Assembly (NCBI RefSeq): GCF_004378255.1
Contig: NZ_SNQG01000001.1
Coordinates: forward strand, 248,001 to 312,000
Length of the DNA stretch: 64,000 nt
Source of the DNA: Mucilaginibacter phyllosphaerae
GTDB lineage: Bacteria > Bacteroidota > Bacteroidia > Sphingobacteriales > Sphingobacteriaceae
Direction: 5' to 3'
A program made the translations under genes and the position numbers. Under the pieces are notes generated by a model. It saw nothing but the letters and a program-made list of their open reading frames with translations, did no database searches and was not told where the DNA came from. Below, one piece after another: positions 1-64,000 of this stretch; positions within the stretch are counted from its first letter, which is position 1; every line of letters begins with the position of its first letter.

Positions 1-333
1 GTTTTGGCCAAAATAATGCGCAACCAGCTCGGGGTTGGTAGGCTTCATCCGTTTGCGCAGCGATTTTTCTGAAACGGTTATCATTTTTATCGTCTCTACC
101 ATCAAATCGGCCAGGTAGCGGTAATAACGGCGTTCTATTTTGCGGCGTTCGGCCTCGCCCCTGTCGGGGAATGCATTTTTAAGATTTGTGGCCACTACAC
201 CCCTTCTGTACCTTACCAGGTAATAAAGCACCAGGAAGATCATATCCGCTACGCCATATAAAAACCAAAACGGCAGTAATGATACCAGGTACAGAAAAAA
301 TATACCTGTATTTAAAGCCACTTTTCTTAACAT
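1..333 (-). CDS. Lysophospholipid (lipid A) acyltransferase, LpxL/HtrB family, N-terminal part
   Basis: The reading frame starts with ATG at 333 on the minus strand and runs off the left edge, giving 111 residues. Translation begins MLRKVALNTGIFFLYL, followed by a hydrophobic segment (about residues 8-40), then VVATNLKNAFPD and a run of basic residues. The pattern of a membrane anchor followed by 'N-L-x-x-A-F-P' is typical of the LpxL/HtrB/WaaM acyltransferases that add secondary acyl chains to lipid A at the inner membrane. The catalytic HX4D motif would lie beyond the edge, so function rests on the N-terminus only. It is divergent from the WbqC-like gene, with 35 bp between the two starts. 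A TAnnTTTG promoter element lies just upstream (351-358, minus). Confidence 0.75.
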   Translation of the reverse strand, partial: MLRKVALNTGIFFLYLVSLLPFWFLYGVADMIFLVLYYLVRYRRGVVATNLKNAFPDRGEAERRKIERRYYRYLADLMVETIKMITVSEKSLRKRMKPTNPELVAHYFGQN

Positions 334-350
334 TTTTACCAATTTTGCCA

Positions 351-358
351 CAAACATA
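351..358 (-). promoter_or_regulatory. Putative -7 element (TATGTTTG) for the acyltransferase gene
   Basis: On the minus strand the 8-mer TATGTTTG matches the Bacteroidota housekeeping -7 consensus TAnnTTTG exactly. It ends 17 nt before the ATG at 333. I see no clear -33 TTTG at the right distance, so this is a moderate call. Confidence 0.4.
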
Positions 359-368
359 AAAAATATAT

Positions 369-980
369 ATGATTGAGAACGGTGCTGTTTTACCTATGTT
401 TTACCTGCCCCCGGTAGATTATTTTACAAAACTGAACGCTTTTAAACCGGATGTGGTGTTTGAAAAGGAAGAACATTTCCCTAAACAAACCTACCGTAAC
501 CGGGCCGTTATCTACTCGCCGGATGGCCGCCAAACGCTTACTGTGCCTATTATAAAAGGCTCTAAAAACCATACGATAACCCGGGATGTAAAAATAAGTT
601 ACGATTTTAGATGGCAGCGCCTGCACTGGATGAGCCTGCAAACCTGCTATCGCCGGTCGGCCTATTTTGAATATTACGAGGATGATTTTGCACCCTTTTA
701 CCAAAAGCAGCCTGTTTTTTTATTTGATTACAATCAGGAATTACTGCAACTGTTGCTGCGCCTGTTAAAAATAAAGGCCGAACTGAAATTTACCGATACC
801 TACGAGGCCGCATACCCCAACTTAACCGACCTGCGCAAGGCATTCAGCGCAAAAAATACAGTTAATGCTGAACAAAAGGCCTACTTTCAGGTTTTTGAAG
901 AGCGGAGAGGCTTTTTAGAGAACCTGAGCATTGTCGATCTGCTGTTTAACCAGGGCCCGCAGGCCGTAAATTATTTATAA
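369..980 (+). CDS. WbqC-like family protein
   Basis: Encodes 203 residues. It opens with VLPMFYLPPVDYFTKL and contains the region HFPKQTYRNRAVIYSPDGRQTLTVPI, which resembles the WbqC family (named after a gene in O-antigen loci; function there is presumed transfer or modification of a sugar, not firmly known). In Bacteroidota this family is common as a single conserved gene outside O-antigen clusters. No signal peptide or membrane segment, so cytoplasmic. The stop codon shares one base with the ATG of corA (TAATG at 978-982), so the two genes are probably translationally coupled. Family assignment is from recognition of the sequence; the biochemical role is unknown. Confidence 0.75.
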   Translation: MIENGAVLPMFYLPPVDYFTKLNAFKPDVVFEKEEHFPKQTYRNRAVIYSPDGRQTLTVPIIKGSKNHTITRDVKISYDFRWQRLHWMSLQTCYRRSAYFEYYEDDFAPFYQKQPVFLFDYNQELLQLLLRLLKIKAELKFTDTYEAAYPNLTDLRKAFSAKNTVNAEQKAYFQVFEERRGFLENLSIVDLLFNQGPQAVNYL

Positions 981-2104
981 TGGCTTCTTACAACAAGCGC
1001 GTACACTACAAACATCCCAAACGCAAAATTAACGTTGGTGCGCGCCCCGGTTCAATCATCATTCCTGATGACGCACAGGAGCCGCGGATCATTATTTATT
1101 CGTTTAACGAGGACGACCTGCAAACCAGCAAGGGTAAGGATATGAAAACCATTACCCAGCAAATTGATAAGTGCAAGGGCCACACCCACTGGATAAAAAT
1201 TAACGGCCTGGGCGATGCCAATCTGATTGAGGATATCGGCACTTTTTTAGGCATCAACCTGCTGGTATTAGAGGATGTGGTAAATACACACCAGCGCCCA
1301 AAGTTTGATGAATACGAAGGCTATGTTTTTGGCACCAGCAGGATCATTTATTTTAATAAAGATAATGAACTGATAAACTGCCAGTTTAGCGGCCTGGTAA
1401 AAGATAACATCATCATCAGCTTTGAAGAAAGCCATTTTGATTATTTTGAAGTAGTTACCACCCGCCTTAAAGCCGGTAAAGGGGTTATACGCACTGCAGG
1501 GCCCGGCTATATATTTTACGCCCTTACAGATACCATTCTGGATAATTACTTTGTGCTGCTATCTAAAATTGGCGACATGATAGATGAGACTGAAGACAAG
1601 CTTTACAAAAGCCCCGATAAAAGCATCATGTTTGATGCACAGCAATTAAAGCGTACGCTCATCATCATCCGTCGCGCCTGCTGGCCCGAGCGTGATAAGA
1701 TCAATGATATGATTCGCAGCGAAAGCTCGGAGATAACTAAAGATACCAAGCTTTTTTTGCGCGACGCTTATGACCATTGTATCCAGGCCATGGATATGGT
1801 AGAAAGCTACAAAGAGGTAACATCAAGCATAATCGACCTGTACCTGAGCATGGTGAGCAACCGCATGAACGAGATTATGAAGGTGCTGACCATCATTTCG
1901 GTAATTTTTATCCCTTTAACCTTTATAGCCGGTATATATGGCATGAACTTTAGCCGGCAAGACGACCACGGCCGAATAATTAAAGATAACATGCCCGAAT
2001 TATACGTAAACCACGGCTACGTTTACGCCCTGGTTGGGATGTTTTTAATAGGCGCCATACAGTTATTTGTTTTTTGGCGAAAAGGCTGGTTTAATAAATT
2101 ATAG
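980..2104 (+). CDS. corA: CorA-family magnesium/cobalt transporter
   Basis: Encodes 374 residues. The N-terminal two thirds is a soluble alpha/beta and long-helix domain. The C-terminus has two membrane helices (about residues 308-328 and 345-367). The first ends in the CorA signature YGMNF ('GMN' motif), which forms the selectivity filter of the pentameric Mg2+ channel. Length and motif order match CorA. The start overlaps the WbqC-like gene by one base, so both probably form one transcript that ends at the hairpin at 2202-2232. CorA imports Mg2+ (and Co2+ or Ni2+) across the inner membrane. The family is clear; ion preference is not readable. Confidence 0.93.
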   Translation: MASYNKRVHYKHPKRKINVGARPGSIIIPDDAQEPRIIIYSFNEDDLQTSKGKDMKTITQQIDKCKGHTHWIKINGLGDANLIEDIGTFLGINLLVLEDVVNTHQRPKFDEYEGYVFGTSRIIYFNKDNELINCQFSGLVKDNIIISFEESHFDYFEVVTTRLKAGKGVIRTAGPGYIFYALTDTILDNYFVLLSKIGDMIDETEDKLYKSPDKSIMFDAQQLKRTLIIIRRACWPERDKINDMIRSESSEITKDTKLFLRDAYDHCIQAMDMVESYKEVTSSIIDLYLSMVSNRMNEIMKVLTIISVIFIPLTFIAGIYGMNFSRQDDHGRIIKDNMPELYVNHGYVYALVGMFLIGAIQLFVFWRKGWFNKL

Positions 2105-2199
2105 CATCTATTGCCAGCCAAATACATTACTAAAAGTAACTTTAATTTATTTTTCACTTATATAAAGCGGGTAAGGCTTATTGGGGACTTTAAAACATA

Positions 2200-2233
2200 A
2201 AAAAAGCGGGCAGCTCGCCCGCCCGCTTTTTAA
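2200..2233. terminator. Hairpin terminator after corA (possibly bidirectional)
   Basis: A GC-rich stem (AAAAAGCGGGC pairing with GCCCGCTTTTT) is flanked by an A-run on the left and a T-run on the right, about 100 bp after the corA stop and between convergent genes. Geometry fits a rho-independent terminator usable from both strands. Confidence 0.75.
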
Positions 2234-2281
2234 AAAACTAAATTATACCTAAAAAAAACAAATAGGATCTTTATGTAGTCG

Positions 2282-2319
2282 ATAGACCATATTCGATAGC
2301 TAATTTTGCTATGGTCTAT
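2282..2319 (-). terminator. Inverted repeat just downstream of the TonB receptor
   Basis: Perfect 10-bp arms (ATAGACCATA at 2282-2291, TATGGTCTAT at 2310-2319) with imperfect outward extension to about 2275 and 2334. On the minus strand it follows the receptor stop immediately, but the T-rich stretch lies about 20 nt further on, so it may instead be a stabilising 3' hairpin. Confidence 0.4.
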
Positions 2320-2329
2320 TATCGATGAA

Positions 2330-5281
2330 CTACTTACTTCCACTCAACAGTCCATCCAACGTAACCGAGGCATAGTAAATACCGCCGATTGTTGGGCCAC
2401 CTGCATATTGTATGTACCTTTTATTAAAAATGTCCGTGGCGCCAATTTTAAAGGTGGCATAATACATGGGCACCCTAAAAGTAACCTGTGCATCAACCGT
2501 ATGGATAGCAGGCACATTGCCGGTTACCAGCGGGCTTTCCCACAGGTAGCTTTGCTGCCATTTGTAAACTACGTTAAAGCCCACATTCTTAACAACCTCG
2601 CGGTTACCGAACGAGAAGTTACCGCTCCATTCGGGTGTGTTAAAGCCCGTTACAAAAATATCAAAGGTTTGCTGTGCCTTCAGTTTGTTAAAGCTTACAT
2701 TGCCCGATACCGTGTACCTGCGGTAAAAATTATAACTTAACCCGGCAGATGATCCATAGTTATTGTACACATTTTTAGCATTAGTATAAACCCGGTAACG
2801 GCTTTGGCCTGCACTTGCTGCGTTATTGGCAGTGGCGGTTGTAGGGTCGCGGTTAATATCCAGCATAGCTAACACGGCCGCGTCTGAACCAACCGTAGTG
2901 CCATTGGGTACAAACACCTGCACCTGGCCTAAAAAGCCATTGTAGCGGTTAGCATAAGCATCTACGTCCAGAAAAACCTTGTTATCAAAAAAAATGCCCT
3001 TATAACCTACCTCGAAAGAAGTTATTTGTTCGGGGCGTGCTTTGGGCAAATCGGCAACCTGCAGCAGGTTACGGTTAGCTAAAGCAGTAGCATCATCACC
3101 GGTGGTTGACTGTGCTTTTACAGCAGCATTAAATGCCGTTACCGATTGCTGGGTATAGCTGTTGTTCAGGTATCCCAAACCTTCGTTAATAAATTCTAAA
3201 CTGCCCACACGTTTAACCCGTCCATTGTTTACGTATGATAAAGCCTCGAACAACGACGGAAAACGATACCCGTTCTGAAACGTGAACCTGAAGTTATGGT
3301 TGGGCGTTGGCGAGTAAACAGCAGCCAAACGCGGTGTAAACTTAGGGTCAAAGTAAGGGTTGTAATCCCAGCGGACAGAGCCAAAAAGTTTTAACTTTTC
3401 TTCAAAAAACGTTTTGGTAACCTGGGTAAACGCACCATATTTTTTATAGATCACGTTTTTACCGAAGCTGCCATCGGCAAGCGGGGTGTTCCTGTCGGCA
3501 ATGGAGCGGCTAAAATCAACAAAGTTATTACCATCCGGTATCACTTCGTACACACGCACATCGGCGCCAACCAGCAGGTCGATGAATTTAACATGTTTGG
3601 TTAGATCCCACTGTGCCTCGGCATTGTACATTTTACTTTTTTGCACTAATGCGGCGCCGCCTGTAGCCGGTGCATTAGGTATCAGGCTGGATTTTATATC
3701 CCAGTTATTAATGCCGATGATAGTTTGGCGCAGATCGGTAAAGGCTTGTGTGCCGGGCTCCACCCTGCCTGCATCAGCAGCGGCACGGGCTGCCTGTGTG
3801 GCTGCGGCCAGGTTGGCCGATGTTAACCCGCCGTTAGCATTTCCATAAGCCGTTAAAGCGTTTTTATAAGTTGTGCCCCAGGCCGAATTACTGGCGTGGT
3901 TAAGATCCAGATTGTCTGCCAGTGGCTTTACGTTGAAGGACTTGCCGGTGTTTTCGATAGACTGATAGGCACGCACCAAAAATTCGCTGCCCTTTAATTC
4001 TACTTTGTGGTTTTGTACAGATGCGCCATTCAATGATATTTTGTTACCGCGCTGAAAAACGCCATCCATGCTGCCGTAGCGGTAGGTGTATGATAATTGC
4101 GTTGTGGGGGTAATTTTATAAGCCAGCGTACCATCCAGCTTTAAGTTGGTAACCCTGGGGTCAACCAGGTCAACCTCGTTATAGCCGGTACGGGCAACGG
4201 TTAGGTTTGGCCTGGCCACACCATCAACCACAATCCCTTTAATAGATACCGTGTTGCTGCCGGCAAGGGCATCATCGCCATACTTGTTCCAGCCGTCGTA
4301 GGCGGCGTTGTTTACGCCGGTAAGCTCCGGATAGGCCGGATTGGCTGTTTTCAGGTTGCCCGGGTTTTGATCCTTCCGGGTGTTAGATTGCCAGTCGGTA
4401 CCGGTTAAATAGCTGGCGTTAACTTTAAAGGCAAATTTATCATTCCAGGCTTTGGCAAAACGAATGGCCGTTTCGTTAATAGCGCTGGGGCTTATGCCTA
4501 TGCCATCCACGTGGTTTATACCTGTGCGATGGTAAAAGCTTAGTCCCTGTGTTTTAAACGGATCTTTAGTGAACAGGTTGGATAAGCCGTTGATCGCATT
4601 GGTGCCATATAAGGCTGCTGCTGCGCCCGGTGTTATCTCTATGCTGGCTATATCCAGTTCTGTTGGGCCAATGGCATTACCCAGGGGAACCCCCAGCGTG
4701 GCCGACTGCATATCCACCCCATCTGCCAGCTGCATAAACCTGAAGTTGTTTGGGCTGTTAAAACCACGTGTATTTGGCACCTTCATGGTGATACTGGTAG
4801 TGGTCATCTGTACGCCCTTTACATTCTCCAGCGCATCATAAAAGCTGGGGCCCGGCGATTGCTTCAGGGCCGTGATACTCAGCTTTTCAATCGCCACCGG
4901 CGAGCGTAACAACTTTTCTTCCCTGCGGGATGCGGTAACCACTACCTCGTTTATTAATAGTGCCTGTGTAGATAGCTGCACGTTTACCGCGCTGTTTACA
5001 TTTTTGATCAGAAATTCCTGCGTTTGAAAGCCTACCGCGCTAAACACCAGTGTAAAGGGTAACCTGGCATTGGTTTGCAGGGTAAATTTACCGGTGCTGT
5101 CTGTAGAGGTAGTGTTGCTGGTGCCTTTTATAGATACGGTTGTGCCTACCAGCGGCTGCCCATGGTCGTCGTTTACTTTACCGCTTAAGGCGTAGTTGCC
5201 GTTTAACTGGGCCGAGGCCAATCCCGGTATAAGGGTTAAAAAGAGCACAATAAATTTAAAGAAATTTGTAAAAGATTTCAT
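2330..5281 (-). CDS. TonB-dependent receptor with carboxypeptidase-like N-terminal domain
   Basis: Encodes 983 residues. Residues 1-24 form a signal peptide ending ASA/Q. Residues about 28-110 form a carboxypeptidase-regulatory-like beta-sandwich (LSGKVNDDHGQPLVGTTVSIKG...), typical of Bacteroidota receptors. The plug domain follows (EVVVTASRREEKLLRSPVAIE... to about 235, with GAAAALYGTNAINGLSN), and the rest is the outer-membrane barrel. TonB/ExbBD energise import of a bulky ligand. No SusD-like partner is adjacent, so it is not a classical SusCD pair; the ligand cannot be read. Neighbours give no clue: corA converges from the left and proB diverges on the right. Transcription probably starts from the canonical promoter at 5430-5460, leaving a leader of about 145 nt. 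Confidence 0.92.
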   Translation of the reverse strand: MKSFTNFFKFIVLFLTLIPGLASAQLNGNYALSGKVNDDHGQPLVGTTVSIKGTSNTTSTDSTGKFTLQTNARLPFTLVFSAVGFQTQEFLIKNVNSAVNVQLSTQALLINEVVVTASRREEKLLRSPVAIEKLSITALKQSPGPSFYDALENVKGVQMTTTSITMKVPNTRGFNSPNNFRFMQLADGVDMQSATLGVPLGNAIGPTELDIASIEITPGAAAALYGTNAINGLSNLFTKDPFKTQGLSFYHRTGINHVDGIGISPSAINETAIRFAKAWNDKFAFKVNASYLTGTDWQSNTRKDQNPGNLKTANPAYPELTGVNNAAYDGWNKYGDDALAGSNTVSIKGIVVDGVARPNLTVARTGYNEVDLVDPRVTNLKLDGTLAYKITPTTQLSYTYRYGSMDGVFQRGNKISLNGASVQNHKVELKGSEFLVRAYQSIENTGKSFNVKPLADNLDLNHASNSAWGTTYKNALTAYGNANGGLTSANLAAATQAARAAADAGRVEPGTQAFTDLRQTIIGINNWDIKSSLIPNAPATGGAALVQKSKMYNAEAQWDLTKHVKFIDLLVGADVRVYEVIPDGNNFVDFSRSIADRNTPLADGSFGKNVIYKKYGAFTQVTKTFFEEKLKLFGSVRWDYNPYFDPKFTPRLAAVYSPTPNHNFRFTFQNGYRFPSLFEALSYVNNGRVKRVGSLEFINEGLGYLNNSYTQQSVTAFNAAVKAQSTTGDDATALANRNLLQVADLPKARPEQITSFEVGYKGIFFDNKVFLDVDAYANRYNGFLGQVQVFVPNGTTVGSDAAVLAMLDINRDPTTATANNAASAGQSRYRVYTNAKNVYNNYGSSAGLSYNFYRRYTVSGNVSFNKLKAQQTFDIFVTGFNTPEWSGNFSFGNREVVKNVGFNVVYKWQQSYLWESPLVTGNVPAIHTVDAQVTFRVPMYYATFKIGATDIFNKRYIQYAGGPTIGGIYYASVTLDGLLSGSK

Positions 5282-5429
5282 GGAGTTAGGTTGAACGAAA
5301 AATAAATGAATGAGTATGTTGCTATCCGGATGGAATTAACAACAACAGCATGCAGTATGGCCCTGCATTCGGTGTATATAAAGTACTGAAGATGTAGCTA
5401 AAAAATACATTGTCTATAGAATAAGTAGA

Positions 5430-5460
5430 CAAAAGTATCAAATCTTTTATTATCGCCAAA
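5430..5460 (-). promoter_or_regulatory. Canonical Bacteroidota promoter for the TonB receptor
   Basis: Read on the minus strand: TTTG (5460-5457), a 19-nt spacer, then TACTTTTG (5437-5430). This matches the known Bacteroidota consensus TTTG-N19-TAnnTTTG exactly. Predicted transcription start is near 5426, giving a leader of about 145 nt to the ATG at 5281. Confidence 0.7.
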
Positions 5461-5511
5461 AAAAATCGTATTATTTTATAAATAATAGTTACCTAAGCCC
5501 TTAAAAAGCCG

Positions 5512-5539
5512 TTGTTTACACCATAAATGAGTATAATTG
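5512..5539 (+). promoter_or_regulatory. Putative promoter for proBA
   Basis: TTG at 5512-5514, spacer of 17, then TATAATTG at 5532-5539 (one mismatch to TAnnTTTG). The proB ATG lies at 5562, so the leader would be about 20 nt. Confidence 0.35.
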
Positions 5540-5561
5540 CCTACTTAACCGCTATACATTA

Positions 5562-6641
5562 ATGTCATTCAACTACCGGCGTATTATTATCAAAATTGGC
5601 TCAAATGTTATTACCCGTGCAGACGGCCTGCCCGATACCGCACGTATCGCTCATATAGTTGACCAGATAGCGGCTATTAAAAAACAAGGTATTGAAGTGA
5701 TACTGGTATCATCGGGCGCAGTAGCATCCGGCAGGAGTTTGATATCCGTTTCAGAAAGATCTGACGCGGTTGCCGTGCGGCAGTTGCTGGCTTCCATTGG
5801 CCAGGTAAAGCTTATTAATACTTATGCGCATTTGTTTGATAAATTCAGCATCCTCTGCTCGCAGGTACTGGTAACTAAAGAAGATTTTCGGGACAGGCTG
5901 CATTATCTGAATATGCGCAACTGCCTGGAGATATTGTTACAGCACCAGGTTATCCCGGTGATCAACGAGAATGATGTGGTATCGGTAACCGAGCTGATGT
6001 TTACCGACAACGACGAACTGGCCGGGCTGATAGCTGCCATGCTGAATGCCCAGGCTTTAATAGTACTAAGCAATGTAGACGGCATTTACACCGGCGACCC
6101 AAAACTGGCAACTTCATCGGTAATAACAGAAGTAAGCGATGCCGGGATCGATTTTTCGTCCTTTGTAAGCACAAGCCGTTCGCAGTTTGGCCGCGGGGGG
6201 ATGATCACCAAATCAACCATCGCACAAAAAACGGCTAAACTGGGTATTGCGGTACACATTGCTAACGGCACTAAACAAAATATTCTGATTGATGTACTGG
6301 CTAACCAAACAGTGCACACACGCTTCGCCCCTATCAAAAAGGCATCGGGCAAAAAGAAATGGATAGCCCATTCAGAAACTGCCGCTACCGGCGTGGTACA
6401 GGTAAACGATGGTGCTAAAACCGTGCTGGTATCCAACAAGGCATCCAGCCTGTTGCCGGTAGGGATCATTAGTATATTATCCGACTTTAAAAAGGGCGAG
6501 ATCATTAAGATAGTAGACGAGCAAAACAAAACCGTAGGCCTTGGCCTGGCCGAATATGGATCTGACAAAGCGCGCGAACTTACCGGCCAGAAAAACCAAA
6601 AAGCACTGGTACATTACGATTACCTTTATTTGCAGGGATAA
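5562..6641 (+). CDS. proB: Glutamate 5-kinase
   Basis: Encodes 359 residues. Phosphorylates L-glutamate to gamma-glutamyl phosphate, the first step of proline synthesis, in the cytoplasm. The amino-acid kinase fold is evident: [15 protein letters not shown] at the start (ATP loop), [19 protein letters not shown] (glutamate site), TDNDELAG, and [11 protein letters not shown]-terminal PUA-like domain covers about residues 270-359 ([17 protein letters not shown]...). This two-domain form is the usual bacterial length. proA follows with a single base between the stop codon and the ATG, so the two genes are an operon and the two enzymes handle a labile intermediate. Feedback inhibition by proline is a known family trait, not visible here. 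Confidence 0.96.
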
Positions 6642-6642
6642 T

Positions 6643-7890
6643 ATGGATTACAAACACTATTTTGAGAACGCCTTAACAGCCGGCAGAAGTGCGGCCCTGC
6701 CCCCCGCTGTGATTAACAGGGTGTTACTTGATGTGGCTAAAGCTGCTGTGGAACAAACAGACTATCTGTTACAGGAAAACAAAAAAGACCTGCAGCGCAT
6801 GGACAGTGCCGACCCAAAATATGACCGCCTTACCCTTACTGCCGACAGGATAAAAGCCATTGCTGCTGATATGGAGAATGTAGCCGGGTTGGATAGTCCG
6901 CTGGGCAGAATATTGTCTGATAAAACTTTGCCCAATGGTTTGCAGATAAAAAAAGTACGTGTGCCGCTGGGCGTGGTTGGCGTTATTTACGAGGCCCGGC
7001 CAAATGTTACTTTTGACGTTTTTGCCTTATGTTTTAAAACCGGCAATATCAGCATCTTAAAAGGCGGCAGCGATGCCGATTTTTCTAACCGGGCCATCAT
7101 AAAAATTATTCACGGCGTTTTGGCTGCACATGGCATCGATGTAAATTTTGCTACCTTATTGCCTGTTGAACGCGAGGCTACCGAAGCATTATTAAATGCA
7201 GTTGGCTATGTAGATGTTTTGATACCACGGGGAAGCCAAAACCTGATCAACTATGTACGCAGCAGCAGCAAAGTACCCGTGATAGAAACCGGCGCGGGCA
7301 TTGTGCATACTTACTTTGATGAAACCGGCGACCTGGAAAAGGCCGTAGCTATTATTGATAATGCCAAAACCCGCCGTGTAAGTGTTTGTAATGCGCTGGA
7401 TTGCCTCATCATTAACAGCAAACGCCTGGGCGACCTGATACACATTACCGAGCCACTTGCCCAAAAGCAGGTACAGATCTATGCCGATAAAAAAGCCTTT
7501 GAGGTTTTAGACGGCCTTTACCCTACCGACTTACTGGAAGAAGCCAAACCGGAGCATTTCGGCACGGAGTTTTTATCCATGAAGATGGCTATTAAAACGG
7601 TTGGCAGTTTAGAAGAGGCCTTGGATCATATAGCCATAAACAGTTCTAAACACAGCGAAGCCATCATATCTGAGGACGAACTTAATATCGAAACATTCCT
7701 TAACCGCGTTGATGCCGCAGCCGCTTATGTAAATACATCCACTGCCTTTACCGATGGCGCCCAGTTTGGCCTCGGTGCCGAGATCGGCATCAGCACCCAA
7801 AAACTCCACGCCCGCGGCCCAATGGGTTTAGAAGAGTTAACCAGTTATAAATGGATTGTGAAAGGTAATGGGCAGGTGAGGAAGGGGTAG
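6643..7890 (+). CDS. proA: Glutamate-5-semialdehyde dehydrogenase (gamma-glutamyl phosphate reductase)
   Basis: Encodes 415 residues from the ATG at 6643. A longer in-frame extension back to 6541 exists but overlaps proB by about 100 bp and adds residues foreign to the family, so the ATG one base after the proB stop is chosen. Reduces gamma-glutamyl phosphate with NADPH to glutamate semialdehyde, which cyclises to the proline precursor. Aldehyde-dehydrogenase fold: [43 protein letters not shown], and the catalytic cysteine in SVCNALDCL (Cys249). The C-terminus ([34 protein letters not shown]) is the family signature. Operon partner of proB. Confidence 0.96.
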
Positions 7891-7892
7891 AA

Positions 7893-7964
7893 AATATCGA
7901 ATATTGAATTTCAAATGTTGAATATCCAAGTACTTCTCTTTCTCCCACTTCATCATTCGATATT
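7893..7964. repeat. Intergenic inverted repeat between proA and mnmA
   Basis: AATATCGAAT at 7893-7902 pairs exactly with ATTCGATATT at 7955-7964. The space between is AT-rich and itself contains short repeats of TTGAAT/ATATTGAA. It does not look like a terminator (no T-run after the stem) and may be a degenerate intergenic element. Confidence 0.4.
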
Positions 7965-8025
7965 ACTTCTTTACCATTTTACCCTCCTCTGACCCACCCA
8001 TCAATCAATATAAACTGTAAAACCT

Positions 8026-8033
8026 TATCTTTG
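8026..8033 (+). promoter_or_regulatory. Putative -7 element (TATCTTTG) for mnmA
   Basis: Exact match to TAnnTTTG ending 8 nt before the mnmA ATG at 8042. If used, the transcript has a leader of about 5 nt or less. No -33 TTTG is visible at the usual distance. Confidence 0.45.
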
Positions 8034-8041
8034 CAGCCAAT

Positions 8042-9130
8042 ATGAGTAAGCACGGTAGGATCCTGGTGGCCATGAGTGGCGGAGTTGATAGTTCTGTAGC
8101 GGCAGTAATGCTGCATGAACAGGGCTATGAGGTGATTGGCCTTACCATGAAGACCTGGGACTATGCTGCAAGCGGCGGCAGCTCGAAAGAAACCGGCTGC
8201 TGCAGCCTGGATAGCATCAACGATGCACGTGCTTTGGCCGTTGGTTATGGGTTCCCCCATTATATATTGGATATTCGTAATGAGTTTGGCGATTTTGTGA
8301 TCGATAACTTTGTTGATGAATATCTTGCCGGCCGCACCCCTAACCCCTGCGTACTTTGCAATACCCACATTAAATGGGAAGCCCTTTTAAAACGGGCCGA
8401 TAAACTGGATTGCGAATTTATAGCAACCGGCCATTACGCCAACATCCGTTTACAGGATAATGAGCGTTACGTGATATCAAAAGGTAAGGACGAGAATAAA
8501 GACCAATCCTACGTGCTTTGGGGTGTATCGCAGCAAAACCTGGCGCGTACCAAATTCCCTTTAGGCAGCTTTTCTAAGCCCGAGATCCGCCAGATGGCTG
8601 TAGATATGGGTCAATTGGAACTGGCCGGCAAAAGCGAAAGCTACGAAATTTGTTTTGTGCCCGATAACGACTACAGGGCCTTTCTGCGCCACAAGGTAGA
8701 AGACCTGGACGAACGTGTAGGCCCGGGTAACTTTATACTAACAGACGGCACCATAGTAGGCAAGCACCTCGGTTATCCTTATTATACTATAGGCCAGCGT
8801 AAAGGCTTAGGTATTGCTTTGGGCAAACCCATGTTTGTTACCAAAATTCAGCCCGAGAACAATACTGTTGTTTTAGGCACAATAGAAGAACTGGAAAAGA
8901 AAGAAGCCTGGGTACGCAACCTTAACCTGGTTAAATACGAAAGTATCAAGGAGCCTATTGAGGCCGTTACCAAAATACGCTATAAAGACGCCGGTACCGA
9001 AAGCAAGATCGTACAGATTGGCGACCATATGAAAGTATCTTTCGACCACATGGTATCGGGCATTGCGCCGGGCCAGTCGGCAGTTTTTTACGAAGGCAGC
9101 GATTTGCTGGGTGGCGGGTTTTTGATATAA
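8042..9130 (+). CDS. mnmA: tRNA-specific 2-thiouridylase MnmA
   Basis: Encodes 362 residues. Uses ATP and sulfur relayed by a cysteine desulfurase to make 2-thiouridine at position 34 of tRNA-Lys, -Glu and -Gln. The PP-loop SGGVDSSV is at residues 12-19. The two catalytic cysteines are visible: Cys106 in VLCNTHIKW and Cys204 in SYEICFVPD, equivalent to Cys102 and Cys199 of the E. coli enzyme (alignment by eye). The segment KDENKDQSYVLWGV and the C-terminal GQRKGLGIALG and ...GIAPGQSAVFYEG... are family hallmarks. Single gene, preceded by a TATCTTTG element only 8 nt away. Length is normal and nothing is missing. Confidence 0.96.
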   Translation: MSKHGRILVAMSGGVDSSVAAVMLHEQGYEVIGLTMKTWDYAASGGSSKETGCCSLDSINDARALAVGYGFPHYILDIRNEFGDFVIDNFVDEYLAGRTPNPCVLCNTHIKWEALLKRADKLDCEFIATGHYANIRLQDNERYVISKGKDENKDQSYVLWGVSQQNLARTKFPLGSFSKPEIRQMAVDMGQLELAGKSESYEICFVPDNDYRAFLRHKVEDLDERVGPGNFILTDGTIVGKHLGYPYYTIGQRKGLGIALGKPMFVTKIQPENNTVVLGTIEELEKKEAWVRNLNLVKYESIKEPIEAVTKIRYKDAGTESKIVQIGDHMKVSFDHMVSGIAPGQSAVFYEGSDLLGGGFLI

Positions 9131-9139
9131 ATCTCCCAT

Positions 9140-9207
9140 ACGAAGCAATCTCAGAACTTTGCATATACGCCTTGGTTACGCCATTACTTATCGGGTGATT
9201 GCTTCGT
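9140..9207. repeat. Palindromic intergenic repeat, copy 1
   Basis: ACGAAGCAATC (9140-9150) pairs perfectly with GATTGCTTCGT (9197-9207). The left arm plus TC resembles copy 2 at 62783-62858 (shared ACGAAG-x-AATCTC). From memory, a repeat with consensus around 'TTGCGAGGCACGAAGCAATCTC ' recurs in Bacteroidota intergenic regions; here the outermost part has decayed. It lies between mnmA and topA. Confidence 0.6.
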
Positions 9208-9301
9208 AATTAGGTTGGTGTTTGTGATTCAAAATCTACCTTCATAAAACATTTTCATTACTACCCGCTTTACTACAATTACAACTCTACAAAAAAACAA
9301 A

Positions 9302-9334
9302 TTTGCGTTTCTAACGCATTTTATGTTTTCTTTG
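9302..9334 (+). promoter_or_regulatory. Putative promoter for topA
   Basis: TTTG at 9302-9305, spacer of 21, then TTTCTTTG at 9327-9334 (one mismatch to TAnnTTTG). Leader to the ATG at 9354 would be about 16 nt. Confidence 0.4.
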
Positions 9335-9353
9335 CAAAAAAACACCCGCTTAA

Positions 9354-11753
9354 ATGGCTAAAAATTTACTCATAGTTGAATCACCGGCGAAAGCCAAAAC
9401 CATTGAAGGATACCTCGGCAAGGACTTTACCGTAAAATCAAGTTACGGCCATATCCGCGACCTGGTGAAGTCTGAAGATGCTATCGATATCAACAACAAC
9501 TTCAACCAAAAATACGAAGTACCTGCCGATAAAAAGCAGGTAGTGAGCGAATTAAAGAAATTAGCTAAAGAGGCAGACATTGTATGGCTCGCATCCGATG
9601 AGGACCGCGAGGGGGAAGCCATCTCCTGGCACCTGTTTGAAACATTAGGATTAAAAGAGCCGGATACCCGCCGTATAGTTTTCCACGAGATCACCAAACC
9701 GGCCATTATGCGGGCTATCGAAAATCCGCGTAAAATAGATTACAACCTGGTAAATGCCCAGCAGGCACGCCGTGTTTTAGACCGTTTAGTGGGTTTTGAG
9801 TTATCACCAGTATTGTGGAAAAAAGTTAAACCATCTTTATCTGCAGGCCGTGTACAATCTGTTGCGGTGCGTTTAATTGTAGATCGCGAACGCGAAGTAA
9901 ATAAATTCACGGCCGAAGCTGCTTTTAAGGTAGTAGCCTTATTTGGTACGGGCCGTAATGCTTTTAAAGCAGAATTGCCGGAGCGTTTCAGCAAACAGGA
10001 AGATGCAGAGAAATTTTTACAGGATTGCGTTAAGGCCATCTTCGAGATCAAATCGCTGGAGACCAGGCCCACTAAACGCTCACCCGCAGCGCCTTTTACT
10101 ACATCTACCCTGCAGCAGGAAGCCAGCCGCAAATTGGGCTACTCGGTTGCGCGTACTATGCAGGTTGCGCAAAGGCTTTATGAATCTGGTTACATCACCT
10201 ATATGCGTACAGATTCGGTAAACCTTTCTGATACCGCTTTAAATGCAGCCGAAAAAGAGATCACATCTGCCTATGGTGAAAAATATCATCAGCACAGAAA
10301 ATATAAAACGAAGAATGCCAGCGCACAGGAGGCTCACGAGGCCATCCGCCCTACCTACTTTAACAACCATACTATTGATGGTGAAAGTAACGAGAAACGC
10401 CTGTATGAACTGATCTGGAAACGCGCCATAGCCTCGCAAATGAGCGAAGCACAGTTTGAGAAAACTGTTGCAAAGATCAGTATTTCCACCCGTAAAGAAG
10501 ACCTGGTTGCTAACGGCGAGGTAATGAAGTTTGATGGTTTCCTGAAGGTTTACCTGGAAAGTAACGACGATGAGGAAGATAACCAAACAGCCGACGGAGA
10601 GAACGCCATATTGCCGCCTTTAACCAAAGGGCAGGTTTTAGATCTGCAGGAACTATCTGCTACCGAACGTTTCTCGCGCCCGCCTGCCCGTTATACCGAG
10701 GCAAGCCTGGTAAAGAAGTTAGAGGAATTAGGTATCGGTCGCCCGTCAACCTATGCGCCTACCATTTCTACCATACAAAACCGGGGTTATGTGGTTAAGG
10801 AGGAACGCGAAGGCCGCCAGCGTAATTTCCGCGTGATGACCCTTAAAGGCGATAATATCAGCAAAGAAACCAAGACAGAGAATACCGGCGCCGAACGCGG
10901 TAAACTGTTCCCTACGGATATTGGCGCAGTGGTAAACGATTTTTTGGTGCAGCATTTTAAGGGTATTGTTGATTTTAACTTTACCGCAGGTGTTGAAAAG
11001 CAGTTTGACGAGATTGCCCAGGGCCTGCAGGATTGGACCAAAATGATCCGCACCTTTTACGATCCTTTCCATAAGGATGTACAAAACACCATAGAGACGG
11101 CAGATAAAGCTACCGGCGAACGCGAATTAGGCGTACACCCGGAGAGCAGCAAAAAAATGTCGGTACGGATTGGCCGTTACGGCCCGTTTGTGCAGGTAGG
11201 CGAAAACCCAAGCGATGAAAGTGAAGAAAAGCCTTTATACGCCAGCCTGCGCACCGGCCAAAGTATAGAAACCATTAGCCTGGAAGAGGCCCTTGAGCTT
11301 TTTAAATTACCAAAAGTACTGGGCGAGTACGAAGGCAAAGTGATGAAGGTAGCGATAGGCCGCTTCGGCCCTTACATTAGCCATAACAGCGCATTTGTAT
11401 CGGTACCAAAAGAGATAGACCCGCTTGACGTTACCCAGGAGCAGGCCATAGAACTGATAGAGGCCAAGCGTAAAAAGGATGCCGAAAAACTGATCAAATC
11501 ATTCCCCGAGGATGAGACCGTAAAAGTTTTAAACGGGCGCTGGGGGCCATATATCGAATTTGGTAAACTAAACGTTAAAATACCAAAGGATATCACCGAC
11601 CCAACCACATTAACCTACGAACAGTGTAAAACATTGGCGGATGCGGCGCCGAAAGAGGCGAAAAAAGGTCGTTTTGGGAAGTCTGCAGCTGCAGCAAAAC
11701 CCGCCGTAAAAAAAGCACCTGCCAAGAAAAAAGCAGTAGCAAAGAAAAAATAG
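9354..11753 (+). CDS. topA: DNA topoisomerase I (type IA)
   Basis: Encodes 799 residues. Relaxes negative supercoils by single-strand breakage. The Toprim domain opens the protein (LLIVESPAKAKTIEGYLG) and carries the metal-binding DEDREGEAISWHL (about residues 81-93). The catalytic tyrosine is Tyr283 in YITYMRTDS. RPSTYAPTISTIQ is also a family signature. The C-terminus has three topoisomerase C-terminal repeats around residues 602, 666 and 725 (R-x-G-RYGPFVQ, GRFGPYIS, GRWGPYIEFG) instead of the zinc ribbons of E. coli TopA, followed by a lysine/alanine-rich tail that probably binds DNA. This arrangement is usual in Bacteroidota. The gene stands alone with its own likely promoter. Confidence 0.96.
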   Translation: MAKNLLIVESPAKAKTIEGYLGKDFTVKSSYGHIRDLVKSEDAIDINNNFNQKYEVPADKKQVVSELKKLAKEADIVWLASDEDREGEAISWHLFETLGLKEPDTRRIVFHEITKPAIMRAIENPRKIDYNLVNAQQARRVLDRLVGFELSPVLWKKVKPSLSAGRVQSVAVRLIVDREREVNKFTAEAAFKVVALFGTGRNAFKAELPERFSKQEDAEKFLQDCVKAIFEIKSLETRPTKRSPAAPFTTSTLQQEASRKLGYSVARTMQVAQRLYESGYITYMRTDSVNLSDTALNAAEKEITSAYGEKYHQHRKYKTKNASAQEAHEAIRPTYFNNHTIDGESNEKRLYELIWKRAIASQMSEAQFEKTVAKISISTRKEDLVANGEVMKFDGFLKVYLESNDDEEDNQTADGENAILPPLTKGQVLDLQELSATERFSRPPARYTEASLVKKLEELGIGRPSTYAPTISTIQNRGYVVKEEREGRQRNFRVMTLKGDNISKETKTENTGAERGKLFPTDIGAVVNDFLVQHFKGIVDFNFTAGVEKQFDEIAQGLQDWTKMIRTFYDPFHKDVQNTIETADKATGERELGVHPESSKKMSVRIGRYGPFVQVGENPSDESEEKPLYASLRTGQSIETISLEEALELFKLPKVLGEYEGKVMKVAIGRFGPYISHNSAFVSVPKEIDPLDVTQEQAIELIEAKRKKDAEKLIKSFPEDETVKVLNGRWGPYIEFGKLNVKIPKDITDPTTLTYEQCKTLADAAPKEAKKGRFGKSAAAAKPAVKKAPAKKKAVAKKK

Positions 11754-11759
11754 TAAGTA

Positions 11760-11814
11760 GTTAATTAAGTGGGTGGTGAATAGTTTAACTACTCACTTAA
11801 TCAACTTAATTAAC
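11760..11814. repeat. Intergenic inverted repeat after topA
   Basis: GTTAATTAAGT (11760-11770) pairs exactly with ACTTAATTAAC (11804-11814), with a second pair TTAAGTG/CACTTAA nested inside. It starts 7 bp after the topA stop. No T-run follows, so it is more like a decayed repeat element than a terminator, although a role in 3' end stability is possible. Confidence 0.4.
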
Positions 11815-11833
11815 CATTTACCAATACAGTATC

Positions 11834-12238
11834 ATGATAAAAGACCTTCCTCCTAACGTGGTTAAAGATATAGCGGTTGCGGTTGCTTTAGAAGGCGAAA
11901 ATGCAGAGAGCAAGGTTTGGTATGTATATCTTATCAACCTCAAAAACACACCTTTAGAGAATGTTTTGGTAACATCAAAGGGCTATGGCGAAAAAAATGG
12001 CGAGCAGGTTAAAACGTCTGTGCTGCGCCACTCCTTCCCCCTGATTGAGGCCAGATCTTACAAACTCATCGAACCTATAGACGAGCAAACCTTCGGGCTG
12101 AATAACGAGTACTGGCTGAGTTACTACATTGGTCGGGAAATTTTCGACAAAAAATTCATATTTCTTCCAGAAAGTATTGTAGATGATAACTTTATAAAAC
12201 TGCCGGTATTGAACAAACCCGGTGTAATGATCCTTTAA
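11834..12238 (+). CDS. Conserved protein of unknown function downstream of topA
   Basis: Encodes 134 residues, MIKDLPPNVVKDIAVAVALEGE... The body is rich in beta-strand-like segments (WYVYLINLKNTPLENVLVTSKGYG, EYWLSYYIGREIFDKKFIFLPESI). No signal peptide, membrane segment or catalytic motif is apparent. I recognise it only as a type of short cytoplasmic protein seen in Bacteroidota; no function can be assigned. It follows topA in the same direction with 80 bp between, and its last bases overlap the end of the convergent gluconokinase gene by 4 bp (12235-12238). Coding is supported by an uninterrupted frame with codon use like its neighbours and by the tight fit between genes. Confidence 0.75.
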   Translation: MIKDLPPNVVKDIAVAVALEGENAESKVWYVYLINLKNTPLENVLVTSKGYGEKNGEQVKTSVLRHSFPLIEARSYKLIEPIDEQTFGLNNEYWLSYYIGREIFDKKFIFLPESIVDDNFIKLPVLNKPGVMIL

Positions 12239-13728
12239 AGATCAAGATCATGCAGTTGATGCACAGACGATCTGATATCCTGATATAACTTTTTATACAC
12301 AGGGAATATCTTGCTGTAAACCGCATGTGCTTCGGCATTTGGTTGTATCACTACCCTATCATTGCAATCTTTGTTCATTATCGGGTCTATATCAATCCCT
12401 AAGGCTCTCATAGCCAAGTATATTGCACCAATGGCAGATGCATCATCCGCTTGTAGCAGCACCAGGTCCTTTCCGGTGATATCTGCCAGTATTTGCACCC
12501 AGGTAGCAGATGAAATAAAACCACCGCTTATCACAATTTCCCTGATAGGTTGTTTGGACGTTTCGATTGCATGCAGTACATCATTCAGCGCAAAGCATAT
12601 ACCTTCTAAGGCTGCCCTTAAAAAGTGCTGCTGCTGATGTTTAAAGCTAATATTAATAAACGAGCCGGAGCTTTTAGCATCCCAAACCGGCGCGCGTTCG
12701 GCATATAAGTAGGGTAAAAACACCAGCCCATCGCTACCTGCCTTTACCGTGCCGATGTTTTCAAATAACTGTTTATAAGTGTCATCGTTTATGTTTGCTA
12801 TTTTTAAAAAGTCTTTGATAAGCCAGTCTACAGCGGCACCGCCATTGTTAACTGCCCCGCCGCAAATAAAGGTATCGGCATTCAGCAGGTAATTAAAGGT
12901 CATGGCCTGGTAATTATAAATTGGGGTATTGCTGCCTATCCTTACTGCACCGCTGGTACCAATGGTTAATGCCCCTACACCGGGCCTTACTGCGTTGCCG
13001 CCCAGGTTTGCACAACAGCCATCGCTGGCGCCAATGATAAAAGCGGTTTCGGCGTTCATGGCCGGTAAAACATCTGCAGATGAAACATAACGCTTGTAAT
13101 CGGTATTAACCGGGGCCGAAAGTTTAGCTGCAGACAGGCCAGCCAGTACAATTGCCTTATCAAACCATTTCAATTCCAAAACATCAAACATTCCCGTAGC
13201 CGATGCAATAGAATAATCCACTTCAAAAACACCAAAAAGCTTATACCATACATACTCTTTAAGGGAGATAAACTTATGCGCTTTATTAAAAATTTCGGGC
13301 TCGTTATCGCGCAGCCACATCAGCTTACATAACGGCGACATGGCATAAATGGCTGTACCGGTGCGCCTGTAAATTTCTTCCCCACCGGCAGAGTCCCTTA
13401 TCCGCTGCGCAATATCTCCACTTCGTGCATCAGCCCATAACATGGCATCTGCAAGGGCGTTTCCCTGCTCATCAACCGGTAAAATACTGTGCATGGCACT
13501 GCTAAAACTTATAGCAGCAGGTTCAGTTTTAAGTTTAGCTGTAATTTTGCCCACGCAGTCAACAAACGCCTGCCATATTAGTTGCGGGTTTTGCTCGCTG
13601 TAGCCGGGCTTTGGGTTATTGGTTGGATAATAACACTGTGCAGTGGCAAGGGTATTGCCCAATCCGTCAACAGCCACCGCCTTGGTGCTGCCCGTACCCA
13701 AATCAACCCCTACAAAATATTTTTGCAT
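12235..13728 (-). CDS. FGGY-family carbohydrate kinase, probably gluconokinase
   Basis: Encodes 497 residues. The FGGY fold opens with VGVDLGTGSTKAVAVD (phosphate loop 1). SSAMHSILPVDEQGNALADAMLWADARS carries the sugar-site region; 'MHS-ILPVD' and 'WADARS' are what gluconokinases of this family show, while xylulokinases have 'GQMHG'. IGASDGCCANLGGNAVRPG and LTIGTSGAVRI follow, with the catalytic aspartate in ASDGC. GGFISSATWVQILADI is the C-terminal FGGY-type motif. Likely reaction: ATP-dependent phosphorylation of D-gluconate to 6-phosphogluconate. No gluconate permease or dehydratase is adjacent, so the substrate is an inference; another polyol or sugar acid is possible. Monocistronic and convergent with the gene at 11834. 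Confidence 0.8.
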   Translation of the reverse strand: MQKYFVGVDLGTGSTKAVAVDGLGNTLATAQCYYPTNNPKPGYSEQNPQLIWQAFVDCVGKITAKLKTEPAAISFSSAMHSILPVDEQGNALADAMLWADARSGDIAQRIRDSAGGEEIYRRTGTAIYAMSPLCKLMWLRDNEPEIFNKAHKFISLKEYVWYKLFGVFEVDYSIASATGMFDVLELKWFDKAIVLAGLSAAKLSAPVNTDYKRYVSSADVLPAMNAETAFIIGASDGCCANLGGNAVRPGVGALTIGTSGAVRIGSNTPIYNYQAMTFNYLLNADTFICGGAVNNGGAAVDWLIKDFLKIANINDDTYKQLFENIGTVKAGSDGLVFLPYLYAERAPVWDAKSSGSFINISFKHQQQHFLRAALEGICFALNDVLHAIETSKQPIREIVISGGFISSATWVQILADITGKDLVLLQADDASAIGAIYLAMRALGIDIDPIMNKDCNDRVVIQPNAEAHAVYSKIFPVYKKLYQDIRSSVHQLHDLDL

Positions 13729-14028
13729 AACCTTTGAAACCTATTTCATTACAGTGCGTAAACTTAGCAGAAGATATTTTAAGAAATAATCCACAATAGC
13801 TGTATTTGTCAACATTATGCATCCCGATTTGCGCAATTTAATTCACTATCAAATTAATTACCCTACTTTTAAATAAAAAATCTAATTCAAATTTTTAACG
13901 TAGTTTGCTGTGATATAAATGTTTGCAGCCGGTTATGCGGGCAATTGCTATAACTGGCATGATATTTTAAAACGGAATTCCATATAAAAATATCATATTT
14001 ATATCCATAACCACGAACTAAGATCGGC
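13729..14028. other. 300-bp spacer upstream of the EPS locus
   Basis: AT-rich region between two divergent genes. It should hold promoters for both, but I find no exact TAnnTTTG element with proper spacing. Several TTTG runs (for example 13904-13907 and 13922-13925) and short palindromic ATATAAA/TTTATAT stretches near 13980-14005 are visible. No gene seen. Confidence 0.4.
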
Positions 14029-14418
14029 ATGAAAAAAACTCTACTGATTGTTGATGACGATTTGAGTATCTTAAAACTGCTCAACTTCATTCTGTCTAAA
14101 GACTACGAGATAGTTGTAAAAAACAACGGCATTGAAGCTTTTAGCTGGCTGGAGGACGGTAATATGCCCAAATTAATTATATCCGACCTGCAGATGCCGT
14201 ATTTTGATGGCCAGTCATTCCTTAAAAATGTTAAAATAAGTGGCTTTTATCGTGATATACCCGTAATTATGCTTTCTGCAGCGCATGATCTTGACGAGCA
14301 GGTTGCCAATATGCCCTTTAAGGTTGATGCTTACATGCACAAGCCGTTTAACCCTGCAACTTTAAAAACAGCCATTACCCAAGCTTTAAAAGTTTATGAC
14401 GAACAAGACAGCAACTGA
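14029..14418 (+). CDS. Single-domain response regulator (CheY-like receiver)
   Basis: Encodes 129 residues, all of it one receiver domain. The acidic pocket is VDDD (residues 9-11), the phospho-acceptor is Asp53 in IISDLQMP, the switch serine is in MLSAA, and the conserved lysine is in HKPF. All catalytic residues are present, so it can be phosphorylated. It has no output domain and no histidine kinase beside it. Its end overlaps the start of the next gene by 23 bp, and that gene encodes a phosphoglycosyl transferase carrying a degenerate receiver domain. The overlap points to coupled translation and a shared task: control of exopolysaccharide initiation is the natural inference. First gene of the EPS locus. 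Confidence 0.92.
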   Translation: MKKTLLIVDDDLSILKLLNFILSKDYEIVVKNNGIEAFSWLEDGNMPKLIISDLQMPYFDGQSFLKNVKISGFYRDIPVIMLSAAHDLDEQVANMPFKVDAYMHKPFNPATLKTAITQALKVYDEQDSN

Positions 14419-15490
14419 TTGGAACGAAAATTCTAATTCGCAGATCAGGATTGCATATGCCGGTTTAGAATTAAAAAATGTAATTGCAACCGATCTGGAA
14501 AAAAATTTCCGCATCGAATATAGCGACACGCTGACAGACCTGGAGAATTACCTGGGCGATCAATCCATACTAACCATTCCGGATATTATTTTGGTTGAGG
14601 CAGATAAGGATAACCAATGCTTTGCCCTGGTTGAGCGCCTGCGCAAAAACTTTTTGATGAACGGCCTGATCATCGTAATGCTATCAACCCGCAAGGATAA
14701 ACAGCAACTGCAAAAAGCCATGCAAATGAAACTGCATGATTTTTATAACCATCCGTTCTCCACCTCAGATCTTCGCGAGCGTTTAAACTTTTTGGTTAAG
14801 TTTAAGCTGATAAAACCACGTTTGCAGGAATTATCTAAAGAAGTGGATACCACCTACAAAATGCCTCCGGGTAAACGCATACTTGATCTTTTAATAGCAG
14901 GCGGCATGCTTATTTGCCTTTTACCGGTTATGGCGATAGTAGCCATCGCCATTAAGTTAGATTCTAAGGGGCCTGTTTTTTATAAAAGCAAACGTGTAGG
15001 CACAGGTTACAAGATCTTTGATTTTTATAAGTTCAGAAGCATGCGTACTGATGCCGACCAGTTATTGGCGCAAATGGCGGTTACCAATAACCAGTATGCT
15101 GCCGAAGAAGAAGGCGCAGCAAAATCGGCCTTTGTTAAGATCAAAAACGACCCCCGCGTAACCAAACTGGGTAATTTTTTACGCAACTCCAGCCTGGACG
15201 AACTACCGCAATTGTTTAATATCATCAGGGGGGATATGTCTGTTGTTGGTAACAGGCCTTTACCTGTCTACGAAGCAGAGATGCTAACGTCTAACGAGTG
15301 GTCGATGCGTTTTTTGGGCCCGGCAGGTTTAACCGGTTTATGGCAGATAAGTAAACGCGGCAAAGAAGATATGAGTGAGCGCGAACGCAAAAAACTGGAT
15401 AATTTTTATGCGCAAAAATACTCATTATGGCTTGATCTGAAGATAATTATAGGTACGGTACCTGCATTGTTTCAAAAAGAGAAGGTTTAA
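14396..15490 (+). CDS. Phosphoglycosyl transferase (EPS initiation) with N-terminal pseudo-receiver domain
   Basis: Encodes 364 residues. Residues about 15-140 align with a receiver fold but the key residues are lost: the acidic pair is replaced (IAYAGL for IVDDDL), the phospho-acceptor position is Glu68 (ILVEAD), and the lysine of KPF is His (NHPF). Residues about 155-364 are a bacterial sugar transferase (PglC/WbaP superfamily): hydrophobic membrane segment LDLLIAGGMLICLLPVMAI, then GPVFYKSKRVG, FYKFRSMR, the catalytic Asp-Glu in SLDELPQLFNIIRGDMSVVGNRPL, and GLTGLWQIS. It attaches a sugar phosphate to undecaprenyl phosphate at the inner membrane. The receiver replaces the extra membrane helices of WbaP-type enzymes. 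Start ATG at 14396 lies inside the preceding gene; translation coupling is likely. Confidence 0.9.
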   Translation: MTNKTATDWNENSNSQIRIAYAGLELKNVIATDLEKNFRIEYSDTLTDLENYLGDQSILTIPDIILVEADKDNQCFALVERLRKNFLMNGLIIVMLSTRKDKQQLQKAMQMKLHDFYNHPFSTSDLRERLNFLVKFKLIKPRLQELSKEVDTTYKMPPGKRILDLLIAGGMLICLLPVMAIVAIAIKLDSKGPVFYKSKRVGTGYKIFDFYKFRSMRTDADQLLAQMAVTNNQYAAEEEGAAKSAFVKIKNDPRVTKLGNFLRNSSLDELPQLFNIIRGDMSVVGNRPLPVYEAEMLTSNEWSMRFLGPAGLTGLWQISKRGKEDMSERERKKLDNFYAQKYSLWLDLKIIIGTVPALFQKEKV

Positions 15491-15507
15491 TAAAAAATAC
15501 AAACACC

Positions 15508-16176
15508 TTGAAAAAATTAAGCATATTAATATTATTTACGTTAAGTACACTGGCACTGCATGCACAGGAATCGTTTATTAACGAGGTTAATTATCCTTAC
15601 CTTGATAAACTGATAGCCACTGCAAAAAGAAACTACCCCGAAGTAAAGGTGCGTATAGCACAAATAAATGCTGCAAAGGCCGCGCTAACCCAATCAAAGG
15701 TTGCCTGGCTGGATGCAATTACGGCATCTTACATCTATAGCCCAAAAAACTCGCTCAACCTAACCAACCCTACTTTTTTTAACGGTTACCAGATAGGCTT
15801 TTCGGTTAATCTGGGCACTTTGCTGGCAAAGCCGTTTGCTACACGCAGCGCAAAAGAAGCGGTTAATATTGCACAATACCAGCAACAGCAATATTATCTT
15901 ACCATAGAAGCAACTGTAAAACGCCTATACTTTACTTACCTGGAAGCGCAGGCAGACCTTCGCAACCGTGCAAGGGCTGTTACCGATGGCGAGATTGCGG
16001 TTAAGCAGTTAAAATACACCTTTCAAAAAGGCGAAACAACATTTCACGATTATAACGAAGCTTTAACAAGTTTATACAATCAAAATTCTTTCAAAGTACA
16101 AAGCGAACTGTCTATATTAACAGCAAAGGCTAATCTTGAAGAATTTTTGGGTGTTAAATTAGAAGAGGTTAAATAG
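15508..16176 (+). CDS. Short TolC-like outer membrane protein
   Basis: Encodes 222 residues starting with TTG at 15508; no ATG lies before the signal peptide (MKKLSILILFTLSTLALHA/Q). The mature part is helical, with AKRNYPEVKVRIAQINAAKAALTQSKVAWL... and ...TVKRLYFTYLEAQADLRNRARAV, ending in SILTAKANLEEFLG, as in the outer membrane efflux protein (OEP) family. Ordinary TolC proteins have two such halves in over 400 residues, so this is about one half. Located in the EPS locus between the initiating transferase and the co-polymerase, 3 bp before the latter, it is a candidate for a periplasmic or outer membrane export part. No Wza-type export lipoprotein is seen. Role is inference. Confidence 0.75.
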   Translation: MKKLSILILFTLSTLALHAQESFINEVNYPYLDKLIATAKRNYPEVKVRIAQINAAKAALTQSKVAWLDAITASYIYSPKNSLNLTNPTFFNGYQIGFSVNLGTLLAKPFATRSAKEAVNIAQYQQQQYYLTIEATVKRLYFTYLEAQADLRNRARAVTDGEIAVKQLKYTFQKGETTFHDYNEALTSLYNQNSFKVQSELSILTAKANLEEFLGVKLEEVK

Positions 16177-16179
16177 AAC

Positions 16180-18333
16180 ATGGAGTTAGGGAAATTTTTT
16201 AAACTTTTGTGGAAACATAAAAACCTGCTGATCATTATTCCGCTGGTTACTATTATTGTTTCTTTTTTCCTGGTAAAAAATCTTGCGGATAAATATGTAT
16301 CAAGCGCACAAATAGCAACAGGTATAGTAGATCAATCGCGCCATTTACTGGATGCCGACCCAACCGCTGCCTCATCTAAAGAGCAGTCGATTGCGCATGA
16401 ATTTAGCAACCTGATAGAGATCATGAAGCTTAAAACGCTTATTAACCAGATCTCGTACCAGCTTATTCTGCATGATCTGAAATCGAAAGTGCCTTTTAAG
16501 CCGGAAAGCAAGCTTTTTAAGAGTATGAACCCCAATGCCCGCCAACACGCAATAGAGGTATTTAGCAAAAAGTTTGAAACGCTGCAACCTCTATCCTATT
16601 ACAATAAGGACGAAGAAGGGCTTAACGAACTGCTGCGCTCGATGAAGTACGATGAACGGTCTTTACGTAAAGATCTGCTGATCGTACGTGATGAGGACAG
16701 CGATTTTATTACCGTAAGCTACGAATCTGAAAACCCGCAGCTATCTGCATTTATAGTTAATGTGCTTTGCAAGCAATTCATTAATTATTATACCACCACT
16801 ATCAGGCAAAACGAAACAGATGCGGTTAACTACCTGGCCAATCTGTTAGAAGAAAAACGCAAGGCATTAAACACCAAAACCAGCCAGCTACAGGATTACA
16901 AGATCCAGAATGGCATCCTGAACCTGGATGAGCAGTCAAAATCTATTTTTGACCAGATAATGGTTTATAACGACCGCAAGCAGCAGGCCGAGCGCGACGT
17001 AGCATCTTACAATGGCGCCATAAAAATCATCGACAGCAAATTTGAACCCGGCGAACGTAAGTACATCGAGGCAAGTATGGTTAAGTACAACCAGGATGTG
17101 ATCAATTCACAGGATCAGTTGCATATTCTTACAGACAGATATGTAAGAAGTAATTTTAACCCAAGATTAAAACCCGCTATTGATTCATTATCAAACAAGC
17201 TTACCGCCCAGATAAACCAAACATCTGATAAATATATTGTTAACCCACTGGTTGGTAAAGATGACCTTGTAAAACAAAAACTAACGCTTGAGGTAACCCG
17301 GGATCTGGCTAAATACAGTATCCGCGCTATTACCGGTGCCTTGAATGATCTTAACGCCAAGTTTAACCGCCTGGTGCCTTTTGATGCTACTGTTAAAACC
17401 TTTAATTTTGATATTGACATTGCCAGTAAAGAGTACCTGGATGTATTAAACAGATATAATCAAACCAACCTGCAGTCTACCTTTTCTATTAAACTGCGCC
17501 AGGTAGAACCGGCCACACCCGATGCCGCCGAGCCATCCAAAAAAATGCTGCTGATAATTCTGAGTGGTGTTATTGCATTTGCGTTTTGCGTTATCGTATT
17601 GTTTGGCATCTTCTTTTTTGATGATACCATTAAAGAACCGGCCGACCTGGTTAAGCGCACTGATTTACCGCTTTTAGGCCATCTTAATACCGTTATGGGT
17701 TCGCTGGACCTTCGTAAGCTATGGGATGTGGAACACCGTGATAAAATGCGCCTTTTTAAAGAACTTATCCGCTCGATACGTTTTGAAGTAGACCAGGAAC
17801 TACGCGGCGAAAAAGTATTGGGCATTACCAGCCTGGCCAACCACGAAGGGAAAACCGTTCTGGCTATCAGCCTGGCATATTCTTATTCCATGATCAATAA
17901 AAAGGTATTGCTGATAGATGGTAATTTTGATAATCCAACCATCAGTAATACTGTACAGCCCAAGGTTTATTTAGAAAATTACTTTAAAAATAACCCCGAT
18001 AATTACGAGCAGCTTAATAATACAACCAATGTTATGGGTAACCATGGCGGCGATGTTACGCTGCTGGAGATAAGCGACGAAAACTTTATCCGCAGTAAGT
18101 TTAATGAATTAAAGACAAAATACGACATCATTATCATTGAAACGCCGCCCTTATCGTCGCTCAATAAATCAAAAGAATGGTTATTGTTTGCCAATAAGGT
18201 GGTATCTGTTTACGAAGCCAATAAGGGTATTGCCAAATGGCAAAAAGATGATGTTAAATATCTAAAAAGCCTGAACGGAAAATTTGCCGGTTGGGTGCTT
18301 AATAAAACCGACCCTAAAAAAGACAGGTTTTAA
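16180..18333 (+). CDS. Wzc-like polysaccharide co-polymerase with ATPase domain, lacking a tyrosine tail
   Basis: Encodes 717 residues. An N-terminal membrane helix (about 15-33) opens a Wzz-type chain length domain with a long coiled-coil periplasmic part (about 200-400); a second helix lies at about 452-475. The cytoplasmic C-terminus is a BY-kinase-like P-loop domain: Walker A in ITSLANHEGKT (Lys558), A' in VLLIDGNFDNPT, and Walker B-like IIIIETPPL, where the usual aspartate is Glu. The protein ends NKTDPKKDRF with no tyrosine cluster, so autophosphorylation as in Wzc is unlikely. It probably sets polymer length together with the Wzy-like protein (18525). The pair of transmembrane helices bracketing a periplasmic domain is what the family shows. 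Confidence 0.9.
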   Translation: MELGKFFKLLWKHKNLLIIIPLVTIIVSFFLVKNLADKYVSSAQIATGIVDQSRHLLDADPTAASSKEQSIAHEFSNLIEIMKLKTLINQISYQLILHDLKSKVPFKPESKLFKSMNPNARQHAIEVFSKKFETLQPLSYYNKDEEGLNELLRSMKYDERSLRKDLLIVRDEDSDFITVSYESENPQLSAFIVNVLCKQFINYYTTTIRQNETDAVNYLANLLEEKRKALNTKTSQLQDYKIQNGILNLDEQSKSIFDQIMVYNDRKQQAERDVASYNGAIKIIDSKFEPGERKYIEASMVKYNQDVINSQDQLHILTDRYVRSNFNPRLKPAIDSLSNKLTAQINQTSDKYIVNPLVGKDDLVKQKLTLEVTRDLAKYSIRAITGALNDLNAKFNRLVPFDATVKTFNFDIDIASKEYLDVLNRYNQTNLQSTFSIKLRQVEPATPDAAEPSKKMLLIILSGVIAFAFCVIVLFGIFFFDDTIKEPADLVKRTDLPLLGHLNTVMGSLDLRKLWDVEHRDKMRLFKELIRSIRFEVDQELRGEKVLGITSLANHEGKTVLAISLAYSYSMINKKVLLIDGNFDNPTISNTVQPKVYLENYFKNNPDNYEQLNNTTNVMGNHGGDVTLLEISDENFIRSKFNELKTKYDIIIIETPPLSSLNKSKEWLLFANKVVSVYEANKGIAKWQKDDVKYLKSLNGKFAGWVLNKTDPKKDRF

Positions 18334-18381
18334 CAAAGCTACGGCTATGCTTACCCGCTGTAACCCTTTAATTATTGTGTA

Positions 18382-18519
18382 ATGAGGATAAAACCGGCAG
18401 ACAAACAAGACGACGTTTTTAAAGACCTTACCCCCCTTGAACAAAAAACACGCAAGGCCGCTATTGTACTGGCATTTGTTGGCGTGTTTTGCTGGGCAGT
18501 TAAAATATTATTTTTATAG
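18382..18519 (+). CDS. Small membrane protein of the EPS locus (45 residues)
   Basis: A short frame from the ATG at 18382 to a TAG at 18517-18519 encodes 45 residues. The N-terminal half is charged and soluble (MRIKPADKQDDVFKDL...). The C-terminal half is a single membrane helix, IVLAFVGVFCWAVKILFL. It sits in the 191-bp gap between the co-polymerase (48 bp downstream of it) and the polymerase (5 bp upstream of its ATG), same strand. Such tight spacing and an amphipathic-then-hydrophobic design favour a real gene. No known family is recognised. It could be a small subunit of the polymerase or co-polymerase complex; this is inference. Confidence 0.6.
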   Translation: MRIKPADKQDDVFKDLTPLEQKTRKAAIVLAFVGVFCWAVKILFL

Positions 18520-18524
18520 GCCTT

Positions 18525-20030
18525 ATGCTTAACAACCAGGCACATCATAACGGCTTTATTGTAAACTTTGCACGCAAACTTTTTGCAGGCAAGGTTTCTA
18601 CCTTTAAAATGGTACTGCTGTTTTTGCCTGTGGCTATAATTATAGCTGTGGCAATTGCTATGGGCGGTATAATTGCGGCCGGTGGTTTGCTGGTGGTATT
18701 TGTTGGCATACCTATTATTTTAGCCATTGTGGCCTACCCTATTTTTGGCATTGCAGTGCTGATGGTGGTATCCTTTTTTTTAAATTATGTATCAGAATTT
18801 GTGCCGCCGGATACCCCCACCGGCATCATTCTGGATGGTATCACCTACCTGCTGATATTCGGTTTCCTGCTTAAATTTAAGTATGATAGGGATTGGGCCC
18901 ACTTTAAAAACCCCATCAGCTATTTTATATTGGCCTGGCTGGCCTACAACTTTGTGGAAGTGGGCAACCCGGCGTCGCCATCAATATTAGCCTGGGTGTA
19001 CACGGTACGTACCGTAGGCTTTATTATGCTGATGTACTTTATATTTGTTTATCAGGTACGTACCGTAGCACAAATCAAATTTCTGATAAAACTTTGGCTT
19101 GTAATGGCTTTCCTATCGGCCGTATCCGGTTTTCAGCAGGAAAACTTTGGGCTGTTCCCGTTCGAGAAGGCCTGGTACTACTCAGACCCGCTGCGGCTGA
19201 GTTTTTTATACATCAACGGGCACCTGCGCAAAGTATCTATCTACCCGGATCCGGTTACGTTTTCGTATAATATGGTTGTTGCAGCTGTATTATGCCTTTG
19301 CCTTATTTTTACTAAAATAAAAACTTATAAAAAGGTATTGCTCGGGCTGTCAATCCCGTTTTTCTTTTTGGTGATGCTTTACTCGGGCACCCGCGGGGCC
19401 TTTGTATTGCCGCCTGCTGCACTGGCATTACTGGCCGTAATGAATTTCAATAAAAAAATACTGCTGTTTGTAATTAGTGCCGGCATTGTATTAACCGGGT
19501 TAATATTTATGCCCACATCCAATCAGTTCATCAAACGTTTCCAAACGGCTTTCAGGCCATCAGATGATCCATCCTTTAACGTTCGTGCCGAAAACCAAAA
19601 ACGTATTAAACCGTATATATTATCGCATCCCATAGGGGGTGGTTTAGGCTCTGTTGGTATTTGGGGGCGGCGTTTTGCACCCAACTCCTTCCTGGCAAAA
19701 TTCCCGCCGGATAGTGGTTATGTACGCGTTGCTGTTGAGATGGGGTATATAGGTTTAATATTATTTTGTACCTTAATGTTTGTGATATTAAAAACGGGCA
19801 TCAACAATTATTACCTTATTAAAAACCCCGAGTTGAAAATTTATTGCCTGGCGATGGTATTAATCATTTTTGTGTTTAATATTGGTAATTATCCGCAGCA
19901 GGCATTAGTACAGTATCCATCAAATATTTTGTTTTATCTTGCATGTGCATTATTAAGTGTTACTTTACGAATTGACCAGCAGGAACGGAAAGAACAAGCT
20001 GATAAACAAGCGGCTGAACTAACCGCCTGA
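18525..20030 (+). CDS. Wzy-like polysaccharide polymerase / O-antigen ligase family membrane protein
   Basis: Encodes 501 residues, about twelve hydrophobic segments, with a long periplasmic loop between about residues 330 and 400 (RFQTAFRPSDDPSFNVRAENQKRIKPYILSHPIGGGLGSVG). The motif HPIGGGLGSVG and the arginine-bearing loop with 'NVR' are typical of the O-antigen ligase/Wzy superfamily. It probably joins repeat units (or ligates chains) on the outer face of the inner membrane. Neighbours (co-polymerase, flippase, transferases) support the polymerase role rather than WaaL ligation. Low sequence identity is normal in this family, so the assignment rests on topology, loop motif and context. 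The gene lies 5 bp after the small membrane protein. Confidence 0.8.
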   Translation: MLNNQAHHNGFIVNFARKLFAGKVSTFKMVLLFLPVAIIIAVAIAMGGIIAAGGLLVVFVGIPIILAIVAYPIFGIAVLMVVSFFLNYVSEFVPPDTPTGIILDGITYLLIFGFLLKFKYDRDWAHFKNPISYFILAWLAYNFVEVGNPASPSILAWVYTVRTVGFIMLMYFIFVYQVRTVAQIKFLIKLWLVMAFLSAVSGFQQENFGLFPFEKAWYYSDPLRLSFLYINGHLRKVSIYPDPVTFSYNMVVAAVLCLCLIFTKIKTYKKVLLGLSIPFFFLVMLYSGTRGAFVLPPAALALLAVMNFNKKILLFVISAGIVLTGLIFMPTSNQFIKRFQTAFRPSDDPSFNVRAENQKRIKPYILSHPIGGGLGSVGIWGRRFAPNSFLAKFPPDSGYVRVAVEMGYIGLILFCTLMFVILKTGINNYYLIKNPELKIYCLAMVLIIFVFNIGNYPQQALVQYPSNILFYLACALLSVTLRIDQQERKEQADKQAAELTA

Positions 20031-20044
20031 TATATTTAAGATAC

Positions 20045-20659
20045 ATGTCGCTAATAAGTGTAGTAAAATCAAATCCGCGTTTAAAAAAGTTTGTGCATTG
20101 GCTTATTGTGCAGCCGCGCAGGGCTGCACCAAGGCTTTGGGTTAAATGGTTTGTTAACCCGTTTATACACAAACGCGGCAAAGGTTCTATTGTAAAATTC
20201 AATTCAAGATTTGATATTTTCCCCTTTAACAAATTTGAGCTTGGCGCATACAGCGTGATAGAAGATTTTGCCGTGATCAATAATGGCGTGGGCGATGTTA
20301 TCATCGGCCACCACACAGGTATCGGTTTAAGTAACGTGATGATAGGCCCGGTAACTTTGGGCAATTATGTGGTTATGGCACAGCACGTAGTGTTATCGGG
20401 GTTAAACCATGGGTTTGAGGATGTAACGATATCTACAAGGCTGCAAAAAGTGGTAACCAAACCAATTACCGTATGCGATGATGTATGGATAGGCGCTAAC
20501 TCGGTTATTACCGCCGGGGTTACCATTGGCAAACATTCGGTAATTGGTGCAGGCAGCGTAGTTACCAAAGATATCCCCGAGTATTGCGTAGCAGTTGGTA
20601 ACCCGGCAAAAATCATCAAAAAATATAATTTTGAAACCGGCAACTGGGACAGGGTTTAG
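20045..20659 (+). CDS. Hexapeptide-repeat (left-handed beta-helix) acyltransferase
   Basis: Encodes 204 residues. Series of hexapeptide turns ([LIV]-G-x4) is visible: IIGHHTGIGLSNVMIGPVTLGNYVVMAQHVVL, then VCDDVWIGANSVITAGVTIGKHSVIGAGSVVTKDIPEYCVAVGNPAKIIKKY. This is the classical trimeric acyl/acetyltransferase fold, with the C-terminal 'GNPAKII' signature of the O-acetyltransferases of surface polysaccharide loci. The active-site His is probably within GLNHGFEDVTI. Substrate is likely a sugar of the EPS repeat unit, acetyl-CoA the donor (inference from context). Its ATG lies 14 bp after the polymerase stop, so it is in the same operon. Confidence 0.88.
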   Translation: MSLISVVKSNPRLKKFVHWLIVQPRRAAPRLWVKWFVNPFIHKRGKGSIVKFNSRFDIFPFNKFELGAYSVIEDFAVINNGVGDVIIGHHTGIGLSNVMIGPVTLGNYVVMAQHVVLSGLNHGFEDVTISTRLQKVVTKPITVCDDVWIGANSVITAGVTIGKHSVIGAGSVVTKDIPEYCVAVGNPAKIIKKYNFETGNWDRV

Positions 20660-20674
20660 CCGTATAACCAACAT

Positions 20675-22018
20675 ATGCCCGATTTAAAAAAATTCATAAA
20701 TAAGCATACCATATCATTAGCCACCAGTGCGGCCATGCCCGTTATTGGCATGCTGGTACTTTCGTTAATGGCGCATAACCTGCCTGCGGTAGATTTTGGT
20801 AATTATATATTCCTGCTAATAACCATTCTGCTGGCCGATACCTTCAGAAACGGCTTTGTACAAACATCGCTTATTAAATTTTATGCGGGCACAAGCAAAA
20901 AAAAGGCGGTAGAAATAGCAGGATCTGCCTGGTTTGTAGGCTTAATGCAGGCAGGGGTATTTGTAGCTATAGACGGGATCATTTACCTGGTTTATCACAG
21001 CAAAAGCGCGGATGCAGAAACAACCATACAATGGTTTGGCATTATATATATGACCACCCTACCCGCAGCAATTGCTTCATACATTTTACAGGCCGAAGAA
21101 AAATTTGGCCGGATGCTTTTTTTGCAGGTGCTTAACCAGGGGCTTTTCCTGGCATTTATACTTACGCTGATCTTTACACACAAGTTAACATTCCAGACGG
21201 CGGTTTACGCGTATTTTTTAGGTGGGGCCATTACCTCGCTGCTCACTATTTTTAACGGATGGTCAAAAATCAGAACCATCAGGCATCGTACAAAAGAGAG
21301 CGTAAGCAAATTAGCCCATTTTGGAAAATTCAGCGTGGGTACGTCCATCAGTTCCTACCTGTTACGCAGCTCTGATACCTTTATTATAAAACTGATGTTT
21401 AACCCCGCCTTGCTGGCGGTATATTATATCCCCCAGCGTTTAATGGAAGTTTTTGAAATACCGATGCGTGCCGGTGTTGCTACCGCCATGCCCGAGCTGT
21501 CTGCAGCTGTGCACAAAAATAATGAGGAAGAAGTAGCCAGCATCATGAAACGCTATGCAGGCATGTTAACGGTTACCCTTATCCCCATTGCCATTGTTGC
21601 ATTTTTACTGGCAGCGCCCGTTATAGAATTGCTTTTTGGTAAACAGTATCACGAAACAGAAGCGGTCAATATCTTCCGTTTGTTTATGTGCTATGTAATG
21701 CTGATGCCTGTTGACAGATTTTTTGGTGTTACGCTGGATATAATTAACAAACCTCATCTTAACATGCTGAAGGTAATTTTAATGCTGACAGTAAATGTAG
21801 CCGGGGATTTTATCGGTATCTGGATTTTTCACAGTTTATACGCTGTAGCCATAGCTTCGTTATTTACATTTTTTTCGGGAGCAGTTTTTGGTTACTGGGC
21901 TTTAAAAAAGCATCTTAAATTTACTATCAGAGATATTTTCAGCCTCGGCTATCAGGAACTGAAGAACGTAATTAACCATTTATTAGAAAAATCTAAAATA
22001 GACAAAGCAGAAGTTTAA
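20675..22018 (+). CDS. Wzx-like lipid-linked oligosaccharide flippase (MATE/MVF-type)
   Basis: Encodes 447 residues with about twelve transmembrane helices. It begins LKKFINKHTISLATSAAMPVIGMLVLSLMAHNLPAVDFGNYIFL, which matches the first two helices of polysaccharide-type flippases (polysaccharide biosynthesis family). Middle part has LLRSSDTFIIKLMFNPALLAVYYIPQRLMEV, typical of the central loop of Wzx. Predicted to flip the undecaprenyl-linked repeat unit to the periplasmic face for the polymerase at 18525. Starts 15 bp after the acyltransferase gene. No odd features. Confidence 0.85.
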   Translation: MPDLKKFINKHTISLATSAAMPVIGMLVLSLMAHNLPAVDFGNYIFLLITILLADTFRNGFVQTSLIKFYAGTSKKKAVEIAGSAWFVGLMQAGVFVAIDGIIYLVYHSKSADAETTIQWFGIIYMTTLPAAIASYILQAEEKFGRMLFLQVLNQGLFLAFILTLIFTHKLTFQTAVYAYFLGGAITSLLTIFNGWSKIRTIRHRTKESVSKLAHFGKFSVGTSISSYLLRSSDTFIIKLMFNPALLAVYYIPQRLMEVFEIPMRAGVATAMPELSAAVHKNNEEEVASIMKRYAGMLTVTLIPIAIVAFLLAAPVIELLFGKQYHETEAVNIFRLFMCYVMLMPVDRFFGVTLDIINKPHLNMLKVILMLTVNVAGDFIGIWIFHSLYAVAIASLFTFFSGAVFGYWALKKHLKFTIRDIFSLGYQELKNVINHLLEKSKIDKAEV

Positions 22019-22036
22019 TTACTAAAACATTTTAAT

Positions 22037-23224
22037 ATGGGGTTTATCCTTTTTGTTATTTCTTTGATTTTCACGCTCATTTTTATATACCTGGGTGTTT
22101 ATAGCCTGTACCTTTTTGTTTTTTCGGTTTTGGGCCGGTTGGTTAAACAGCGCACCCCACCTGCTGCAAGTGGCTTTAGTAAATTTGTGATCTATATCTG
22201 TGCCTATAAAGAGGACGCCATCATCCTTAATTCGGCTGCGCAGGCTTTAACTATTGATTACCCGCAGGATAAATTTCAGGTTTGTGTTATTGCCGATTCT
22301 ATGCAGCCCCAAACTATCCAAAAGTTAAAAACGATGCCTTTACAGGTGGTAGAGGTGGTGTTTGAAAGCAGCACCAAATCTAAAGCCCTGCATGCTGCCA
22401 TAGCTGCTACACATGATGATTTTGATGCAGCCGTGGTATTTGATATTGATAACATAGCCGCACCGGATTACCTGCACCAGATAAACAATTACCTGCACGA
22501 TGGTAACCGGGTGATACAGGGCCATCGCATCGCTAAGAATACCGAAACACCCGTTGCCATACTGGATGCCATCAGCGAGGAAATAAATAACCATATCTTC
22601 CGTAAGGCACAACAGGTTTTTAAACTGTCGGCCGCCATTATAGGGTCGGGCATGGTGCTGGAGTTTAAACTGTTTAAAGATACCATGGCGCAGATAGATG
22701 CCGTGGGTGGTTTTGATAAAGAGATGGGCCTGGTGCTTACCCGCCAAAAGATACATGTGGCCTATGCCGATAAAGCATACGTTTATGATGAAAAAGTAAG
22801 CAACCCCGAAGTATTTAAAAAGCAACGCCGCCGCTGGTTATCTGCCCAGTTTAACTTGCTAAAAACATACGGTTTAACCGGCTTTAAAGAGTTATTTGCG
22901 AATGGCAACTTCGATTATTTTAACGAGATATACCAAACCGCCATCTTACCGCGTATATTAATGCTGGGGCTAATGCCGTTTATGCTTTTGGTATCACTAT
23001 TAACACCCGGCATTGGCCCGGGATGGCAATTATGGCTTGCAGCAACGGCTTTATGCTATATTGGTATATTAGTTGCAGTACCAGCACAGTTCTTTAACAG
23101 TAAATTGCTGGGCGCCTTGCTTAAAATACCTTTGATATTCTTTGCAATGCTGGCCTTGCTGTTTAAACTGAAGGGCGCCAACAAAAAATTTATCCATACA
23201 CCGCATAACCCGGATGCCAGTTAA
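22037..23224 (+). CDS. Membrane glycosyltransferase family 2, synthase-like
   Basis: Encodes 395 residues. One N-terminal membrane helix (about 5-30), a GT-A domain, then about three helices at the C-terminus (about 300-380). The catalytic parts are visible: CAYKEDAIILNSAAQALTIDYP, donor site VFDIDNIAAPDYL (DxD-like DID), GSGMVLEFKLF, and QRRRWLSAQ, which matches the Q-x-x-R-W motif of processive cellulose/hyaluronan-synthase-like enzymes. In a locus with a Wzx and Wzy-like protein it may instead add single sugars to the lipid carrier. No other dedicated glycosyltransferase lies in the locus, which is unusual. Sugar specificity cannot be read. Confidence 0.82.
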   Translation: MGFILFVISLIFTLIFIYLGVYSLYLFVFSVLGRLVKQRTPPAASGFSKFVIYICAYKEDAIILNSAAQALTIDYPQDKFQVCVIADSMQPQTIQKLKTMPLQVVEVVFESSTKSKALHAAIAATHDDFDAAVVFDIDNIAAPDYLHQINNYLHDGNRVIQGHRIAKNTETPVAILDAISEEINNHIFRKAQQVFKLSAAIIGSGMVLEFKLFKDTMAQIDAVGGFDKEMGLVLTRQKIHVAYADKAYVYDEKVSNPEVFKKQRRRWLSAQFNLLKTYGLTGFKELFANGNFDYFNEIYQTAILPRILMLGLMPFMLLVSLLTPGIGPGWQLWLAATALCYIGILVAVPAQFFNSKLLGALLKIPLIFFAMLALLFKLKGANKKFIHTPHNPDAS

Positions 23225-23245
23225 TTACATAATTAAAAAACAAAT

Positions 23246-23286
23246 TGCGGGTATATGGTTATAAAGTGGGGAAATTGATACCCGCA
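23246..23286. repeat. Inverted repeat upstream of the NRPS gene
   Basis: TGCGGGTAT (23246-23254) pairs exactly with ATACCCGCA (23278-23286), about 22-44 bp after the glycosyltransferase stop and 44 bp before the NRPS ATG. It is not followed by a T-run on the plus strand, so it is not a clear terminator. Could be an operator or attenuation hairpin controlling the NRPS gene. Confidence 0.35.
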
Positions 23287-23330
23287 AAAATATCAGATAA
23301 TTAATAATATACCATACCGGGTTTATACAT

Positions 23331-25970
23331 ATGGAAGCAGGACTAAATAATACACAAGCAGATTACCCGCGTAACATAGCACTGCACCACCTTATTGCTA
23401 AAAAAGCGGGTGAAATGCCCGATAAAATTGCTATAAAATTCGGGCAGCGTACTTTAAGCTTTAAAACCGTTAATGATGCCGCCAGCAAGCTGGCAAGGCA
23501 TTTACTTAGCTTCGATATAAAAACCGGCGATATTATTGGGCTGGCGGTTGACCGATCGCCGGAAATGATCATTTCTTTACTGGCTATTTTAAAAACCGGT
23601 GCAGCGTATATCCCGCTTGACCCGGAATACCCCAAAGACAGGATTGAATTTATGCTGGAAGATTCGGCAGCAAAAATCCTGATCACATCAAATAAATATA
23701 AAGGCCACTTTACATCAAACGCTACCGAGGTATTGCTGGAAGATGCCTGGGATAAAATTAACGGCTACCCTGCCGAAGAACCTGACACCGAAGTTACCGG
23801 CCAGGATCTGGCTTATGTATTGTTCACGTCGGGATCTACGGGTAAGCCAAAGGGCGTACAAATTAAGCATCATAACCTGGTTAACTTTTTGTTAAGCATG
23901 GCAAAAACACCCGGGATGACCGCTGATGATAAACTACTGGCGGTAACCACCATATCTTTTGACATAGCCGGCCTGGAGCTATTTTTGCCCTTGCTTACCG
24001 GTGCCCAGATAGTTTTAACGGATACAATTACGGCAAAAGACGGGCGCGCATTGCTTGAACTTGCTGTTAACGAGCAGATCTCTATCATGCAGGCCACCCC
24101 CTACACCTGGCGCATGATGCTGGAAATTGGCTGGGATCAAAAATTACCGCTAAAAGTTTTGTGCGGCGGCGAGGCCTTACCCAAAGATCTGATAAATAAA
24201 CTTACCGCCCGCTGCAGCGAACTTTGGAATATGTACGGCCCTACCGAAACCACAGTATGGTCTACCGTTAAGCATATTAAGAACGATACAGATATTACCA
24301 TTGGCAAACCTATTGATAATACACAGGTATATATTTTAAACGAGCAGTTGGCCGAGGTAGAAACCGGTGCCATCGGCGAGATTTTTATTGGCGGCGACGG
24401 CGTTGCCTTAGGCTATCTGAACAGGCCCGAATTAACCTCAGAACGTTTTGTTGATAATAAAATCACCGGCGTTGCGGGTGATAAAATTTATCGCACCGGC
24501 GATTTGGGCAAGATAACCCCCACCGGCGAGATACAGTGCCTGGGCCGGATAGATCACCAGGTAAAGGTACGCGGTTACCGGATAGAACTGGAAGAGATTG
24601 AGCATGCGCTATCCTGGCAGGAAAACGTTAAAGAAGCCGTTGTAGTGGCGCGTGAAGACCGTCCCGGCGACCCACGCCTGGTTGGTTACATTGTTTTATC
24701 ATCAGGAGAAACTAAGGTTGCAGATTTTAATGCATTTACAGAAGCCTGGCAAAGGGCGCTGTTGGGCCAATTGCCTGAATATATGGTGCCTGATGATTTT
24801 GTGCTGATGGATGCCATACCTATTACGCCAAATGGTAAAATAGACAGAAAGGCTTTGCCGGCGCCGGATTACAGCCAGATAACCCGTACAGAAAACAATG
24901 AATATGTTGCCCCGCGCACAGCTAACGAAAAATTAGTAGCCGGTATCTGGCAGGAAATGATGGGCCTGGAGAATATTGGCATATATGATAACTTTTTCCA
25001 GCTGGGAGGCCGCTCGTTGGTTGCTGTAAGGATCATGGCCTGTTTAGAGCAGGAAACCGGCAAACGTTTGCCTTTGGCTACTTTGTTTGAGCACTCCACT
25101 GTAGAAAAGCTGGCTGCACGTTTAGAATTAAATGCAGAAGCCATTAGCTGGGAGTCGTTGGTGCCTATTAAACCCAAAGGCAGCAAAATGCCTTTGTACA
25201 TTGTACATGGCGCCGGCTTAAACGTATTGCTGTTTAACGCCCTCGCCATGAATATGGATGAAGAACAGCCCGTATATGGCTTACAGGCCAAAGGGCTTAA
25301 CGGGATAGACGAGCCGCTGGATGTGATGGAAGAAATTGCAGCAAATTACGTAGAAGAGATCATCAACCACGACCCGGTTGGCCCCTACGCCGTTGCAGGG
25401 TATTCGCTTGGCGGGATGATAGCTTACGAAATGGCTAAACAAATGCTGGCTATGGGCAAGGATGTTAAAATGCTGGCCATGTTTGATACCTATGCCGACC
25501 AAACACAGAAATATGATTCGTTATTAAAACGCATTGTAAAAAATGGATGGCTGCTTATTAAGCAAGTTGCTTATACCCCGGTGCTATTTGTGCAGGACCC
25601 CAAACGTACCATAGAATATAAAAGCCGCGAAGTTGGCCGCCGCATCCAAAAAGTATTTAAAAAGGTCTTTCCGGATAAGGTGAAGAAAAAAGAGGGCGCC
25701 TTGGCTTATACCGATGATATAAACGAACGCAGCCATGCTGCGCAAAAAAATTATTTATTAACTCCAGTAAATATTACTCTCGAACTTTTCCGGGCTCAAA
25801 AGAAAACCTTTTACATGGATGATTTTAAGCTTTTAGGCTGGAAACCTTATGCTCTTAAAGGTGTTAATGTACATGATATTCCCGGTGAGCATAACACTAT
25901 TTTTGCCCCGCCTAATGATAAGCAATTTGCCAAAGTATTGCAGCAATGTTTAGATAGGGCCGTTAAATAA
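23331..25970 (+). CDS. Nonribosomal peptide synthetase module A-PCP-TE, predicted to activate glycine
   Basis: Encodes 879 residues with no condensation domain. Adenylation domain about 10-515: AEQ-like start, LFTSGSTGKPKGV (about 163-175), YGPTETT (about 302), GEIFIGGDGVALGYLNRPE, YRTGDLG, RIDHQVKVRGYRIELEEIE and NGKIDRKALP (Lys503). By eye against GrsA numbering, the specificity code reads D211, I212, L215, Q254, L277, G279, M301, V309, W310, K503, close to the glycine code DILQLG-IWK. Carrier domain about 530-605 with LGGRSL (Ser562 takes phosphopantetheine). Thioesterase about 625-879 with GYSLGG (Ser692), a likely Asp in MFDTYAD, and His854 in GEHNTIF. It follows the EPS genes after 106 bp in the same direction. 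It may load glycine onto carbohydrate or lipid; what receives it is unknown. Confidence 0.88.
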   Translation: MEAGLNNTQADYPRNIALHHLIAKKAGEMPDKIAIKFGQRTLSFKTVNDAASKLARHLLSFDIKTGDIIGLAVDRSPEMIISLLAILKTGAAYIPLDPEYPKDRIEFMLEDSAAKILITSNKYKGHFTSNATEVLLEDAWDKINGYPAEEPDTEVTGQDLAYVLFTSGSTGKPKGVQIKHHNLVNFLLSMAKTPGMTADDKLLAVTTISFDIAGLELFLPLLTGAQIVLTDTITAKDGRALLELAVNEQISIMQATPYTWRMMLEIGWDQKLPLKVLCGGEALPKDLINKLTARCSELWNMYGPTETTVWSTVKHIKNDTDITIGKPIDNTQVYILNEQLAEVETGAIGEIFIGGDGVALGYLNRPELTSERFVDNKITGVAGDKIYRTGDLGKITPTGEIQCLGRIDHQVKVRGYRIELEEIEHALSWQENVKEAVVVAREDRPGDPRLVGYIVLSSGETKVADFNAFTEAWQRALLGQLPEYMVPDDFVLMDAIPITPNGKIDRKALPAPDYSQITRTENNEYVAPRTANEKLVAGIWQEMMGLENIGIYDNFFQLGGRSLVAVRIMACLEQETGKRLPLATLFEHSTVEKLAARLELNAEAISWESLVPIKPKGSKMPLYIVHGAGLNVLLFNALAMNMDEEQPVYGLQAKGLNGIDEPLDVMEEIAANYVEEIINHDPVGPYAVAGYSLGGMIAYEMAKQMLAMGKDVKMLAMFDTYADQTQKYDSLLKRIVKNGWLLIKQVAYTPVLFVQDPKRTIEYKSREVGRRIQKVFKKVFPDKVKKKEGALAYTDDINERSHAAQKNYLLTPVNITLELFRAQKKTFYMDDFKLLGWKPYALKGVNVHDIPGEHNTIFAPPNDKQFAKVLQQCLDRAVK

Positions 25971-26115
25971 CATAATGATTACAACACATTATTGCTATTA
26001 CAGGCAATGATTTTTGCTTCAACAAAGCATGCTGTTATACAGGCAAAATATATTTTCACTAATATATTAATGTGCTAAAAGTTTTATAAATTCATAGCCA
26101 TTTACCAACCTGTCT

Positions 26116-29100
26116 ATGAATTACTTTCTAAATCTTTTCCGTTCACGCAAGGGGCAGATCATTGTATCTGTATCCTTAATATTGATCTCATTAGTTATAT
26201 TTTTTGCCCGTCAGCACCATCGCAGCAAGCAGCAAACGGTTGATGTAGCATTCAGCAAATACATAGAATCGTACACCACAGGTGTAATTTCCAAACAAAG
26301 CACCATCCGCATTAAACTGGCCGGCGCAGTACAGGTTTCGCATGCGCAGAACGAACAGCTAAGTGAGGGTGTCTTTGATTTTTCACCGTCTATAAAAGGT
26401 AAAGCCTACTGGATAGACGACCGGACAATCGAGTTTCGACCGGCAGCAGCTTTAGATATCGACAAAAAGTATGAGGCCGACTTTAACTTAGGCAAGATTA
26501 TTAAGACAGAAAGCGATCTTGAACATTTTAAATTCACTTTTCAAACCATAAAGCCGGATTTCAGCATCACTTTTGCAGGCCTGCAAAGCGCAAGTGCAAC
26601 TTCTGGCGCGATCATGAAACTCACAGGCAGCATAGCCACTGCCGATGGCGAAGATCAGTCGGCAATTGAAAAACTGCTTGAAGTAAACTATAATACGCCG
26701 GTAAAGGTAAATTGGCAGCATAACCCTGTTGCCAAATCGCACCAGTTCACTATTACTAAAATAACGCGCACTAACACCGCCAACCCATTAACCATAAACT
26801 GGGATGGCGATAAGCTGGATATTGATAAAAAAGGCAGCCAGGAATTTCGCGTACCGGCCTTAGGCGAATTTAAGGTGCTGGATATCAAAGCCGTGCAGGA
26901 CAACGACCAATACGTATCCGTGCAGTTTTCTGACCCTATTATGATTGGCCAGGATCTAAGCGGACTGATAGGCATCAACAACTCATCCGGCCTGGCCTAC
27001 ACCATAGACGGCAGCATAGTAAAAGTATATGCCCCGGAGCGTTTACAAGGCAATTTTAGCGTTTTTGTAAATGAGGGTGTAGCAGATATAAACCACCGTA
27101 AAATAAAAACGGCATTTACAGCCAACGTATTTTTTGAGAACCGCGAACCGGCGGTGACCATTCCGGGCAGGGGCGTTATCCTGCCTGATTCGGGCAAGCT
27201 GATGATGCCTTTTGAAGCCGTTAATTTAAGTGCGGTTGATGTAAGCATTATTAAAATTTACGAAAACAACGTACCCCAGTATTTCCAGAACAACGGTTTT
27301 GACGGTGGTTACGAACTTAGGCACGTTGGTAAACCAATAGTGCAGAAAACGATCCGTTTAGATGCGGATAAAGGGCTGAATTTGGCGAAAAAGAATCGTT
27401 TTATGCTGGATGTAGACCAGCTAATGCGCGCCGAACCCGGTGCCATTTACCGGGTTGTTATCGGTTTCAGAAAAGAGTATTCATTGTACAATTGCACAGC
27501 AGCTAAAGGTGTGTCTAAAAGTGATGATGATGGCGATGATTACGAAGGCGGCGACTATGCGGGTGATAATCTAAATAAGATAAACGATGAAGACGACGAT
27601 TTTTGGCAGCGTTACGATAATTATTACCCCGAAGGCTATAACTGGCAGGAACGTAACGACCCATGCAGCGAATCGTACTTTAGCAAGCAGCGCTGGGCAA
27701 CGCGTAACATCATTGCATCAAACATTGGCCTGATAGCAAAAAGGGGCAATGATAATAATATAACCATTGCGGTAACCAATATTCTGAGTGCCCAACCCAT
27801 GGGCGGTGTTGACCTGGAACTGCTGGATTATCAGAAACAGGTGATCTTTAAAACCACTTCAGATGGAGACGGTATGGCAACATTCAGCCTGAAGCGTAAA
27901 CCGTATTTACTGGTGGCTAAAAAAGGTAACGAGCGTGGCTATCTGAAGCTGGATGATGGCAGTTCCCTGCCTCTTTCGCGATTTAATGTAGGCGGCGAGC
28001 AGGTACAAAATGGCCTTAAAGGGTTCCTTTATGGCGAACGGGGCGTATGGCGGCCCGGAGATTCTATTTTTGTAACATTCATCCTGGAGGATAAACTTAA
28101 AACCTTACCGGCAGACCATCCGGTTGAATTTGAGTTATATAACCCCAACGGGCAGTTATACCGCCGTATTACCCGCACAAGCGCTGTTGATGGTTTCTAC
28201 AGTTTCCATACCGCTACCGAAACCTCGTCGCCTACCGGTAACTGGAACGCCAGGGTTAAAGTTGGCGGTGCATCTTTCGAGAAAAAAATAAAGGTAGAAA
28301 CCATTATGCCTAACCGCCTCAAACTAAAGCTTGATTTTGGGGGCGCCACTGAACTAACCAAAGGCGACGGGGCCAATGGCACACTTAGCGCACAATGGCT
28401 TTTTGGCGGCACAGCGCAAAATTTGAATGCCAAGGTTGATGCCTTCCTGTCCTCGCAAACCACCAGCTTTAAAGGTTATGAGGATTATAATTTTGACGAC
28501 CCTACCCTGGCCTTCAATACCCAAACACAAACCGTTTTTGAAGGTAAGCTGAACGAGAACGGCATTGCATCTGTTAATACCAATATCAACGTTGAAAAGC
28601 AGGCACCGGGGCAATTGCGTGCCAATTTTGTGGTAAAGGTATTTGAACCCGGCGGCAATTTTAGTTTGCAGCAGGCCAATATGCCGTACAACGTTTATAG
28701 CGGCTATGTAGGCATCAAAACGCCTAAAGGAAGCGATTTGAGCGGCATGCTGGTAACGGATAAAAACCATGTAATAGAGATTGCAGATGTAGACACCAAA
28801 GGCCGGGGCTTTGCCGGCAGCCGTAATGTAGAACTGGAGCTTTACAAGATCCAATGGCGCTGGTGGTGGGATGAAACAGGTAACGAGTTGAGCAACTTTA
28901 CGCAGGATCGTTATAATAAGCTTATTAAAACAGAAACGGTGCAGTTAGAGAACGGTAAAGGCAAATGGAACCTAAAAATTAACCAGGCAGACTGGGGCCG
29001 TTACCTCATCCGTATTAAAGACCCGCAAACCGGGCACTCTACAGGAAAGATCATTTATGCGGATTGGCCAAACTGGTCGGAAAGGTTGCAGAACACAGAC

Positions 29101-31734
29101 CCCACCGAGGCGGCAATGCTTTCCTTTACATCAGACAAGCCGAGTTACAAGGTTGGCGAGGAGGCCACCTTAACCATCCCAACGGGCGGCGACGGACGCG
29201 CCCTAATTAGCTTTGAAAACGGCTCAAAAGTCCTAAAAACGACCTGGATTGACACCAAAAAAGGCGAAACCCGTTATAGCTTTAAGGTTGATGAAACCAT
29301 GGCGCCAAACGTTTTTGTGAACGTTACCCTTTTACAGCGGCATGCACAAACAGTTAACGATTTGCCGATACGTATGTACGGCGCTATCCCGCTAAACGTT
29401 GATAACCCCGAAACCATCCTGAAACCGGTTATCAGTATGCCGGATAAGATCAGGCCCGAAACGCAGTCGGCTATTACCGTATCCGAGGCATCGGGTAAAG
29501 AAATGACCTATACCATTGCCATTGTAGATGAAGGCCTGCTGGATATTACCAATTACAAAACCCCCGATCCGCATGAGGCATTTTATGCCCGCGAGGCCCT
29601 GGGCGTTAAAACCTGGGATCTGTTCGATTATGTGATCGGTGCTTTTGGCGGCGGGTTAGAACGCATCCTCAGCATAGGTGGCGATGGCACGAATGGCACC
29701 AATAAAAATGTATCTGTTAATCGTTTTAAACCTGTAGTAAAATTCCTGGGGCCGTTCCACCTGGGTAGCGGAGATAAACAAACACATAAATTCACCTTAC
29801 CCCAGTATGTAGGTTCGGTTAAGGCTATGGTGATTGCCGGCCACAACGGCGCTTATGGTATGGCAGAAAAAGCAGTAGCCGTTAAAAAACCGCTGATGAT
29901 ATTGGCTACGCTGCCGCGCGTGCTCGGTCCCTCAGAAAGTATCCAGCTACCGGTTACCGTTTTTGCGATGGAAAACAACATTAAAGCAGTAACCATACAG
30001 GTACAATCTAATGCATTCAGCAATTTAGGCGGCAACAATATTAAGGTTGTAAAATTTGCCAAACCGGGCGATCAACTGGTAACATTTGATTTAAATGTAA
30101 AGGATTTTGTGGGCGTAGGCAAAGTAAGGATAATTGCCAAAGCCGGCAGCGAAACCGCCGCTTATGACGTGGAATTAAATGTGCGTAACCCTAACCCGCC
30201 TGCAACCCGTATTTTTGAAAAAGAACTAAAACCCGGTGAACAATACGGTGCTGTTTATAATGCGATTGGGATAAACGGCACCAATAAAGCATCATTAGAA
30301 GTTTCGAGCATACCGCCGTTGAACTTGGCTAAACGCTTAGGTTACCTTATTTCTTACCCGCATGGCTGTGTAGAACAAACCACGTCTGCTGCGTTCCCAC
30401 AACTGTATTTAAGCCAACTGCTTGACCTTACACCAAGACAAAAGGCCGAAGCTGAACGCAATATAAAACTGGCTGTAAACCGCTTAAATGGCTTCAGGGT
30501 GCAGGGCGGCGGCTTGAGCTATTGGCCCGATGGCGGGCAAGCCGACGAATGGGGAACCAACTATGGCGGGCATTTTATGCTGGCAGCACAAGCTATAGGT
30601 TACAGTTTACCATCGGGCTTTATAGATGATTGGAAAAAATTCCAAAAACAAAAAGCCGTTAACTGGTCGCCAGACCCGCGTACCAATATCCACGGGTATT
30701 ATTACTATACGGATCTGATACAAGCCTATCGCTTATACCTGCTGGCCCTTTCCGGTTCGCCAGAATTGGGTGCCATGAACCGCTTGCGCGAATACCAGTA
30801 TATAAGCATAGAAGCCCGCTGGCGTTTAGCAGCAGCTTACAAACTGGCCGGCCAGCCCGAAATTGGTTTACGCATGATTGCAGGTTTGCCAACCACCATT
30901 AAACCATATAGCAGTATGTACGGCACCTATGGGTCTGATCTGCGCGATGAGGCCATGATCCTGGAAACCCTTACTCTGCTTGGCCAGCAGCAAAAAGCAT
31001 CGGGCATGGTACGTTCGGTGGCTGCCAAATTATCGCAGGATAGCTGGTATAGTACACAAACTACCGCCTATTCGCTTTTTGCCATAGCAGAATATTGTGG
31101 TGTAAATAAAAGCAGCAGCAAGTTATCATTCAATTACAATGTGGGTTCGGCAAAAGGAAGTATCAATTCGGCATCATACCTTTGGCAGCAGGTGCTGGCA
31201 CCTAATGGCGGAAAGATAAACCTAAAAAACACCGGCACAAACAAGCTGTATATACGCCTGATACTGCAGGGGCAGCCATCATCGGGGCAGGATGTTAAAA
31301 CATACATCAATCCGGATGTGATGCAGATGCGCATTGCTTATTTTACTTTAAGCGGCAAACCTGTTGATGTAACATCACTTAAACAAGGCAGCGATTTTGT
31401 GGCCCAGGTAACCATCAAAAATCCTGGCAAACGCGGCCGTTATGATAACCTGGCCTTAACACAGATTTTCCCATCCGGTTGGGAGATATTAAATAACCGG
31501 ATGCTGAACAATGACGAAGCATTTAAATCATCACCATCCGATTATCGCGATATACGCGACGACCGGGTAAATACCTACTTTAGTTTGGCTGAAGGGAAAG
31601 AAGTTACCTATTATGTGATGCTGAATGCAGCCTACACAGGTAAATATTACCTGCCTGCCGCATATTGCGAGGCCATGTATAACCACGATATTAACGCATT
31701 GCTAAAAGGCCAGTGGGTGCAGGTGGTGAAGTAA
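26116..31734 (+). CDS. Bacterial alpha-2-macroglobulin (A2M) family protein
   Basis: Encodes 1872 residues. A hydrophobic segment at about 13-31 (IIVSVSLILISLVIFFA) acts as membrane anchor or signal. Macroglobulin-like repeats follow, including an MG2-type region (GVWRPGDSIFVTFILED...), and a bait-region-like mid part. The thioester motif CVEQ is intact (Cys1418, in YPHGCVEQTTS), flanked by the alpha-helical toroid (KAEAERNIKLAVNRLNGFRVQGGGLSYWPDGGQ...). A2M traps proteases in the periplasm and is thought to protect cells together with PBP1c. No pbpC is adjacent here. An acidic stretch (about residues 470-500, rich in Asp/Glu/Gly) is unusual. Upstream gap is 145 bp. Confidence 0.93.
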   Translation: MNYFLNLFRSRKGQIIVSVSLILISLVIFFARQHHRSKQQTVDVAFSKYIESYTTGVISKQSTIRIKLAGAVQVSHAQNEQLSEGVFDFSPSIKGKAYWIDDRTIEFRPAAALDIDKKYEADFNLGKIIKTESDLEHFKFTFQTIKPDFSITFAGLQSASATSGAIMKLTGSIATADGEDQSAIEKLLEVNYNTPVKVNWQHNPVAKSHQFTITKITRTNTANPLTINWDGDKLDIDKKGSQEFRVPALGEFKVLDIKAVQDNDQYVSVQFSDPIMIGQDLSGLIGINNSSGLAYTIDGSIVKVYAPERLQGNFSVFVNEGVADINHRKIKTAFTANVFFENREPAVTIPGRGVILPDSGKLMMPFEAVNLSAVDVSIIKIYENNVPQYFQNNGFDGGYELRHVGKPIVQKTIRLDADKGLNLAKKNRFMLDVDQLMRAEPGAIYRVVIGFRKEYSLYNCTAAKGVSKSDDDGDDYEGGDYAGDNLNKINDEDDDFWQRYDNYYPEGYNWQERNDPCSESYFSKQRWATRNIIASNIGLIAKRGNDNNITIAVTNILSAQPMGGVDLELLDYQKQVIFKTTSDGDGMATFSLKRKPYLLVAKKGNERGYLKLDDGSSLPLSRFNVGGEQVQNGLKGFLYGERGVWRPGDSIFVTFILEDKLKTLPADHPVEFELYNPNGQLYRRITRTSAVDGFYSFHTATETSSPTGNWNARVKVGGASFEKKIKVETIMPNRLKLKLDFGGATELTKGDGANGTLSAQWLFGGTAQNLNAKVDAFLSSQTTSFKGYEDYNFDDPTLAFNTQTQTVFEGKLNENGIASVNTNINVEKQAPGQLRANFVVKVFEPGGNFSLQQANMPYNVYSGYVGIKTPKGSDLSGMLVTDKNHVIEIADVDTKGRGFAGSRNVELELYKIQWRWWWDETGNELSNFTQDRYNKLIKTETVQLENGKGKWNLKINQADWGRYLIRIKDPQTGHSTGKIIYADWPNWSERLQNTDPTEAAMLSFTSDKPSYKVGEEATLTIPTGGDGRALISFENGSKVLKTTWIDTKKGETRYSFKVDETMAPNVFVNVTLLQRHAQTVNDLPIRMYGAIPLNVDNPETILKPVISMPDKIRPETQSAITVSEASGKEMTYTIAIVDEGLLDITNYKTPDPHEAFYAREALGVKTWDLFDYVIGAFGGGLERILSIGGDGTNGTNKNVSVNRFKPVVKFLGPFHLGSGDKQTHKFTLPQYVGSVKAMVIAGHNGAYGMAEKAVAVKKPLMILATLPRVLGPSESIQLPVTVFAMENNIKAVTIQVQSNAFSNLGGNNIKVVKFAKPGDQLVTFDLNVKDFVGVGKVRIIAKAGSETAAYDVELNVRNPNPPATRIFEKELKPGEQYGAVYNAIGINGTNKASLEVSSIPPLNLAKRLGYLISYPHGCVEQTTSAAFPQLYLSQLLDLTPRQKAEAERNIKLAVNRLNGFRVQGGGLSYWPDGGQADEWGTNYGGHFMLAAQAIGYSLPSGFIDDWKKFQKQKAVNWSPDPRTNIHGYYYYTDLIQAYRLYLLALSGSPELGAMNRLREYQYISIEARWRLAAAYKLAGQPEIGLRMIAGLPTTIKPYSSMYGTYGSDLRDEAMILETLTLLGQQQKASGMVRSVAAKLSQDSWYSTQTTAYSLFAIAEYCGVNKSSSKLSFNYNVGSAKGSINSASYLWQQVLAPNGGKINLKNTGTNKLYIRLILQGQPSSGQDVKTYINPDVMQMRIAYFTLSGKPVDVTSLKQGSDFVAQVTIKNPGKRGRYDNLALTQIFPSGWEILNNRMLNNDEAFKSSPSDYRDIRDDRVNTYFSLAEGKEVTYYVMLNAAYTGKYYLPAAYCEAMYNHDINALLKGQWVQVVK

Positions 31735-31752
31735 TTAATTTGATGTTATCAT

Positions 31753-31809
31753 AAAAGCGAGAGATCTTGATTCATAATACATTCTTATGAATCAAGATCT
31801 CTCGCTTTT
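31753..31809. terminator. Perfect 25-bp stem, bidirectional terminator
   Basis: Left arm 31753-31777 pairs perfectly with right arm 31785-31809 over 25 bp, with a 7-nt loop. It begins AAAAGCGAGAG and ends CTCTCGCTTTT, so each strand finishes in a T-run. It sits between the convergent A2M and glutamine synthetase genes. Confidence 0.9.
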
Positions 31810-31842
31810 AAATTTAAATATGATGTACTGTATTATTTAGGT

Positions 31843-34017
31843 TTATTTAATAAACAGCAACTCCCTGAATTTTGGTAGCGGCCATAACGAATCATCTACC
31901 AGTTGCTCCAATTTATCTACATGATAACGGATAGGCTGAAAGTAACTTTTAACCTGCTCATCATAATCAATGGCGCGTTGGCGCAGGTCTTCTATCTTAT
32001 TAGCCTTCTTTCGTTCATTAATCATTTGCTCCACATTGGTTTTAATAAAATTAACATGTGTTGCAATCTGGTTAATTATATCAAGCTGGGCTTCGTAAGT
32101 AGAAGCATCCAAACCAATATCTTTTAATCCCCTCACATTCTCTATCAACCGCGATTGGTAGGCTATAGCTGCCGGGATAATGATATTCATTACCAGTTCG
32201 CCAATTACGCGGGCTTCTATCTGTAGTTTTTTGTAAAAGCTATCCAGTAAAATTTCGTGGCGGGCATGGGCTTCGCGTTTAGTAAATACGCCTGTTTCTG
32301 CAAAAAGTATCTCTGCTTTTTCGGATATAAAGGCATCCAGCGCTTTAGGGGTAGTTTTAATATTGGCCAAACCACGGGCTTCAGCTTCTTTTTCCCAATC
32401 CTCACTGTAACCATTCCCTTCAAAACGTATATTTCTTGATTCTTTGATGTAACGTTTGATCACTGTCATCAGGGCTACATCCTTTTTTTCGCCCTTTTTA
32501 AGCAGCTTATCCACATCCATTTTGAATTTCTTAAGCTGATCGGCCATGATAAGATTAAGAATGGTCATCGGGCTGGCCGAATTTGCGGATGAACCCACAG
32601 CGCGCAATTCAAATTTATTACCGGTAAAGGCAAATGGCGAAGTGCGGTTACGGTCGGTATTATCCTTTAATATCTGTGGTATTTTGGGTATCCCCTGCCA
32701 AAGGGAGTTTTCTTCTTTTATTTTTTTACTCAGGCGCGAAGTATCTATTTCATCCAGCAGTTCGCTTAACTGGCTGCCCAAAAATATGGATATAATTGCC
32801 GGGGGGGCCTCGTTGGCACCCAGGCGGTGATCATTATTTACCGATGCGATAGATGCCCTTAACAGATCGGCATGATCATGCACAGCCTTAATGGTGTTCA
32901 CAAAAAAGGTAAGGAACATCAGGTTATTTTTAGGCGTTTTGCCCGGCGATAACAGGTTTTTACCTGTATTGGTAATCAGCGACCAGTTATTGTGCTTGCC
33001 AGAGCCGTTAATACCCGCATAAGGTTTTTCGTGCAGCAGCACCTTAAAGTGGTGGCGTTGTGCTACACGGTCCATAATATCCATCAACAGCTGGTTATGG
33101 TCAATGGCCAGGTTTATTTCTTCGTATATAGGTGCGCACTCAAATTGCGATGGCGCCACCTCGTTATGCCGTGTTTTTAAAGGGATACCTAATTGCAGGG
33201 CCTCTGTTTCCATATCCTGCATAAAGGCATATACACGGCTTGGTATGGACCCAAAGTAATGATCCTCCAGCTGTTGGTTTTTGGCTGATATATGGCCGAA
33301 TAAAGTACGGCCTGTAAGTGACAGATCCGGCCTGGCATTAAAAAGAGCCGTATCAACCAAAAAGTACTCCTGTTCGATACCTAACGATGCGTTCACCTTC
33401 TCAATACTTTTATCAAAATAGTGGCAAACATCAACAGCTGCCTTATCTAAAGCATTAAGCGCCTTTAGTAAAGGCACCTTATAATCCAGCGCCTCGCCGG
33501 TGTACGATACAAATACGGTAGGGATACAAAGTGTACGCCCTATAATAAATGCCGGCGAGGACGGATCCCACGCCGTGTAGCCGCGCGCCTCAAAAGTATT
33601 ACGGATACCACCGCTGGGGAAGCTTGATGCATCAGGCTCCTGCTGTGCTAATGCATCGCCGCTAAAGCGTTCGATAGCCCCTCCATCTGCAGTAGGTTCA
33701 AAAAAAGCATCATGCTTTTCGGCAGTTGAACCCGTTAAGGGCTGAAACCAGTGAGTATAATGTGTAGCGCCTTTACCCATTGCCCATGATTTCATTGACG
33801 ATGCTACCTGCTCGGCCATGTCTCGCGGTATGGGCACACCATTATCGATAGAATCTATAATTACTGTGTAAGCATCTTTTGAAAGAAACTCCTTCATTTT
33901 TTGTTTATCAAAAACATTTACTCCAAAATAGTCGGATATTTTTGATGAAGGGAGCTTAATATCCGGAATTTCCCGGTTTAACACCGCCCTTAAGGCCTGA
34001 AAACGTGTATTAGGCAT
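31843..34017 (-). CDS. glnN: Type III glutamine synthetase
   Basis: Encodes 724 residues. GSIII enzymes are hexa- or dodecameric and about 700-750 residues long, much longer than GSI or GSII. Signatures: FEARGYTAWDPSSPAFIIGRTLCIPTVFVSYTGE, EQEYFLVDTALF (metal/glutamate site), HNEVAPSQFECAPIYEEINLAIDHNQLLMDI, LLHEKPYAGINGSGKHNNWSL, and TDRNRTSPFAFTGNKFELRAVGSS. Catalyses ATP-dependent amidation of glutamate with ammonia in the cytoplasm. Divergent from the porin at 34588, with a very AT-rich 570-bp spacer. A putative -7 element TAATTTTG (minus, 34039-34046) lies near its start. A second synthetase of different type is at 55244-56254. Confidence 0.96.
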   Translation of the reverse strand: MPNTRFQALRAVLNREIPDIKLPSSKISDYFGVNVFDKQKMKEFLSKDAYTVIIDSIDNGVPIPRDMAEQVASSMKSWAMGKGATHYTHWFQPLTGSTAEKHDAFFEPTADGGAIERFSGDALAQQEPDASSFPSGGIRNTFEARGYTAWDPSSPAFIIGRTLCIPTVFVSYTGEALDYKVPLLKALNALDKAAVDVCHYFDKSIEKVNASLGIEQEYFLVDTALFNARPDLSLTGRTLFGHISAKNQQLEDHYFGSIPSRVYAFMQDMETEALQLGIPLKTRHNEVAPSQFECAPIYEEINLAIDHNQLLMDIMDRVAQRHHFKVLLHEKPYAGINGSGKHNNWSLITNTGKNLLSPGKTPKNNLMFLTFFVNTIKAVHDHADLLRASIASVNNDHRLGANEAPPAIISIFLGSQLSELLDEIDTSRLSKKIKEENSLWQGIPKIPQILKDNTDRNRTSPFAFTGNKFELRAVGSSANSASPMTILNLIMADQLKKFKMDVDKLLKKGEKKDVALMTVIKRYIKESRNIRFEGNGYSEDWEKEAEARGLANIKTTPKALDAFISEKAEILFAETGVFTKREAHARHEILLDSFYKKLQIEARVIGELVMNIIIPAAIAYQSRLIENVRGLKDIGLDASTYEAQLDIINQIATHVNFIKTNVEQMINERKKANKIEDLRQRAIDYDEQVKSYFQPIRYHVDKLEQLVDDSLWPLPKFRELLFIK

Positions 34018-34587
34018 GATATTAATGTTGGTTCAGCTCAAAATTATAAAATCATTTAAAATTAGTTGTGTTTTTACCCGGATTTATGTTTAAGTACAGC
34101 ATATTCATTTGCGCTGCTATCTAAACCTTAAAAAAAGGCTATTCCTTATAAAAAATCTTAAAATAATTCATACTAACATCACAACTCATAAAAACATACT
34201 AAATATTCTACTTTTCTTACAAAAAATGATATTATTTTAACTTTTAAATTATCAATTACACATTTTTTAGTTAAAAAATTCTATTTAATTCATCAAAATA
34301 TATAAAATTTTAATTAATTTTCATATTTTATATCTTTTTATTATTAAAACAGTTTGCTTTTATAAATTTTTATTTATTAATTAGTAAATAATTAATGAAA
34401 CCTAATTAATAAAGCAAAAAAATCAAAATTATACATCTTGCATTATATTATTTTTAATAATTATATTATTAATTGATAAAAATCTTGGCATTATAGTGAT
34501 ATAGATAGAATTTTAGATATATCTTTTTTTTTAAAACGCAATCAAACAACAACTAATAAATTAATCACTAAATTTTAATCCCTTATC
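34018..34587. other. Very AT-rich divergent promoter region, glnN / porin
   Basis: 570 bp with long runs of A and T and few G/C, particularly 34181-34560. No reading frame above noise. It must hold the promoters and regulatory sites for glnN (minus) and the porin (plus). A TAATTTTG element for glnN lies at 34039-34046 (minus). I found no exact TAnnTTTG element for the porin. No sequence I recognise as a binding site for a nitrogen regulator. Confidence 0.5.
34039..34046 (-). promoter_or_regulatory. Putative -7 element (TAATTTTG) for glnN
   Basis: Minus-strand TAATTTTG matches TAnnTTTG exactly and lies 21 nt before the ATG of glnN (34017). No CAA on the plus strand at the -33 distance, so the promoter is incomplete. 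Confidence 0.4.
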
Positions 34588-35628
34588 ATGAAAAAAAGAC
34601 TTTTACTTTTATCATTCTTTGCTGTTTCAGTTTTTGCAGCCAGTGCGCAGGACACTACCAAGGCAGATCCACCTTTAACCATCTCCGGTTCGGTAGATAC
34701 TTATTACAAGTATGATTTTTCTGGTGTTAAAGTACCGGGTAACAATGGCGCTTTAACAGGCACATCAAACATCCAAACAAGTTTTGCCAACGAACAAAAT
34801 TCAGTATCAATAGGTATGATAGATCTTGCCCTGAAGAAAAAAGTTGGTAAGGCTGCATTTGTAGGTGAATTAAGCTTTGGCCCGCGCGGTTCTTACCAAT
34901 CGATAGTAACCGGCTCTAACGGCGAAACTTTTAATATTCAAAACCTATACGTTTCGTATGATGTAACTGATAAGTTTAACCTAACAGCGGGATACATGGC
35001 AACTTTTGTAGGCTATGAGGTGATATCGCCGGTTGGCAACTTTAACTATTCTACCTCATATCTTTTCACTAATGGCCCATTCCAGAATGCAGGCCTTAAA
35101 GCCACCTATGCATTTTCTGATAAGGTTAGCTTGATGGCAGGTATCTTTAATGATAACTGGAACACATACCTCTCTACGCATGACGTATCAACGTTTGGTG
35201 CACAATTATTTATTAGCCCGGTAAAAGGCTGGACAGCTTATTTGAATGTATTATCAGGCGCTTCGTCGGGTACAGAATTTGATTTAACAACTGCATACCA
35301 AATAACAGATATGTTTAAACTGGGGTTAAATGCTGCCGACTTTAAAACAGCAACTGGCGGCAACGGCTTTAGCGGTGTGGCACTTTACCCACAGGTTGTA
35401 GCAAGCAAAGCTGTATCATTTGGCTTAAGGGGCGAATACTTTAAATTGAAAAATGGCGGCCCTAACGTTAAAGCAATCACTTTAACATCAAATATTAAAG
35501 CCGGCCCTTTAACATTTATTCCCGAAGTAAGATTAGACAGCTGGAATACAGAAGCATTCCTTAAAAGCGACTTCACTCCAACCAAAAAAGCCTCACAATT
35601 TGTATTTGCTGCGGTTTACGCTTTCTAA
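34588..35628 (+). CDS. Outer membrane beta-barrel porin (Bbp2/OmpL-like)
   Basis: Encodes 346 residues. Signal peptide at 1-20 (KKRLLLLSFFAVSVFAASAQ). The mature part is a run of amphipathic beta-strands with a final aromatic residue (FVFAAVYAF), which fits an outer membrane barrel. Sequence blocks such as LTISGSVDTYYKYDF, NLYVSYDVTDKFNLTAGYMATFVGYEVISP and DWNTYLSTHDV-type turns look like the putative porin-2 (Bbp2) family of Bacteroidota. It is divergent from glnN; in this phylum such porins often accompany glutamine synthetase or ammonium transport genes (general knowledge), suggesting a nitrogen-linked uptake role. A terminator hairpin follows at 35653-35683. Confidence 0.85.
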   Translation: MKKRLLLLSFFAVSVFAASAQDTTKADPPLTISGSVDTYYKYDFSGVKVPGNNGALTGTSNIQTSFANEQNSVSIGMIDLALKKKVGKAAFVGELSFGPRGSYQSIVTGSNGETFNIQNLYVSYDVTDKFNLTAGYMATFVGYEVISPVGNFNYSTSYLFTNGPFQNAGLKATYAFSDKVSLMAGIFNDNWNTYLSTHDVSTFGAQLFISPVKGWTAYLNVLSGASSGTEFDLTTAYQITDMFKLGLNAADFKTATGGNGFSGVALYPQVVASKAVSFGLRGEYFKLKNGGPNVKAITLTSNIKAGPLTFIPEVRLDSWNTEAFLKSDFTPTKKASQFVFAAVYAF

Positions 35629-35652
35629 TAGTGTTAAACAATTCATTTTTCT

Positions 35653-35683
35653 TAAGCCATCCGTATAACTTACGGATGGCTTA
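35653..35683 (+). terminator. Terminator after the porin
   Basis: TAAGCCATCCGTA (35653-35665) and TACGGATGGCTTA (35671-35683) form a perfect 13-bp stem with a 5-nt loop, followed by TCTTTAT. It begins 24 bp after the porin stop. This hairpin lies inside any longer extension of the next gene, so it supports the start at 35694. Confidence 0.75.
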
Positions 35684-35693
35684 TCTTTATCCC

Positions 35694-36275
35694 ATGAAAA
35701 AAATATTTTTTAGCCTGTTAGGTGTACTCTGCGCCCATATAGCATGGGCACAAAAAGATTCGTTGGCATTTGATGAAGGCAACAACTATATTTATTACCG
35801 GGTTATTGATAAACCGGCCCTATCTGCCGATACCTTATATAATAGAGCGTGGAATTTTGCAGTTAAATTTAACCCTGCCGTTAAACCGGGCAAAGGTAAA
35901 GCCGATAATACTTTAAATACCTCATCAAAACTAATTGTTTACAGCGGCATATCCTTAGTTAGGAAAGAAGGCGGAGAGATAGCTTACACCATCAATATTC
36001 AAACTAAAGATCAGAAATACCGTTACCGCATCAGCAATTTTATTTTTACGCCGTACCAGCGCAACCGCTTTGGCAATATGGTACCGGTGCCCGGCATCGA
36101 AATTCCCTTAGAAAAACTGGCCGCAAAGTATGGCAAAAAAGAAACCGAAAATTATCTAAATCAGATAGGTACATTTTGCGTTAACACTTCTGCCAGGCTA
36201 AAGCAAGCCATAGATAAGCAGCCTTTAACCCCAAAAACAGAGGCTGTAAAAAAGGTATCCACCGAAAACTGGTAA
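35694..36275 (+). CDS. Secreted protein of unknown function (DUF4468-like?)
   Basis: Encodes 193 residues from the ATG at 35694; a longer upstream frame begins inside the preceding hairpin and is rejected. It starts with a clear signal peptide (MKKIFFSLLGVLCAHIAWA/Q). The body is soluble and beta-rich (LYNRAWNFAVKFNPAVKPG, EIAYTINIQTKDQKYRYRISNFIFTPYQRN). The YRYRI-x-N-F-x-F-TPYQ part resembles DUF4468-type domains, but I am unsure. Probably periplasmic or surface exposed. It is not in a clear operon; the downstream gene (tonB-like) starts 171 bp later across an AT-rich gap. Confidence 0.7.
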   Translation: MKKIFFSLLGVLCAHIAWAQKDSLAFDEGNNYIYYRVIDKPALSADTLYNRAWNFAVKFNPAVKPGKGKADNTLNTSSKLIVYSGISLVRKEGGEIAYTINIQTKDQKYRYRISNFIFTPYQRNRFGNMVPVPGIEIPLEKLAAKYGKKETENYLNQIGTFCVNTSARLKQAIDKQPLTPKTEAVKKVSTENW

Positions 36276-36446
36276 CCGCAGTTAGCACAACACCTACCAA
36301 ACAGAATATAATTTGCATTAAAACACTATTTACAATACAAAAATTGCATATAATTATATATTCAGTATAATATATTGTAAAAATTCAAATTTATACAATA
36401 TATTATTTGGCAAATGCGTTAATTAGTAAAATAAAATTTCAACGCT

Positions 36447-37256
36447 ATGCTTAACACAAAATTTAATTTATACAATCCCGATTGGATCGAGCTTGTATTT
36501 GCTGACAGAAACAAAAACTATGGCGCCTTTGAATTAAGGCAACATTATGGTGCCAGAATGGTAAAAGCTATGGGGATAGGGTTTGCTGCTGTAATTGCAG
36601 CTGCGCTATTGTATAACTTTTCGTTAAGAAAAGTTGTTGAAAACATCCCACCTATAATTATAGAGCATACCGTTGAAATGAATAAGCTTAAAATTGAAAA
36701 GCCTGTTGAACCCAAGCTGACTCAAAGTAAACCTCAGCCTCATGTAACAACTCAAAAATACACCTCATTTGTGGTCACCAGCAAACCGGTCACAGAAAAT
36801 CCTCCCGTGGTTGATCATCTTGTTGAAGCAATAGGGCCGGCTAATGTTAAAGGCGATGATAAAGCTCCGGTTGATGATCCGGCACCGGCAAGCAACGGTA
36901 CGGGCAATACTCCGGCACCCATAGTAGACAATACAGAGCACAGCACAGGAACGCTCGAAATTATGCCTGAGCCTGTTGGGGGAATGAATGCGTGGTCTAA
37001 ATTTTTAAACCGCACTTTAAGGTTTCCGCCGTCAGCGCAGGATGCAGGTGTAAGTGGCCGTGTAATAGTGAGTTTTGTGATAGAAAAAGATGGGCGGTTA
37101 ACAGATATTACCGTAGTAAAGGGCGCAGGCTATGGTATGGATGAAGAAGCTGCAAGAGTTTTAAAACTGGCTAAACCCTGGAAACCGGGCATTCAAAATG
37201 GCAGCCCTGTACGGGTAAGATATACCATACCCATGAATTTTCAATTAAGTGAATAA
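36447..37256 (+). CDS. TonB-family energy transducer
   Basis: Encodes 269 residues. After a cytoplasmic N-terminus starting MLNTKFNLYNPDWIELVFADRNKNYGAFELRQHYGAR, typical of Bacteroidota TonB proteins, a membrane helix lies at about 45-65. A Pro/Val/Thr/Lys-rich periplasmic linker follows (KIEKPVEPKLTQSKPQPHVTT), and the C-terminal TonB domain is at about 190-268 (FPPSAQDAGVSGRVIVSFVIEKDGRLTDITVVKGAGYGMDEEAARVLK-like segments ending RVRYTIPMNFQL). It transmits proton-motive force to TonB-dependent receptors, such as the ones at 2330 and 44437. No ExbB/ExbD genes are adjacent. Confidence 0.92.
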   Translation: MLNTKFNLYNPDWIELVFADRNKNYGAFELRQHYGARMVKAMGIGFAAVIAAALLYNFSLRKVVENIPPIIIEHTVEMNKLKIEKPVEPKLTQSKPQPHVTTQKYTSFVVTSKPVTENPPVVDHLVEAIGPANVKGDDKAPVDDPAPASNGTGNTPAPIVDNTEHSTGTLEIMPEPVGGMNAWSKFLNRTLRFPPSAQDAGVSGRVIVSFVIEKDGRLTDITVVKGAGYGMDEEAARVLKLAKPWKPGIQNGSPVRVRYTIPMNFQLSE

Positions 37257-37295
37257 GTGATGAATAGAATTTCGTAAGAATTTATTTGTTTAGTT

Positions 37296-37332
37296 GTGTA
37301 ATGGCGATGGGTGCAATCCATCGCCATTACAC
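37296..37332 (+). terminator. Hairpin after tonB gene
   Basis: A perfect 15-bp stem (GTGTAATGGCGATGG at 37296-37310 with CCATCGCCATTACAC at 37318-37332, 7-nt loop), 40 bp after the tonB-like stop. It lacks a strong T-run, so termination may be weak. Confidence 0.6.
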
Positions 37333-37440
37333 GTTTAAGGTGCGCTTATTTCTTGAATATAAACGTATAGGTTTGTCATTTACCAGTAGGTGTTACCGCC
37401 TTTAAACTCCTTTTTCCTTTCGTGCTTTAAGCTTTTTTCC

Positions 37441-37448
37441 TAATTTTG
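37441..37448 (+). promoter_or_regulatory. Putative -7 element (TAATTTTG) for purL
   Basis: Exact match to TAnnTTTG, 29 nt before the TTG start of purL at 37478. A -33 TTTG is not obvious. Confidence 0.45.
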
Positions 37449-37477
37449 CGCATCCTTTCAACATAAACAACAATACA

Positions 37478-39706
37478 TTGGAGAACCAGGAATTAACCAC
37501 CGTTGAAACCGCCCGCGATCTGGGACTTTTACCCGAAGAATTTGAACGCATACAAGAGATATTAGGCCGTGTGCCCAATTTTACCGAGCTATCTATCTTT
37601 GCGGTAATGTGGAGCGAACATTGCTCTTACAAAAATTCCATCACCTGGCTTAAAACCCTGCCAAAAGACGGCCCCCGTATGTTGGCTAAAGCTGGTGAAG
37701 AAAATGCGGGACTGGTTGATCTTGGTGACGGCATTGGTTGCGCATTTAAGATAGAATCACATAACCACCCATCTGCATTAGAGCCCTACCAGGGCGCTGC
37801 AACTGGTGTTGGCGGTATTAACCGCGATATATTTACGATGGGTGCAAGGCCTATCGCCCAGATGAACTCACTCCGCTTTGGCGACCTCAATCTGGATAAA
37901 ACCAAATGGCTGGTTAAAGGCGTTGTAAAAGGTATTAGCCATTATGGCAATGCCTTTGGTATCCCAACCGTAGGTGGCGAACTTTTTTTTGATGAGTGTT
38001 ATAATATTAACCCATTGGTTAACGCATTCTCTGCAGGTATTGTAAAAGAAGGCGAAACCGTTTCTGCTACATCATACGGTGTGGGCAACCCGGTTTACAT
38101 TGTAGGTTCGGCAACGGGTAAAGATGGTATCCACGGTGCGGCATTCGCATCAAAAGATATTACCGAAGATTCGGTTAATGATCTGCCGGCAGTGCAGGTT
38201 GGCGACCCTTTTCAGGAAAAGTTATTATTAGAAGCTACGCTTGAAGTAATAAAAACCGGCGCTGTTGTAGGCATGCAGGATATGGGGGCGGCAGGCATTA
38301 TCTGCTCAAACTCAGAAATGAGCGCCAAAGGTGAACATGGTATGATCATCCATCTCGACCGTGTACCCATGCGCCAGGAGAATATGAAACCTTATGAGAT
38401 CTTACTTTCCGAATCTCAGGAACGGATGCTGATTGTGGTTGAAAAAGGTAAAGAAGCTTTGGTTGAAGCTGTATTTGATAAATGGGATCTTAACTGTGCG
38501 ATTATTGGTGAGGTTACCGATACGCAGCGCCTGGAATACTTTATGAATGGCGTTAAAGTGGCCGATGTGCCTGCTGATGACCTTGTTTTAGGCGGCGGCG
38601 CCCCGGTTTACGAACGCGAATATCGCGAGCCTGCCTACTTTGCAGAAAATCAGAAATTTAATATAGATAATGTTGCACAGCCTGCCAACTTAGTTGATGT
38701 GGCCGAGCACCTGATAGGCCATGCTAACCTGGCATCAAAACGTTGGGTAACCGACCAGTACGATTCAATGATCGGCACGGCTACCATGACCACCAATCGC
38801 CCAAGCGATGCGGCTGTTGTGGCTGTTAAAGATACGGATAAGGCAATTGTTTTAACCTGCGATTGTAATTCGCGCTATGTATATGCCGACCCTCAAAAAG
38901 GCACTGCAATTGCCGTTGCCGAAGCTGCACGTAATATTACCTGTGCAGGCGGCGAGCCGGTAGCCATTACCAATTGCTTAAACTTTGGTAACCCATACAA
39001 GCCGGAAGTTTACTGGCAGTTTGTAGGCGCCATTAAAGGTATGAGCGAAGCCTGTACAAAATTTGAAACCCCCGTTACAGGTGGTAATGTAAGTTTCTAC
39101 AACCAATCATCAGATGAAGGGCCGGTATTCCCAACGCCAACTATTGGTATGCTGGGCGTAATGGATGACCTGGATAACCTGATGACCCTGGACTTTAAAC
39201 AGCCCGGCGATCTGATCTATCTTATTGGTGAATCTGTTAATGATATTGCATCATCACAATACCTGGCATCTTACCACAAGATATTAGCAGCTCCGGCACC
39301 ATATTTTGATCTGGATAAAGAATATGCGATGCACCAAGTAGTGAAGCAACTTATTAAGCATAAGGTTATCCAGTCGGCACATGATGTGGCTGATGGTGGT
39401 TTATATATTGCGCTGGTTGAATCGGCTATGCCGAACGGCCTGGGCTTTGATGTAGAAACGGATAGCAGTATCCGTAAAGATGCTTTTTTGTTTGGCGAAG
39501 CACAAGGTAGGGTAATTGTAAGTATCGCACCCAACGATCAGGAACGTTTTATAGAAATGATGGCTACCAGCGAAATTGAATTTAGCCTTTTAGGTTCTGT
39601 AAACGGTAGCGGCAACACCAATATAGACGACGAGTTATTTGGAAACATGACCGACATTAAAATGGTACATGACAATGTATTACACGTTATTTTAGGCGAC
39701 GAATAA
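37478..39706 (+). CDS. purL: Phosphoribosylformylglycinamidine synthase subunit II
   Basis: Encodes 742 residues. Start is TTG at 37478: the next in-frame Met is internal (residue 43, in FAVMWSEHCS), and the first residues (ENQELTTVETARDLGLLPEEFERI) match the family's N-terminus. This is the short form of PurL that works with PurS and PurQ. It converts FGAR to FGAM in purine synthesis using ATP and ammonia from PurQ. Visible signatures: FAVMWSEHCSYKNS, KIESHNHPSALEPYQGAATGVGGINRDIFTMGARP, GTATMTTNRPSDAAVVAVKDTDKAIVL, and CAGGEPVAITNCLNFGNPYKPEVYWQFVGAIKGM. Followed one base later by the VOC gene. Confidence 0.96.
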   Translation: MENQELTTVETARDLGLLPEEFERIQEILGRVPNFTELSIFAVMWSEHCSYKNSITWLKTLPKDGPRMLAKAGEENAGLVDLGDGIGCAFKIESHNHPSALEPYQGAATGVGGINRDIFTMGARPIAQMNSLRFGDLNLDKTKWLVKGVVKGISHYGNAFGIPTVGGELFFDECYNINPLVNAFSAGIVKEGETVSATSYGVGNPVYIVGSATGKDGIHGAAFASKDITEDSVNDLPAVQVGDPFQEKLLLEATLEVIKTGAVVGMQDMGAAGIICSNSEMSAKGEHGMIIHLDRVPMRQENMKPYEILLSESQERMLIVVEKGKEALVEAVFDKWDLNCAIIGEVTDTQRLEYFMNGVKVADVPADDLVLGGGAPVYEREYREPAYFAENQKFNIDNVAQPANLVDVAEHLIGHANLASKRWVTDQYDSMIGTATMTTNRPSDAAVVAVKDTDKAIVLTCDCNSRYVYADPQKGTAIAVAEAARNITCAGGEPVAITNCLNFGNPYKPEVYWQFVGAIKGMSEACTKFETPVTGGNVSFYNQSSDEGPVFPTPTIGMLGVMDDLDNLMTLDFKQPGDLIYLIGESVNDIASSQYLASYHKILAAPAPYFDLDKEYAMHQVVKQLIKHKVIQSAHDVADGGLYIALVESAMPNGLGFDVETDSSIRKDAFLFGEAQGRVIVSIAPNDQERFIEMMATSEIEFSLLGSVNGSGNTNIDDELFGNMTDIKMVHDNVLHVILGDE

Positions 39707-39707
39707 T

Positions 39708-40100
39708 ATGCTGAAGCTGAACAGGATACACCACATTGCTATCATTTGTTCGGATTACGGGCGGTCTAAACATTTTTATACCGAAATATTGGGTTTCAAA
39801 GTAATCCGCGAGGTTTACCGTGAAGCAAGAAAATCATACAAACTCGATCTGGAGGTTAACGGACTGTACCAGATCGAGCTTTTTTCGTTCCCCGGCCCAC
39901 CACCTGCAAGGCCATCCCAACCCGAGGCCCTCGGCCTTCGTCATTTAGCATTTGAGGTAGATGACATAAAAGCGGCTGTATTGCATTTAAATAAATGCCA
40001 TGTGGTTACCGAACCCATCCGCATAGATGAAACCACCGGCAAAAGCTTCACCTTTTTTACCGACCCAGACGACTTACCGCTGGAACTGTATGAGAATTAA
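39708..40100 (+). CDS. VOC family protein (YaeR-like glyoxalase fold)
   Basis: Encodes 130 residues, starting one base after the purL stop, so it is likely cotranscribed. LNRIHHIAIICSDYGRSKHFYTEILGFKVIREV and ALGLRHLAFEVDDIKAAVLHL are two halves of the vicinal-oxygen-chelate fold. The His of HHIAI, the Glu of YQIELFSF, the His of LRHLAF and the Glu of LPLELYEN are the four metal-site positions. The sequence resembles the YaeR/SMU.1112c subgroup rather than true glyoxalase I; its substrate is unknown. Association with purL is probably incidental or reflects detoxification; there is no further evidence. Confidence 0.85.
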   Translation: MLKLNRIHHIAIICSDYGRSKHFYTEILGFKVIREVYREARKSYKLDLEVNGLYQIELFSFPGPPPARPSQPEALGLRHLAFEVDDIKAAVLHLNKCHVVTEPIRIDETTGKSFTFFTDPDDLPLELYEN

Positions 40101-40141
40101 GGCCTGATGAGTATCTTTATAGCAACATTACCTGATGAGCT

Positions 40142-41266
40142 ATGAAAAGATCTGTTTTGCTGGTAACAATGTTATGGCCTGCCTTGGCGTTTGCCCAACA
40201 ATCCGCATATACCATAAAAGGTGATGTTAGATCTTTTAAAAAAGGCGACAGGATCTTTCTCTCTTACAAAGAAAATGGCAAACAACATCTGGATTCTACC
40301 GTGGTTAAGAATGGCGCATTTACTTTTAAAGGTACAATCGCCGGCTTGGGTGTAGGCTACATCTGTAGAAATGACAACCCTGCATTTGCCAATTTTTTGT
40401 ATGATTCTGCCACAATTTTTGTTCAGCCGGGTGATATTTTGGTTACCACAACTGATTCTTTACTGTACGCCAATGTTAGCGGTACAAAATTAAATCAGGA
40501 TAACTCCGAACTCGAATCAGCACTAAGTGAATTATCAAAACAGCAAAGAATCAGTGCAAATAAATTTGATGAATTAACGCCGGAGCAGCAGGCCGATAAT
40601 AAATTTACAGGCGCCCTGTTAGAAGAAGATAACAGGATATACCATGCGATGGAGCCTATCAAATTTGCCTTTATAAATGCCCATCCCAATTCGTACGTTA
40701 GTTTATTAACCTTAGAACGTATGGTGAACCGTTCGCCCCTTAAGTTAGTTGCAGGTGCTTTTGAAAATCTTTCGGCTGAAAATAAAACGAGCCCGTTAGG
40801 CAAAGCCATTGGCACTGCAATTAAGGCAGCAAAACGGTCACAAATAGGTGTTACCGCCCCGGCTTTTACGTTGTTAAGCGCTACGGGCAAGCAAGTGAGT
40901 TTGTCTGATTTTAAAGGGAAATACGTATTAGTAGATTTTTGGGCATCCTGGTGCGGCCCATGCAGAGATGAAAACCCTAACGTAGTTGCTGCTTATGAAA
41001 AGTACAACGCTCAAAACTTTACGGTATTAAGTATTTCTATTGATAATAAAAATGCGAAGGATGCCTGGTTACAGGCTATTAAACAAGATAAATTACCTTG
41101 GGCACAGGTAACAGATAACTACAAGCCCGCGGCAATGGTAAAAGATTTGTATGGGATAACCACCATCCCCGCAAACGTATTGATAGGCCCATCCGGAAAA
41201 ATAGTTGCCAAAAACATCAAGGGTAACGAATTACACACTACCCTGAAAAGGATATTAGATAAATAA
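40142..41266 (+). CDS. Thioredoxin-like protein with DUF4369 N-terminal domain (TlpA/ResA type)
   Basis: Encodes 374 residues. Signal peptide at 1-18 (SVLLVTMLWPALAFA/Q). Residues about 22-120 are a DUF4369-type beta domain (YTIKGDVRSFKKGDRIFLSYKENGKQHLDSTVVKNGAFTFKGTI), common in Bacteroidota. Residues about 230-374 are an AhpC/TSA-redoxin fold with the active site WCGPC (Cys271, Cys274 in VDFWASWCGPCRDENP) and the cis-proline loop in YGITTIPANVLI. It likely reduces disulfides in the periplasm. Its partner proteins are unknown. Stands after the VOC gene, same strand, with 41 bp between. Confidence 0.9.
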   Translation: MKRSVLLVTMLWPALAFAQQSAYTIKGDVRSFKKGDRIFLSYKENGKQHLDSTVVKNGAFTFKGTIAGLGVGYICRNDNPAFANFLYDSATIFVQPGDILVTTTDSLLYANVSGTKLNQDNSELESALSELSKQQRISANKFDELTPEQQADNKFTGALLEEDNRIYHAMEPIKFAFINAHPNSYVSLLTLERMVNRSPLKLVAGAFENLSAENKTSPLGKAIGTAIKAAKRSQIGVTAPAFTLLSATGKQVSLSDFKGKYVLVDFWASWCGPCRDENPNVVAAYEKYNAQNFTVLSISIDNKNAKDAWLQAIKQDKLPWAQVTDNYKPAAMVKDLYGITTIPANVLIGPSGKIVAKNIKGNELHTTLKRILDK

Positions 41267-41276
41267 ATCCCCCCAT

Positions 41277-43055
41277 TTACCGTGCAAATATATCTGCCTG
41301 TTTATGCTGGCTGATAATAACTTCCCGGTACTTATTTAACAAGGCCGATTTGGAAATAAAACCTATAAATACACCATCTTTTACAACAGGTAACTGCCAT
41401 ACATCCAAGCCGTCAAACAACTCCATAACGCTGCTTACCGGCTGAGTATAATCAATTACAGCAGGTGGGGCAACCATAATATCAGCAACCGTATCTTCCT
41501 TACTTATTGTTTCGAACATATGCTTACGGATCTCATCCATCCAAACCACACCTTCCAGGGCTCCCTGGCTTGTAAGCACCGCAAAAATATTGGCCTGGCT
41601 GTTTGCTAATATGCTGTAAAAATCGCTTACAGGCATTTCCTTGCTTATCACCTTAAATTGATGGTTAATAATACTATCTAAAGTTATCTGGTTAAGCATG
41701 CCATAATCCTGGCCGGGGTGTATATTTTTTTCGTGGATCAATTCGTGCCAGTACATATTATGCTTGCTAAACATGCGCGATATGATGTATGACATGGCAG
41801 ATACGATCATCAGCGGGATAAACAGCACATACCCGCCAGTTATCTCGGCTATTAAAAATATAGAAGTTAAAGGCGCGTGCAATACACCGCTTAATGCCCC
41901 CGCCATGCCTACCGCTATAAAGTTACTTGTACTTAAATGCACCAGCCCGGTTTGGTTTACCGCAAAGGCTACAAACAGGCCCAAAAACGCCCCTGTAAAC
42001 ATAGTTGGCGCAAAGGTACCACCATTCCCGCCCGAGCCTATGGTGATGCCTGCCGCAATTATCTTCATTAATATTAAGGCAGCAATAAATAGCAGCATAA
42101 GCCATGGGTTAGATAACCACTGGCTAAAAATGGTTTCTTCTTTAAGTACTTCCATATTTCCGTTCAGTATTTCCTGCAGGTAATGGTAGCCCTCGCCAAA
42201 AAGCGCAGGGAAAATCATCAGGATCAGCCCGAGGATCAAACCACCGCCAACAGCCCTTACATAACGGTTTTGCTTTAAAAATATCCCTTTCTCTAACTTT
42301 CCTGCTACTTTGGTAATGTAAACGGCGGTCCAGCCGCATAATACACCTAAAATAACATAAAACGGCAAAGCCGTCATTACCCATCCATCGGTAACCAGGT
42401 GAAACAGCTGGCGCGAGTATAAAACCTTAGCAACCACCACACCCGTTGCAGATGCTATAAGCAATGGAATAAAGGTTGGTATCGTTATCTCGCCTATCAA
42501 TATTTCTAAAGCAAACAACACCCCGGCAATGGGGCTGTTAAATACGGCTGCAATACCTGCCGAAGCCCCTGCGGCTATCAATACCGTTTTTTCGTATGGG
42601 CTTAAATTAAAAAGCCTGCCAACATTTGAACCGATGGCTGCCCCCGTACAAACAATAGGTGCTTCCAGCCCCGATGAACCACCAAAACCAACAGTGAGCG
42701 AACTGGTTACCAAATGCGAATAAATATTATTAGAGCGGATGTTGGAGCGGTTCTTCTTAATATTGATCAGTATGTTGCCTATCCCCTTTTGTATCTTATC
42801 CCGGTTGATAAGATGCTGCCAGGCAACCGTTAACAAAATACCGAATGCGGGTAAAAACACGTAGATAATATGAAATGGCAAATGAGATGATATATTACGG
42901 CTCAGATCCTCCATTAAATGCACCAAAAACTTTAACGCTACCGCTGCAAGGCCGCCAATTAAGCCCACAAAAACGCTGCAATAGATCAGGAAATTACGCT
43001 GTGTATTTTTTTTTAAGCGCCAGCGCGTAATTTTATAACTGATAGAATTTAACAT
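41277..43055 (-). CDS. ClC-type chloride channel/transporter with CBS domains
   Basis: Encodes 592 residues. N-terminal membrane domain (about 20-430) has ClC signatures with variations: GFGGSSGLEAPIVCTGAAIGSNVG (in place of GREGP, keeping the gating Glu), FALEILIGE, GSGGNGGTFAPTMFTGAFLGLF (GxFxP), and SGVLHAPLTSIFLIAEITGGY. C-terminal about 445-590 carries two CBS motifs (VADIMVAPPAVIDYTQPVSSVMELFDG, WQLPVVKDGVFIGFISKSALL). It may be a channel or a Cl-/H+ exchanger; this cannot be told from sequence by eye. Monocistronic, convergent with the thioredoxin-like gene. Divergent from purM, with 69 bp between starts. Confidence 0.92.
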   Translation of the reverse strand: MLNSISYKITRWRLKKNTQRNFLIYCSVFVGLIGGLAAVALKFLVHLMEDLSRNISSHLPFHIIYVFLPAFGILLTVAWQHLINRDKIQKGIGNILINIKKNRSNIRSNNIYSHLVTSSLTVGFGGSSGLEAPIVCTGAAIGSNVGRLFNLSPYEKTVLIAAGASAGIAAVFNSPIAGVLFALEILIGEITIPTFIPLLIASATGVVVAKVLYSRQLFHLVTDGWVMTALPFYVILGVLCGWTAVYITKVAGKLEKGIFLKQNRYVRAVGGGLILGLILMIFPALFGEGYHYLQEILNGNMEVLKEETIFSQWLSNPWLMLLFIAALILMKIIAAGITIGSGGNGGTFAPTMFTGAFLGLFVAFAVNQTGLVHLSTSNFIAVGMAGALSGVLHAPLTSIFLIAEITGGYVLFIPLMIVSAMSYIISRMFSKHNMYWHELIHEKNIHPGQDYGMLNQITLDSIINHQFKVISKEMPVSDFYSILANSQANIFAVLTSQGALEGVVWMDEIRKHMFETISKEDTVADIMVAPPAVIDYTQPVSSVMELFDGLDVWQLPVVKDGVFIGFISKSALLNKYREVIISQHKQADIFAR

Positions 43056-43113
43056 AGGAAAGAATGAAAAGTGGCAATGTAATAATTTTAACGCTTAAAA
43101 TATTTGTAAGCAG

Positions 43114-43121
43114 TATATTTG
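43114..43121 (+). promoter_or_regulatory. Putative -7 element (TATATTTG) at the purM start
   Basis: Exact match to TAnnTTTG ending only 3 nt before the purM ATG (43125). In this promoter type the start of transcription is expected about 3-7 nt after the element, so it would fall on or beside the start codon: leaderless or nearly so. No -33 TTTG at the normal distance. Confidence 0.45.
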
Positions 43122-43124
43122 CCC

Positions 43125-44306
43125 ATGACTTCTCCGCAAAGATATGATCAACGGGGCGTATCTGCATCAAAAGATGATGTACATAATGCCATTAAAAACA
43201 TTGATAAAGGGATCTTCCCAAAAGCATTCTGTAAAATAGTACCTGATATTTTAACAAACGACCCGGCATATTGCAATATTATGCATGCCGACGGCGCCGG
43301 TACAAAATCATCCCTGGCCTACACCTACTGGAAAGAAACCGGAGACATATCGGTATGGCGCGGTATTGCACAGGATGCTATTATCATGAACCTTGACGAT
43401 CTGCTTTGCGTAGGCGCAACCGATAATATTCTGCTATCATCAACCATTGGCCGGAATAAAAACCTGATACCCGGCGAGGTGATAGCCGCTATTATCAACG
43501 GCACAGAAGAAATACTGGCCGAATTACGTGACGCTGGCATTGGCATCTACTCTACAGGTGGCGAAACTGCCGATGTGGGCGACCTGGTGCGCACCATTAT
43601 TGTAGATTCGACCGTTACCTGCCGCATGAAGCGTGAAGATGTAATATCAAACGACCGCATTAAACCAGGCGATGTGATAGTAGGTTTAGCCTCATACGGC
43701 CAGGCCACTTACGAAAAGGAATACAACGGCGGTATGGGCTCAAACGGGCTTACATCTGCCCGCCACGATGTGTTCAATAAAACTATCGCCAATAAATACA
43801 CCGAAAGCTTTGACCCTGCCGTTCCGCAGGACCTGATTTTTAGCGGCAGTAAAAACCTTACCGATAAAATTGACATTGGCAAAGGCGAAACAATTACCGC
43901 AGGCAAACTGGTGTTATCAGCAACACGTACTTATGCCCCTATTATTAAAGCTATATTAGATAAATATCGCAGCCAGATAAACGGCATGGTACATTGCAGC
44001 GGCGGTGCACAAACCAAGGTATTGCACTTTGTAGAAGATCTGCATATCATTAAGGATAACCTCTTCCCTATCCCGCCTTTGTTTAAGTTGATTCAGGAAG
44101 AATCTAACACCAGCTGGCAGGAAATGTACAAGGTATTCAATATGGGCCATCGTATGGAACTTTATGTAGCGCAGGATATAGCGGAAGATATTATTACCAT
44201 ATCAAAAAGCTTTAATGTAGATGCACAGATCATAGGCCGTGTAGAAGCTGCCGATAAAAAGCAGGTGACGGTAAAATCACCTTACGGCGAATTTGTCTAT
44301 AATTAA
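43125..44306 (+). CDS. purM: Phosphoribosylformylglycinamidine cyclo-ligase (AIR synthetase)
   Basis: Encodes 393 residues from the ATG at 43125. A TTG six bases upstream also fits the frame, but ATG gives the family's usual MTSPQRYDQRGVSASKDDVHNAIKN. Converts FGAM to AIR in the fifth step of purine synthesis. Visible signatures: IMHADGAGTKSSLAY, QDAIIMNLDDLLCVGATDN, IGRNKNLIPGEVI, YSTGGETADVGDLVRT, and MVHCSGGAQTKVLHF. This 390-residue version is usual for Bacteroidota and longer than E. coli PurM (about 345). It is 3.4 kb from purL but not in one operon, as the ClC gene between faces the other way. Followed by two strong terminator hairpins. Confidence 0.95.
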   Translation: MTSPQRYDQRGVSASKDDVHNAIKNIDKGIFPKAFCKIVPDILTNDPAYCNIMHADGAGTKSSLAYTYWKETGDISVWRGIAQDAIIMNLDDLLCVGATDNILLSSTIGRNKNLIPGEVIAAIINGTEEILAELRDAGIGIYSTGGETADVGDLVRTIIVDSTVTCRMKREDVISNDRIKPGDVIVGLASYGQATYEKEYNGGMGSNGLTSARHDVFNKTIANKYTESFDPAVPQDLIFSGSKNLTDKIDIGKGETITAGKLVLSATRTYAPIIKAILDKYRSQINGMVHCSGGAQTKVLHFVEDLHIIKDNLFPIPPLFKLIQEESNTSWQEMYKVFNMGHRMELYVAQDIAEDIITISKSFNVDAQIIGRVEAADKKQVTVKSPYGEFVYN

Positions 44307-44325
44307 AAAAAATATATTCAATAAA

Positions 44326-44359
44326 AAGAGGCTGTACGAATAAAATCATACAGCCTCTT
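44326..44359. terminator. Terminator hairpin 1 after purM
   Basis: AAGAGGCTGTA (44326-44336) pairs with TACAGCCTCTT (44349-44359), 11 bp perfect, then CTTAT. The A-rich left flank allows use from the minus strand also. Confidence 0.75.
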
Positions 44360-44379
44360 CTTATGATACAGTATATACA

Positions 44380-44417
44380 AAAATGGGGGTGTTTCGAAAT
44401 CGAAACACCCCCATTTT
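44380..44417. terminator. Terminator hairpin 2 (minus-strand receptor / purM)
   Basis: AAAATGGGGGTGTTTCGA (44380-44397) pairs with TCGAAACACCCCCATTTT (44400-44417), 18 bp. GC-rich stem with A-run and T-run on either side; it lies 20 bp past the end of the minus-strand receptor gene and serves convergent transcripts. Confidence 0.85.
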
Positions 44418-44436
44418 AATTTATAGTTACTTACTA

Positions 44437-47400
44437 TTAGTTAAAGATATAACGTACACCTATCTGCGCCTGGAAGCGTGAGGCAATATTAATATCATTT
44501 CTGTATGATGACTGTAAAGGGACAGCGTTTGTAGCATCCAGGTAAGGGAATGCATAAGTTGGCCTGTTATCCGCATTTACACCCATGTAACGTAAAACCG
44601 GTGCAGCACCGTTGTTGAAACCGGTAAATGAAGTTTGGTATGTACCCCAGTTCCTGTTCAGCATGTTGGTGAAGTTAATTACGTCAAAAGTAAGCTGTAG
44701 GGTGTTTTTAGTTTTGCCTGCGCTAACATAAAAATCTTGTGCAATGTGCAGATCAAGCCTTTTATAAGTAGGTAAAATAGCACCGTTTCTTTCAGCGTAT
44801 TTGCCTCTGTTAGCATTCAGATATTTATCCTGGCTAATAAAGTTATTTAACTGATTCCATAACTGGCCTGCAGTACGGGTATCGGTTGATCCGTTAGGAA
44901 CAAGAACGATATCTGCCTGTGTTTTTGGAATGTACATTAAATCGTTATTAGCACCATCATTATTTAAATCACCGATAGCAGCATTGCTGTTACTTGCAAC
45001 TGTATAAGATACAGCACCATTATTAGATGCTTCGAATACAAGGCCTATAGTAGTAGCTGCGTTTTTGAAGTATTGTTTACGGTAAGATAAGGTAGCAATA
45101 ATACGGTTTGGCTGTACGTATGAGCTGTTAGACAAGTTATCGCCGTTAGGGTTACCGGCAACATACCTGGTGCTCCAGATGGTAGCCGCAGTTGATCCGC
45201 CGTCATTAACATCTTTTGATTTGGTATAAGTATAAGCTGCACTTGCCGCGAAACCATTTGTAAAGCTTTTTTGTAACTGGCCGGTAATAAAATAAGAGAA
45301 GCCTTTGCTGGTATTCCTCATATAGTACAAACCTGTAATATTAGGGTTTGCAGCTGTGGTAGGGTTTGTAGCAGTTGGGGCTGTTGTATTTTTTGAATTA
45401 TAACGGATCTGACCTTCAGGGCCTGCAAGAGTGGTAAAACCATCAGAAACCACCAGGTTTTGATGATATATCGCCTGCAGATCTTTTGTGTAAGCACCTT
45501 CAATAGTACCAATAACACCACCAGGTAATTTTTGGTCGATAGCAAGGTTGGTCCTCCAGATCTTTGGATACCTTAAGTTAGGGTCTGCAACGTTCAATTC
45601 ATAAGAATTATTAGCTGCGCCTGCTGTTGGGCGGTTTGCGTTAACATCCGGTTTAAATATTAACTGATCATTTTGTGCTGCAGTATTGGTAGCTGCGCCT
45701 TTAACAATGGTGTATGATCCAAACAGCAAGCCATTGTTGGATGCCTGGTTAGAGATCCATACAAAAGGAACCTGGCCGGTAAACAAACCGGTACCACCAC
45801 GTATCTGAGTGGTTTGATCACCTTTAACATCCCAGTTAAACCCTAAACGCGGAGAGATCTGCACACGGTTTTTAGGTAATTTTGATACATCAACCTGTGT
45901 ACCGCCCTGGAAAGTTAAAGCAGCTGCATTAGCATTTGGTGCCAATGAACTTGGGAATGCCGAATAATCAGCCCTTACACCATAAGTTAATTTAAAGTTA
46001 TCAGTTACATTATATTTATCCTGTACATAAACGCTGTATAATGATGCCTTAATTTTTGCATAAGGGAAATCGTTACCCACTGCAGAATAGCGCAGTGTGT
46101 AAGCAGCAGCAGGCAAATCGTTCAGGAAATCTGAAGCTGAATTATAAGTGTACAAACCGTTATAGTTAGGCGCAAAACCGTTAACATAGCTTTGGATCTG
46201 GTTGCTTGTACCTATAGTAATTTCGTGCCTGCCTTTGTATATGGTAAAATCATCAGCAAATTGCCAGATGTTTGTGTTTAACAAGTTACCTGCGGTAAAC
46301 AACTCCGAGCCGAAGCTGGTAGCCGTTGCTGTAGCACCTGTAGTAACCGCACCTGTTGCAGTAGTAACACCGTTACCAATATCAACCATAGGCACAGAAC
46401 CATTACCCAAAAAGTTACGGAAATCTCTTAAAGCAGAGTATCCAACTGTTAACTTGTTAGACATGGTATTGCTGATACGGGTGTTTAACTCAACTATACC
46501 AATATTAAAGTTATTGTTGATAGTATAACCCGAACCAAGGAATGGCAATGTATTGATGCCCGGCGCACGAGTGGTACCAAAACCAACACCTGCGTTAGTA
46601 ATACCTGAATTACTTGCCGGCTGGTCTCTGAATGATTTTAAATAAAAGTATTTAGCGCTTAAAGTATTGTTCTTATCAATATTCCAGTCTAATTTTACAG
46701 TTACTTTATCACTTGAGGTACGGTATTGATAACCTTCGTAAGCACCCGGGTCATAACCAAGGCCGATAAGTTTATTTTTGATAGCATCAAGCGTAGTAGC
46801 CTGCACATTTGAAACGTTAGCACCGCTTACACCTGTTTTGCCGGCAACCCATACAGAACTTGGTGGTTGTGTAACGCGTTCCTGCTCGCCAGATACAAAT
46901 AAAAACAATTTGTTTTTGATGATCGGGCCGCCTACTGCAACACCGTTAGTATGGTAATTAACCGGGGTTGGGTTTAAGTTGGTTGGGCCAACATGGTAAC
47001 CTTGTAATTTTGCACCACGTGCAAAATAATAAGCAGTACCCTTTACAGTATTTGTACCTGATTTTACTACAGTGTTAACACCTGCACCTGTAAAGTTACC
47101 CTGGCGCACATCATAAGGTGCAATATCAACCTGTATCTGGTCAATCGCATCTAATGATATTGGCTGTGAGTTGGTTTGGCCACCTAATGTACCTGATAAA
47201 CCGAAAGAGTTGTTAAACAAAGCACCATCAACCGTAATATTGTTGTAAGTGCTGGCGCGGCCGCCAAAAGCCAAACCATTGGCAGACGGCGTTAGCTTTG
47301 TAAAATCCTGCAATGAGCGGCTAACTGTAGGTAAATTCTCAATTTGTGAACGGGTGATGGTTTCACGCGCACCAGTGCGCGATGAATTGATAACCTTGCC

Positions 47401-47778
47401 TTGTGTGCCTGTAACGGTAACCTCGCCTAAACTTGTGGTGTTGTCCAATAGTTTAGTCGAAATACGCTGATCCTGGCCAATAGATAAGGTAATGCCTTCC
47501 TGAATGTAATCTTTAAATCCAATAAAGCTTACTTTAAAAATGTACGGGCCACCAACCCTTAAGTTAGGGATGTTGTAACGGCCATCTGTACGTGTAACGG
47601 TTGAATACACCGTACCTGTTGGCTGGTGTGTAATCGTTACGGTTGCTCCTGGTATCCCGCCCTGGTTATCGGTAATCACACCGTTAACAGAAGCCGTAGT
47701 TACCCCCTGAGCGTTTACATTCCCTGCAAAAAAGAGTGTAAATCCGGTCAGTAATAATAAGAGTAAAAAGTTCCTCAT
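44437..47778 (-). CDS. Oar-like TonB-dependent receptor
   Basis: Encodes 1113 residues from the ATG at 47778, which begins the signal peptide MRNFLLLLLLTGFTLFFAGNVNA/Q. A longer start at 47817 would add 13 residues before it. Residues about 28-110 form a carboxypeptidase-like domain (ASVNGVITDNQGGIPGATVTITHQPTGTVY), then a plug (GEVTVTGTQGKVINSSRTGARETITRSQIENLPTVSRSLQDFTKLTPS), with the rest a large barrel. This is like the Oar/OmpA-related receptor subgroup seen across Bacteroidota. No SusD neighbour. Its ligand is unknown; Oar in myxobacteria relates to protein secretion and adhesion. Driven by a TATCTTTG element at 47834-47841. Confidence 0.88.
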   Translation of the reverse strand: MRNFLLLLLLTGFTLFFAGNVNAQGVTTASVNGVITDNQGGIPGATVTITHQPTGTVYSTVTRTDGRYNIPNLRVGGPYIFKVSFIGFKDYIQEGITLSIGQDQRISTKLLDNTTSLGEVTVTGTQGKVINSSRTGARETITRSQIENLPTVSRSLQDFTKLTPSANGLAFGGRASTYNNITVDGALFNNSFGLSGTLGGQTNSQPISLDAIDQIQVDIAPYDVRQGNFTGAGVNTVVKSGTNTVKGTAYYFARGAKLQGYHVGPTNLNPTPVNYHTNGVAVGGPIIKNKLFLFVSGEQERVTQPPSSVWVAGKTGVSGANVSNVQATTLDAIKNKLIGLGYDPGAYEGYQYRTSSDKVTVKLDWNIDKNNTLSAKYFYLKSFRDQPASNSGITNAGVGFGTTRAPGINTLPFLGSGYTINNNFNIGIVELNTRISNTMSNKLTVGYSALRDFRNFLGNGSVPMVDIGNGVTTATGAVTTGATATATSFGSELFTAGNLLNTNIWQFADDFTIYKGRHEITIGTSNQIQSYVNGFAPNYNGLYTYNSASDFLNDLPAAAYTLRYSAVGNDFPYAKIKASLYSVYVQDKYNVTDNFKLTYGVRADYSAFPSSLAPNANAAALTFQGGTQVDVSKLPKNRVQISPRLGFNWDVKGDQTTQIRGGTGLFTGQVPFVWISNQASNNGLLFGSYTIVKGAATNTAAQNDQLIFKPDVNANRPTAGAANNSYELNVADPNLRYPKIWRTNLAIDQKLPGGVIGTIEGAYTKDLQAIYHQNLVVSDGFTTLAGPEGQIRYNSKNTTAPTATNPTTAANPNITGLYYMRNTSKGFSYFITGQLQKSFTNGFAASAAYTYTKSKDVNDGGSTAATIWSTRYVAGNPNGDNLSNSSYVQPNRIIATLSYRKQYFKNAATTIGLVFEASNNGAVSYTVASNSNAAIGDLNNDGANNDLMYIPKTQADIVLVPNGSTDTRTAGQLWNQLNNFISQDKYLNANRGKYAERNGAILPTYKRLDLHIAQDFYVSAGKTKNTLQLTFDVINFTNMLNRNWGTYQTSFTGFNNGAAPVLRYMGVNADNRPTYAFPYLDATNAVPLQSSYRNDINIASRFQAQIGVRYIFN

Positions 47779-47833
47779 ACTTTGTTTTTTTAATTTAACT
47801 GTTAAATGATTTATCATTAAGTGAATTATGCAG

Positions 47834-47841
47834 CAAAGATA
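47834..47841 (-). promoter_or_regulatory. Putative -7 element (TATCTTTG) for the Oar-like receptor
   Basis: Minus-strand TATCTTTG matches TAnnTTTG exactly. The predicted start at about 47830 leaves a leader of about 50 nt to the ATG at 47778. The rest of the gap to lpd (47842-48110) is AT-rich and holds no gene I can see. Confidence 0.45.
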
Positions 47842-48071
47842 AGTAATAGTGTCAATCAGTATATTAAGTTAATGTTAATAATAATTATATACTTTTCAAC
47901 ACTTTACACCTTATTTAAACAATAATGAAATTTTGATGAATTTTGAGTGTAATATTCATATTACAAACTATGTTTTTATGAATAAACAGTGCTTTAACAA
48001 CCTATGATGATTAGCATTTAAGTTCAATTACTAAATCATTCCGTGGTTTTTCTTTTCCAGTGCTTTTTAAT

Positions 48072-48079
48072 TAGCTTTG
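48072..48079 (+). promoter_or_regulatory. Putative -7 element (TAGCTTTG) for lpd
   Basis: Exact match to TAnnTTTG, 31 nt before the lpd ATG (48111). Confidence 0.4.
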
Positions 48080-48110
48080 GCATTCCAAAATCATAAAAGA
48101 TACATACTAT

Positions 48111-49499
48111 ATGGATTACGATTTAATTGTTATTGGTTCGGGCCCGGGCGGCTATGTTGCCGCTATCCGCGCGTCGCAATTGGGTTTAAAAACCGCCATT
48201 GTTGAAAAAGAATCGCTTGGGGGCATTTGCCTTAACTGGGGTTGTATCCCTACAAAAGCCTTATTAAAAAGCGCCCAGGTGTTTGAATATTTAAACCACG
48301 CTGCCGATTACGGTATCAAAACCAGCGGCGGCGAAGTTGATTTTGAAGCTGTAATAAAAAGAAGCCGCGGCGTAGCCGATGGCATGAGCAAAGGCGTACA
48401 GTTCCTGATGAAGAAGAACAAGATCGAGGTAATTATGGGTTATGGTTCTTTAAAATCAAAAGGGACCGTATCTGTAAAAATCAGCGACGGCTCTACTAAA
48501 GATTTTACAGCAAAAAACATCATCCTGGCAACAGGAGGCCGCTCGCGCGAGTTACCGAATCTTAAACAGGATGGCAAGAAAGTTATAGGCTACCGCCAGG
48601 CTATGATCCTTCCCCAACAGCCAAAATCAATGGTTGTGGTAGGCTCAGGTGCCATCGGTATAGAGTTTGCTTATTTTTACAATGCTATTGGTACAAAAGT
48701 TACCGTAGTTGAGTTTTTAGATAATATTGTGCCATTAGAGGATGAGGAAGTATCAAAGGGTTTACTCCGCATCCTTAAAAAACAAGGTATCAACATCATG
48801 ACGGGCTCAACCGTTGAATCGGTAGATACTAATGGCGAGGGCTGCCGTGTAAATGTTAAAACAGCATCAGGCAACCAGGTACTGGAAGCCGACGTTGTAT
48901 TATCTGCTATAGGTATCTCTACCAATATTGAAGGCCTTGGATTAGAAGAGAACGGCGTAAAAACCGATAAAGGCAAAGTATTGGTAGATGATTTTTATAA
49001 AACCAATGTTGATGGCGTTTATGCCATCGGTGATATTGTTAAAGGCCAGGCATTGGCACACGTTGCATCTGCCGAAGGTATTATCTGCGTTGAAAAAATT
49101 GCAGGCCACCATCCCGAGCCGTTAAACTACAATAACATACCGGGCTGTACGTACTGCTCGCCAGAGGTGGCATCAGTTGGTTATACAGAAAAAGCGGCTA
49201 AGGAAGCCGGATACGAGCTTAAAATAGGCAAATTCCCATTCTCGGCATCAGGCAAGGCAAGTGCCGCAGGCGCTAAAGATGGTTTTGTAAAACTGATCTT
49301 CGATGCCAAATACGGCGAATTGCTTGGCGCACATATGCTGGGCTTTAACGTTACCGAGATGATAGCCGAAATAGTTACAGCACGTAAGCTGGAAACAACC
49401 GGCCACGAGATCATTAAATCGGTACACCCGCACCCTACCATGAGCGAGGCTGTTATGGAAGCTGCTGCCGATGCATACGGAGAAGTTATTCACTTGTAA
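48111..49499 (+). CDS. lpdA: Dihydrolipoyl dehydrogenase (E3)
   Basis: Encodes 462 residues. FAD- and NAD-dependent oxidation of dihydrolipoamide in 2-oxo acid dehydrogenase complexes. FAD site GSGPGGYVAAIRASQLG at the start; redox pair Cys40 and Cys45 in GGICLNWGCIPTKAL; NAD site VVVGSGAIGIEFAYFYNAIG; second FAD site VYAIGDIVKGQALAHVASAEG; His-Glu active site in HPHPTMSEAVMEAA. Full length is normal for the family. No E1 or E2 genes are adjacent. A TAGCTTTG element and a strong terminator bracket it, so it is a single-gene unit. Confidence 0.96.
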   Translation: MDYDLIVIGSGPGGYVAAIRASQLGLKTAIVEKESLGGICLNWGCIPTKALLKSAQVFEYLNHAADYGIKTSGGEVDFEAVIKRSRGVADGMSKGVQFLMKKNKIEVIMGYGSLKSKGTVSVKISDGSTKDFTAKNIILATGGRSRELPNLKQDGKKVIGYRQAMILPQQPKSMVVVGSGAIGIEFAYFYNAIGTKVTVVEFLDNIVPLEDEEVSKGLLRILKKQGINIMTGSTVESVDTNGEGCRVNVKTASGNQVLEADVVLSAIGISTNIEGLGLEENGVKTDKGKVLVDDFYKTNVDGVYAIGDIVKGQALAHVASAEGIICVEKIAGHHPEPLNYNNIPGCTYCSPEVASVGYTEKAAKEAGYELKIGKFPFSASGKASAAGAKDGFVKLIFDAKYGELLGAHMLGFNVTEMIAEIVTARKLETTGHEIIKSVHPHPTMSEAVMEAAADAYGEVIHL

Positions 49500-49514
49500 C
49501 ACAATCCCATTAAT

Positions 49515-49558
49515 AAAAAGAAAACCGCTCTGGATGATTCCAAAGCGGTTTTCTTTTT
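49515..49558. terminator. Bidirectional terminator between lpd and the esterase
   Basis: AAAAAGAAAACCGCT (49515-49529) pairs perfectly with AGCGGTTTTCTTTTT (49544-49558), 15 bp, 14-nt loop, with an A-run at one side and a T-run at the other. It separates two convergent genes. Confidence 0.85.
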
Positions 49559-49579
49559 ATAGCTAATTTTAATCAGGTG

Positions 49580-51223
49580 TTATTTCAGATATTGCTGATC
49601 TAAAAATACATACCTGCCCCTTAGCTGAGGGCTTTCCTTTTCAAGCACTGTTTTAACGTTTATATTAATAAAGCTTACAGGGCCGCCCTTCATATTAGCA
49701 TCCCATTTTGGCAAGGCAGGGCCGTTGGGATTGCCTGTTTTTACAAAGTTGGCAAAATAGCTTTCCATAATGGCAGATACCTTGTAATCTTCGGGCGTCC
49801 AAGCATAAACGGTATTTGTTGCCAGGTTGCCCATGGCATATTCAATTTCTGATGCATGTGCTGCACCTGCATAGGGCTGAGGCTGTTTATTAGCTTCGGG
49901 TTTAGCATCAGCGTCGCCTTTAATAACACCACCAGCCAAACCTGCTTTGGCGTTACCCATTGCCGCTGTCATGGCCGGGCGTGGTTTAGAGAATAGGTAT
50001 CTATACACAGGCTTGCCGCCGGTTAAAGCATGTGCATCGGCCCATTTCCACGTACTGTAGGATATAAACCTGTCGCTGGCCAGTTCTGTGGCAGATTTGA
50101 TCACTTCTACCTCGCTATTACCCGGGTACAATTTTAAAACCTCGTCAGCTTTTTCGCCGTAAAGCATTTTAACCTGGCTTATATAATTTTCCGGGGTTGG
50201 CGTTTTACCGTACATCACGGCTTGGTAGGGTATCTCTGCCGAATTCCAACCAACTAAAAGTGGTACTTTAGCCTGTTCGCCGGCTAAAAAAGACGCTACC
50301 GGCTTTTTAGTCAAAAAGTAACCATCAATCGTTGCTACCTGCATAGTTGGTGTTCCGGGCTTGGCAGCTTCGTCCAACAACTTATCTGCAGATAGCATTC
50401 GTAAATCGGCCAATGTTGCGGCCCCTGCCCTTTCGGCAAACTTCAATCCGTTCTGCTCTCCGTCAACTAATGGTATTGCGGCTAAAGTAGGTTTTATCAT
50501 AGCCCCGCTCTCGCCTATGGCCCCTGCAATAAGATTTTTTGATAATGGCGATACCATCTGTGCAGACACCGCAATCGACCCTGCCGATTCGCCGGCGATG
50601 GTAACCCGCTTCGGGTCGCCGCCAAATGCTGCTATATTTTTTTGCACCCAGCGCAGGGCGGCATTCTGATCCAGCAGCCCATAATTGCCAGAGGAATGGT
50701 GTGCCGATTCTTTAGTCAATTCCGGATGGGCCATGAACCCAAAAGCTCCTAAACGGTAATTAACCGTAATAGAAATTATTCCGCGCCTGGCCATGCTTTC
50801 CCCGTCATAACGCGGCTCCGATCCATCACCGGCAACAAAGCCGCCGCCATAAAAATAAACCAGCACAGGCAGCCTGGTTTTTGACGGCTTTGCAGGCAGC
50901 CAAACATTCAGGTACAGGCAATCTTCGCTCATACCCGGCGAACGAAAATTCATATCGCCAAAAACTTTTTTTTGCATAGGGTTATAGCCAAAAGCATTAC
51001 ACTTGCGTACACCCTTCCAGTTATTAACCGGCTGTGGTTCTTTCCAGCGCAGGGGCCCAATGGGTGGCTGGGCAAAAGGAATGCCTTTAAAACTGTTAAC
51101 ACCCGATTTTTCGGTAACGCTTTCTACCACGCCATTCTCAATTTTAACTTGCTTGCCGTTTTGCGCAAATACTGTTATAAAGGCAAAATTTGCCAACAGT
51201 ATAAAAAATGTTATTCTTTTCAT
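49580..51223 (-). CDS. Type-B carboxylesterase, secreted
   Basis: Encodes 547 residues from the ATG at 51223; a 22-residue extension to 51289 precedes a clear signal peptide (MKRITFFILLANFAFITVFA/Q) and is rejected. The alpha/beta hydrolase fold includes GGGFVAGDGSEPRYDGE (oxyanion hole), EDCLYLNVW, and the nucleophile Ser213 in GESAGS, followed by a likely acidic residue near EIPYQAVMYG and His in GAAHASEIEYAMGN. It resembles para-nitrobenzyl esterase-like secreted esterases of Bacteroidota. Periplasmic or extracellular. Substrate cannot be read. Divergent from the SelW-like gene. Confidence 0.9.
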   Translation of the reverse strand: MKRITFFILLANFAFITVFAQNGKQVKIENGVVESVTEKSGVNSFKGIPFAQPPIGPLRWKEPQPVNNWKGVRKCNAFGYNPMQKKVFGDMNFRSPGMSEDCLYLNVWLPAKPSKTRLPVLVYFYGGGFVAGDGSEPRYDGESMARRGIISITVNYRLGAFGFMAHPELTKESAHHSSGNYGLLDQNAALRWVQKNIAAFGGDPKRVTIAGESAGSIAVSAQMVSPLSKNLIAGAIGESGAMIKPTLAAIPLVDGEQNGLKFAERAGAATLADLRMLSADKLLDEAAKPGTPTMQVATIDGYFLTKKPVASFLAGEQAKVPLLVGWNSAEIPYQAVMYGKTPTPENYISQVKMLYGEKADEVLKLYPGNSEVEVIKSATELASDRFISYSTWKWADAHALTGGKPVYRYLFSKPRPAMTAAMGNAKAGLAGGVIKGDADAKPEANKQPQPYAGAAHASEIEYAMGNLATNTVYAWTPEDYKVSAIMESYFANFVKTGNPNGPALPKWDANMKGGPVSFININVKTVLEKESPQLRGRYVFLDQQYLK

Positions 51224-51338
51224 GAAATATGTTTTATAATTGGTTGATGTTTGGATAACGGAAATTACTAAAAAATATCTGTCAAACAAGTTATTGTGTC
51301 AATTAGACATAACAGGCATCTTTACATATCTGCATATA

Positions 51339-51623
51339 ATGAAACCAGCCATCACCATAGAATATTGCCCTAAATGCAACTGGATGCTTAGGGCTGCCTA
51401 CATGGCGCAAGAACTGTTAAGCACTTTTAACAACGATATTTATGGTGTTACCCTGCAGCCCAGCGAGACCCCGGGCAAGTATAATATCAGGATAAATGAT
51501 GTGGTGTTGTTTGACCGTAAAGAACAGGGCCGGTTTCCGGAAATAAAGGAACTGAAACAACTGGTAAGGGATGTAGTAAACCCTGATAAAAGCCTGGGCC
51601 ACGCTGACACGAATGTTACATAA
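51339..51623 (+). CDS. Rdx family protein (SelT/SelW/SelH type)
   Basis: Encodes 94 residues from the ATG at 51339. An upstream extension of 33 residues is rejected because the redox motif CPKC (Cys10, Cys13) sits 9 residues from the N-terminus of the family. TIEYCPKCNWMLRAAYMAQELLSTFNNDIYGVTLQPSETPGKYNIRIND is a clear thioredoxin-like Rdx domain, with a Cys in place of the selenocysteine of animal SelW. Likely a small cytoplasmic redox protein; partner unknown. Divergent from the esterase and 64 bp before the Rrf2 regulator, same direction. Confidence 0.88.
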   Translation: MKPAITIEYCPKCNWMLRAAYMAQELLSTFNNDIYGVTLQPSETPGKYNIRINDVVLFDRKEQGRFPEIKELKQLVRDVVNPDKSLGHADTNVT

Positions 51624-51644
51624 ATACTATGCCTGCATATTATG

Positions 51645-51678
51645 TAGTACAAATTTGTTTGTGTAATTTTGTGTACTA
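51645..51678. promoter_or_regulatory. Dyad operator and -7 element upstream of rrf2
   Basis: TAGTACA (51645-51651) and TGTACTA (51672-51678) form an inverted repeat around a TAATTTTG -7 element (51664-51671). The Rrf2 ATG is at 51688. A dyad overlapping its own promoter suggests autorepression by the Rrf2 protein, but could be chance (7 bp arms). Confidence 0.45.
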
Positions 51679-51687
51679 TATTTATAG

Positions 51688-52125
51688 ATGCTATCCAAAA
51701 AAACTAAATACGCAATAAAGGCGCTGGTTGTCATGGGCAAAAACATGGACAAGCCGCCCATGCAGATCTCCAAGATCGCCGAGCTTGAAAAAATACCCAA
51801 AAAATTTTTAGAACAGATCCTGCTCGATCTTAGGAACGCCGGCTATCTGTACAGCAAAAAAGGCGCGGGTGGTGGCTACAGCCTTAATAAGGACCCAAAA
51901 GAGATTTTTTTGGTTAGTATTATGCGCATTACCGATGGCCCCATCGCTATGGTGCCCTGCGCCAGTCTTAACTTTTATCACCGGTGCGATGAGTGCCATC
52001 AGGAGCATACATGCGGTATCCGCGATGTATTTATTGAGGTGCGGGATGCTTCTTTAAAGATCTTATCAGAAACAAGCATCCATGATATTATAACCCGCGA
52101 AACTACCCTTATCAGCAGCGATTAA
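51688..52125 (+). CDS. Rrf2-family transcriptional regulator
   Basis: Encodes 145 residues. N-terminal winged helix-turn-helix (LSKKTKYAIKALVVMGKNMDKPPMQISKIAELEKIPKKFLEQILLDLRNAGYLYSKKGAGGGYSLNKDPKEI-like segments). A cysteine-bearing region follows: Cys91, Cys100, Cys103 and Cys109 in PCASLNFYHRCDECHQEHTC. In IscR/NsrR relatives three cysteines hold an Fe-S cluster that senses iron-sulfur state or nitric oxide; here four are available. Target genes are unknown. It may regulate itself through the dyad at 51645-51678 and possibly the SelW-like gene upstream. Confidence 0.9.
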   Translation: MLSKKTKYAIKALVVMGKNMDKPPMQISKIAELEKIPKKFLEQILLDLRNAGYLYSKKGAGGGYSLNKDPKEIFLVSIMRITDGPIAMVPCASLNFYHRCDECHQEHTCGIRDVFIEVRDASLKILSETSIHDIITRETTLISSD

Positions 52126-52145
52126 GGCTGTACAGACCGGGCTGT

Positions 52146-53630
52146 TTAAGCTAACTCATCTTCTTCATTTAACTTTTCGGATATATTTCTGATAGATTTA
52201 TCAAGCAATGATGCCGATTTATGCAAATACGGCTCTATCTGTTCGTAATCCTCCATTTTGCTTTCGCTATTTTTTAAAATATCCATTATGCCTAAAATAT
52301 TGGTAAGGTATTTTCTAACCTCGTGCGAATTGATAAATGCCAATTCCTCCTTTTTAGCTAAATATAAAAGCCTTTCGTAATGCCTCTTTTGTTTTACAGC
52401 CCTATATATCAATGTAATGGTTATAATAACAAGGGCTGCTGTAATTACCAGCAGTATCAGCCACAGGCGTTCGCGCTTATAAGCTTCGGCCCGTTGCAGG
52501 TAAGAATTTTCGGTTTCATCTATTTTCATCTGCGATGAAATGTTACCTACCTTACTTATCCTTAAATTATTTTCTTTTAATTCCTGTAACGCAAGTTTAT
52601 AATTAGCAGATGCCAGGCGCACATCACCTTGTTTTTCTGCTATCTGGGCAAGCATATCATACAAATGAAAACGAATTTCGGGGTGGTTATCGCCGTTACT
52701 GCTTTTTAATAATTTAGCAACCACAACCTTGGCCGAATCTAACTGCTTGTTCATAAAATAAGCATAGGCAAGTTGCTGGTCATCCAACTCGCTCGGTACA
52801 TACTTTTTGTCTCTTTTTAAAGCCATTATCTGGCCTATAGCAGTTACATAATCCTGCTTAAGCAGTTTTAAATAATATGCCGTACGCAGCCTGTAGGTTT
52901 GTATTTTGTACGATTTATTACCTGCATCCAGTAGCCGCTGATGATATGCAAGTAACGAATCGTAATTTTTCATCCGGAAGTAATTCTCAGATTTATTGTA
53001 AAGTATTGTTGTAGATAGCGATGCACGGCTGGCAGCCGACTCGGCAGTTAATAACGATTGGGCCTGATTAAGGTAATTAATAGATTGATTGTAAAAACCT
53101 GATTTATAATACAAATCGGAGATATTAACATCCAGCAGCGTTTGCAGATGATTGTCATTTAACTGTAATGCCTCTTTTTGGGCCAGGCGGTAACTGTAAA
53201 CAGCCCCCGTAAAATCACCTGCATCTGTTTGTATAAAACCAAGATGGCTTAAAAACTGATACAACAGGTAGCTACTGTTATTTTTACGTGCAATCTCTAC
53301 AGCCTGCAACATGTGCAGTTCTGCATTTTTAAGATCCCGATTTTTATGCAGGCAAATACCTAAAATAAAATGCTGTAAAGCACCCTTATCAGGTAAGTTG
53401 TAAGCGGCTAACATCTTTATAAGCGTATCCGCAGTTTCCCTGCCTTTTCCCGGCCTTATATTTTGAACATACTTCTTTACAAATCTTATTAATCTTTTTT
53501 GCTGCTCGGGTCTGCCTTTTTGCTCAATAATACTGATAAGCGTATCGCGGTTAATACGAGATGGCTGCGCATGCAAAGCACAGGTTATTAAGATGAGAAA
53601 AGCTGTTGCGAAACAAAGCTTTTTGCGCAT
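52146..53630 (-). CDS. Membrane-bound TPR protein with HisKA-like end (no ATPase domain)
   Basis: Encodes 494 residues. Signal peptide (residues 1-22), then a helical TPR-like array (about 80-380: KGALQHFILGICLHKNRDLKNAELHML..., SYRLAQKEALQLNDNHL..., ALQELKEN), then one membrane helix (about 391-413). The cytoplasmic end (about 414-494) holds FINSHEVRKYLTNILGIMDIL, which resembles the histidine-containing helix of HisKA (His near 437), and a helix of the DHp hairpin. The HATPase domain is missing: the protein ends about 55 residues after the His. It could be phosphorylated by another kinase, or act as a scaffold. Function is inference. Confidence 0.75.
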   Translation of the reverse strand: MRKKLCFATAFLILITCALHAQPSRINRDTLISIIEQKGRPEQQKRLIRFVKKYVQNIRPGKGRETADTLIKMLAAYNLPDKGALQHFILGICLHKNRDLKNAELHMLQAVEIARKNNSSYLLYQFLSHLGFIQTDAGDFTGAVYSYRLAQKEALQLNDNHLQTLLDVNISDLYYKSGFYNQSINYLNQAQSLLTAESAASRASLSTTILYNKSENYFRMKNYDSLLAYHQRLLDAGNKSYKIQTYRLRTAYYLKLLKQDYVTAIGQIMALKRDKKYVPSELDDQQLAYAYFMNKQLDSAKVVVAKLLKSSNGDNHPEIRFHLYDMLAQIAEKQGDVRLASANYKLALQELKENNLRISKVGNISSQMKIDETENSYLQRAEAYKRERLWLILLVITAALVIITITLIYRAVKQKRHYERLLYLAKKEELAFINSHEVRKYLTNILGIMDILKNSESKMEDYEQIEPYLHKSASLLDKSIRNISEKLNEEDELA

Positions 53631-53734
53631 GCAGATGTTTTTCCTATAAATTTACACCTGGCAAGCGTAAAAACAAACAATTTTTAATAATAATTACATT
53701 TTAAACACCTGTTTATGAGCGCTTAACTGTGTAA

Positions 53735-54454
53735 TTAACTATCAAATTTATCCAGCAATTTTAATAATGTTTCAAAGTCTTTAGGGTATGGTGCATGGAT
53801 GGTCACGTCTTCGCCCGATGGTAGTTTGAAGCTTACCTCATAGGCATGTAAAGCAAAACGTTTCATGATGGGTAACTCTTCCTGATCTTTACCTAAGATA
53901 TATTTGCGCTTAAGCTTTGATAAAAATACCGGTTGGCCTTTATACATTTCATCACCTGCTATAGAAGCCCGCTGAGTAGCCAGGTGTATGCGGATCTGGT
54001 GCATACGGCCGGTTACCGGGCGGCATTCTACCAGCGTATAATGCTTAAAATACTTTAACGACTGAAACCACGTTTCGGCACGTTTACCTTCCTGCCGGCT
54101 AATGGTTACGTTACCTTTACCTACATTAAGTATCGGCAGGTCTATCAGCAGGTTGTCAAAAACATGGGTGCCATCAATAACGGCATGATACACCTTTTTA
54201 ACCCTCCGTTTCTCAAACTGTATAGATACGGTGCGATAAGCTTCGGGATTTTTGGCTATGATAAGCGCCCCCGAAGTTTCTTTATCCAGCCGGTGACAAA
54301 TCTGCGCATCATCTGTATATTGTTTGGCCAGGCGCAACATATTTACTTCGCCACCTTCACGCTCATCCAGCGAACTGATAAACGGCGGTTTATTCACCAC
54401 TATTACATCGTCGTCTTCAAATAATATCAGGTCGGCAAACTTAGGGAACTTCAT
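53735..54454 (-). CDS. RluA-family pseudouridine synthase
   Basis: Encodes 239 residues from ATG at 54454; a TTG start at 54463 adds three residues and is not needed. Catalytic Asp57 lies in CHRLDKETSG, the signature of the RluA/RluC/RluD/TruC group. Other motifs: VVNKPPFISS (start of the fold) and GRMHQIRIHLA. It modifies uridines in rRNA or tRNA in the cytoplasm; which position is not readable. No S4 RNA-binding domain precedes the catalytic part, unlike RluC/RluD. The promoter-like TATTTTTG lies only 6 nt upstream of the ATG. Confidence 0.92.
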   Translation of the reverse strand: MKFPKFADLILFEDDDVIVVNKPPFISSLDEREGGEVNMLRLAKQYTDDAQICHRLDKETSGALIIAKNPEAYRTVSIQFEKRRVKKVYHAVIDGTHVFDNLLIDLPILNVGKGNVTISRQEGKRAETWFQSLKYFKHYTLVECRPVTGRMHQIRIHLATQRASIAGDEMYKGQPVFLSKLKRKYILGKDQEELPIMKRFALHAYEVSFKLPSGEDVTIHAPYPKDFETLLKLLDKFDS

Positions 54455-54460
54455 AGCCGG

Positions 54461-54489
54461 CAAAAATACGGTTAATTATTTAATTGCAA
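54461..54489 (-). promoter_or_regulatory. Promoter for the RluA gene with near-leaderless start
   Basis: On the minus strand: TTG (54489-54487), 18-nt spacer, then TATTTTTG (54468-54461). The -7 element ends 6 nt before the ATG at 54454, so the transcript would have a very short or absent leader. Confidence 0.5.
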
Positions 54490-54642
54490 TATCGCCTTGT
54501 TTAAATCAACTTTTACAGGGATACACTTTAAAAAAGCAGCCCGCTTAGTGCTGTTTTATATAGCTTTTTTTGCATTAAAACAAAATACTATTTACCAATG
54601 TTGAATAGCTAATAATAACCAGATACTTAAATAAATACAACT

Positions 54643-55179
54643 ATGAGCACCAAAAAAACACAGCCTGAAGAAAAGGGGTTCTTTGAAAAAATTAAAGAAA
54701 CCATAGAAGAATTTTGGGATGGCACCAAAGAGACTGCCGAAGACCTGAAAGACAAAGCAGAAGATAAAATTGAAGATATTAAAGAAAATGCAGCGGCTAA
54801 AAAGGCTACAGCATCTAAAAAAATAACTACGGCTAAAAAATCAGCGGTTAAAAAGGTTGATACAACCAAAAATGCAGTTGCCAAAAAGATTGCCGATACC
54901 ACCGATAAGGCAAAAAAAGAAGCGGCTGATGTAAAGGTCAAAGCAACCACAAAAGCAAAGGAAGTAACTGAAAAAGCAAAAGATACTACAGCCGAAGCTA
55001 AAAAAACTGCGGCAAATGTAAAGGCCAAAGCAACCACAAAAGCAAAGGAAGTAACTGATGATGCTAAAACTAAAGTAGCCGCAGTTAAAAAAGCTGCTGC
55101 GCCAAAAGTTGCTGCTGCTAAAACAACAGCGGCCAAAACAGCTGCTACAGCAAAAAGAAAAGTTACTGCAGCAAAATAA
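54643..55179 (+). CDS. Lysine/alanine-rich low-complexity protein (histone H1-like or LEA-like)
   Basis: Encodes 178 residues, mostly Lys, Ala, Thr, Val, Glu, Asp, with no Cys and no Trp beyond one near residue 25. N-terminal about 50 residues are more acidic (EKIKETIEEFWDGTKETAEDLKDKAEDKIEDI), then KA/TK-rich repeats. A 29-residue unit occurs twice: VKVKATTKAKEVT and VKAKATTKAKEVT, with DNA copies at 54930-54971 and 55017-55058 that differ by one base in 42 (87 bp apart). Resembles bacterial histone H1-like (Hc1-type) nucleoid proteins and also LEA-type stress proteins; the sequence cannot decide. Flanked by a strong terminator. Confidence 0.8.
   Translation: MSTKKTQPEEKGFFEKIKETIEEFWDGTKETAEDLKDKAEDKIEDIKENAAAKKATASKKITTAKKSAVKKVDTTKNAVAKKIADTTDKAKKEAADVKVKATTKAKEVTEKAKDTTAEAKKTAANVKAKATTKAKEVTDDAKTKVAAVKKAAAPKVAAAKTTAAKTAATAKRKVTAAK
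54930..55058 (+). repeat. Internal tandem repeat inside the lysine-rich gene (87-bp period)
   Basis: 42-bp stretches at 54930-54971 and 55017-55058 match except one base (T/C in GTC/GCC). Recent duplication within the coding frame. Confidence 0.75.
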
Positions 55180-55184
55180 ACCAA

Positions 55185-55219
55185 AAAAATCCCCCGTTAA
55201 TTAAATACGGGGGATTTTT
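55185..55219. terminator. Bidirectional terminator
   Basis: AAAAATCCCCCGT (55185-55197) pairs with ACGGGGGATTTTT (55207-55219), 13 bp, 9-nt loop, A-run and T-run flanks, between convergent genes. Confidence 0.85.
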
Positions 55220-55243
55220 ATAAAAAGGTATAGGATGGTAATA

Positions 55244-56254
55244 CTAAACTTTAGCAGTTTTAACGGTTTTAATAATAACCGCGGCTACTTTGTACGGATC
55301 GGCAGCCGAGTTAGGGCGACGATCTTCTAAATAACCACTCCAGTTATGATCTACTGCGTATAAAGGAATACGGATTGAAGCACCACGATCAGATACACCG
55401 TAGCTAAAATCGGTAATTGAAGCAGTTTCGTGCTTACCGGTTAAGCGTTGATCGTTATCAGCACCATATACAGCAATACACTCAGCAACTGCCGGGCGGA
55501 ATGCCTCACAAACTGCTTTAAATTTCTCTTCGCTGTTTGCAGTACGCAATAAAGTGTTAGAGAAGTTGGCGTGCATACCAGAACCATTCCAATCTAACTG
55601 GCCTAATGGTTTGCAATGCCAGTTAATGGCAACACCATAGCTTTCACCAATTCTTTCTAATAAATAACGTGCAACCCAAATCTGGTCACCGGCTTCTTTA
55701 GCGCCTTTGGCAAAGATCTGAAATTCCCACTGGCCTGCTGCTACCTCTGCGTTGATACCTTCAACATTTAAGCCTGCTTCTAAACAAGCATCCAGGTGCT
55801 CTTCAACAATATCGCGGCCATAAGCGTTTTTAGCGCCTACCGAGCAATAATACGGGCCTTGTGGTGCCGGGTAACCACCTTTAGGGAAGCCAAGCGGTTT
55901 ATCAGTTTCAGGGTCCCAAAGGAAATACTCCTGCTCAAAGCCAAACCAAAAATCATTATCATCATCCTGGATAAGTGCACGGCCATTAGATTCATGTGGC
56001 TGGCCTTTAGAATCTAATACTTCGCACATAACAAGGTGTGCATCTTTACGCTGTGGATCCGGGCAAGTAAATACCGGCTTTAAAATACAATCTGATGAAC
56101 CACCCGGTGCTTGCTCGGTTGATGAACCATCAAAGCTCCAGTTATCCAAATCTTCAACTTTACCGCTAAAAGATTTAACAATTTTTGTTTTACTACGCAG
56201 GCTTTGGGTTGGTTTGTAGCCATCAAGCCAGATGTACTCAAGTTTAGTTGCCAT
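55244..56254 (-). CDS. glnA: Type II (eukaryotic-like) glutamine synthetase
   Basis: Encodes 336 residues. Length and motifs match GSII rather than the larger bacterial GSI: LEYIWLDGYKPTQSLRSKTKI, NWSFDGSSTEQAPGGSSDCILKP, FGFEQEYFL (metal and glutamate site), AEVAAGQWEFQIF, NGSGMHANFS, KHETASITDFSYGVSDRGASIRIP and EDRRPNSAADPY. Makes glutamine from glutamate, ammonia and ATP. GSII is common in plants and animals and is also found in some bacteria such as Bacteroidota. It stands alone, about 22 kb from the GSIII gene, so the genome carries at least two types. Confidence 0.95.
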   Translation of the reverse strand: MATKLEYIWLDGYKPTQSLRSKTKIVKSFSGKVEDLDNWSFDGSSTEQAPGGSSDCILKPVFTCPDPQRKDAHLVMCEVLDSKGQPHESNGRALIQDDDNDFWFGFEQEYFLWDPETDKPLGFPKGGYPAPQGPYYCSVGAKNAYGRDIVEEHLDACLEAGLNVEGINAEVAAGQWEFQIFAKGAKEAGDQIWVARYLLERIGESYGVAINWHCKPLGQLDWNGSGMHANFSNTLLRTANSEEKFKAVCEAFRPAVAECIAVYGADNDQRLTGKHETASITDFSYGVSDRGASIRIPLYAVDHNWSGYLEDRRPNSAADPYKVAAVIIKTVKTAKV

Positions 56255-56825
56255 TTTAATGATTAATTTGTAATTTTTTAAGTTTAAATATCAGTTATTT
56301 ATAAGATCAGTACTTAGTTTGCAGTGCGAATTTAAATTATTTTTATAAATTTCATAGTATTGTTAATAAATTTTATAAAAATTAACAATAAACCTCTTAA
56401 AAAATTTATAAATCCGTTAATTAAGCCGCACTTTACACAACATTACTATGCTTACATAATAATTTGCTTAAATCATAAATAATGGCATTAATTAAATGGG
56501 AACGACATGCTTTTATAGTGAAATTTAAGAAGATTATACACAGTAAATCATGTATGCTTTATTAAATACCACTAAATCTACTTTAAGGAAGCATCGCGGC
56601 ATGCTAAAGCAGCAGAGCATCAGCATGTTAATTAAATTACAAGCTATAATCAATATATTTTATATAAATTTTACTAAAATTGCCTTCGGTATAATAGTAT
56701 AAGCGGGCACCTGCAATGTTATTTTACATTGTAATTAGTGTAAACTTTATATCATTTAATTAGTTTAAGGCATATATATCCATCAAATAATTTATTTGAA
56801 TGTATCTTTAGCATTCAATAATATC
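56255..56825. other. AT-rich spacer between glnA and mqo
   Basis: About 570 bp with no strong reading frame. A 50-codon frame (56550-56702) exists but is not supported. A small inverted repeat CAATGT/ACATTG occurs near 56714-56731. Divergent promoters of glnA and mqo should lie here; I did not find exact consensus elements, though TATCTTTA near 56803 may serve mqo. Confidence 0.4.
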
Positions 56826-58325
56826 ATGAATAACGGCAGTAATAGTTCAAACACAACAGTTGATGTAGTTTTAGTTGGCGCAGGCATTATGAGCGCTACA
56901 CTTGGGGTAATGCTTAAACAGCTGCAGCCCGACCTGACCATAGAAATTTTTGAACGACTGGATACCGTTGCGGCAGAAAGTTCTGATGCCATGAACAATG
57001 CCGGTACAGGCCATTCTGCCTTTTGCGAATTAAATTATACCCCGCAACTTAAAGACGGCTCTATAGAAATTACCAAAGCCATTAAAATTGCCGAGCAGTT
57101 TGAAATTTCTAAAGAATTTTGGGCCTTTTTAGTTGAAGCAGGATATATAGATACGCCGCAAAGTTTCATCAGCAGAATACCGCATATGAGTTTTGTTTGG
57201 GGGGATGATAATGTAGATTACCTTAAAAAACGCCGCGATGCTTTAGTGCAGCACCATTTTTTTAAAGGTATGGAGTATTCTGAAGACCATGCCCAGCTAA
57301 AAAAATGGGTACCACTGGTAATGGATGGGCGTGATGAAGGGCATCATGTAGCTGCCACTTACATGGGTATTGGTACAGATGTTAACTTTGGTTCTTTAAC
57401 GCGTAGCTTAATTAATAAGCTGCAGCAAAAACCGGGTGTTACCTTAAGCCTTAATCATGACGTTAACGATATCAAGCGCAACAAAGATAATACCTGGCAG
57501 GTTAAAGTAAGCGACAGGATAAGCGGCAACAAACGCAAATTAAATGCAAAATTCATATTTGTTGGTGCCGGCGGCGGCGCTTTGCCCCTGCTGCAAAAAT
57601 CGGGCATACCAGAGAGCAAGGGCTTTGGCGGTTTCCCGGTAAGCGGGCAATGGCTGGTTTGTACCAACCCGGATGTGATTAAAAAACACGATGCCAAAGT
57701 GTATGGTAAAGCATCTGTTGGCTCGCCGCCAATGTCTGTACCGCATTTGGATACCCGAATGATCGATGGTAAAAGATCATTACTTTTTGGCCCCTATGCA
57801 GGTTTTTCAACCCGTTTCCTAAAAAAAGGCTCTTTGCTTGACTTATTTACTTCTATAAAATTCAATAATATACTGCCACTGCTGGCCGTTGGCCGCGATA
57901 ACATGGCTTTAACTAAATACCTCATCAGCCAGGTATTACAATCACCCGCCGATAGGCTTAAGGCCTTGCAGGAGTATTTCCCGGCAGCTAAAGACCAGGA
58001 CTGGACGCTGGATGTTGCAGGCCAGCGCGTGCAGATCATCAAAAAAGATGCTCAACGCACCGGCGTTTTAGAATTTGGCACCGAGGTAGTAACCAGTGCC
58101 GATGGCAGCATCTCTGCCCTTTTAGGTGCATCACCGGGGGCTTCAACGTCAGTACCTATCATGATCGATCTGATCAGCCGCTGCTTTAAAAACAAAGCCA
58201 AATCTCCGGAATGGCAGGCTGTTTTTACAAAGATGATCCCCTCTTACGGGCAATCGCTTGTAAAGGATGAGGCTTTGGCTGATGCTACAAGGGAGAGGAC
58301 AAGTAAGGTTTTGGGATTAGATTGA
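56826..58325 (+). CDS. mqo: Malate:quinone oxidoreductase
   Basis: Encodes 499 residues from the ATG at 56826; an in-frame TTG at 56796 gives 10 extra residues and is not needed. FAD-dependent membrane-associated oxidation of malate to oxaloacetate with quinone as acceptor. FAD site [40 protein letters not shown] and a C-terminal [17 protein letters not shown] are Mqo signatures. Replaces or supplements NAD-malate dehydrogenase in the TCA cycle. Monocistronic: terminator at 58347-58374. Confidence 0.95.
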
Positions 58326-58346
58326 AAAAACTTAGTTTAATATTTA

Positions 58347-58374
58347 GGCCGTAACAAATTGTTGCGGCTTTTTT
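58347..58374 (+). terminator. Terminator after mqo
   Basis: Stem GGCCGTAACAA / TTGTTGCGGC with one G-U pair and a short loop, followed by TTTTTT, 22 bp after the mqo stop. Confidence 0.85.
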
Positions 58375-58428
58375 ATTAACATCATTTCTGGTTTAAAGAT
58401 TGGACTGCAACCCTTCTCTAATTTTTTA

Positions 58429-58436
58429 TATTTTTG
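58429..58436 (+). promoter_or_regulatory. Putative -7 element (TATTTTTG) for the glycosyltransferase gene
   Basis: Exact match to TAnnTTTG, 50 nt before the ATG at 58487. A TTG at 58400-58402 is 26 nt upstream, a little long for -33. Confidence 0.4.
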
Positions 58437-58486
58437 CAACAAAGGCGGGCGGCTGATTTGGGCAGCCCAGGCATCTACCCTATTAA

Positions 58487-59437
58487 ATGGATATATCAGT
58501 AGTAGTACCACTTTACGACGAGGTTGAATCGTTACCGGAGCTTACCTCGTGGATAAGCCGCGTTATGGCCGATAATAATTACACCTATGAGATTGTTTTG
58601 GTTGACGACGGCAGCAAAGATGGCTCCTGGGATATGATCGTTAAATTAAAAGAGAACAATCCTTTTATAAAAGGCTTTAAATTCAGGCGCAATTACGGTA
58701 AATCGGCTGCGCTCAATATTGGTTTTGAGGCTGCGAAAGGCGATGTGATCATAACCATGGATGCCGACCTGCAGGACAGCCCGGATGAGATACCCGGCCT
58801 ATACCGCCGCATAACAGAAGATAAATACGACCTGGTATCGGGCTGGAAAGCAAAACGTTATGACCCCCTAACCAAAACTATACCTACAAAGTTTTTTAAT
58901 GCGGCAACCCGCAAAATGAGCGGCATCAACAATTTGCATGATTTTAACTGCGGGCTTAAAGCCTATCGCAAAACCGTAGTAAAAAATATTGAGGTTTACG
59001 GCGAAATGCACCGCTATATCCCCGTAATAGCCAAATGGGCAGGCTTTACCAATATTGGCGAGCAGGTGGTAGAGCATCGCGCCCGTAAATACGGCAAAAC
59101 CAAATTCGGGTGGACGCGTTTTATAAATGGCTTTTTAGATTTGCTGTCGATATTTTTTGTGGGGAAATTTGGCAAACGCCCCATGCATTTTTTTGGCGCT
59201 ATGGGTACGCTTAGTTTTTTTGCAGGTATAGTTATTGCCATTTATCTTATTGCCGAAAAATTATATGATCTGGCACATCACGTTGTGCCAAGGCAACCTA
59301 CAGATAATCCGTTGTTTTACTTTGCATTAGTAGCCATTTTGCTGGGATCGCAATTGTTTTTAACCGGCTTTGTTGCCGAACTGGTTTCGCGCAACTCGCA
59401 CGACAGGAATAATTATCAAATAGAAGACACGATTTAG
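58487..59437 (+). CDS. Family 2 glycosyltransferase, DPM/ArnC-like, membrane-bound
   Basis: Encodes 316 residues. The GT-A domain starts ISVVVPLYDEVESLPELTSWI, with VLVDDGSKDGSWDMI, donor motif MDADLQDSP (DxD) and NCGLKAYRKTVV. Two C-terminal membrane helices (about 225-255 and 265-300). This layout is typical of dolichyl-phosphate-mannose synthase and ArnC/GtrB-like enzymes that transfer sugar from a nucleotide to a polyprenyl phosphate. Probably makes an undecaprenyl-phosphate sugar used for modification of a surface glycan or protein. Leads a run of same-strand genes. Confidence 0.9.
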   Translation: MDISVVVPLYDEVESLPELTSWISRVMADNNYTYEIVLVDDGSKDGSWDMIVKLKENNPFIKGFKFRRNYGKSAALNIGFEAAKGDVIITMDADLQDSPDEIPGLYRRITEDKYDLVSGWKAKRYDPLTKTIPTKFFNAATRKMSGINNLHDFNCGLKAYRKTVVKNIEVYGEMHRYIPVIAKWAGFTNIGEQVVEHRARKYGKTKFGWTRFINGFLDLLSIFFVGKFGKRPMHFFGAMGTLSFFAGIVIAIYLIAEKLYDLAHHVVPRQPTDNPLFYFALVAILLGSQLFLTGFVAELVSRNSHDRNNYQIEDTI

Positions 59438-59452
59438 ATGTACGGATGAGAA

Positions 59453-59564
59453 GATTTGCGAATTTGCAGATTCGTGCTCATTTTAACACATTGTATTATT
59501 ACACTTAACAACTAAACAATTCATCTGCACATCTGCATACCCGCACATCTGCACATTTGAAAAT
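59453..59564. repeat. Degenerate intergenic repeat between two glycosyltransferase genes
   Basis: The left part contains ATTTGCGAATTTGCAGATT (59454-59472). The right part has several copies of CATCTGCA/CACATCTGC (59522-59556), the core of which is the complement of the left part (TGCAGAT / ATCTGCA). Both an imperfect inverted repeat and a short tandem array are visible. The repeat ends right before the ATG at 59565. Confidence 0.5.
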
Positions 59565-60533
59565 ATGTTTTTTTCCATCATCATACCTCTGTATAACCGC
59601 CCCCAGGAAATTGCCGAACTGCTGGCTACCTTAACCCTGCAAACCTACAAGCAGTTTGAAGTTTTGGTTATTGAGGATGGCTCTGTAGAACGTGCCGAAG
59701 ATATTGTAAAGGGCTATGCAGATAAACTCAACATACGCTACTTTGAAAAAGCCAATGAAGGCCAGGGCTTTACGCGCAACTTCGGCTTTGAACGTGCCAA
59801 AGGCGATTATTTTGTGATATTTGATTCGGACTGCCTGATCCCTGCAGATTACCTGCAGATCGTACATGATTCGCTCGGTAAGAACTGGCTGGATGCCTAT
59901 GGCGGGCCAGACGGCGCACATGAATCATTCACCCCTATCCAAAAAGCCATCAGCTACGCCATGACCTCGCCTTTCACTACAGGCGGCATCCGCGGAAATA
60001 AAAAAGGTATCGGTCAGTTTCATCCCCGCAGCTTTAATATGGGGGTATCCCGGGCTGTTTGGGAAAAGGCAGGGGGCTTTATCATCACTCGTTTAGGCGA
60101 GGATATTGAGTATAGCATCCGCATCCATTCACTGGGTTATAAAATAGGTTTGATACCAGAAGCCATTGTTTACCATAAACGCCGTACAGATTTTGTTAAG
60201 TTTTATAAACAGCTTCATTTTTTTGGTCGTGCACGCATCAACATTTACAAATTCTTCCCCTCGCAATTAAAGCTGGTGCATTTTTTCCCGGCATTTGCCA
60301 CGCTGGGTATAGCATTTACTTTGGTTGCCAATGTTGCCCGGTTGCCTATAGCCATGCTATGTAACATTTTGTTAGGTGTTTACATTTTGTTAATATTTTT
60401 TCACGCGCTTATTAAGAATAAATCAGCAAAAATTGCATTTTTGAGCATTATAGCTGCCATAACGCAACTTACTGCCTACGGGTTGGGATTTATGCAGGAT
60501 TTTTGGAAGCGTGTTGTGTTAAAAAGATCTTAA
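59565..60533 (+). CDS. Family 2 glycosyltransferase
   Basis: Encodes 322 residues. GT-A domain begins FFSIIIPLYNRPQEIAELLATLTLQTYKQFEVLVIEDGSVE with donor motif IFDSDCLIPADYL and acceptor-side GEDIEYSIRIHSLGYKIGLIPEAIVYH. C-terminal part has two to three membrane helices (about 245-315). Typical inverting family 2 enzyme that adds a sugar to a polysaccharide or lipid-linked glycan; sugar specificity cannot be read. Same strand as the preceding transferase and 9 bp before the membrane protein gene, so probably one operon. Confidence 0.88.
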   Translation: MFFSIIIPLYNRPQEIAELLATLTLQTYKQFEVLVIEDGSVERAEDIVKGYADKLNIRYFEKANEGQGFTRNFGFERAKGDYFVIFDSDCLIPADYLQIVHDSLGKNWLDAYGGPDGAHESFTPIQKAISYAMTSPFTTGGIRGNKKGIGQFHPRSFNMGVSRAVWEKAGGFIITRLGEDIEYSIRIHSLGYKIGLIPEAIVYHKRRTDFVKFYKQLHFFGRARINIYKFFPSQLKLVHFFPAFATLGIAFTLVANVARLPIAMLCNILLGVYILLIFFHALIKNKSAKIAFLSIIAAITQLTAYGLGFMQDFWKRVVLKRS

Positions 60534-60542
60534 AAACGTAGT

Positions 60543-61271
60543 ATGTATCACCCGTTCTCTGTTGCAGAAACCGTAAAGGCTGCATGGGATATTTTCAGAA
60601 AGAACTTTGTAACGATTATAGTTTACTCTGTTATTTCCTTTTTTTTACTGGGGGTACTTGGTCTTATCATCGGCTTTATTTATTCGCCCGAAGATTTTTG
60701 GGGGTCAATGATTGTAACCTTTATTTTGATCTGGTTGCAGGCATATACTACGCTTGGCCTTTATAAACTGATTTTTACTGTAATTGATAGCGAATACTAC
60801 GACTTTGAATTTATACAGGTGATACCTAAAGCCAAAATGGTTTGGAGTTATCTGGCGGTAGTTTTCATATTTGCTTTTATAGTAACAAACTTAGGCATAC
60901 TGGTAGATTATTTAGAAGAAAGCCCCAATATACAGTTTGCTATTGAATTGGTTGCCGGTATAGCCGGCCTGTTTCTTGCACTGCGTATTATGTTTTTCAA
61001 TACTTTTATAGTAGATGACGCATCAGGCCCAATCGAATCATTAAAACAAAGCTTTGAGTTAACCCGCGGCTATCTTTTAAAGGTAGTTTTAATATTAGGT
61101 ATCATCATATTGCTAATTGCATTACCTGCAAAACTATCACAAAACTATCCGGCGGTATCATTAACCATACTATTTACTTATCCCTTTGTAAATATCATCC
61201 TGGCGGTAACCTATCGTAAGCTTATTTACAGTCATCAGGATGTGGATGATGATTTTGCTGAAACTAATTAA
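60543..61271 (+). CDS. Multipass membrane protein of unknown function
   Basis: Encodes 242 residues with about five or six hydrophobic segments (for example VTIIVYSVISFFLLGVLGLI, MIVTFILIWLQAYTTLGLYKLIF, LAVVFIFAFIVTNLGIL, VVLILGIIILLIALPA). It begins YHPFSVAETVKAAWDIFRKNF. No catalytic motif is recognised. The region IMFFNTFIVDDASGPIESLKQSFELTRGYLLK resembles DUF7544/GlpQ-membrane-domain-like proteins found in many bacteria; family not certain. Two bases separate it from the GH3 gene, so the two are probably translated together. Confidence 0.75.
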   Translation: MYHPFSVAETVKAAWDIFRKNFVTIIVYSVISFFLLGVLGLIIGFIYSPEDFWGSMIVTFILIWLQAYTTLGLYKLIFTVIDSEYYDFEFIQVIPKAKMVWSYLAVVFIFAFIVTNLGILVDYLEESPNIQFAIELVAGIAGLFLALRIMFFNTFIVDDASGPIESLKQSFELTRGYLLKVVLILGIIILLIALPAKLSQNYPAVSLTILFTYPFVNIILAVTYRKLIYSHQDVDDDFAETN

Positions 61272-61273
61272 TT

Positions 61274-62776
61274 ATGGGGTTAAAGGCAGCTTTAAGCAAG
61301 GTATTTGCATGGTATGTAAATAAACAGTTAGATACTATCAGGCAAAATGCTGTGGCGCTTCAGCAAAAAGTTTTTACCGATCTGATATTTGATGCCAAAA
61401 ATACAGCTTTTGGTCTCGACCATAATTTTGCCAAAATAACATCCTACGAAGACTTTAAGAAACAGGTACCCATACGGGATTACGAACAGCTGCGCCCTTA
61501 TATTGATCGCGTTGTAAACGGCGAGGCCAACGTAATGTGGCCGGGAAAACCTGCCTATCTGGCTAAAACATCCGGTACAACATCTGGTGTAAAATACATC
61601 CCCATCTCAAACGAGAGCATGCCCGAGCATATCAAAGCAGCCCGCAATGCCTTATTAAGCTACATTCATGAAACGGGCAAAGCCGATTTTGTAGATGGCA
61701 AGATGATATTTTTACAGGGCAGCCCAATTCTAAACGAAAAAAACGGTGTGCAAACCGGTCGCTTATCAGGTATCGTAGCGCATCATGTGCCGGGCTACTT
61801 GCAAAAAAACAGGCTTCCATCCTACCCGACTAACTGCATCGAAGACTGGGAAGAAAAGGTTGATGCCATTGTACAGGAAACCGCTCAAGAAGACCTACGC
61901 TTAATATCGGGCATACCGCCCTGGTGCCAGATGTATTTCGACAGGCTTTCGGCCGTATCCGGCGGTAAAAAAATTAAAGATATCTTCCCTAACTTCAAAT
62001 TATACGTACACGGTGGCGTAAATTACGAGCCATACCGCGCCCGGATGGAAGAAAGTATTGGTTTTAAGATAGATAGTATTGAAACTTACCCGGCATCCGA
62101 AGGCTTTATTGCTTTTCAGGATTCGCAGAAGGAAAAAGGCTTGTTGCTGATGGTGGATGCCGGGATCTTCTATGAGTTCATCCCGTCAGACGAGTACTTT
62201 AATGACAACCCCACCCGCATCAATTTAAAAGATGTGGAACTGGATAAAAACTACGCGCTTATTATGAATACCAGCGCCGGTTTATGGGGATATAGTTTAG
62301 GTGACACGATTAAATTTGTATCTAAAAACCCCTATAAAATTATTGTTAGCGGCCGCGTTAAACATTACATCTCTGCCTTCGGCGAACATGTTATTGGCGA
62401 AGAAGTTGAGCAGGCATTAATGGGCGTAGCTGCCGAAGAGGGTGTTGAGGTAACAGAGTTTACCGTAGCCCCGCAGGTTGCCCCTGCTGCAGGCGAATTA
62501 CCCTACCACGAGTGGTTTATAGAATTTGCAAAAGAGCCCAAAAACCTGGCAGCGTTTGCCTTAAAGGTAGATAAAGCACTACAGCAAAAAAATATTTACT
62601 ATTTTGACTTGATTGAGGGTAACATATTGCAGCCTTTGATCGTCAGAAGTTTAAAAAAGGATACTTTTATAAACTATATGCGCAGCCAGGGTAAACTTGG
62701 CGGCCAAAACAAAGTGCCCCGTTTATCTAACGACAGAAAAATAGCGGATGAACTTGTAAATTATATTAATAAATAA
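61274..62776 (+). CDS. GH3-family acyl acid-amido synthetase-like protein
   Basis: Encodes 500 residues. ANL-superfamily enzyme of the GH3 type: ATP loop LAKTSGTTSGVKYIPIS (about 96-112), SGIPPWCQMYFDRL, IETYPASEGFIAFQD (about 271-285; the (Y/A)PASEG motif), TSAGLWGYSLGDTIKFVS and SGRVKHYISAFGEHV. In plants GH3 proteins join amino acids to hormones such as auxin or jasmonate by acyl-adenylation; bacterial members' substrates are mostly unknown. It is coupled to the membrane protein gene and next to glycosyltransferases and dxr. Predicted to make an amide or ester link; the acid and amine are not readable. Confidence 0.92.
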   Translation: MGLKAALSKVFAWYVNKQLDTIRQNAVALQQKVFTDLIFDAKNTAFGLDHNFAKITSYEDFKKQVPIRDYEQLRPYIDRVVNGEANVMWPGKPAYLAKTSGTTSGVKYIPISNESMPEHIKAARNALLSYIHETGKADFVDGKMIFLQGSPILNEKNGVQTGRLSGIVAHHVPGYLQKNRLPSYPTNCIEDWEEKVDAIVQETAQEDLRLISGIPPWCQMYFDRLSAVSGGKKIKDIFPNFKLYVHGGVNYEPYRARMEESIGFKIDSIETYPASEGFIAFQDSQKEKGLLLMVDAGIFYEFIPSDEYFNDNPTRINLKDVELDKNYALIMNTSAGLWGYSLGDTIKFVSKNPYKIIVSGRVKHYISAFGEHVIGEEVEQALMGVAAEEGVEVTEFTVAPQVAPAAGELPYHEWFIEFAKEPKNLAAFALKVDKALQQKNIYYFDLIEGNILQPLIVRSLKKDTFINYMRSQGKLGGQNKVPRLSNDRKIADELVNYINK

Positions 62777-62782
62777 ACTCAA

Positions 62783-62858
62783 ACGTAATTGCGGGGCACG
62801 AAGAAATCTCCGGTAGAAGAACAGGCGATACCAAGGTTTGCTACGCTCGCAATAACGT
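62783..62858. repeat. Palindromic intergenic repeat, copy 2
   Basis: Outer arms ACGTAATTGCG (62783-62793) and CGCAATAACGT (62848-62858) pair with one mismatch. Inside is CACGAAGAAATCTC, related to ACGAAGCAATCTC of copy 1 (9140-9152). It lies between the GH3 gene and dxr, ending 14 bp before the dxr start. Confidence 0.6.
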
Positions 62859-62872
62859 GTTATTACACATAA

Positions 62873-64000
62873 TTGGATAATATTAAAAACATAGCCATTC
62901 TTGGCTCTACAGGCAGCATTGGCACACAAACGCTTGAGGTTATCAGAGATAACAAGCAGTTGTTTAAGGCTTTTTTGCTTACGGCGCACTCAAATGCCTA
63001 CCTGCTTATAGAGCAGTGCCTGGAATTTGTACCGGCCTACGCCATAATTTGCGACGAAAGCAAACACCAGCAAGTTCAAGAATCGCTTGCCCATTTACCT
63101 GTAAAAGTTTTGGCCGGGCATGAAGCCATTAAGGAGATGGTTACCCATACCGATATTGATATTGTACTGACCGCCATGGTTGGTTTTGCCGGCCTGGAGC
63201 CTACTATCAATGCCATCAAAGCGGGTAAAGACATCGCGTTAGCCAATAAAGAAACTTTGGTTGTAGCCGGCGAGATCATAACCAGCCTTGCCAAAGCACA
63301 TAACGTTAAGATATTACCTGTAGATAGCGAGCATTCGGCTATTTTCCAGTGCCTTACGGGCGAGCAGGATAATACTGTAGAAAAAATTATCCTTACAGCA
63401 TCCGGCGGGCCGTTCCGTGGCAAAGACGCTGCTTACCTGGCCAATGTAACCCGCGAGCATGCCCTTAAGCATCCCAACTGGGTAATGGGTGCTAAGATCA
63501 CCATTGATTCGGCTTCGCTGATGAATAAGGGCTTAGAAGTTATAGAGGCGAAATGGTTGTTTGATCTGCAGGCCGATCAGATAGATGTGATCGTTCATCC
63601 ACAGTCTATTATACATTCGCTGGTACAGTTTCAGGATGGGTCGATAAAAGCACAAATGGGTTTGCCGGATATGAAGCTGCCTATACAATATGCGCTTACT
63701 TACCCCAACCGGGTTAAAACAAACTTTAAGCGCTTTAATTTTTTAGATTACCCTAACCTGACGTTTGAACAGCCGGATATGGATACCTTCAGGAACCTGA
63801 AACTGGCTTTTGAGGCATTGGAGCGTGGCGGTAATATGCCTTGTATAATCAATGCAGCCAACGAAGTAGCTGTAGCGGCGTTTCTAAAAAACGAGACAGG
63901 CTTTTTAGAAATGAGTGACGTAATTGAAACCTGCATGCAGAAAATTAGCTACATACCGGCCCCATCATTAAACGACTATTTGAATACTGATAAAGAAACA
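62873..64000 (+). CDS. dxr: 1-deoxy-D-xylulose 5-phosphate reductoisomerase, C-terminus cut by window edge
   Basis: 376 residues are visible and the frame is open at the right edge; about 20 residues may be missing from the usual 390-400. Start is TTG at 62873: the preceding in-frame codon is TAA, and the protein begins MDNIKNIAILGSTGSIGTQTLEV (NADPH site). Catalyses the first committed step of the MEP isoprenoid pathway, giving MEP from DXP. Signatures: ALANKETLVVAGE, PVDSEHSAIFQCL (metal-site acid), ASGGPFRG, HPNWVMGAKITIDSASLMNKGLEVIEAKWLF, VHPQSIIHSLVQFQDGS and CIINAANEVAVAAF. The palindromic repeat lies directly upstream; no clear TAnnTTTG element is seen. Confidence 0.95.
   Translation, partial: MDNIKNIAILGSTGSIGTQTLEVIRDNKQLFKAFLLTAHSNAYLLIEQCLEFVPAYAIICDESKHQQVQESLAHLPVKVLAGHEAIKEMVTHTDIDIVLTAMVGFAGLEPTINAIKAGKDIALANKETLVVAGEIITSLAKAHNVKILPVDSEHSAIFQCLTGEQDNTVEKIILTASGGPFRGKDAAYLANVTREHALKHPNWVMGAKITIDSASLMNKGLEVIEAKWLFDLQADQIDVIVHPQSIIHSLVQFQDGSIKAQMGLPDMKLPIQYALTYPNRVKTNFKRFNFLDYPNLTFEQPDMDTFRNLKLAFEALERGGNMPCIINAANEVAVAAFLKNETGFLEMSDVIETCMQKISYIPAPSLNDYLNTDKET

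Follow-up and report, generated by a model that had tools for sequence, protein, structure and literature searches.

Amino-acid substituents do occur on bacterial polysaccharides, and the enzymes adding them are known in few cases. Two systems decorate envelope polymers in a comparable manner: AlmEFG places glycine on the lipid A of Vibrio cholerae and DltABCD places D-alanine on teichoic acid. The exosortase-A-associated AMP ligases (TIGR03098) are AMP-forming, carrier-loading-type enzymes of EPS loci. V. cholerae has been demonstrated to glycinylate its LPS via a trio of adenylation domain (A), carrier and transferase (PMC3783018). Module 1 of DhbF and AB3403 are both listed as glycine enzymes in a review, which also describes the DhbF pocket as having an occluding tryptophan bonded to a glutamine (PMC11253843). 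Moreover, the thioesterase (TE) of Pks13 releases its product onto trehalose, its preferred polyol (PMC9210659).

In a 64,000-nucleotide stretch of the Mucilaginibacter phyllosphaerae genome (hereafter the window), we analysed an intact open reading frame of 879 residues with an ATG start that encodes an A-PCP-TE protein. The Pfam scan located AMP-binding at residues 24-363 (3.7e-85), AMP-binding_C at residues 422-503, PP-binding at residues 536-598 (3.2e-12) and Thioesterase at residues 621-765 (4.1e-24), and gave no match to the Condensation domain (PF00668) in this protein, in agreement with the earlier note on this DNA, which had described adenylation, carrier and thioesterase domains without a condensation domain. 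The serine and histidine residues named there were found at exactly those positions: Ser562 in GGRSL, Ser692 in GYSLGG and His854 in GEHNTIF. Together with Asp719, the acid of the TE triad, they are invariant in 50 aligned relatives (28 EPS-linked, 12 other A-PCP-TE and 10 C-A-PCP-TE sequences). The protein thus has the A, PCP and TE with catalytic residues of an NRPS termination module, whereas the upstream condensation domain with the HHxxxDG motif, which its paralogs have, is absent.

Compared with the described systems, the window protein shares a glycine-type A domain with a Gln-Trp pair and a PCP with DhbF module 1 (PDB 5U89) and AB3403 (C-A-PCP-TE, PDB 4ZXH), and with the latter also the type I TE. 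However, it differs from both by having no condensation domain and by its location in an EPS operon, and the whole-protein match is only moderate. The small-amino-acid A domain and carrier that AlmEFG and DltABCD use for envelope-polymer decoration are likewise present, but fused in one polypeptide in which a type I TE replaces AlmG or DltB/DltD. Against TIGR03098 the window protein (P0001) scored 245.6 bits, far below the cut-off of 592.35; that model spans just the ligase and includes no PCP-TE fusion, and no exosortase context was seen at the window locus. A defence system was ruled out as PADLOC gave no match, and so was a named natural-product family, as no NCBIfam equivalog reached its cut-off.

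The eight genes at 14029-23224 directly upstream, all on the plus strand and mostly 3-19 nt apart, form a Wzx/Wzy-type polysaccharide operon (Table 1). They comprise the initiating transferase, Wzx, Wzy, Wzz, outer-membrane protein and glycosyltransferases of a Wzx/Wzy-dependent EPS operon, running in one direction, and the A-PCP-TE gene is the last gene of this co-directional series, right after the EPS genes as the earlier note had placed it. The outer-membrane gene is of the OEP type, and none of the ten proteins scanned was of the Wza type. The REC and sugar transferase genes overlap by 23 nt, and the larger gaps are those of 191 nt 5' of Wzy and 106 nt 5' of the A-PCP-TE gene. No terminator-like site was found on the plus strand of the 106-nt gap, and the A-PCP-TE gene is likely co-transcribed with the EPS operon.

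Table 1. Positions of the EPS operon genes and of the A-PCP-TE gene with its domains in the window
Feature	Position	Strand	Basis
REC (response-regulator-like) protein, first gene of conserved operon	14029..14418	+	Synteny; REC called by eye from sequence
Initiating sugar-phosphate transferase (PF02397)	14396..15490	+	Pfam and NCBIfam profiles
Outer-membrane efflux-type protein, OEP (PF02321)	15508..16176	+	Pfam
Wzz-like chain-length/BY-kinase-like protein	16180..18333	+	Profile matches
Wzy-type polymerase (PF04932, Wzy_C)	18525..20030	+	Pfam
Hexapeptide O-acyltransferase (WbbJ/WcaF-like)	20045..20659	+	Profile matches
Wzx-type flippase (PF13440/PF01943)	20675..22018	+	Pfam
GT2 glycosyltransferase (EpsU-like)	22037..23224	+	Profile matches; adjoins A-PCP-TE in 62/63 genomes
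A-PCP-TE protein	23331..25970	+	ORF, domain and ortholog searches
Relic C-A linker, LNNTQADYPRN	23343..23375	+	Alignment with WNNTEVDYPKD of C-A-PCP-TE paralog
Adenylation domain, residues 24-509, glycine-type code	23400..24857	+	Pfam and alignment to solved structures
Peptidyl carrier domain, residues 536-598, phosphopantetheine Ser562	24936..25124	+	Pfam and alignment
Type I thioesterase domain, residues 605-879, triad Ser692-Asp719-His854	25143..25967	+	Pfam, alignment, structural model

The linkage to EPS genes is real. We surveyed 150 Mucilaginibacter genomes, counting as orthologs full or partial proteins of at least about 60% identity. An A-PCP-TE ortholog was present in 63 genomes and the GT2 of the operon in 71, and no genome among the 150 had the ortholog without the GT2. 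The two genes are adjacent in 62 of the 63 ortholog-bearing genomes, and the remaining one (G101) reaches a contig end at this point, which rules out chance placement beside the EPS operon. The same module beside EPS genes in relatives is what the earlier note had asked for as a check, and because these true orthologs adjoin GT2, its glycine and EPS idea is not refuted by a location far from EPS genes in relatives. The gene order of the operon was retained in the sampled loci, some of which have an extra glycosyltransferase while a few do not have the hexapeptide acyltransferase. More distant free A-PCP-TE proteins of the same genus (about 45-52%), some of them located away from EPS genes, form a separate set in the tree.

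The substrate code was computed by HMMER/MAFFT alignment as DILQLGMVWK (D211, I212, L215, Q254, L277, G279, M301, V309, W310 and K503), identical to the by-eye code that had been called glycine-like. When the pocket region (about residues 192-339, 148 residues) was compared with solved structures by HMMER alignment, the best matches were DhbF module 1 (5U89, 3.1e-34; code DILQLGLIWK) and AB3403 (4ZXH, 3.7e-34; code DILQLGVVWK), both glycine enzymes, the final Lys of the two reference codes being assumed as it lies outside the aligned stretch. Furthermore, Gln254 and Trp310 align with the Gln-Trp pair of the DhbF pocket. Since both the code and this pair match those of glycine enzymes, glycine activation by the window A domain is well supported at the level of sequence, and a code lending glycine no support, named in the earlier note as a refuting outcome, was not obtained. 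Some orthologs retain DILQLGM[VI]WK, and about half of those sampled have drifted to DI[LVI]QFG[ML]IYK or similar; part of the clade could possibly use another small substrate, so that the window protein can be assigned to glycine more safely than the clade as a whole.

The A-PCP-TE protein has close relatives among larger assembly lines. In the same genome, contig C14 (about 82,993-93,780) encodes an A-PCP-KS-AT-PCP-class III aminotransferase protein and a C-A-PCP-TE protein, followed by a PPTase. The A-PCP-TE part of this C-A-PCP-TE protein shares 56% identity with the window protein and bears a glycine-type code, DILQIGVIWK. No named NCBIfam equivalog for the pair was found at cut-off. Judged by its domain order, such a pair would take an acid activated by the first A domain, whose code has no assigned substrate, lengthen it by one malonyl unit, aminate it at the beta-carbon and condense it with glycine. 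A maximum-likelihood tree was built from 85 A-PCP-TE regions. Its EPS-linked proteins group in a single clade (99), which also includes two moved copies (G007 C2 and G047 C17) and is nested among the C-A-PCP-TE modules that belong to the pair; free A-PCP-TE proteins arise several times in the tree. Moreover, the N-terminus of the window protein, LNNTQADYPRN-IALHHLI, aligns with the C-A linker WNNTEVDYPKD-KALHQLI of a paralog. The tree nesting and the relic linker together mark the protein as evidently a terminal module after loss of its C domain, and an original (primordial) stand-alone module was rejected for the same two observations. The window protein differs from the terminal modules of the Bacteroidota PKS-NRPS pair by this loss and by the location of its gene in an EPS operon rather than beside the PKS. 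The relic linker and the same-genome pair had been missed in the earlier note.

The module and the pair also co-occur. The PKS partner occurs in 57 of the 63 genomes with A-PCP-TE versus 8 of the 87 without; within GT2-positive genomes the counts are 57/63 versus 2/8 (Fisher p ~1.5e-4), all of these being raw genome counts that ignore shared ancestry. In species with larger genomes, the EPS operon and the pair are contiguous in one supercluster, in the order Wzx, GT, GT2, A-PCP-TE, acyltransferase_3, GTa, GTb, PKS-NRPS, C-A-PCP-TE and PPTase, and the PKS lies within 30 kb of the GT2 in 29 genomes. In small-genome species, the parts of the supercluster occupy separate loci, with GTb at G000 C6:50001-51230. 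In G048, G064 and G042, the membrane acyltransferase is no more than about 5 kb away from GTb, and not all relatives have a PF01757 acyltransferase as a neighbour. An obligatory role of acyltransferase_3 as the transferase is unsupported for the window genome, where the sole homolog (33%) lies elsewhere; homologs of 52-60% occur in three relatives. The description of the module as stand-alone in the earlier note therefore calls for correction, in view of the C-domain loss, the larger PKS-NRPS pair that usually accompanies this derived terminal module and the supercluster in large genomes, while the glycine code and the EPS linkage of that interpretation stand.

Mapped on a tree of concatenated EPS proteins, A-PCP-TE and the pair are both missing from at least three separate positions, namely G122/G025/G116, G126/G127 and G145. 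In G126/G127, GT2 is followed directly by GTa; A-PCP-TE and acyltransferase_3 are missing on one side of the retained GTa-GTb and PKS-NRPS-PPTase on the other. Physical co-deletion is unlikely for G145 because this genome belongs to a clade with unlinked loci. There are exceptions: G004 has the pair and no detectable remnant of A-PCP-TE, G007 and G061 have A-PCP-TE and no pair, and G147 has A-PCP-TE while the first protein of the pair is reduced to an A-PCP fragment; the genomes G068, G073 and G112 are incomplete. Thus, the two parts are separable, which limits the inference from co-occurrence.

We tentatively favour a reading, which we hold somewhat short of probable, in which the A-PCP-TE protein loads glycine and its TE passes the glycine to a nucleophile of the EPS pathway as part of an aminoacyl or peptidyl decoration. 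On this reading, a terminal module from a Bacteroidota PKS-NRPS system was stripped of its C domain, and the gene became fixed in last position of a Wzx/Wzy operon. The A domain would form glycyl-AMP and charge the phosphopantetheine on Ser562, for which the PPTase encoded beside the partner pair is the likely enzyme. The glycine would then move from Ser562 to Ser692 of the TE, which would pass it to an external nucleophile; a hydroxyl or amine on an EPS-pathway sugar is the likeliest acceptor. The partner pair might supply a beta-amino-acyl-glycine-like unit to the same polysaccharide decoration. External transfer is proposed because the protein has no C domain and also nothing to cyclise; a loaded single glycine would have an external nucleophile or another enzyme as its productive fates, hydrolysis being futile. 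The domains, catalytic residues, operon position, linkage, co-occurrence and descent are direct observations and glycine is read from the code, whereas the external transfer, the acceptor and the chemical link to the pair are inferred. Glycyl transfer to the polymer is plausible, perhaps as a single step within a larger decoration pathway, and the underlying biology probably extends beyond the transfer of one glycine.

The TE itself is compatible with several chemistries. The fold search matched cyclases, hydrolases and transferases equally, and no sequence feature separates a transferase from a hydrolase. Precedents exist in Pks13 for a TE that acts on a sugar acceptor and in V. cholerae for glycine decoration of an envelope polymer by adenylation, carrier and transferase components. 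The fold search with the modelled TE (pLDDT 87) also listed the TE of Pks13, likewise of type I, although its acyl substrate and host are very different, the identity is about 20% and many non-transferase TEs match equally well. In the same model, the lid consists of two long basic helices (about residues 731-779).

The alternative that survives best, although we regard it as rather unlikely, is that the A-PCP-TE protein and the PKS-NRPS pair make a small diffusible aminoacyl or peptide compound, the linkage to EPS genes reflecting co-regulation in surface or biofilm life and no chemistry on the polymer. The strong co-occurrence with the pair, the absence of recognised EPS genes around the pair of Flavobacteriaceae and Hymenobacter, and the distant relatives, which are mostly ordinary NRPS ends, would fit such a product. 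However, an A-PCP-TE protein without a C domain is itself incapable of the usual peptide-bond formation, the gene adjoins GT2 in nearly all orthologs also where the pair is elsewhere in the genome, and the pair of Pedobacter lies among UDP-sugar dehydrogenase and flippase genes.

It is much less probable that the A-PCP-TE protein serves the PKS-NRPS line in trans, either by delivering glycine to the C-A-PCP-TE protein or by editing and unloading misprimed carriers with its TE. The paralogy to C-A-PCP-TE (53-59% identity), the glycine-type code common to both and the joint absences would be expected of an accessory, but the small-genome clade ties the module to the EPS operon and not to the pair, and the exceptions described above include both A-PCP-TE without an intact pair (G007, G061 and G147) and the pair without A-PCP-TE (G004). 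Glycine transfer to a membrane lipid or LPS component, with the TE as the transferase in the manner of AlmEFG or DltABCD, is similarly improbable: small-amino-acid activation of the AlmE/DltA type is the closest tested precedent (PMC3783018; PMC11253843) and DltA-type A domains are homologous to that of the window protein, but no dedicated LPLAT (AlmG-like) or MBOAT (DltB-like) transferase was found among the ten neighbour proteins scanned, and the position is fixed in a Wzx/Wzy operon instead of a lipid A or LPS-core locus.

Glycyl transfer to the EPS pathway, if true, would provide a genetic handle on amino-acid decoration of polysaccharide, a possible example of a TE domain put to use in glycan acylation, and a rule by which to interpret similar NRPS modules in polysaccharide loci of other phyla. 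Soil bacteria of the genus Mucilaginibacter produce abundant slime, and the chemistry of their EPS becomes testable through deletion of single genes. Nothing directly relevant was found in the literature on the exact code, on NRPS and EPS in Mucilaginibacter or on exosortase with AMP-ligase, and the wider coupling of PKS-NRPS and EPS appears to be undescribed in the literature searched. The system is a variation on known parts and not a new kind of system.

A broader joint reading is more doubtful than the favoured one: a hybrid polymer whose Wzx/Wzy repeat unit would carry PKS-NRPS-made beta-amino-acyl-glycine and/or glycine, with TE domains acting as glycan acyltransferases, spanning Mucilaginibacter together with some Pedobacter, Calditrichota and cyanobacteria by convergence or transfer. 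NRPS modules in polysaccharide loci are recurrent but not general, and their recurrence also speaks for the favoured reading of glycine transfer to the EPS pathway. A general rule that relatives of the module reside in EPS loci was ruled out, as flippase and wzy genes were found only in Pseudanabaena among seven plasmid neighbourhoods; of the six more distant plasmid relatives (about 35-37% identity), five are the ends of ordinary NRPSs and have no polysaccharide genes around them, and a single GT2 accompanies the sixth. On the Pseudanabaena plasmid itself, PKSs, a related NRPS, a flippase and wzy follow one another. In Pedobacter, TE-terminated modules with a glycine code (DIL Q[IF]GMIYK) lie among UDP-sugar dehydrogenase and flippase genes, and in a Calditrichia bacterium the whole PKS-NRPS is fused, with a glycine-code TE module, and is flanked by genes for Wzy and Wzz. 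The cyanobacterium Rhizonema has, in a sugar transferase-Wzy-Wzx locus, a glycine-code A-PCP-TE joined to half of a C domain without HHxxxDG and to a GT2 domain; this is a metagenome-assembled genome in which an assembly error is possible. A gammaproteobacterial C-A-PCP-TE gene adjoins a Wzy gene as well, and its code, DLPQLGMVWK, is less typical.

The EPS operon that ends in the A-PCP-TE gene encodes an initiating sugar transferase, whose N-terminal 150 residues display weak similarity to response regulators (PleD/PhoB models); control of EPS initiation by a phosphorelay is possible. Downstream of the operon, the alpha-2-macroglobulin-type gene is kept as a neighbour of A-PCP-TE solely in the small-genome clade, in which the EPS operon and the PKS-NRPS pair occupy separate loci. 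Three congeneric genomes, G025, G122 and G116 (loci L080, L081 and L085), lack A-PCP-TE and carry instead, between the glycosyltransferase genes GT2 and GTa, a minus-strand cassette encoding a protein with weak REC similarity. The hexapeptide acyltransferase gene is absent from the EPS operons of four relatives (L057, L058, L084 and L088), three of which retain A-PCP-TE.

The PKS-NRPS pair of the window's own genome was found again in Flavobacteriaceae, Hymenobacter, Spirosoma, Chitinophagaceae and Pedobacter. Another large NRPS/PKS cluster of this genome encodes proteins of approximately 3024, 1280 and 1544 aa.

PKS/NRPS genes also adjoin polysaccharide genes elsewhere. On the Pseudanabaena plasmid, flippase, GT and wzy genes lie immediately downstream of three PKS genes and one NRPS gene, and in the Calditrichia bacterium the gene for a single 3466-aa protein uniting PKS and NRPS parts is flanked by two Wzy-like genes, with a Wzz/kinase gene adjoining. 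The Rhizonema fusion gene, in which the half C domain is devoid of HHxxxDG, sits within a sugar transferase-Wzy-Wzx locus; it could be either an assembly error or a true fusion.

Coordinates of the loci described (G000, the window's own genome; C, contig; L, viewed locus)
Feature	Position	Remark
Initiating sugar transferase and separate REC protein	window 14029-15490	overlapping
Large alpha-2-macroglobulin-type bacterial protein	window 26116-31734	immediately 3' of A-PCP-TE
PKS-NRPS pair, including a class III aminotransferase and C-A(Gly)-PCP-TE, and PPTase	G000 C14:82993-93784 (L059:12993-19748, L060:2-4535)	
Additional large NRPS/PKS cluster	G000 C10:366799-387106 (L061, L062)	same genome as window
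Pseudanabaena sp. ABRG5-3 plasmid ABRG53f PKS/NRPS locus	L179 = NZ_AP017566.1 73623-104229	
Calditrichia bacterium locus with fused PKS-NRPS protein	L149:817-17751	
Rhizonema MAG fusion protein: GT2 domain, half C domain, Gly-code A-PCP-TE	L140:7363-11862
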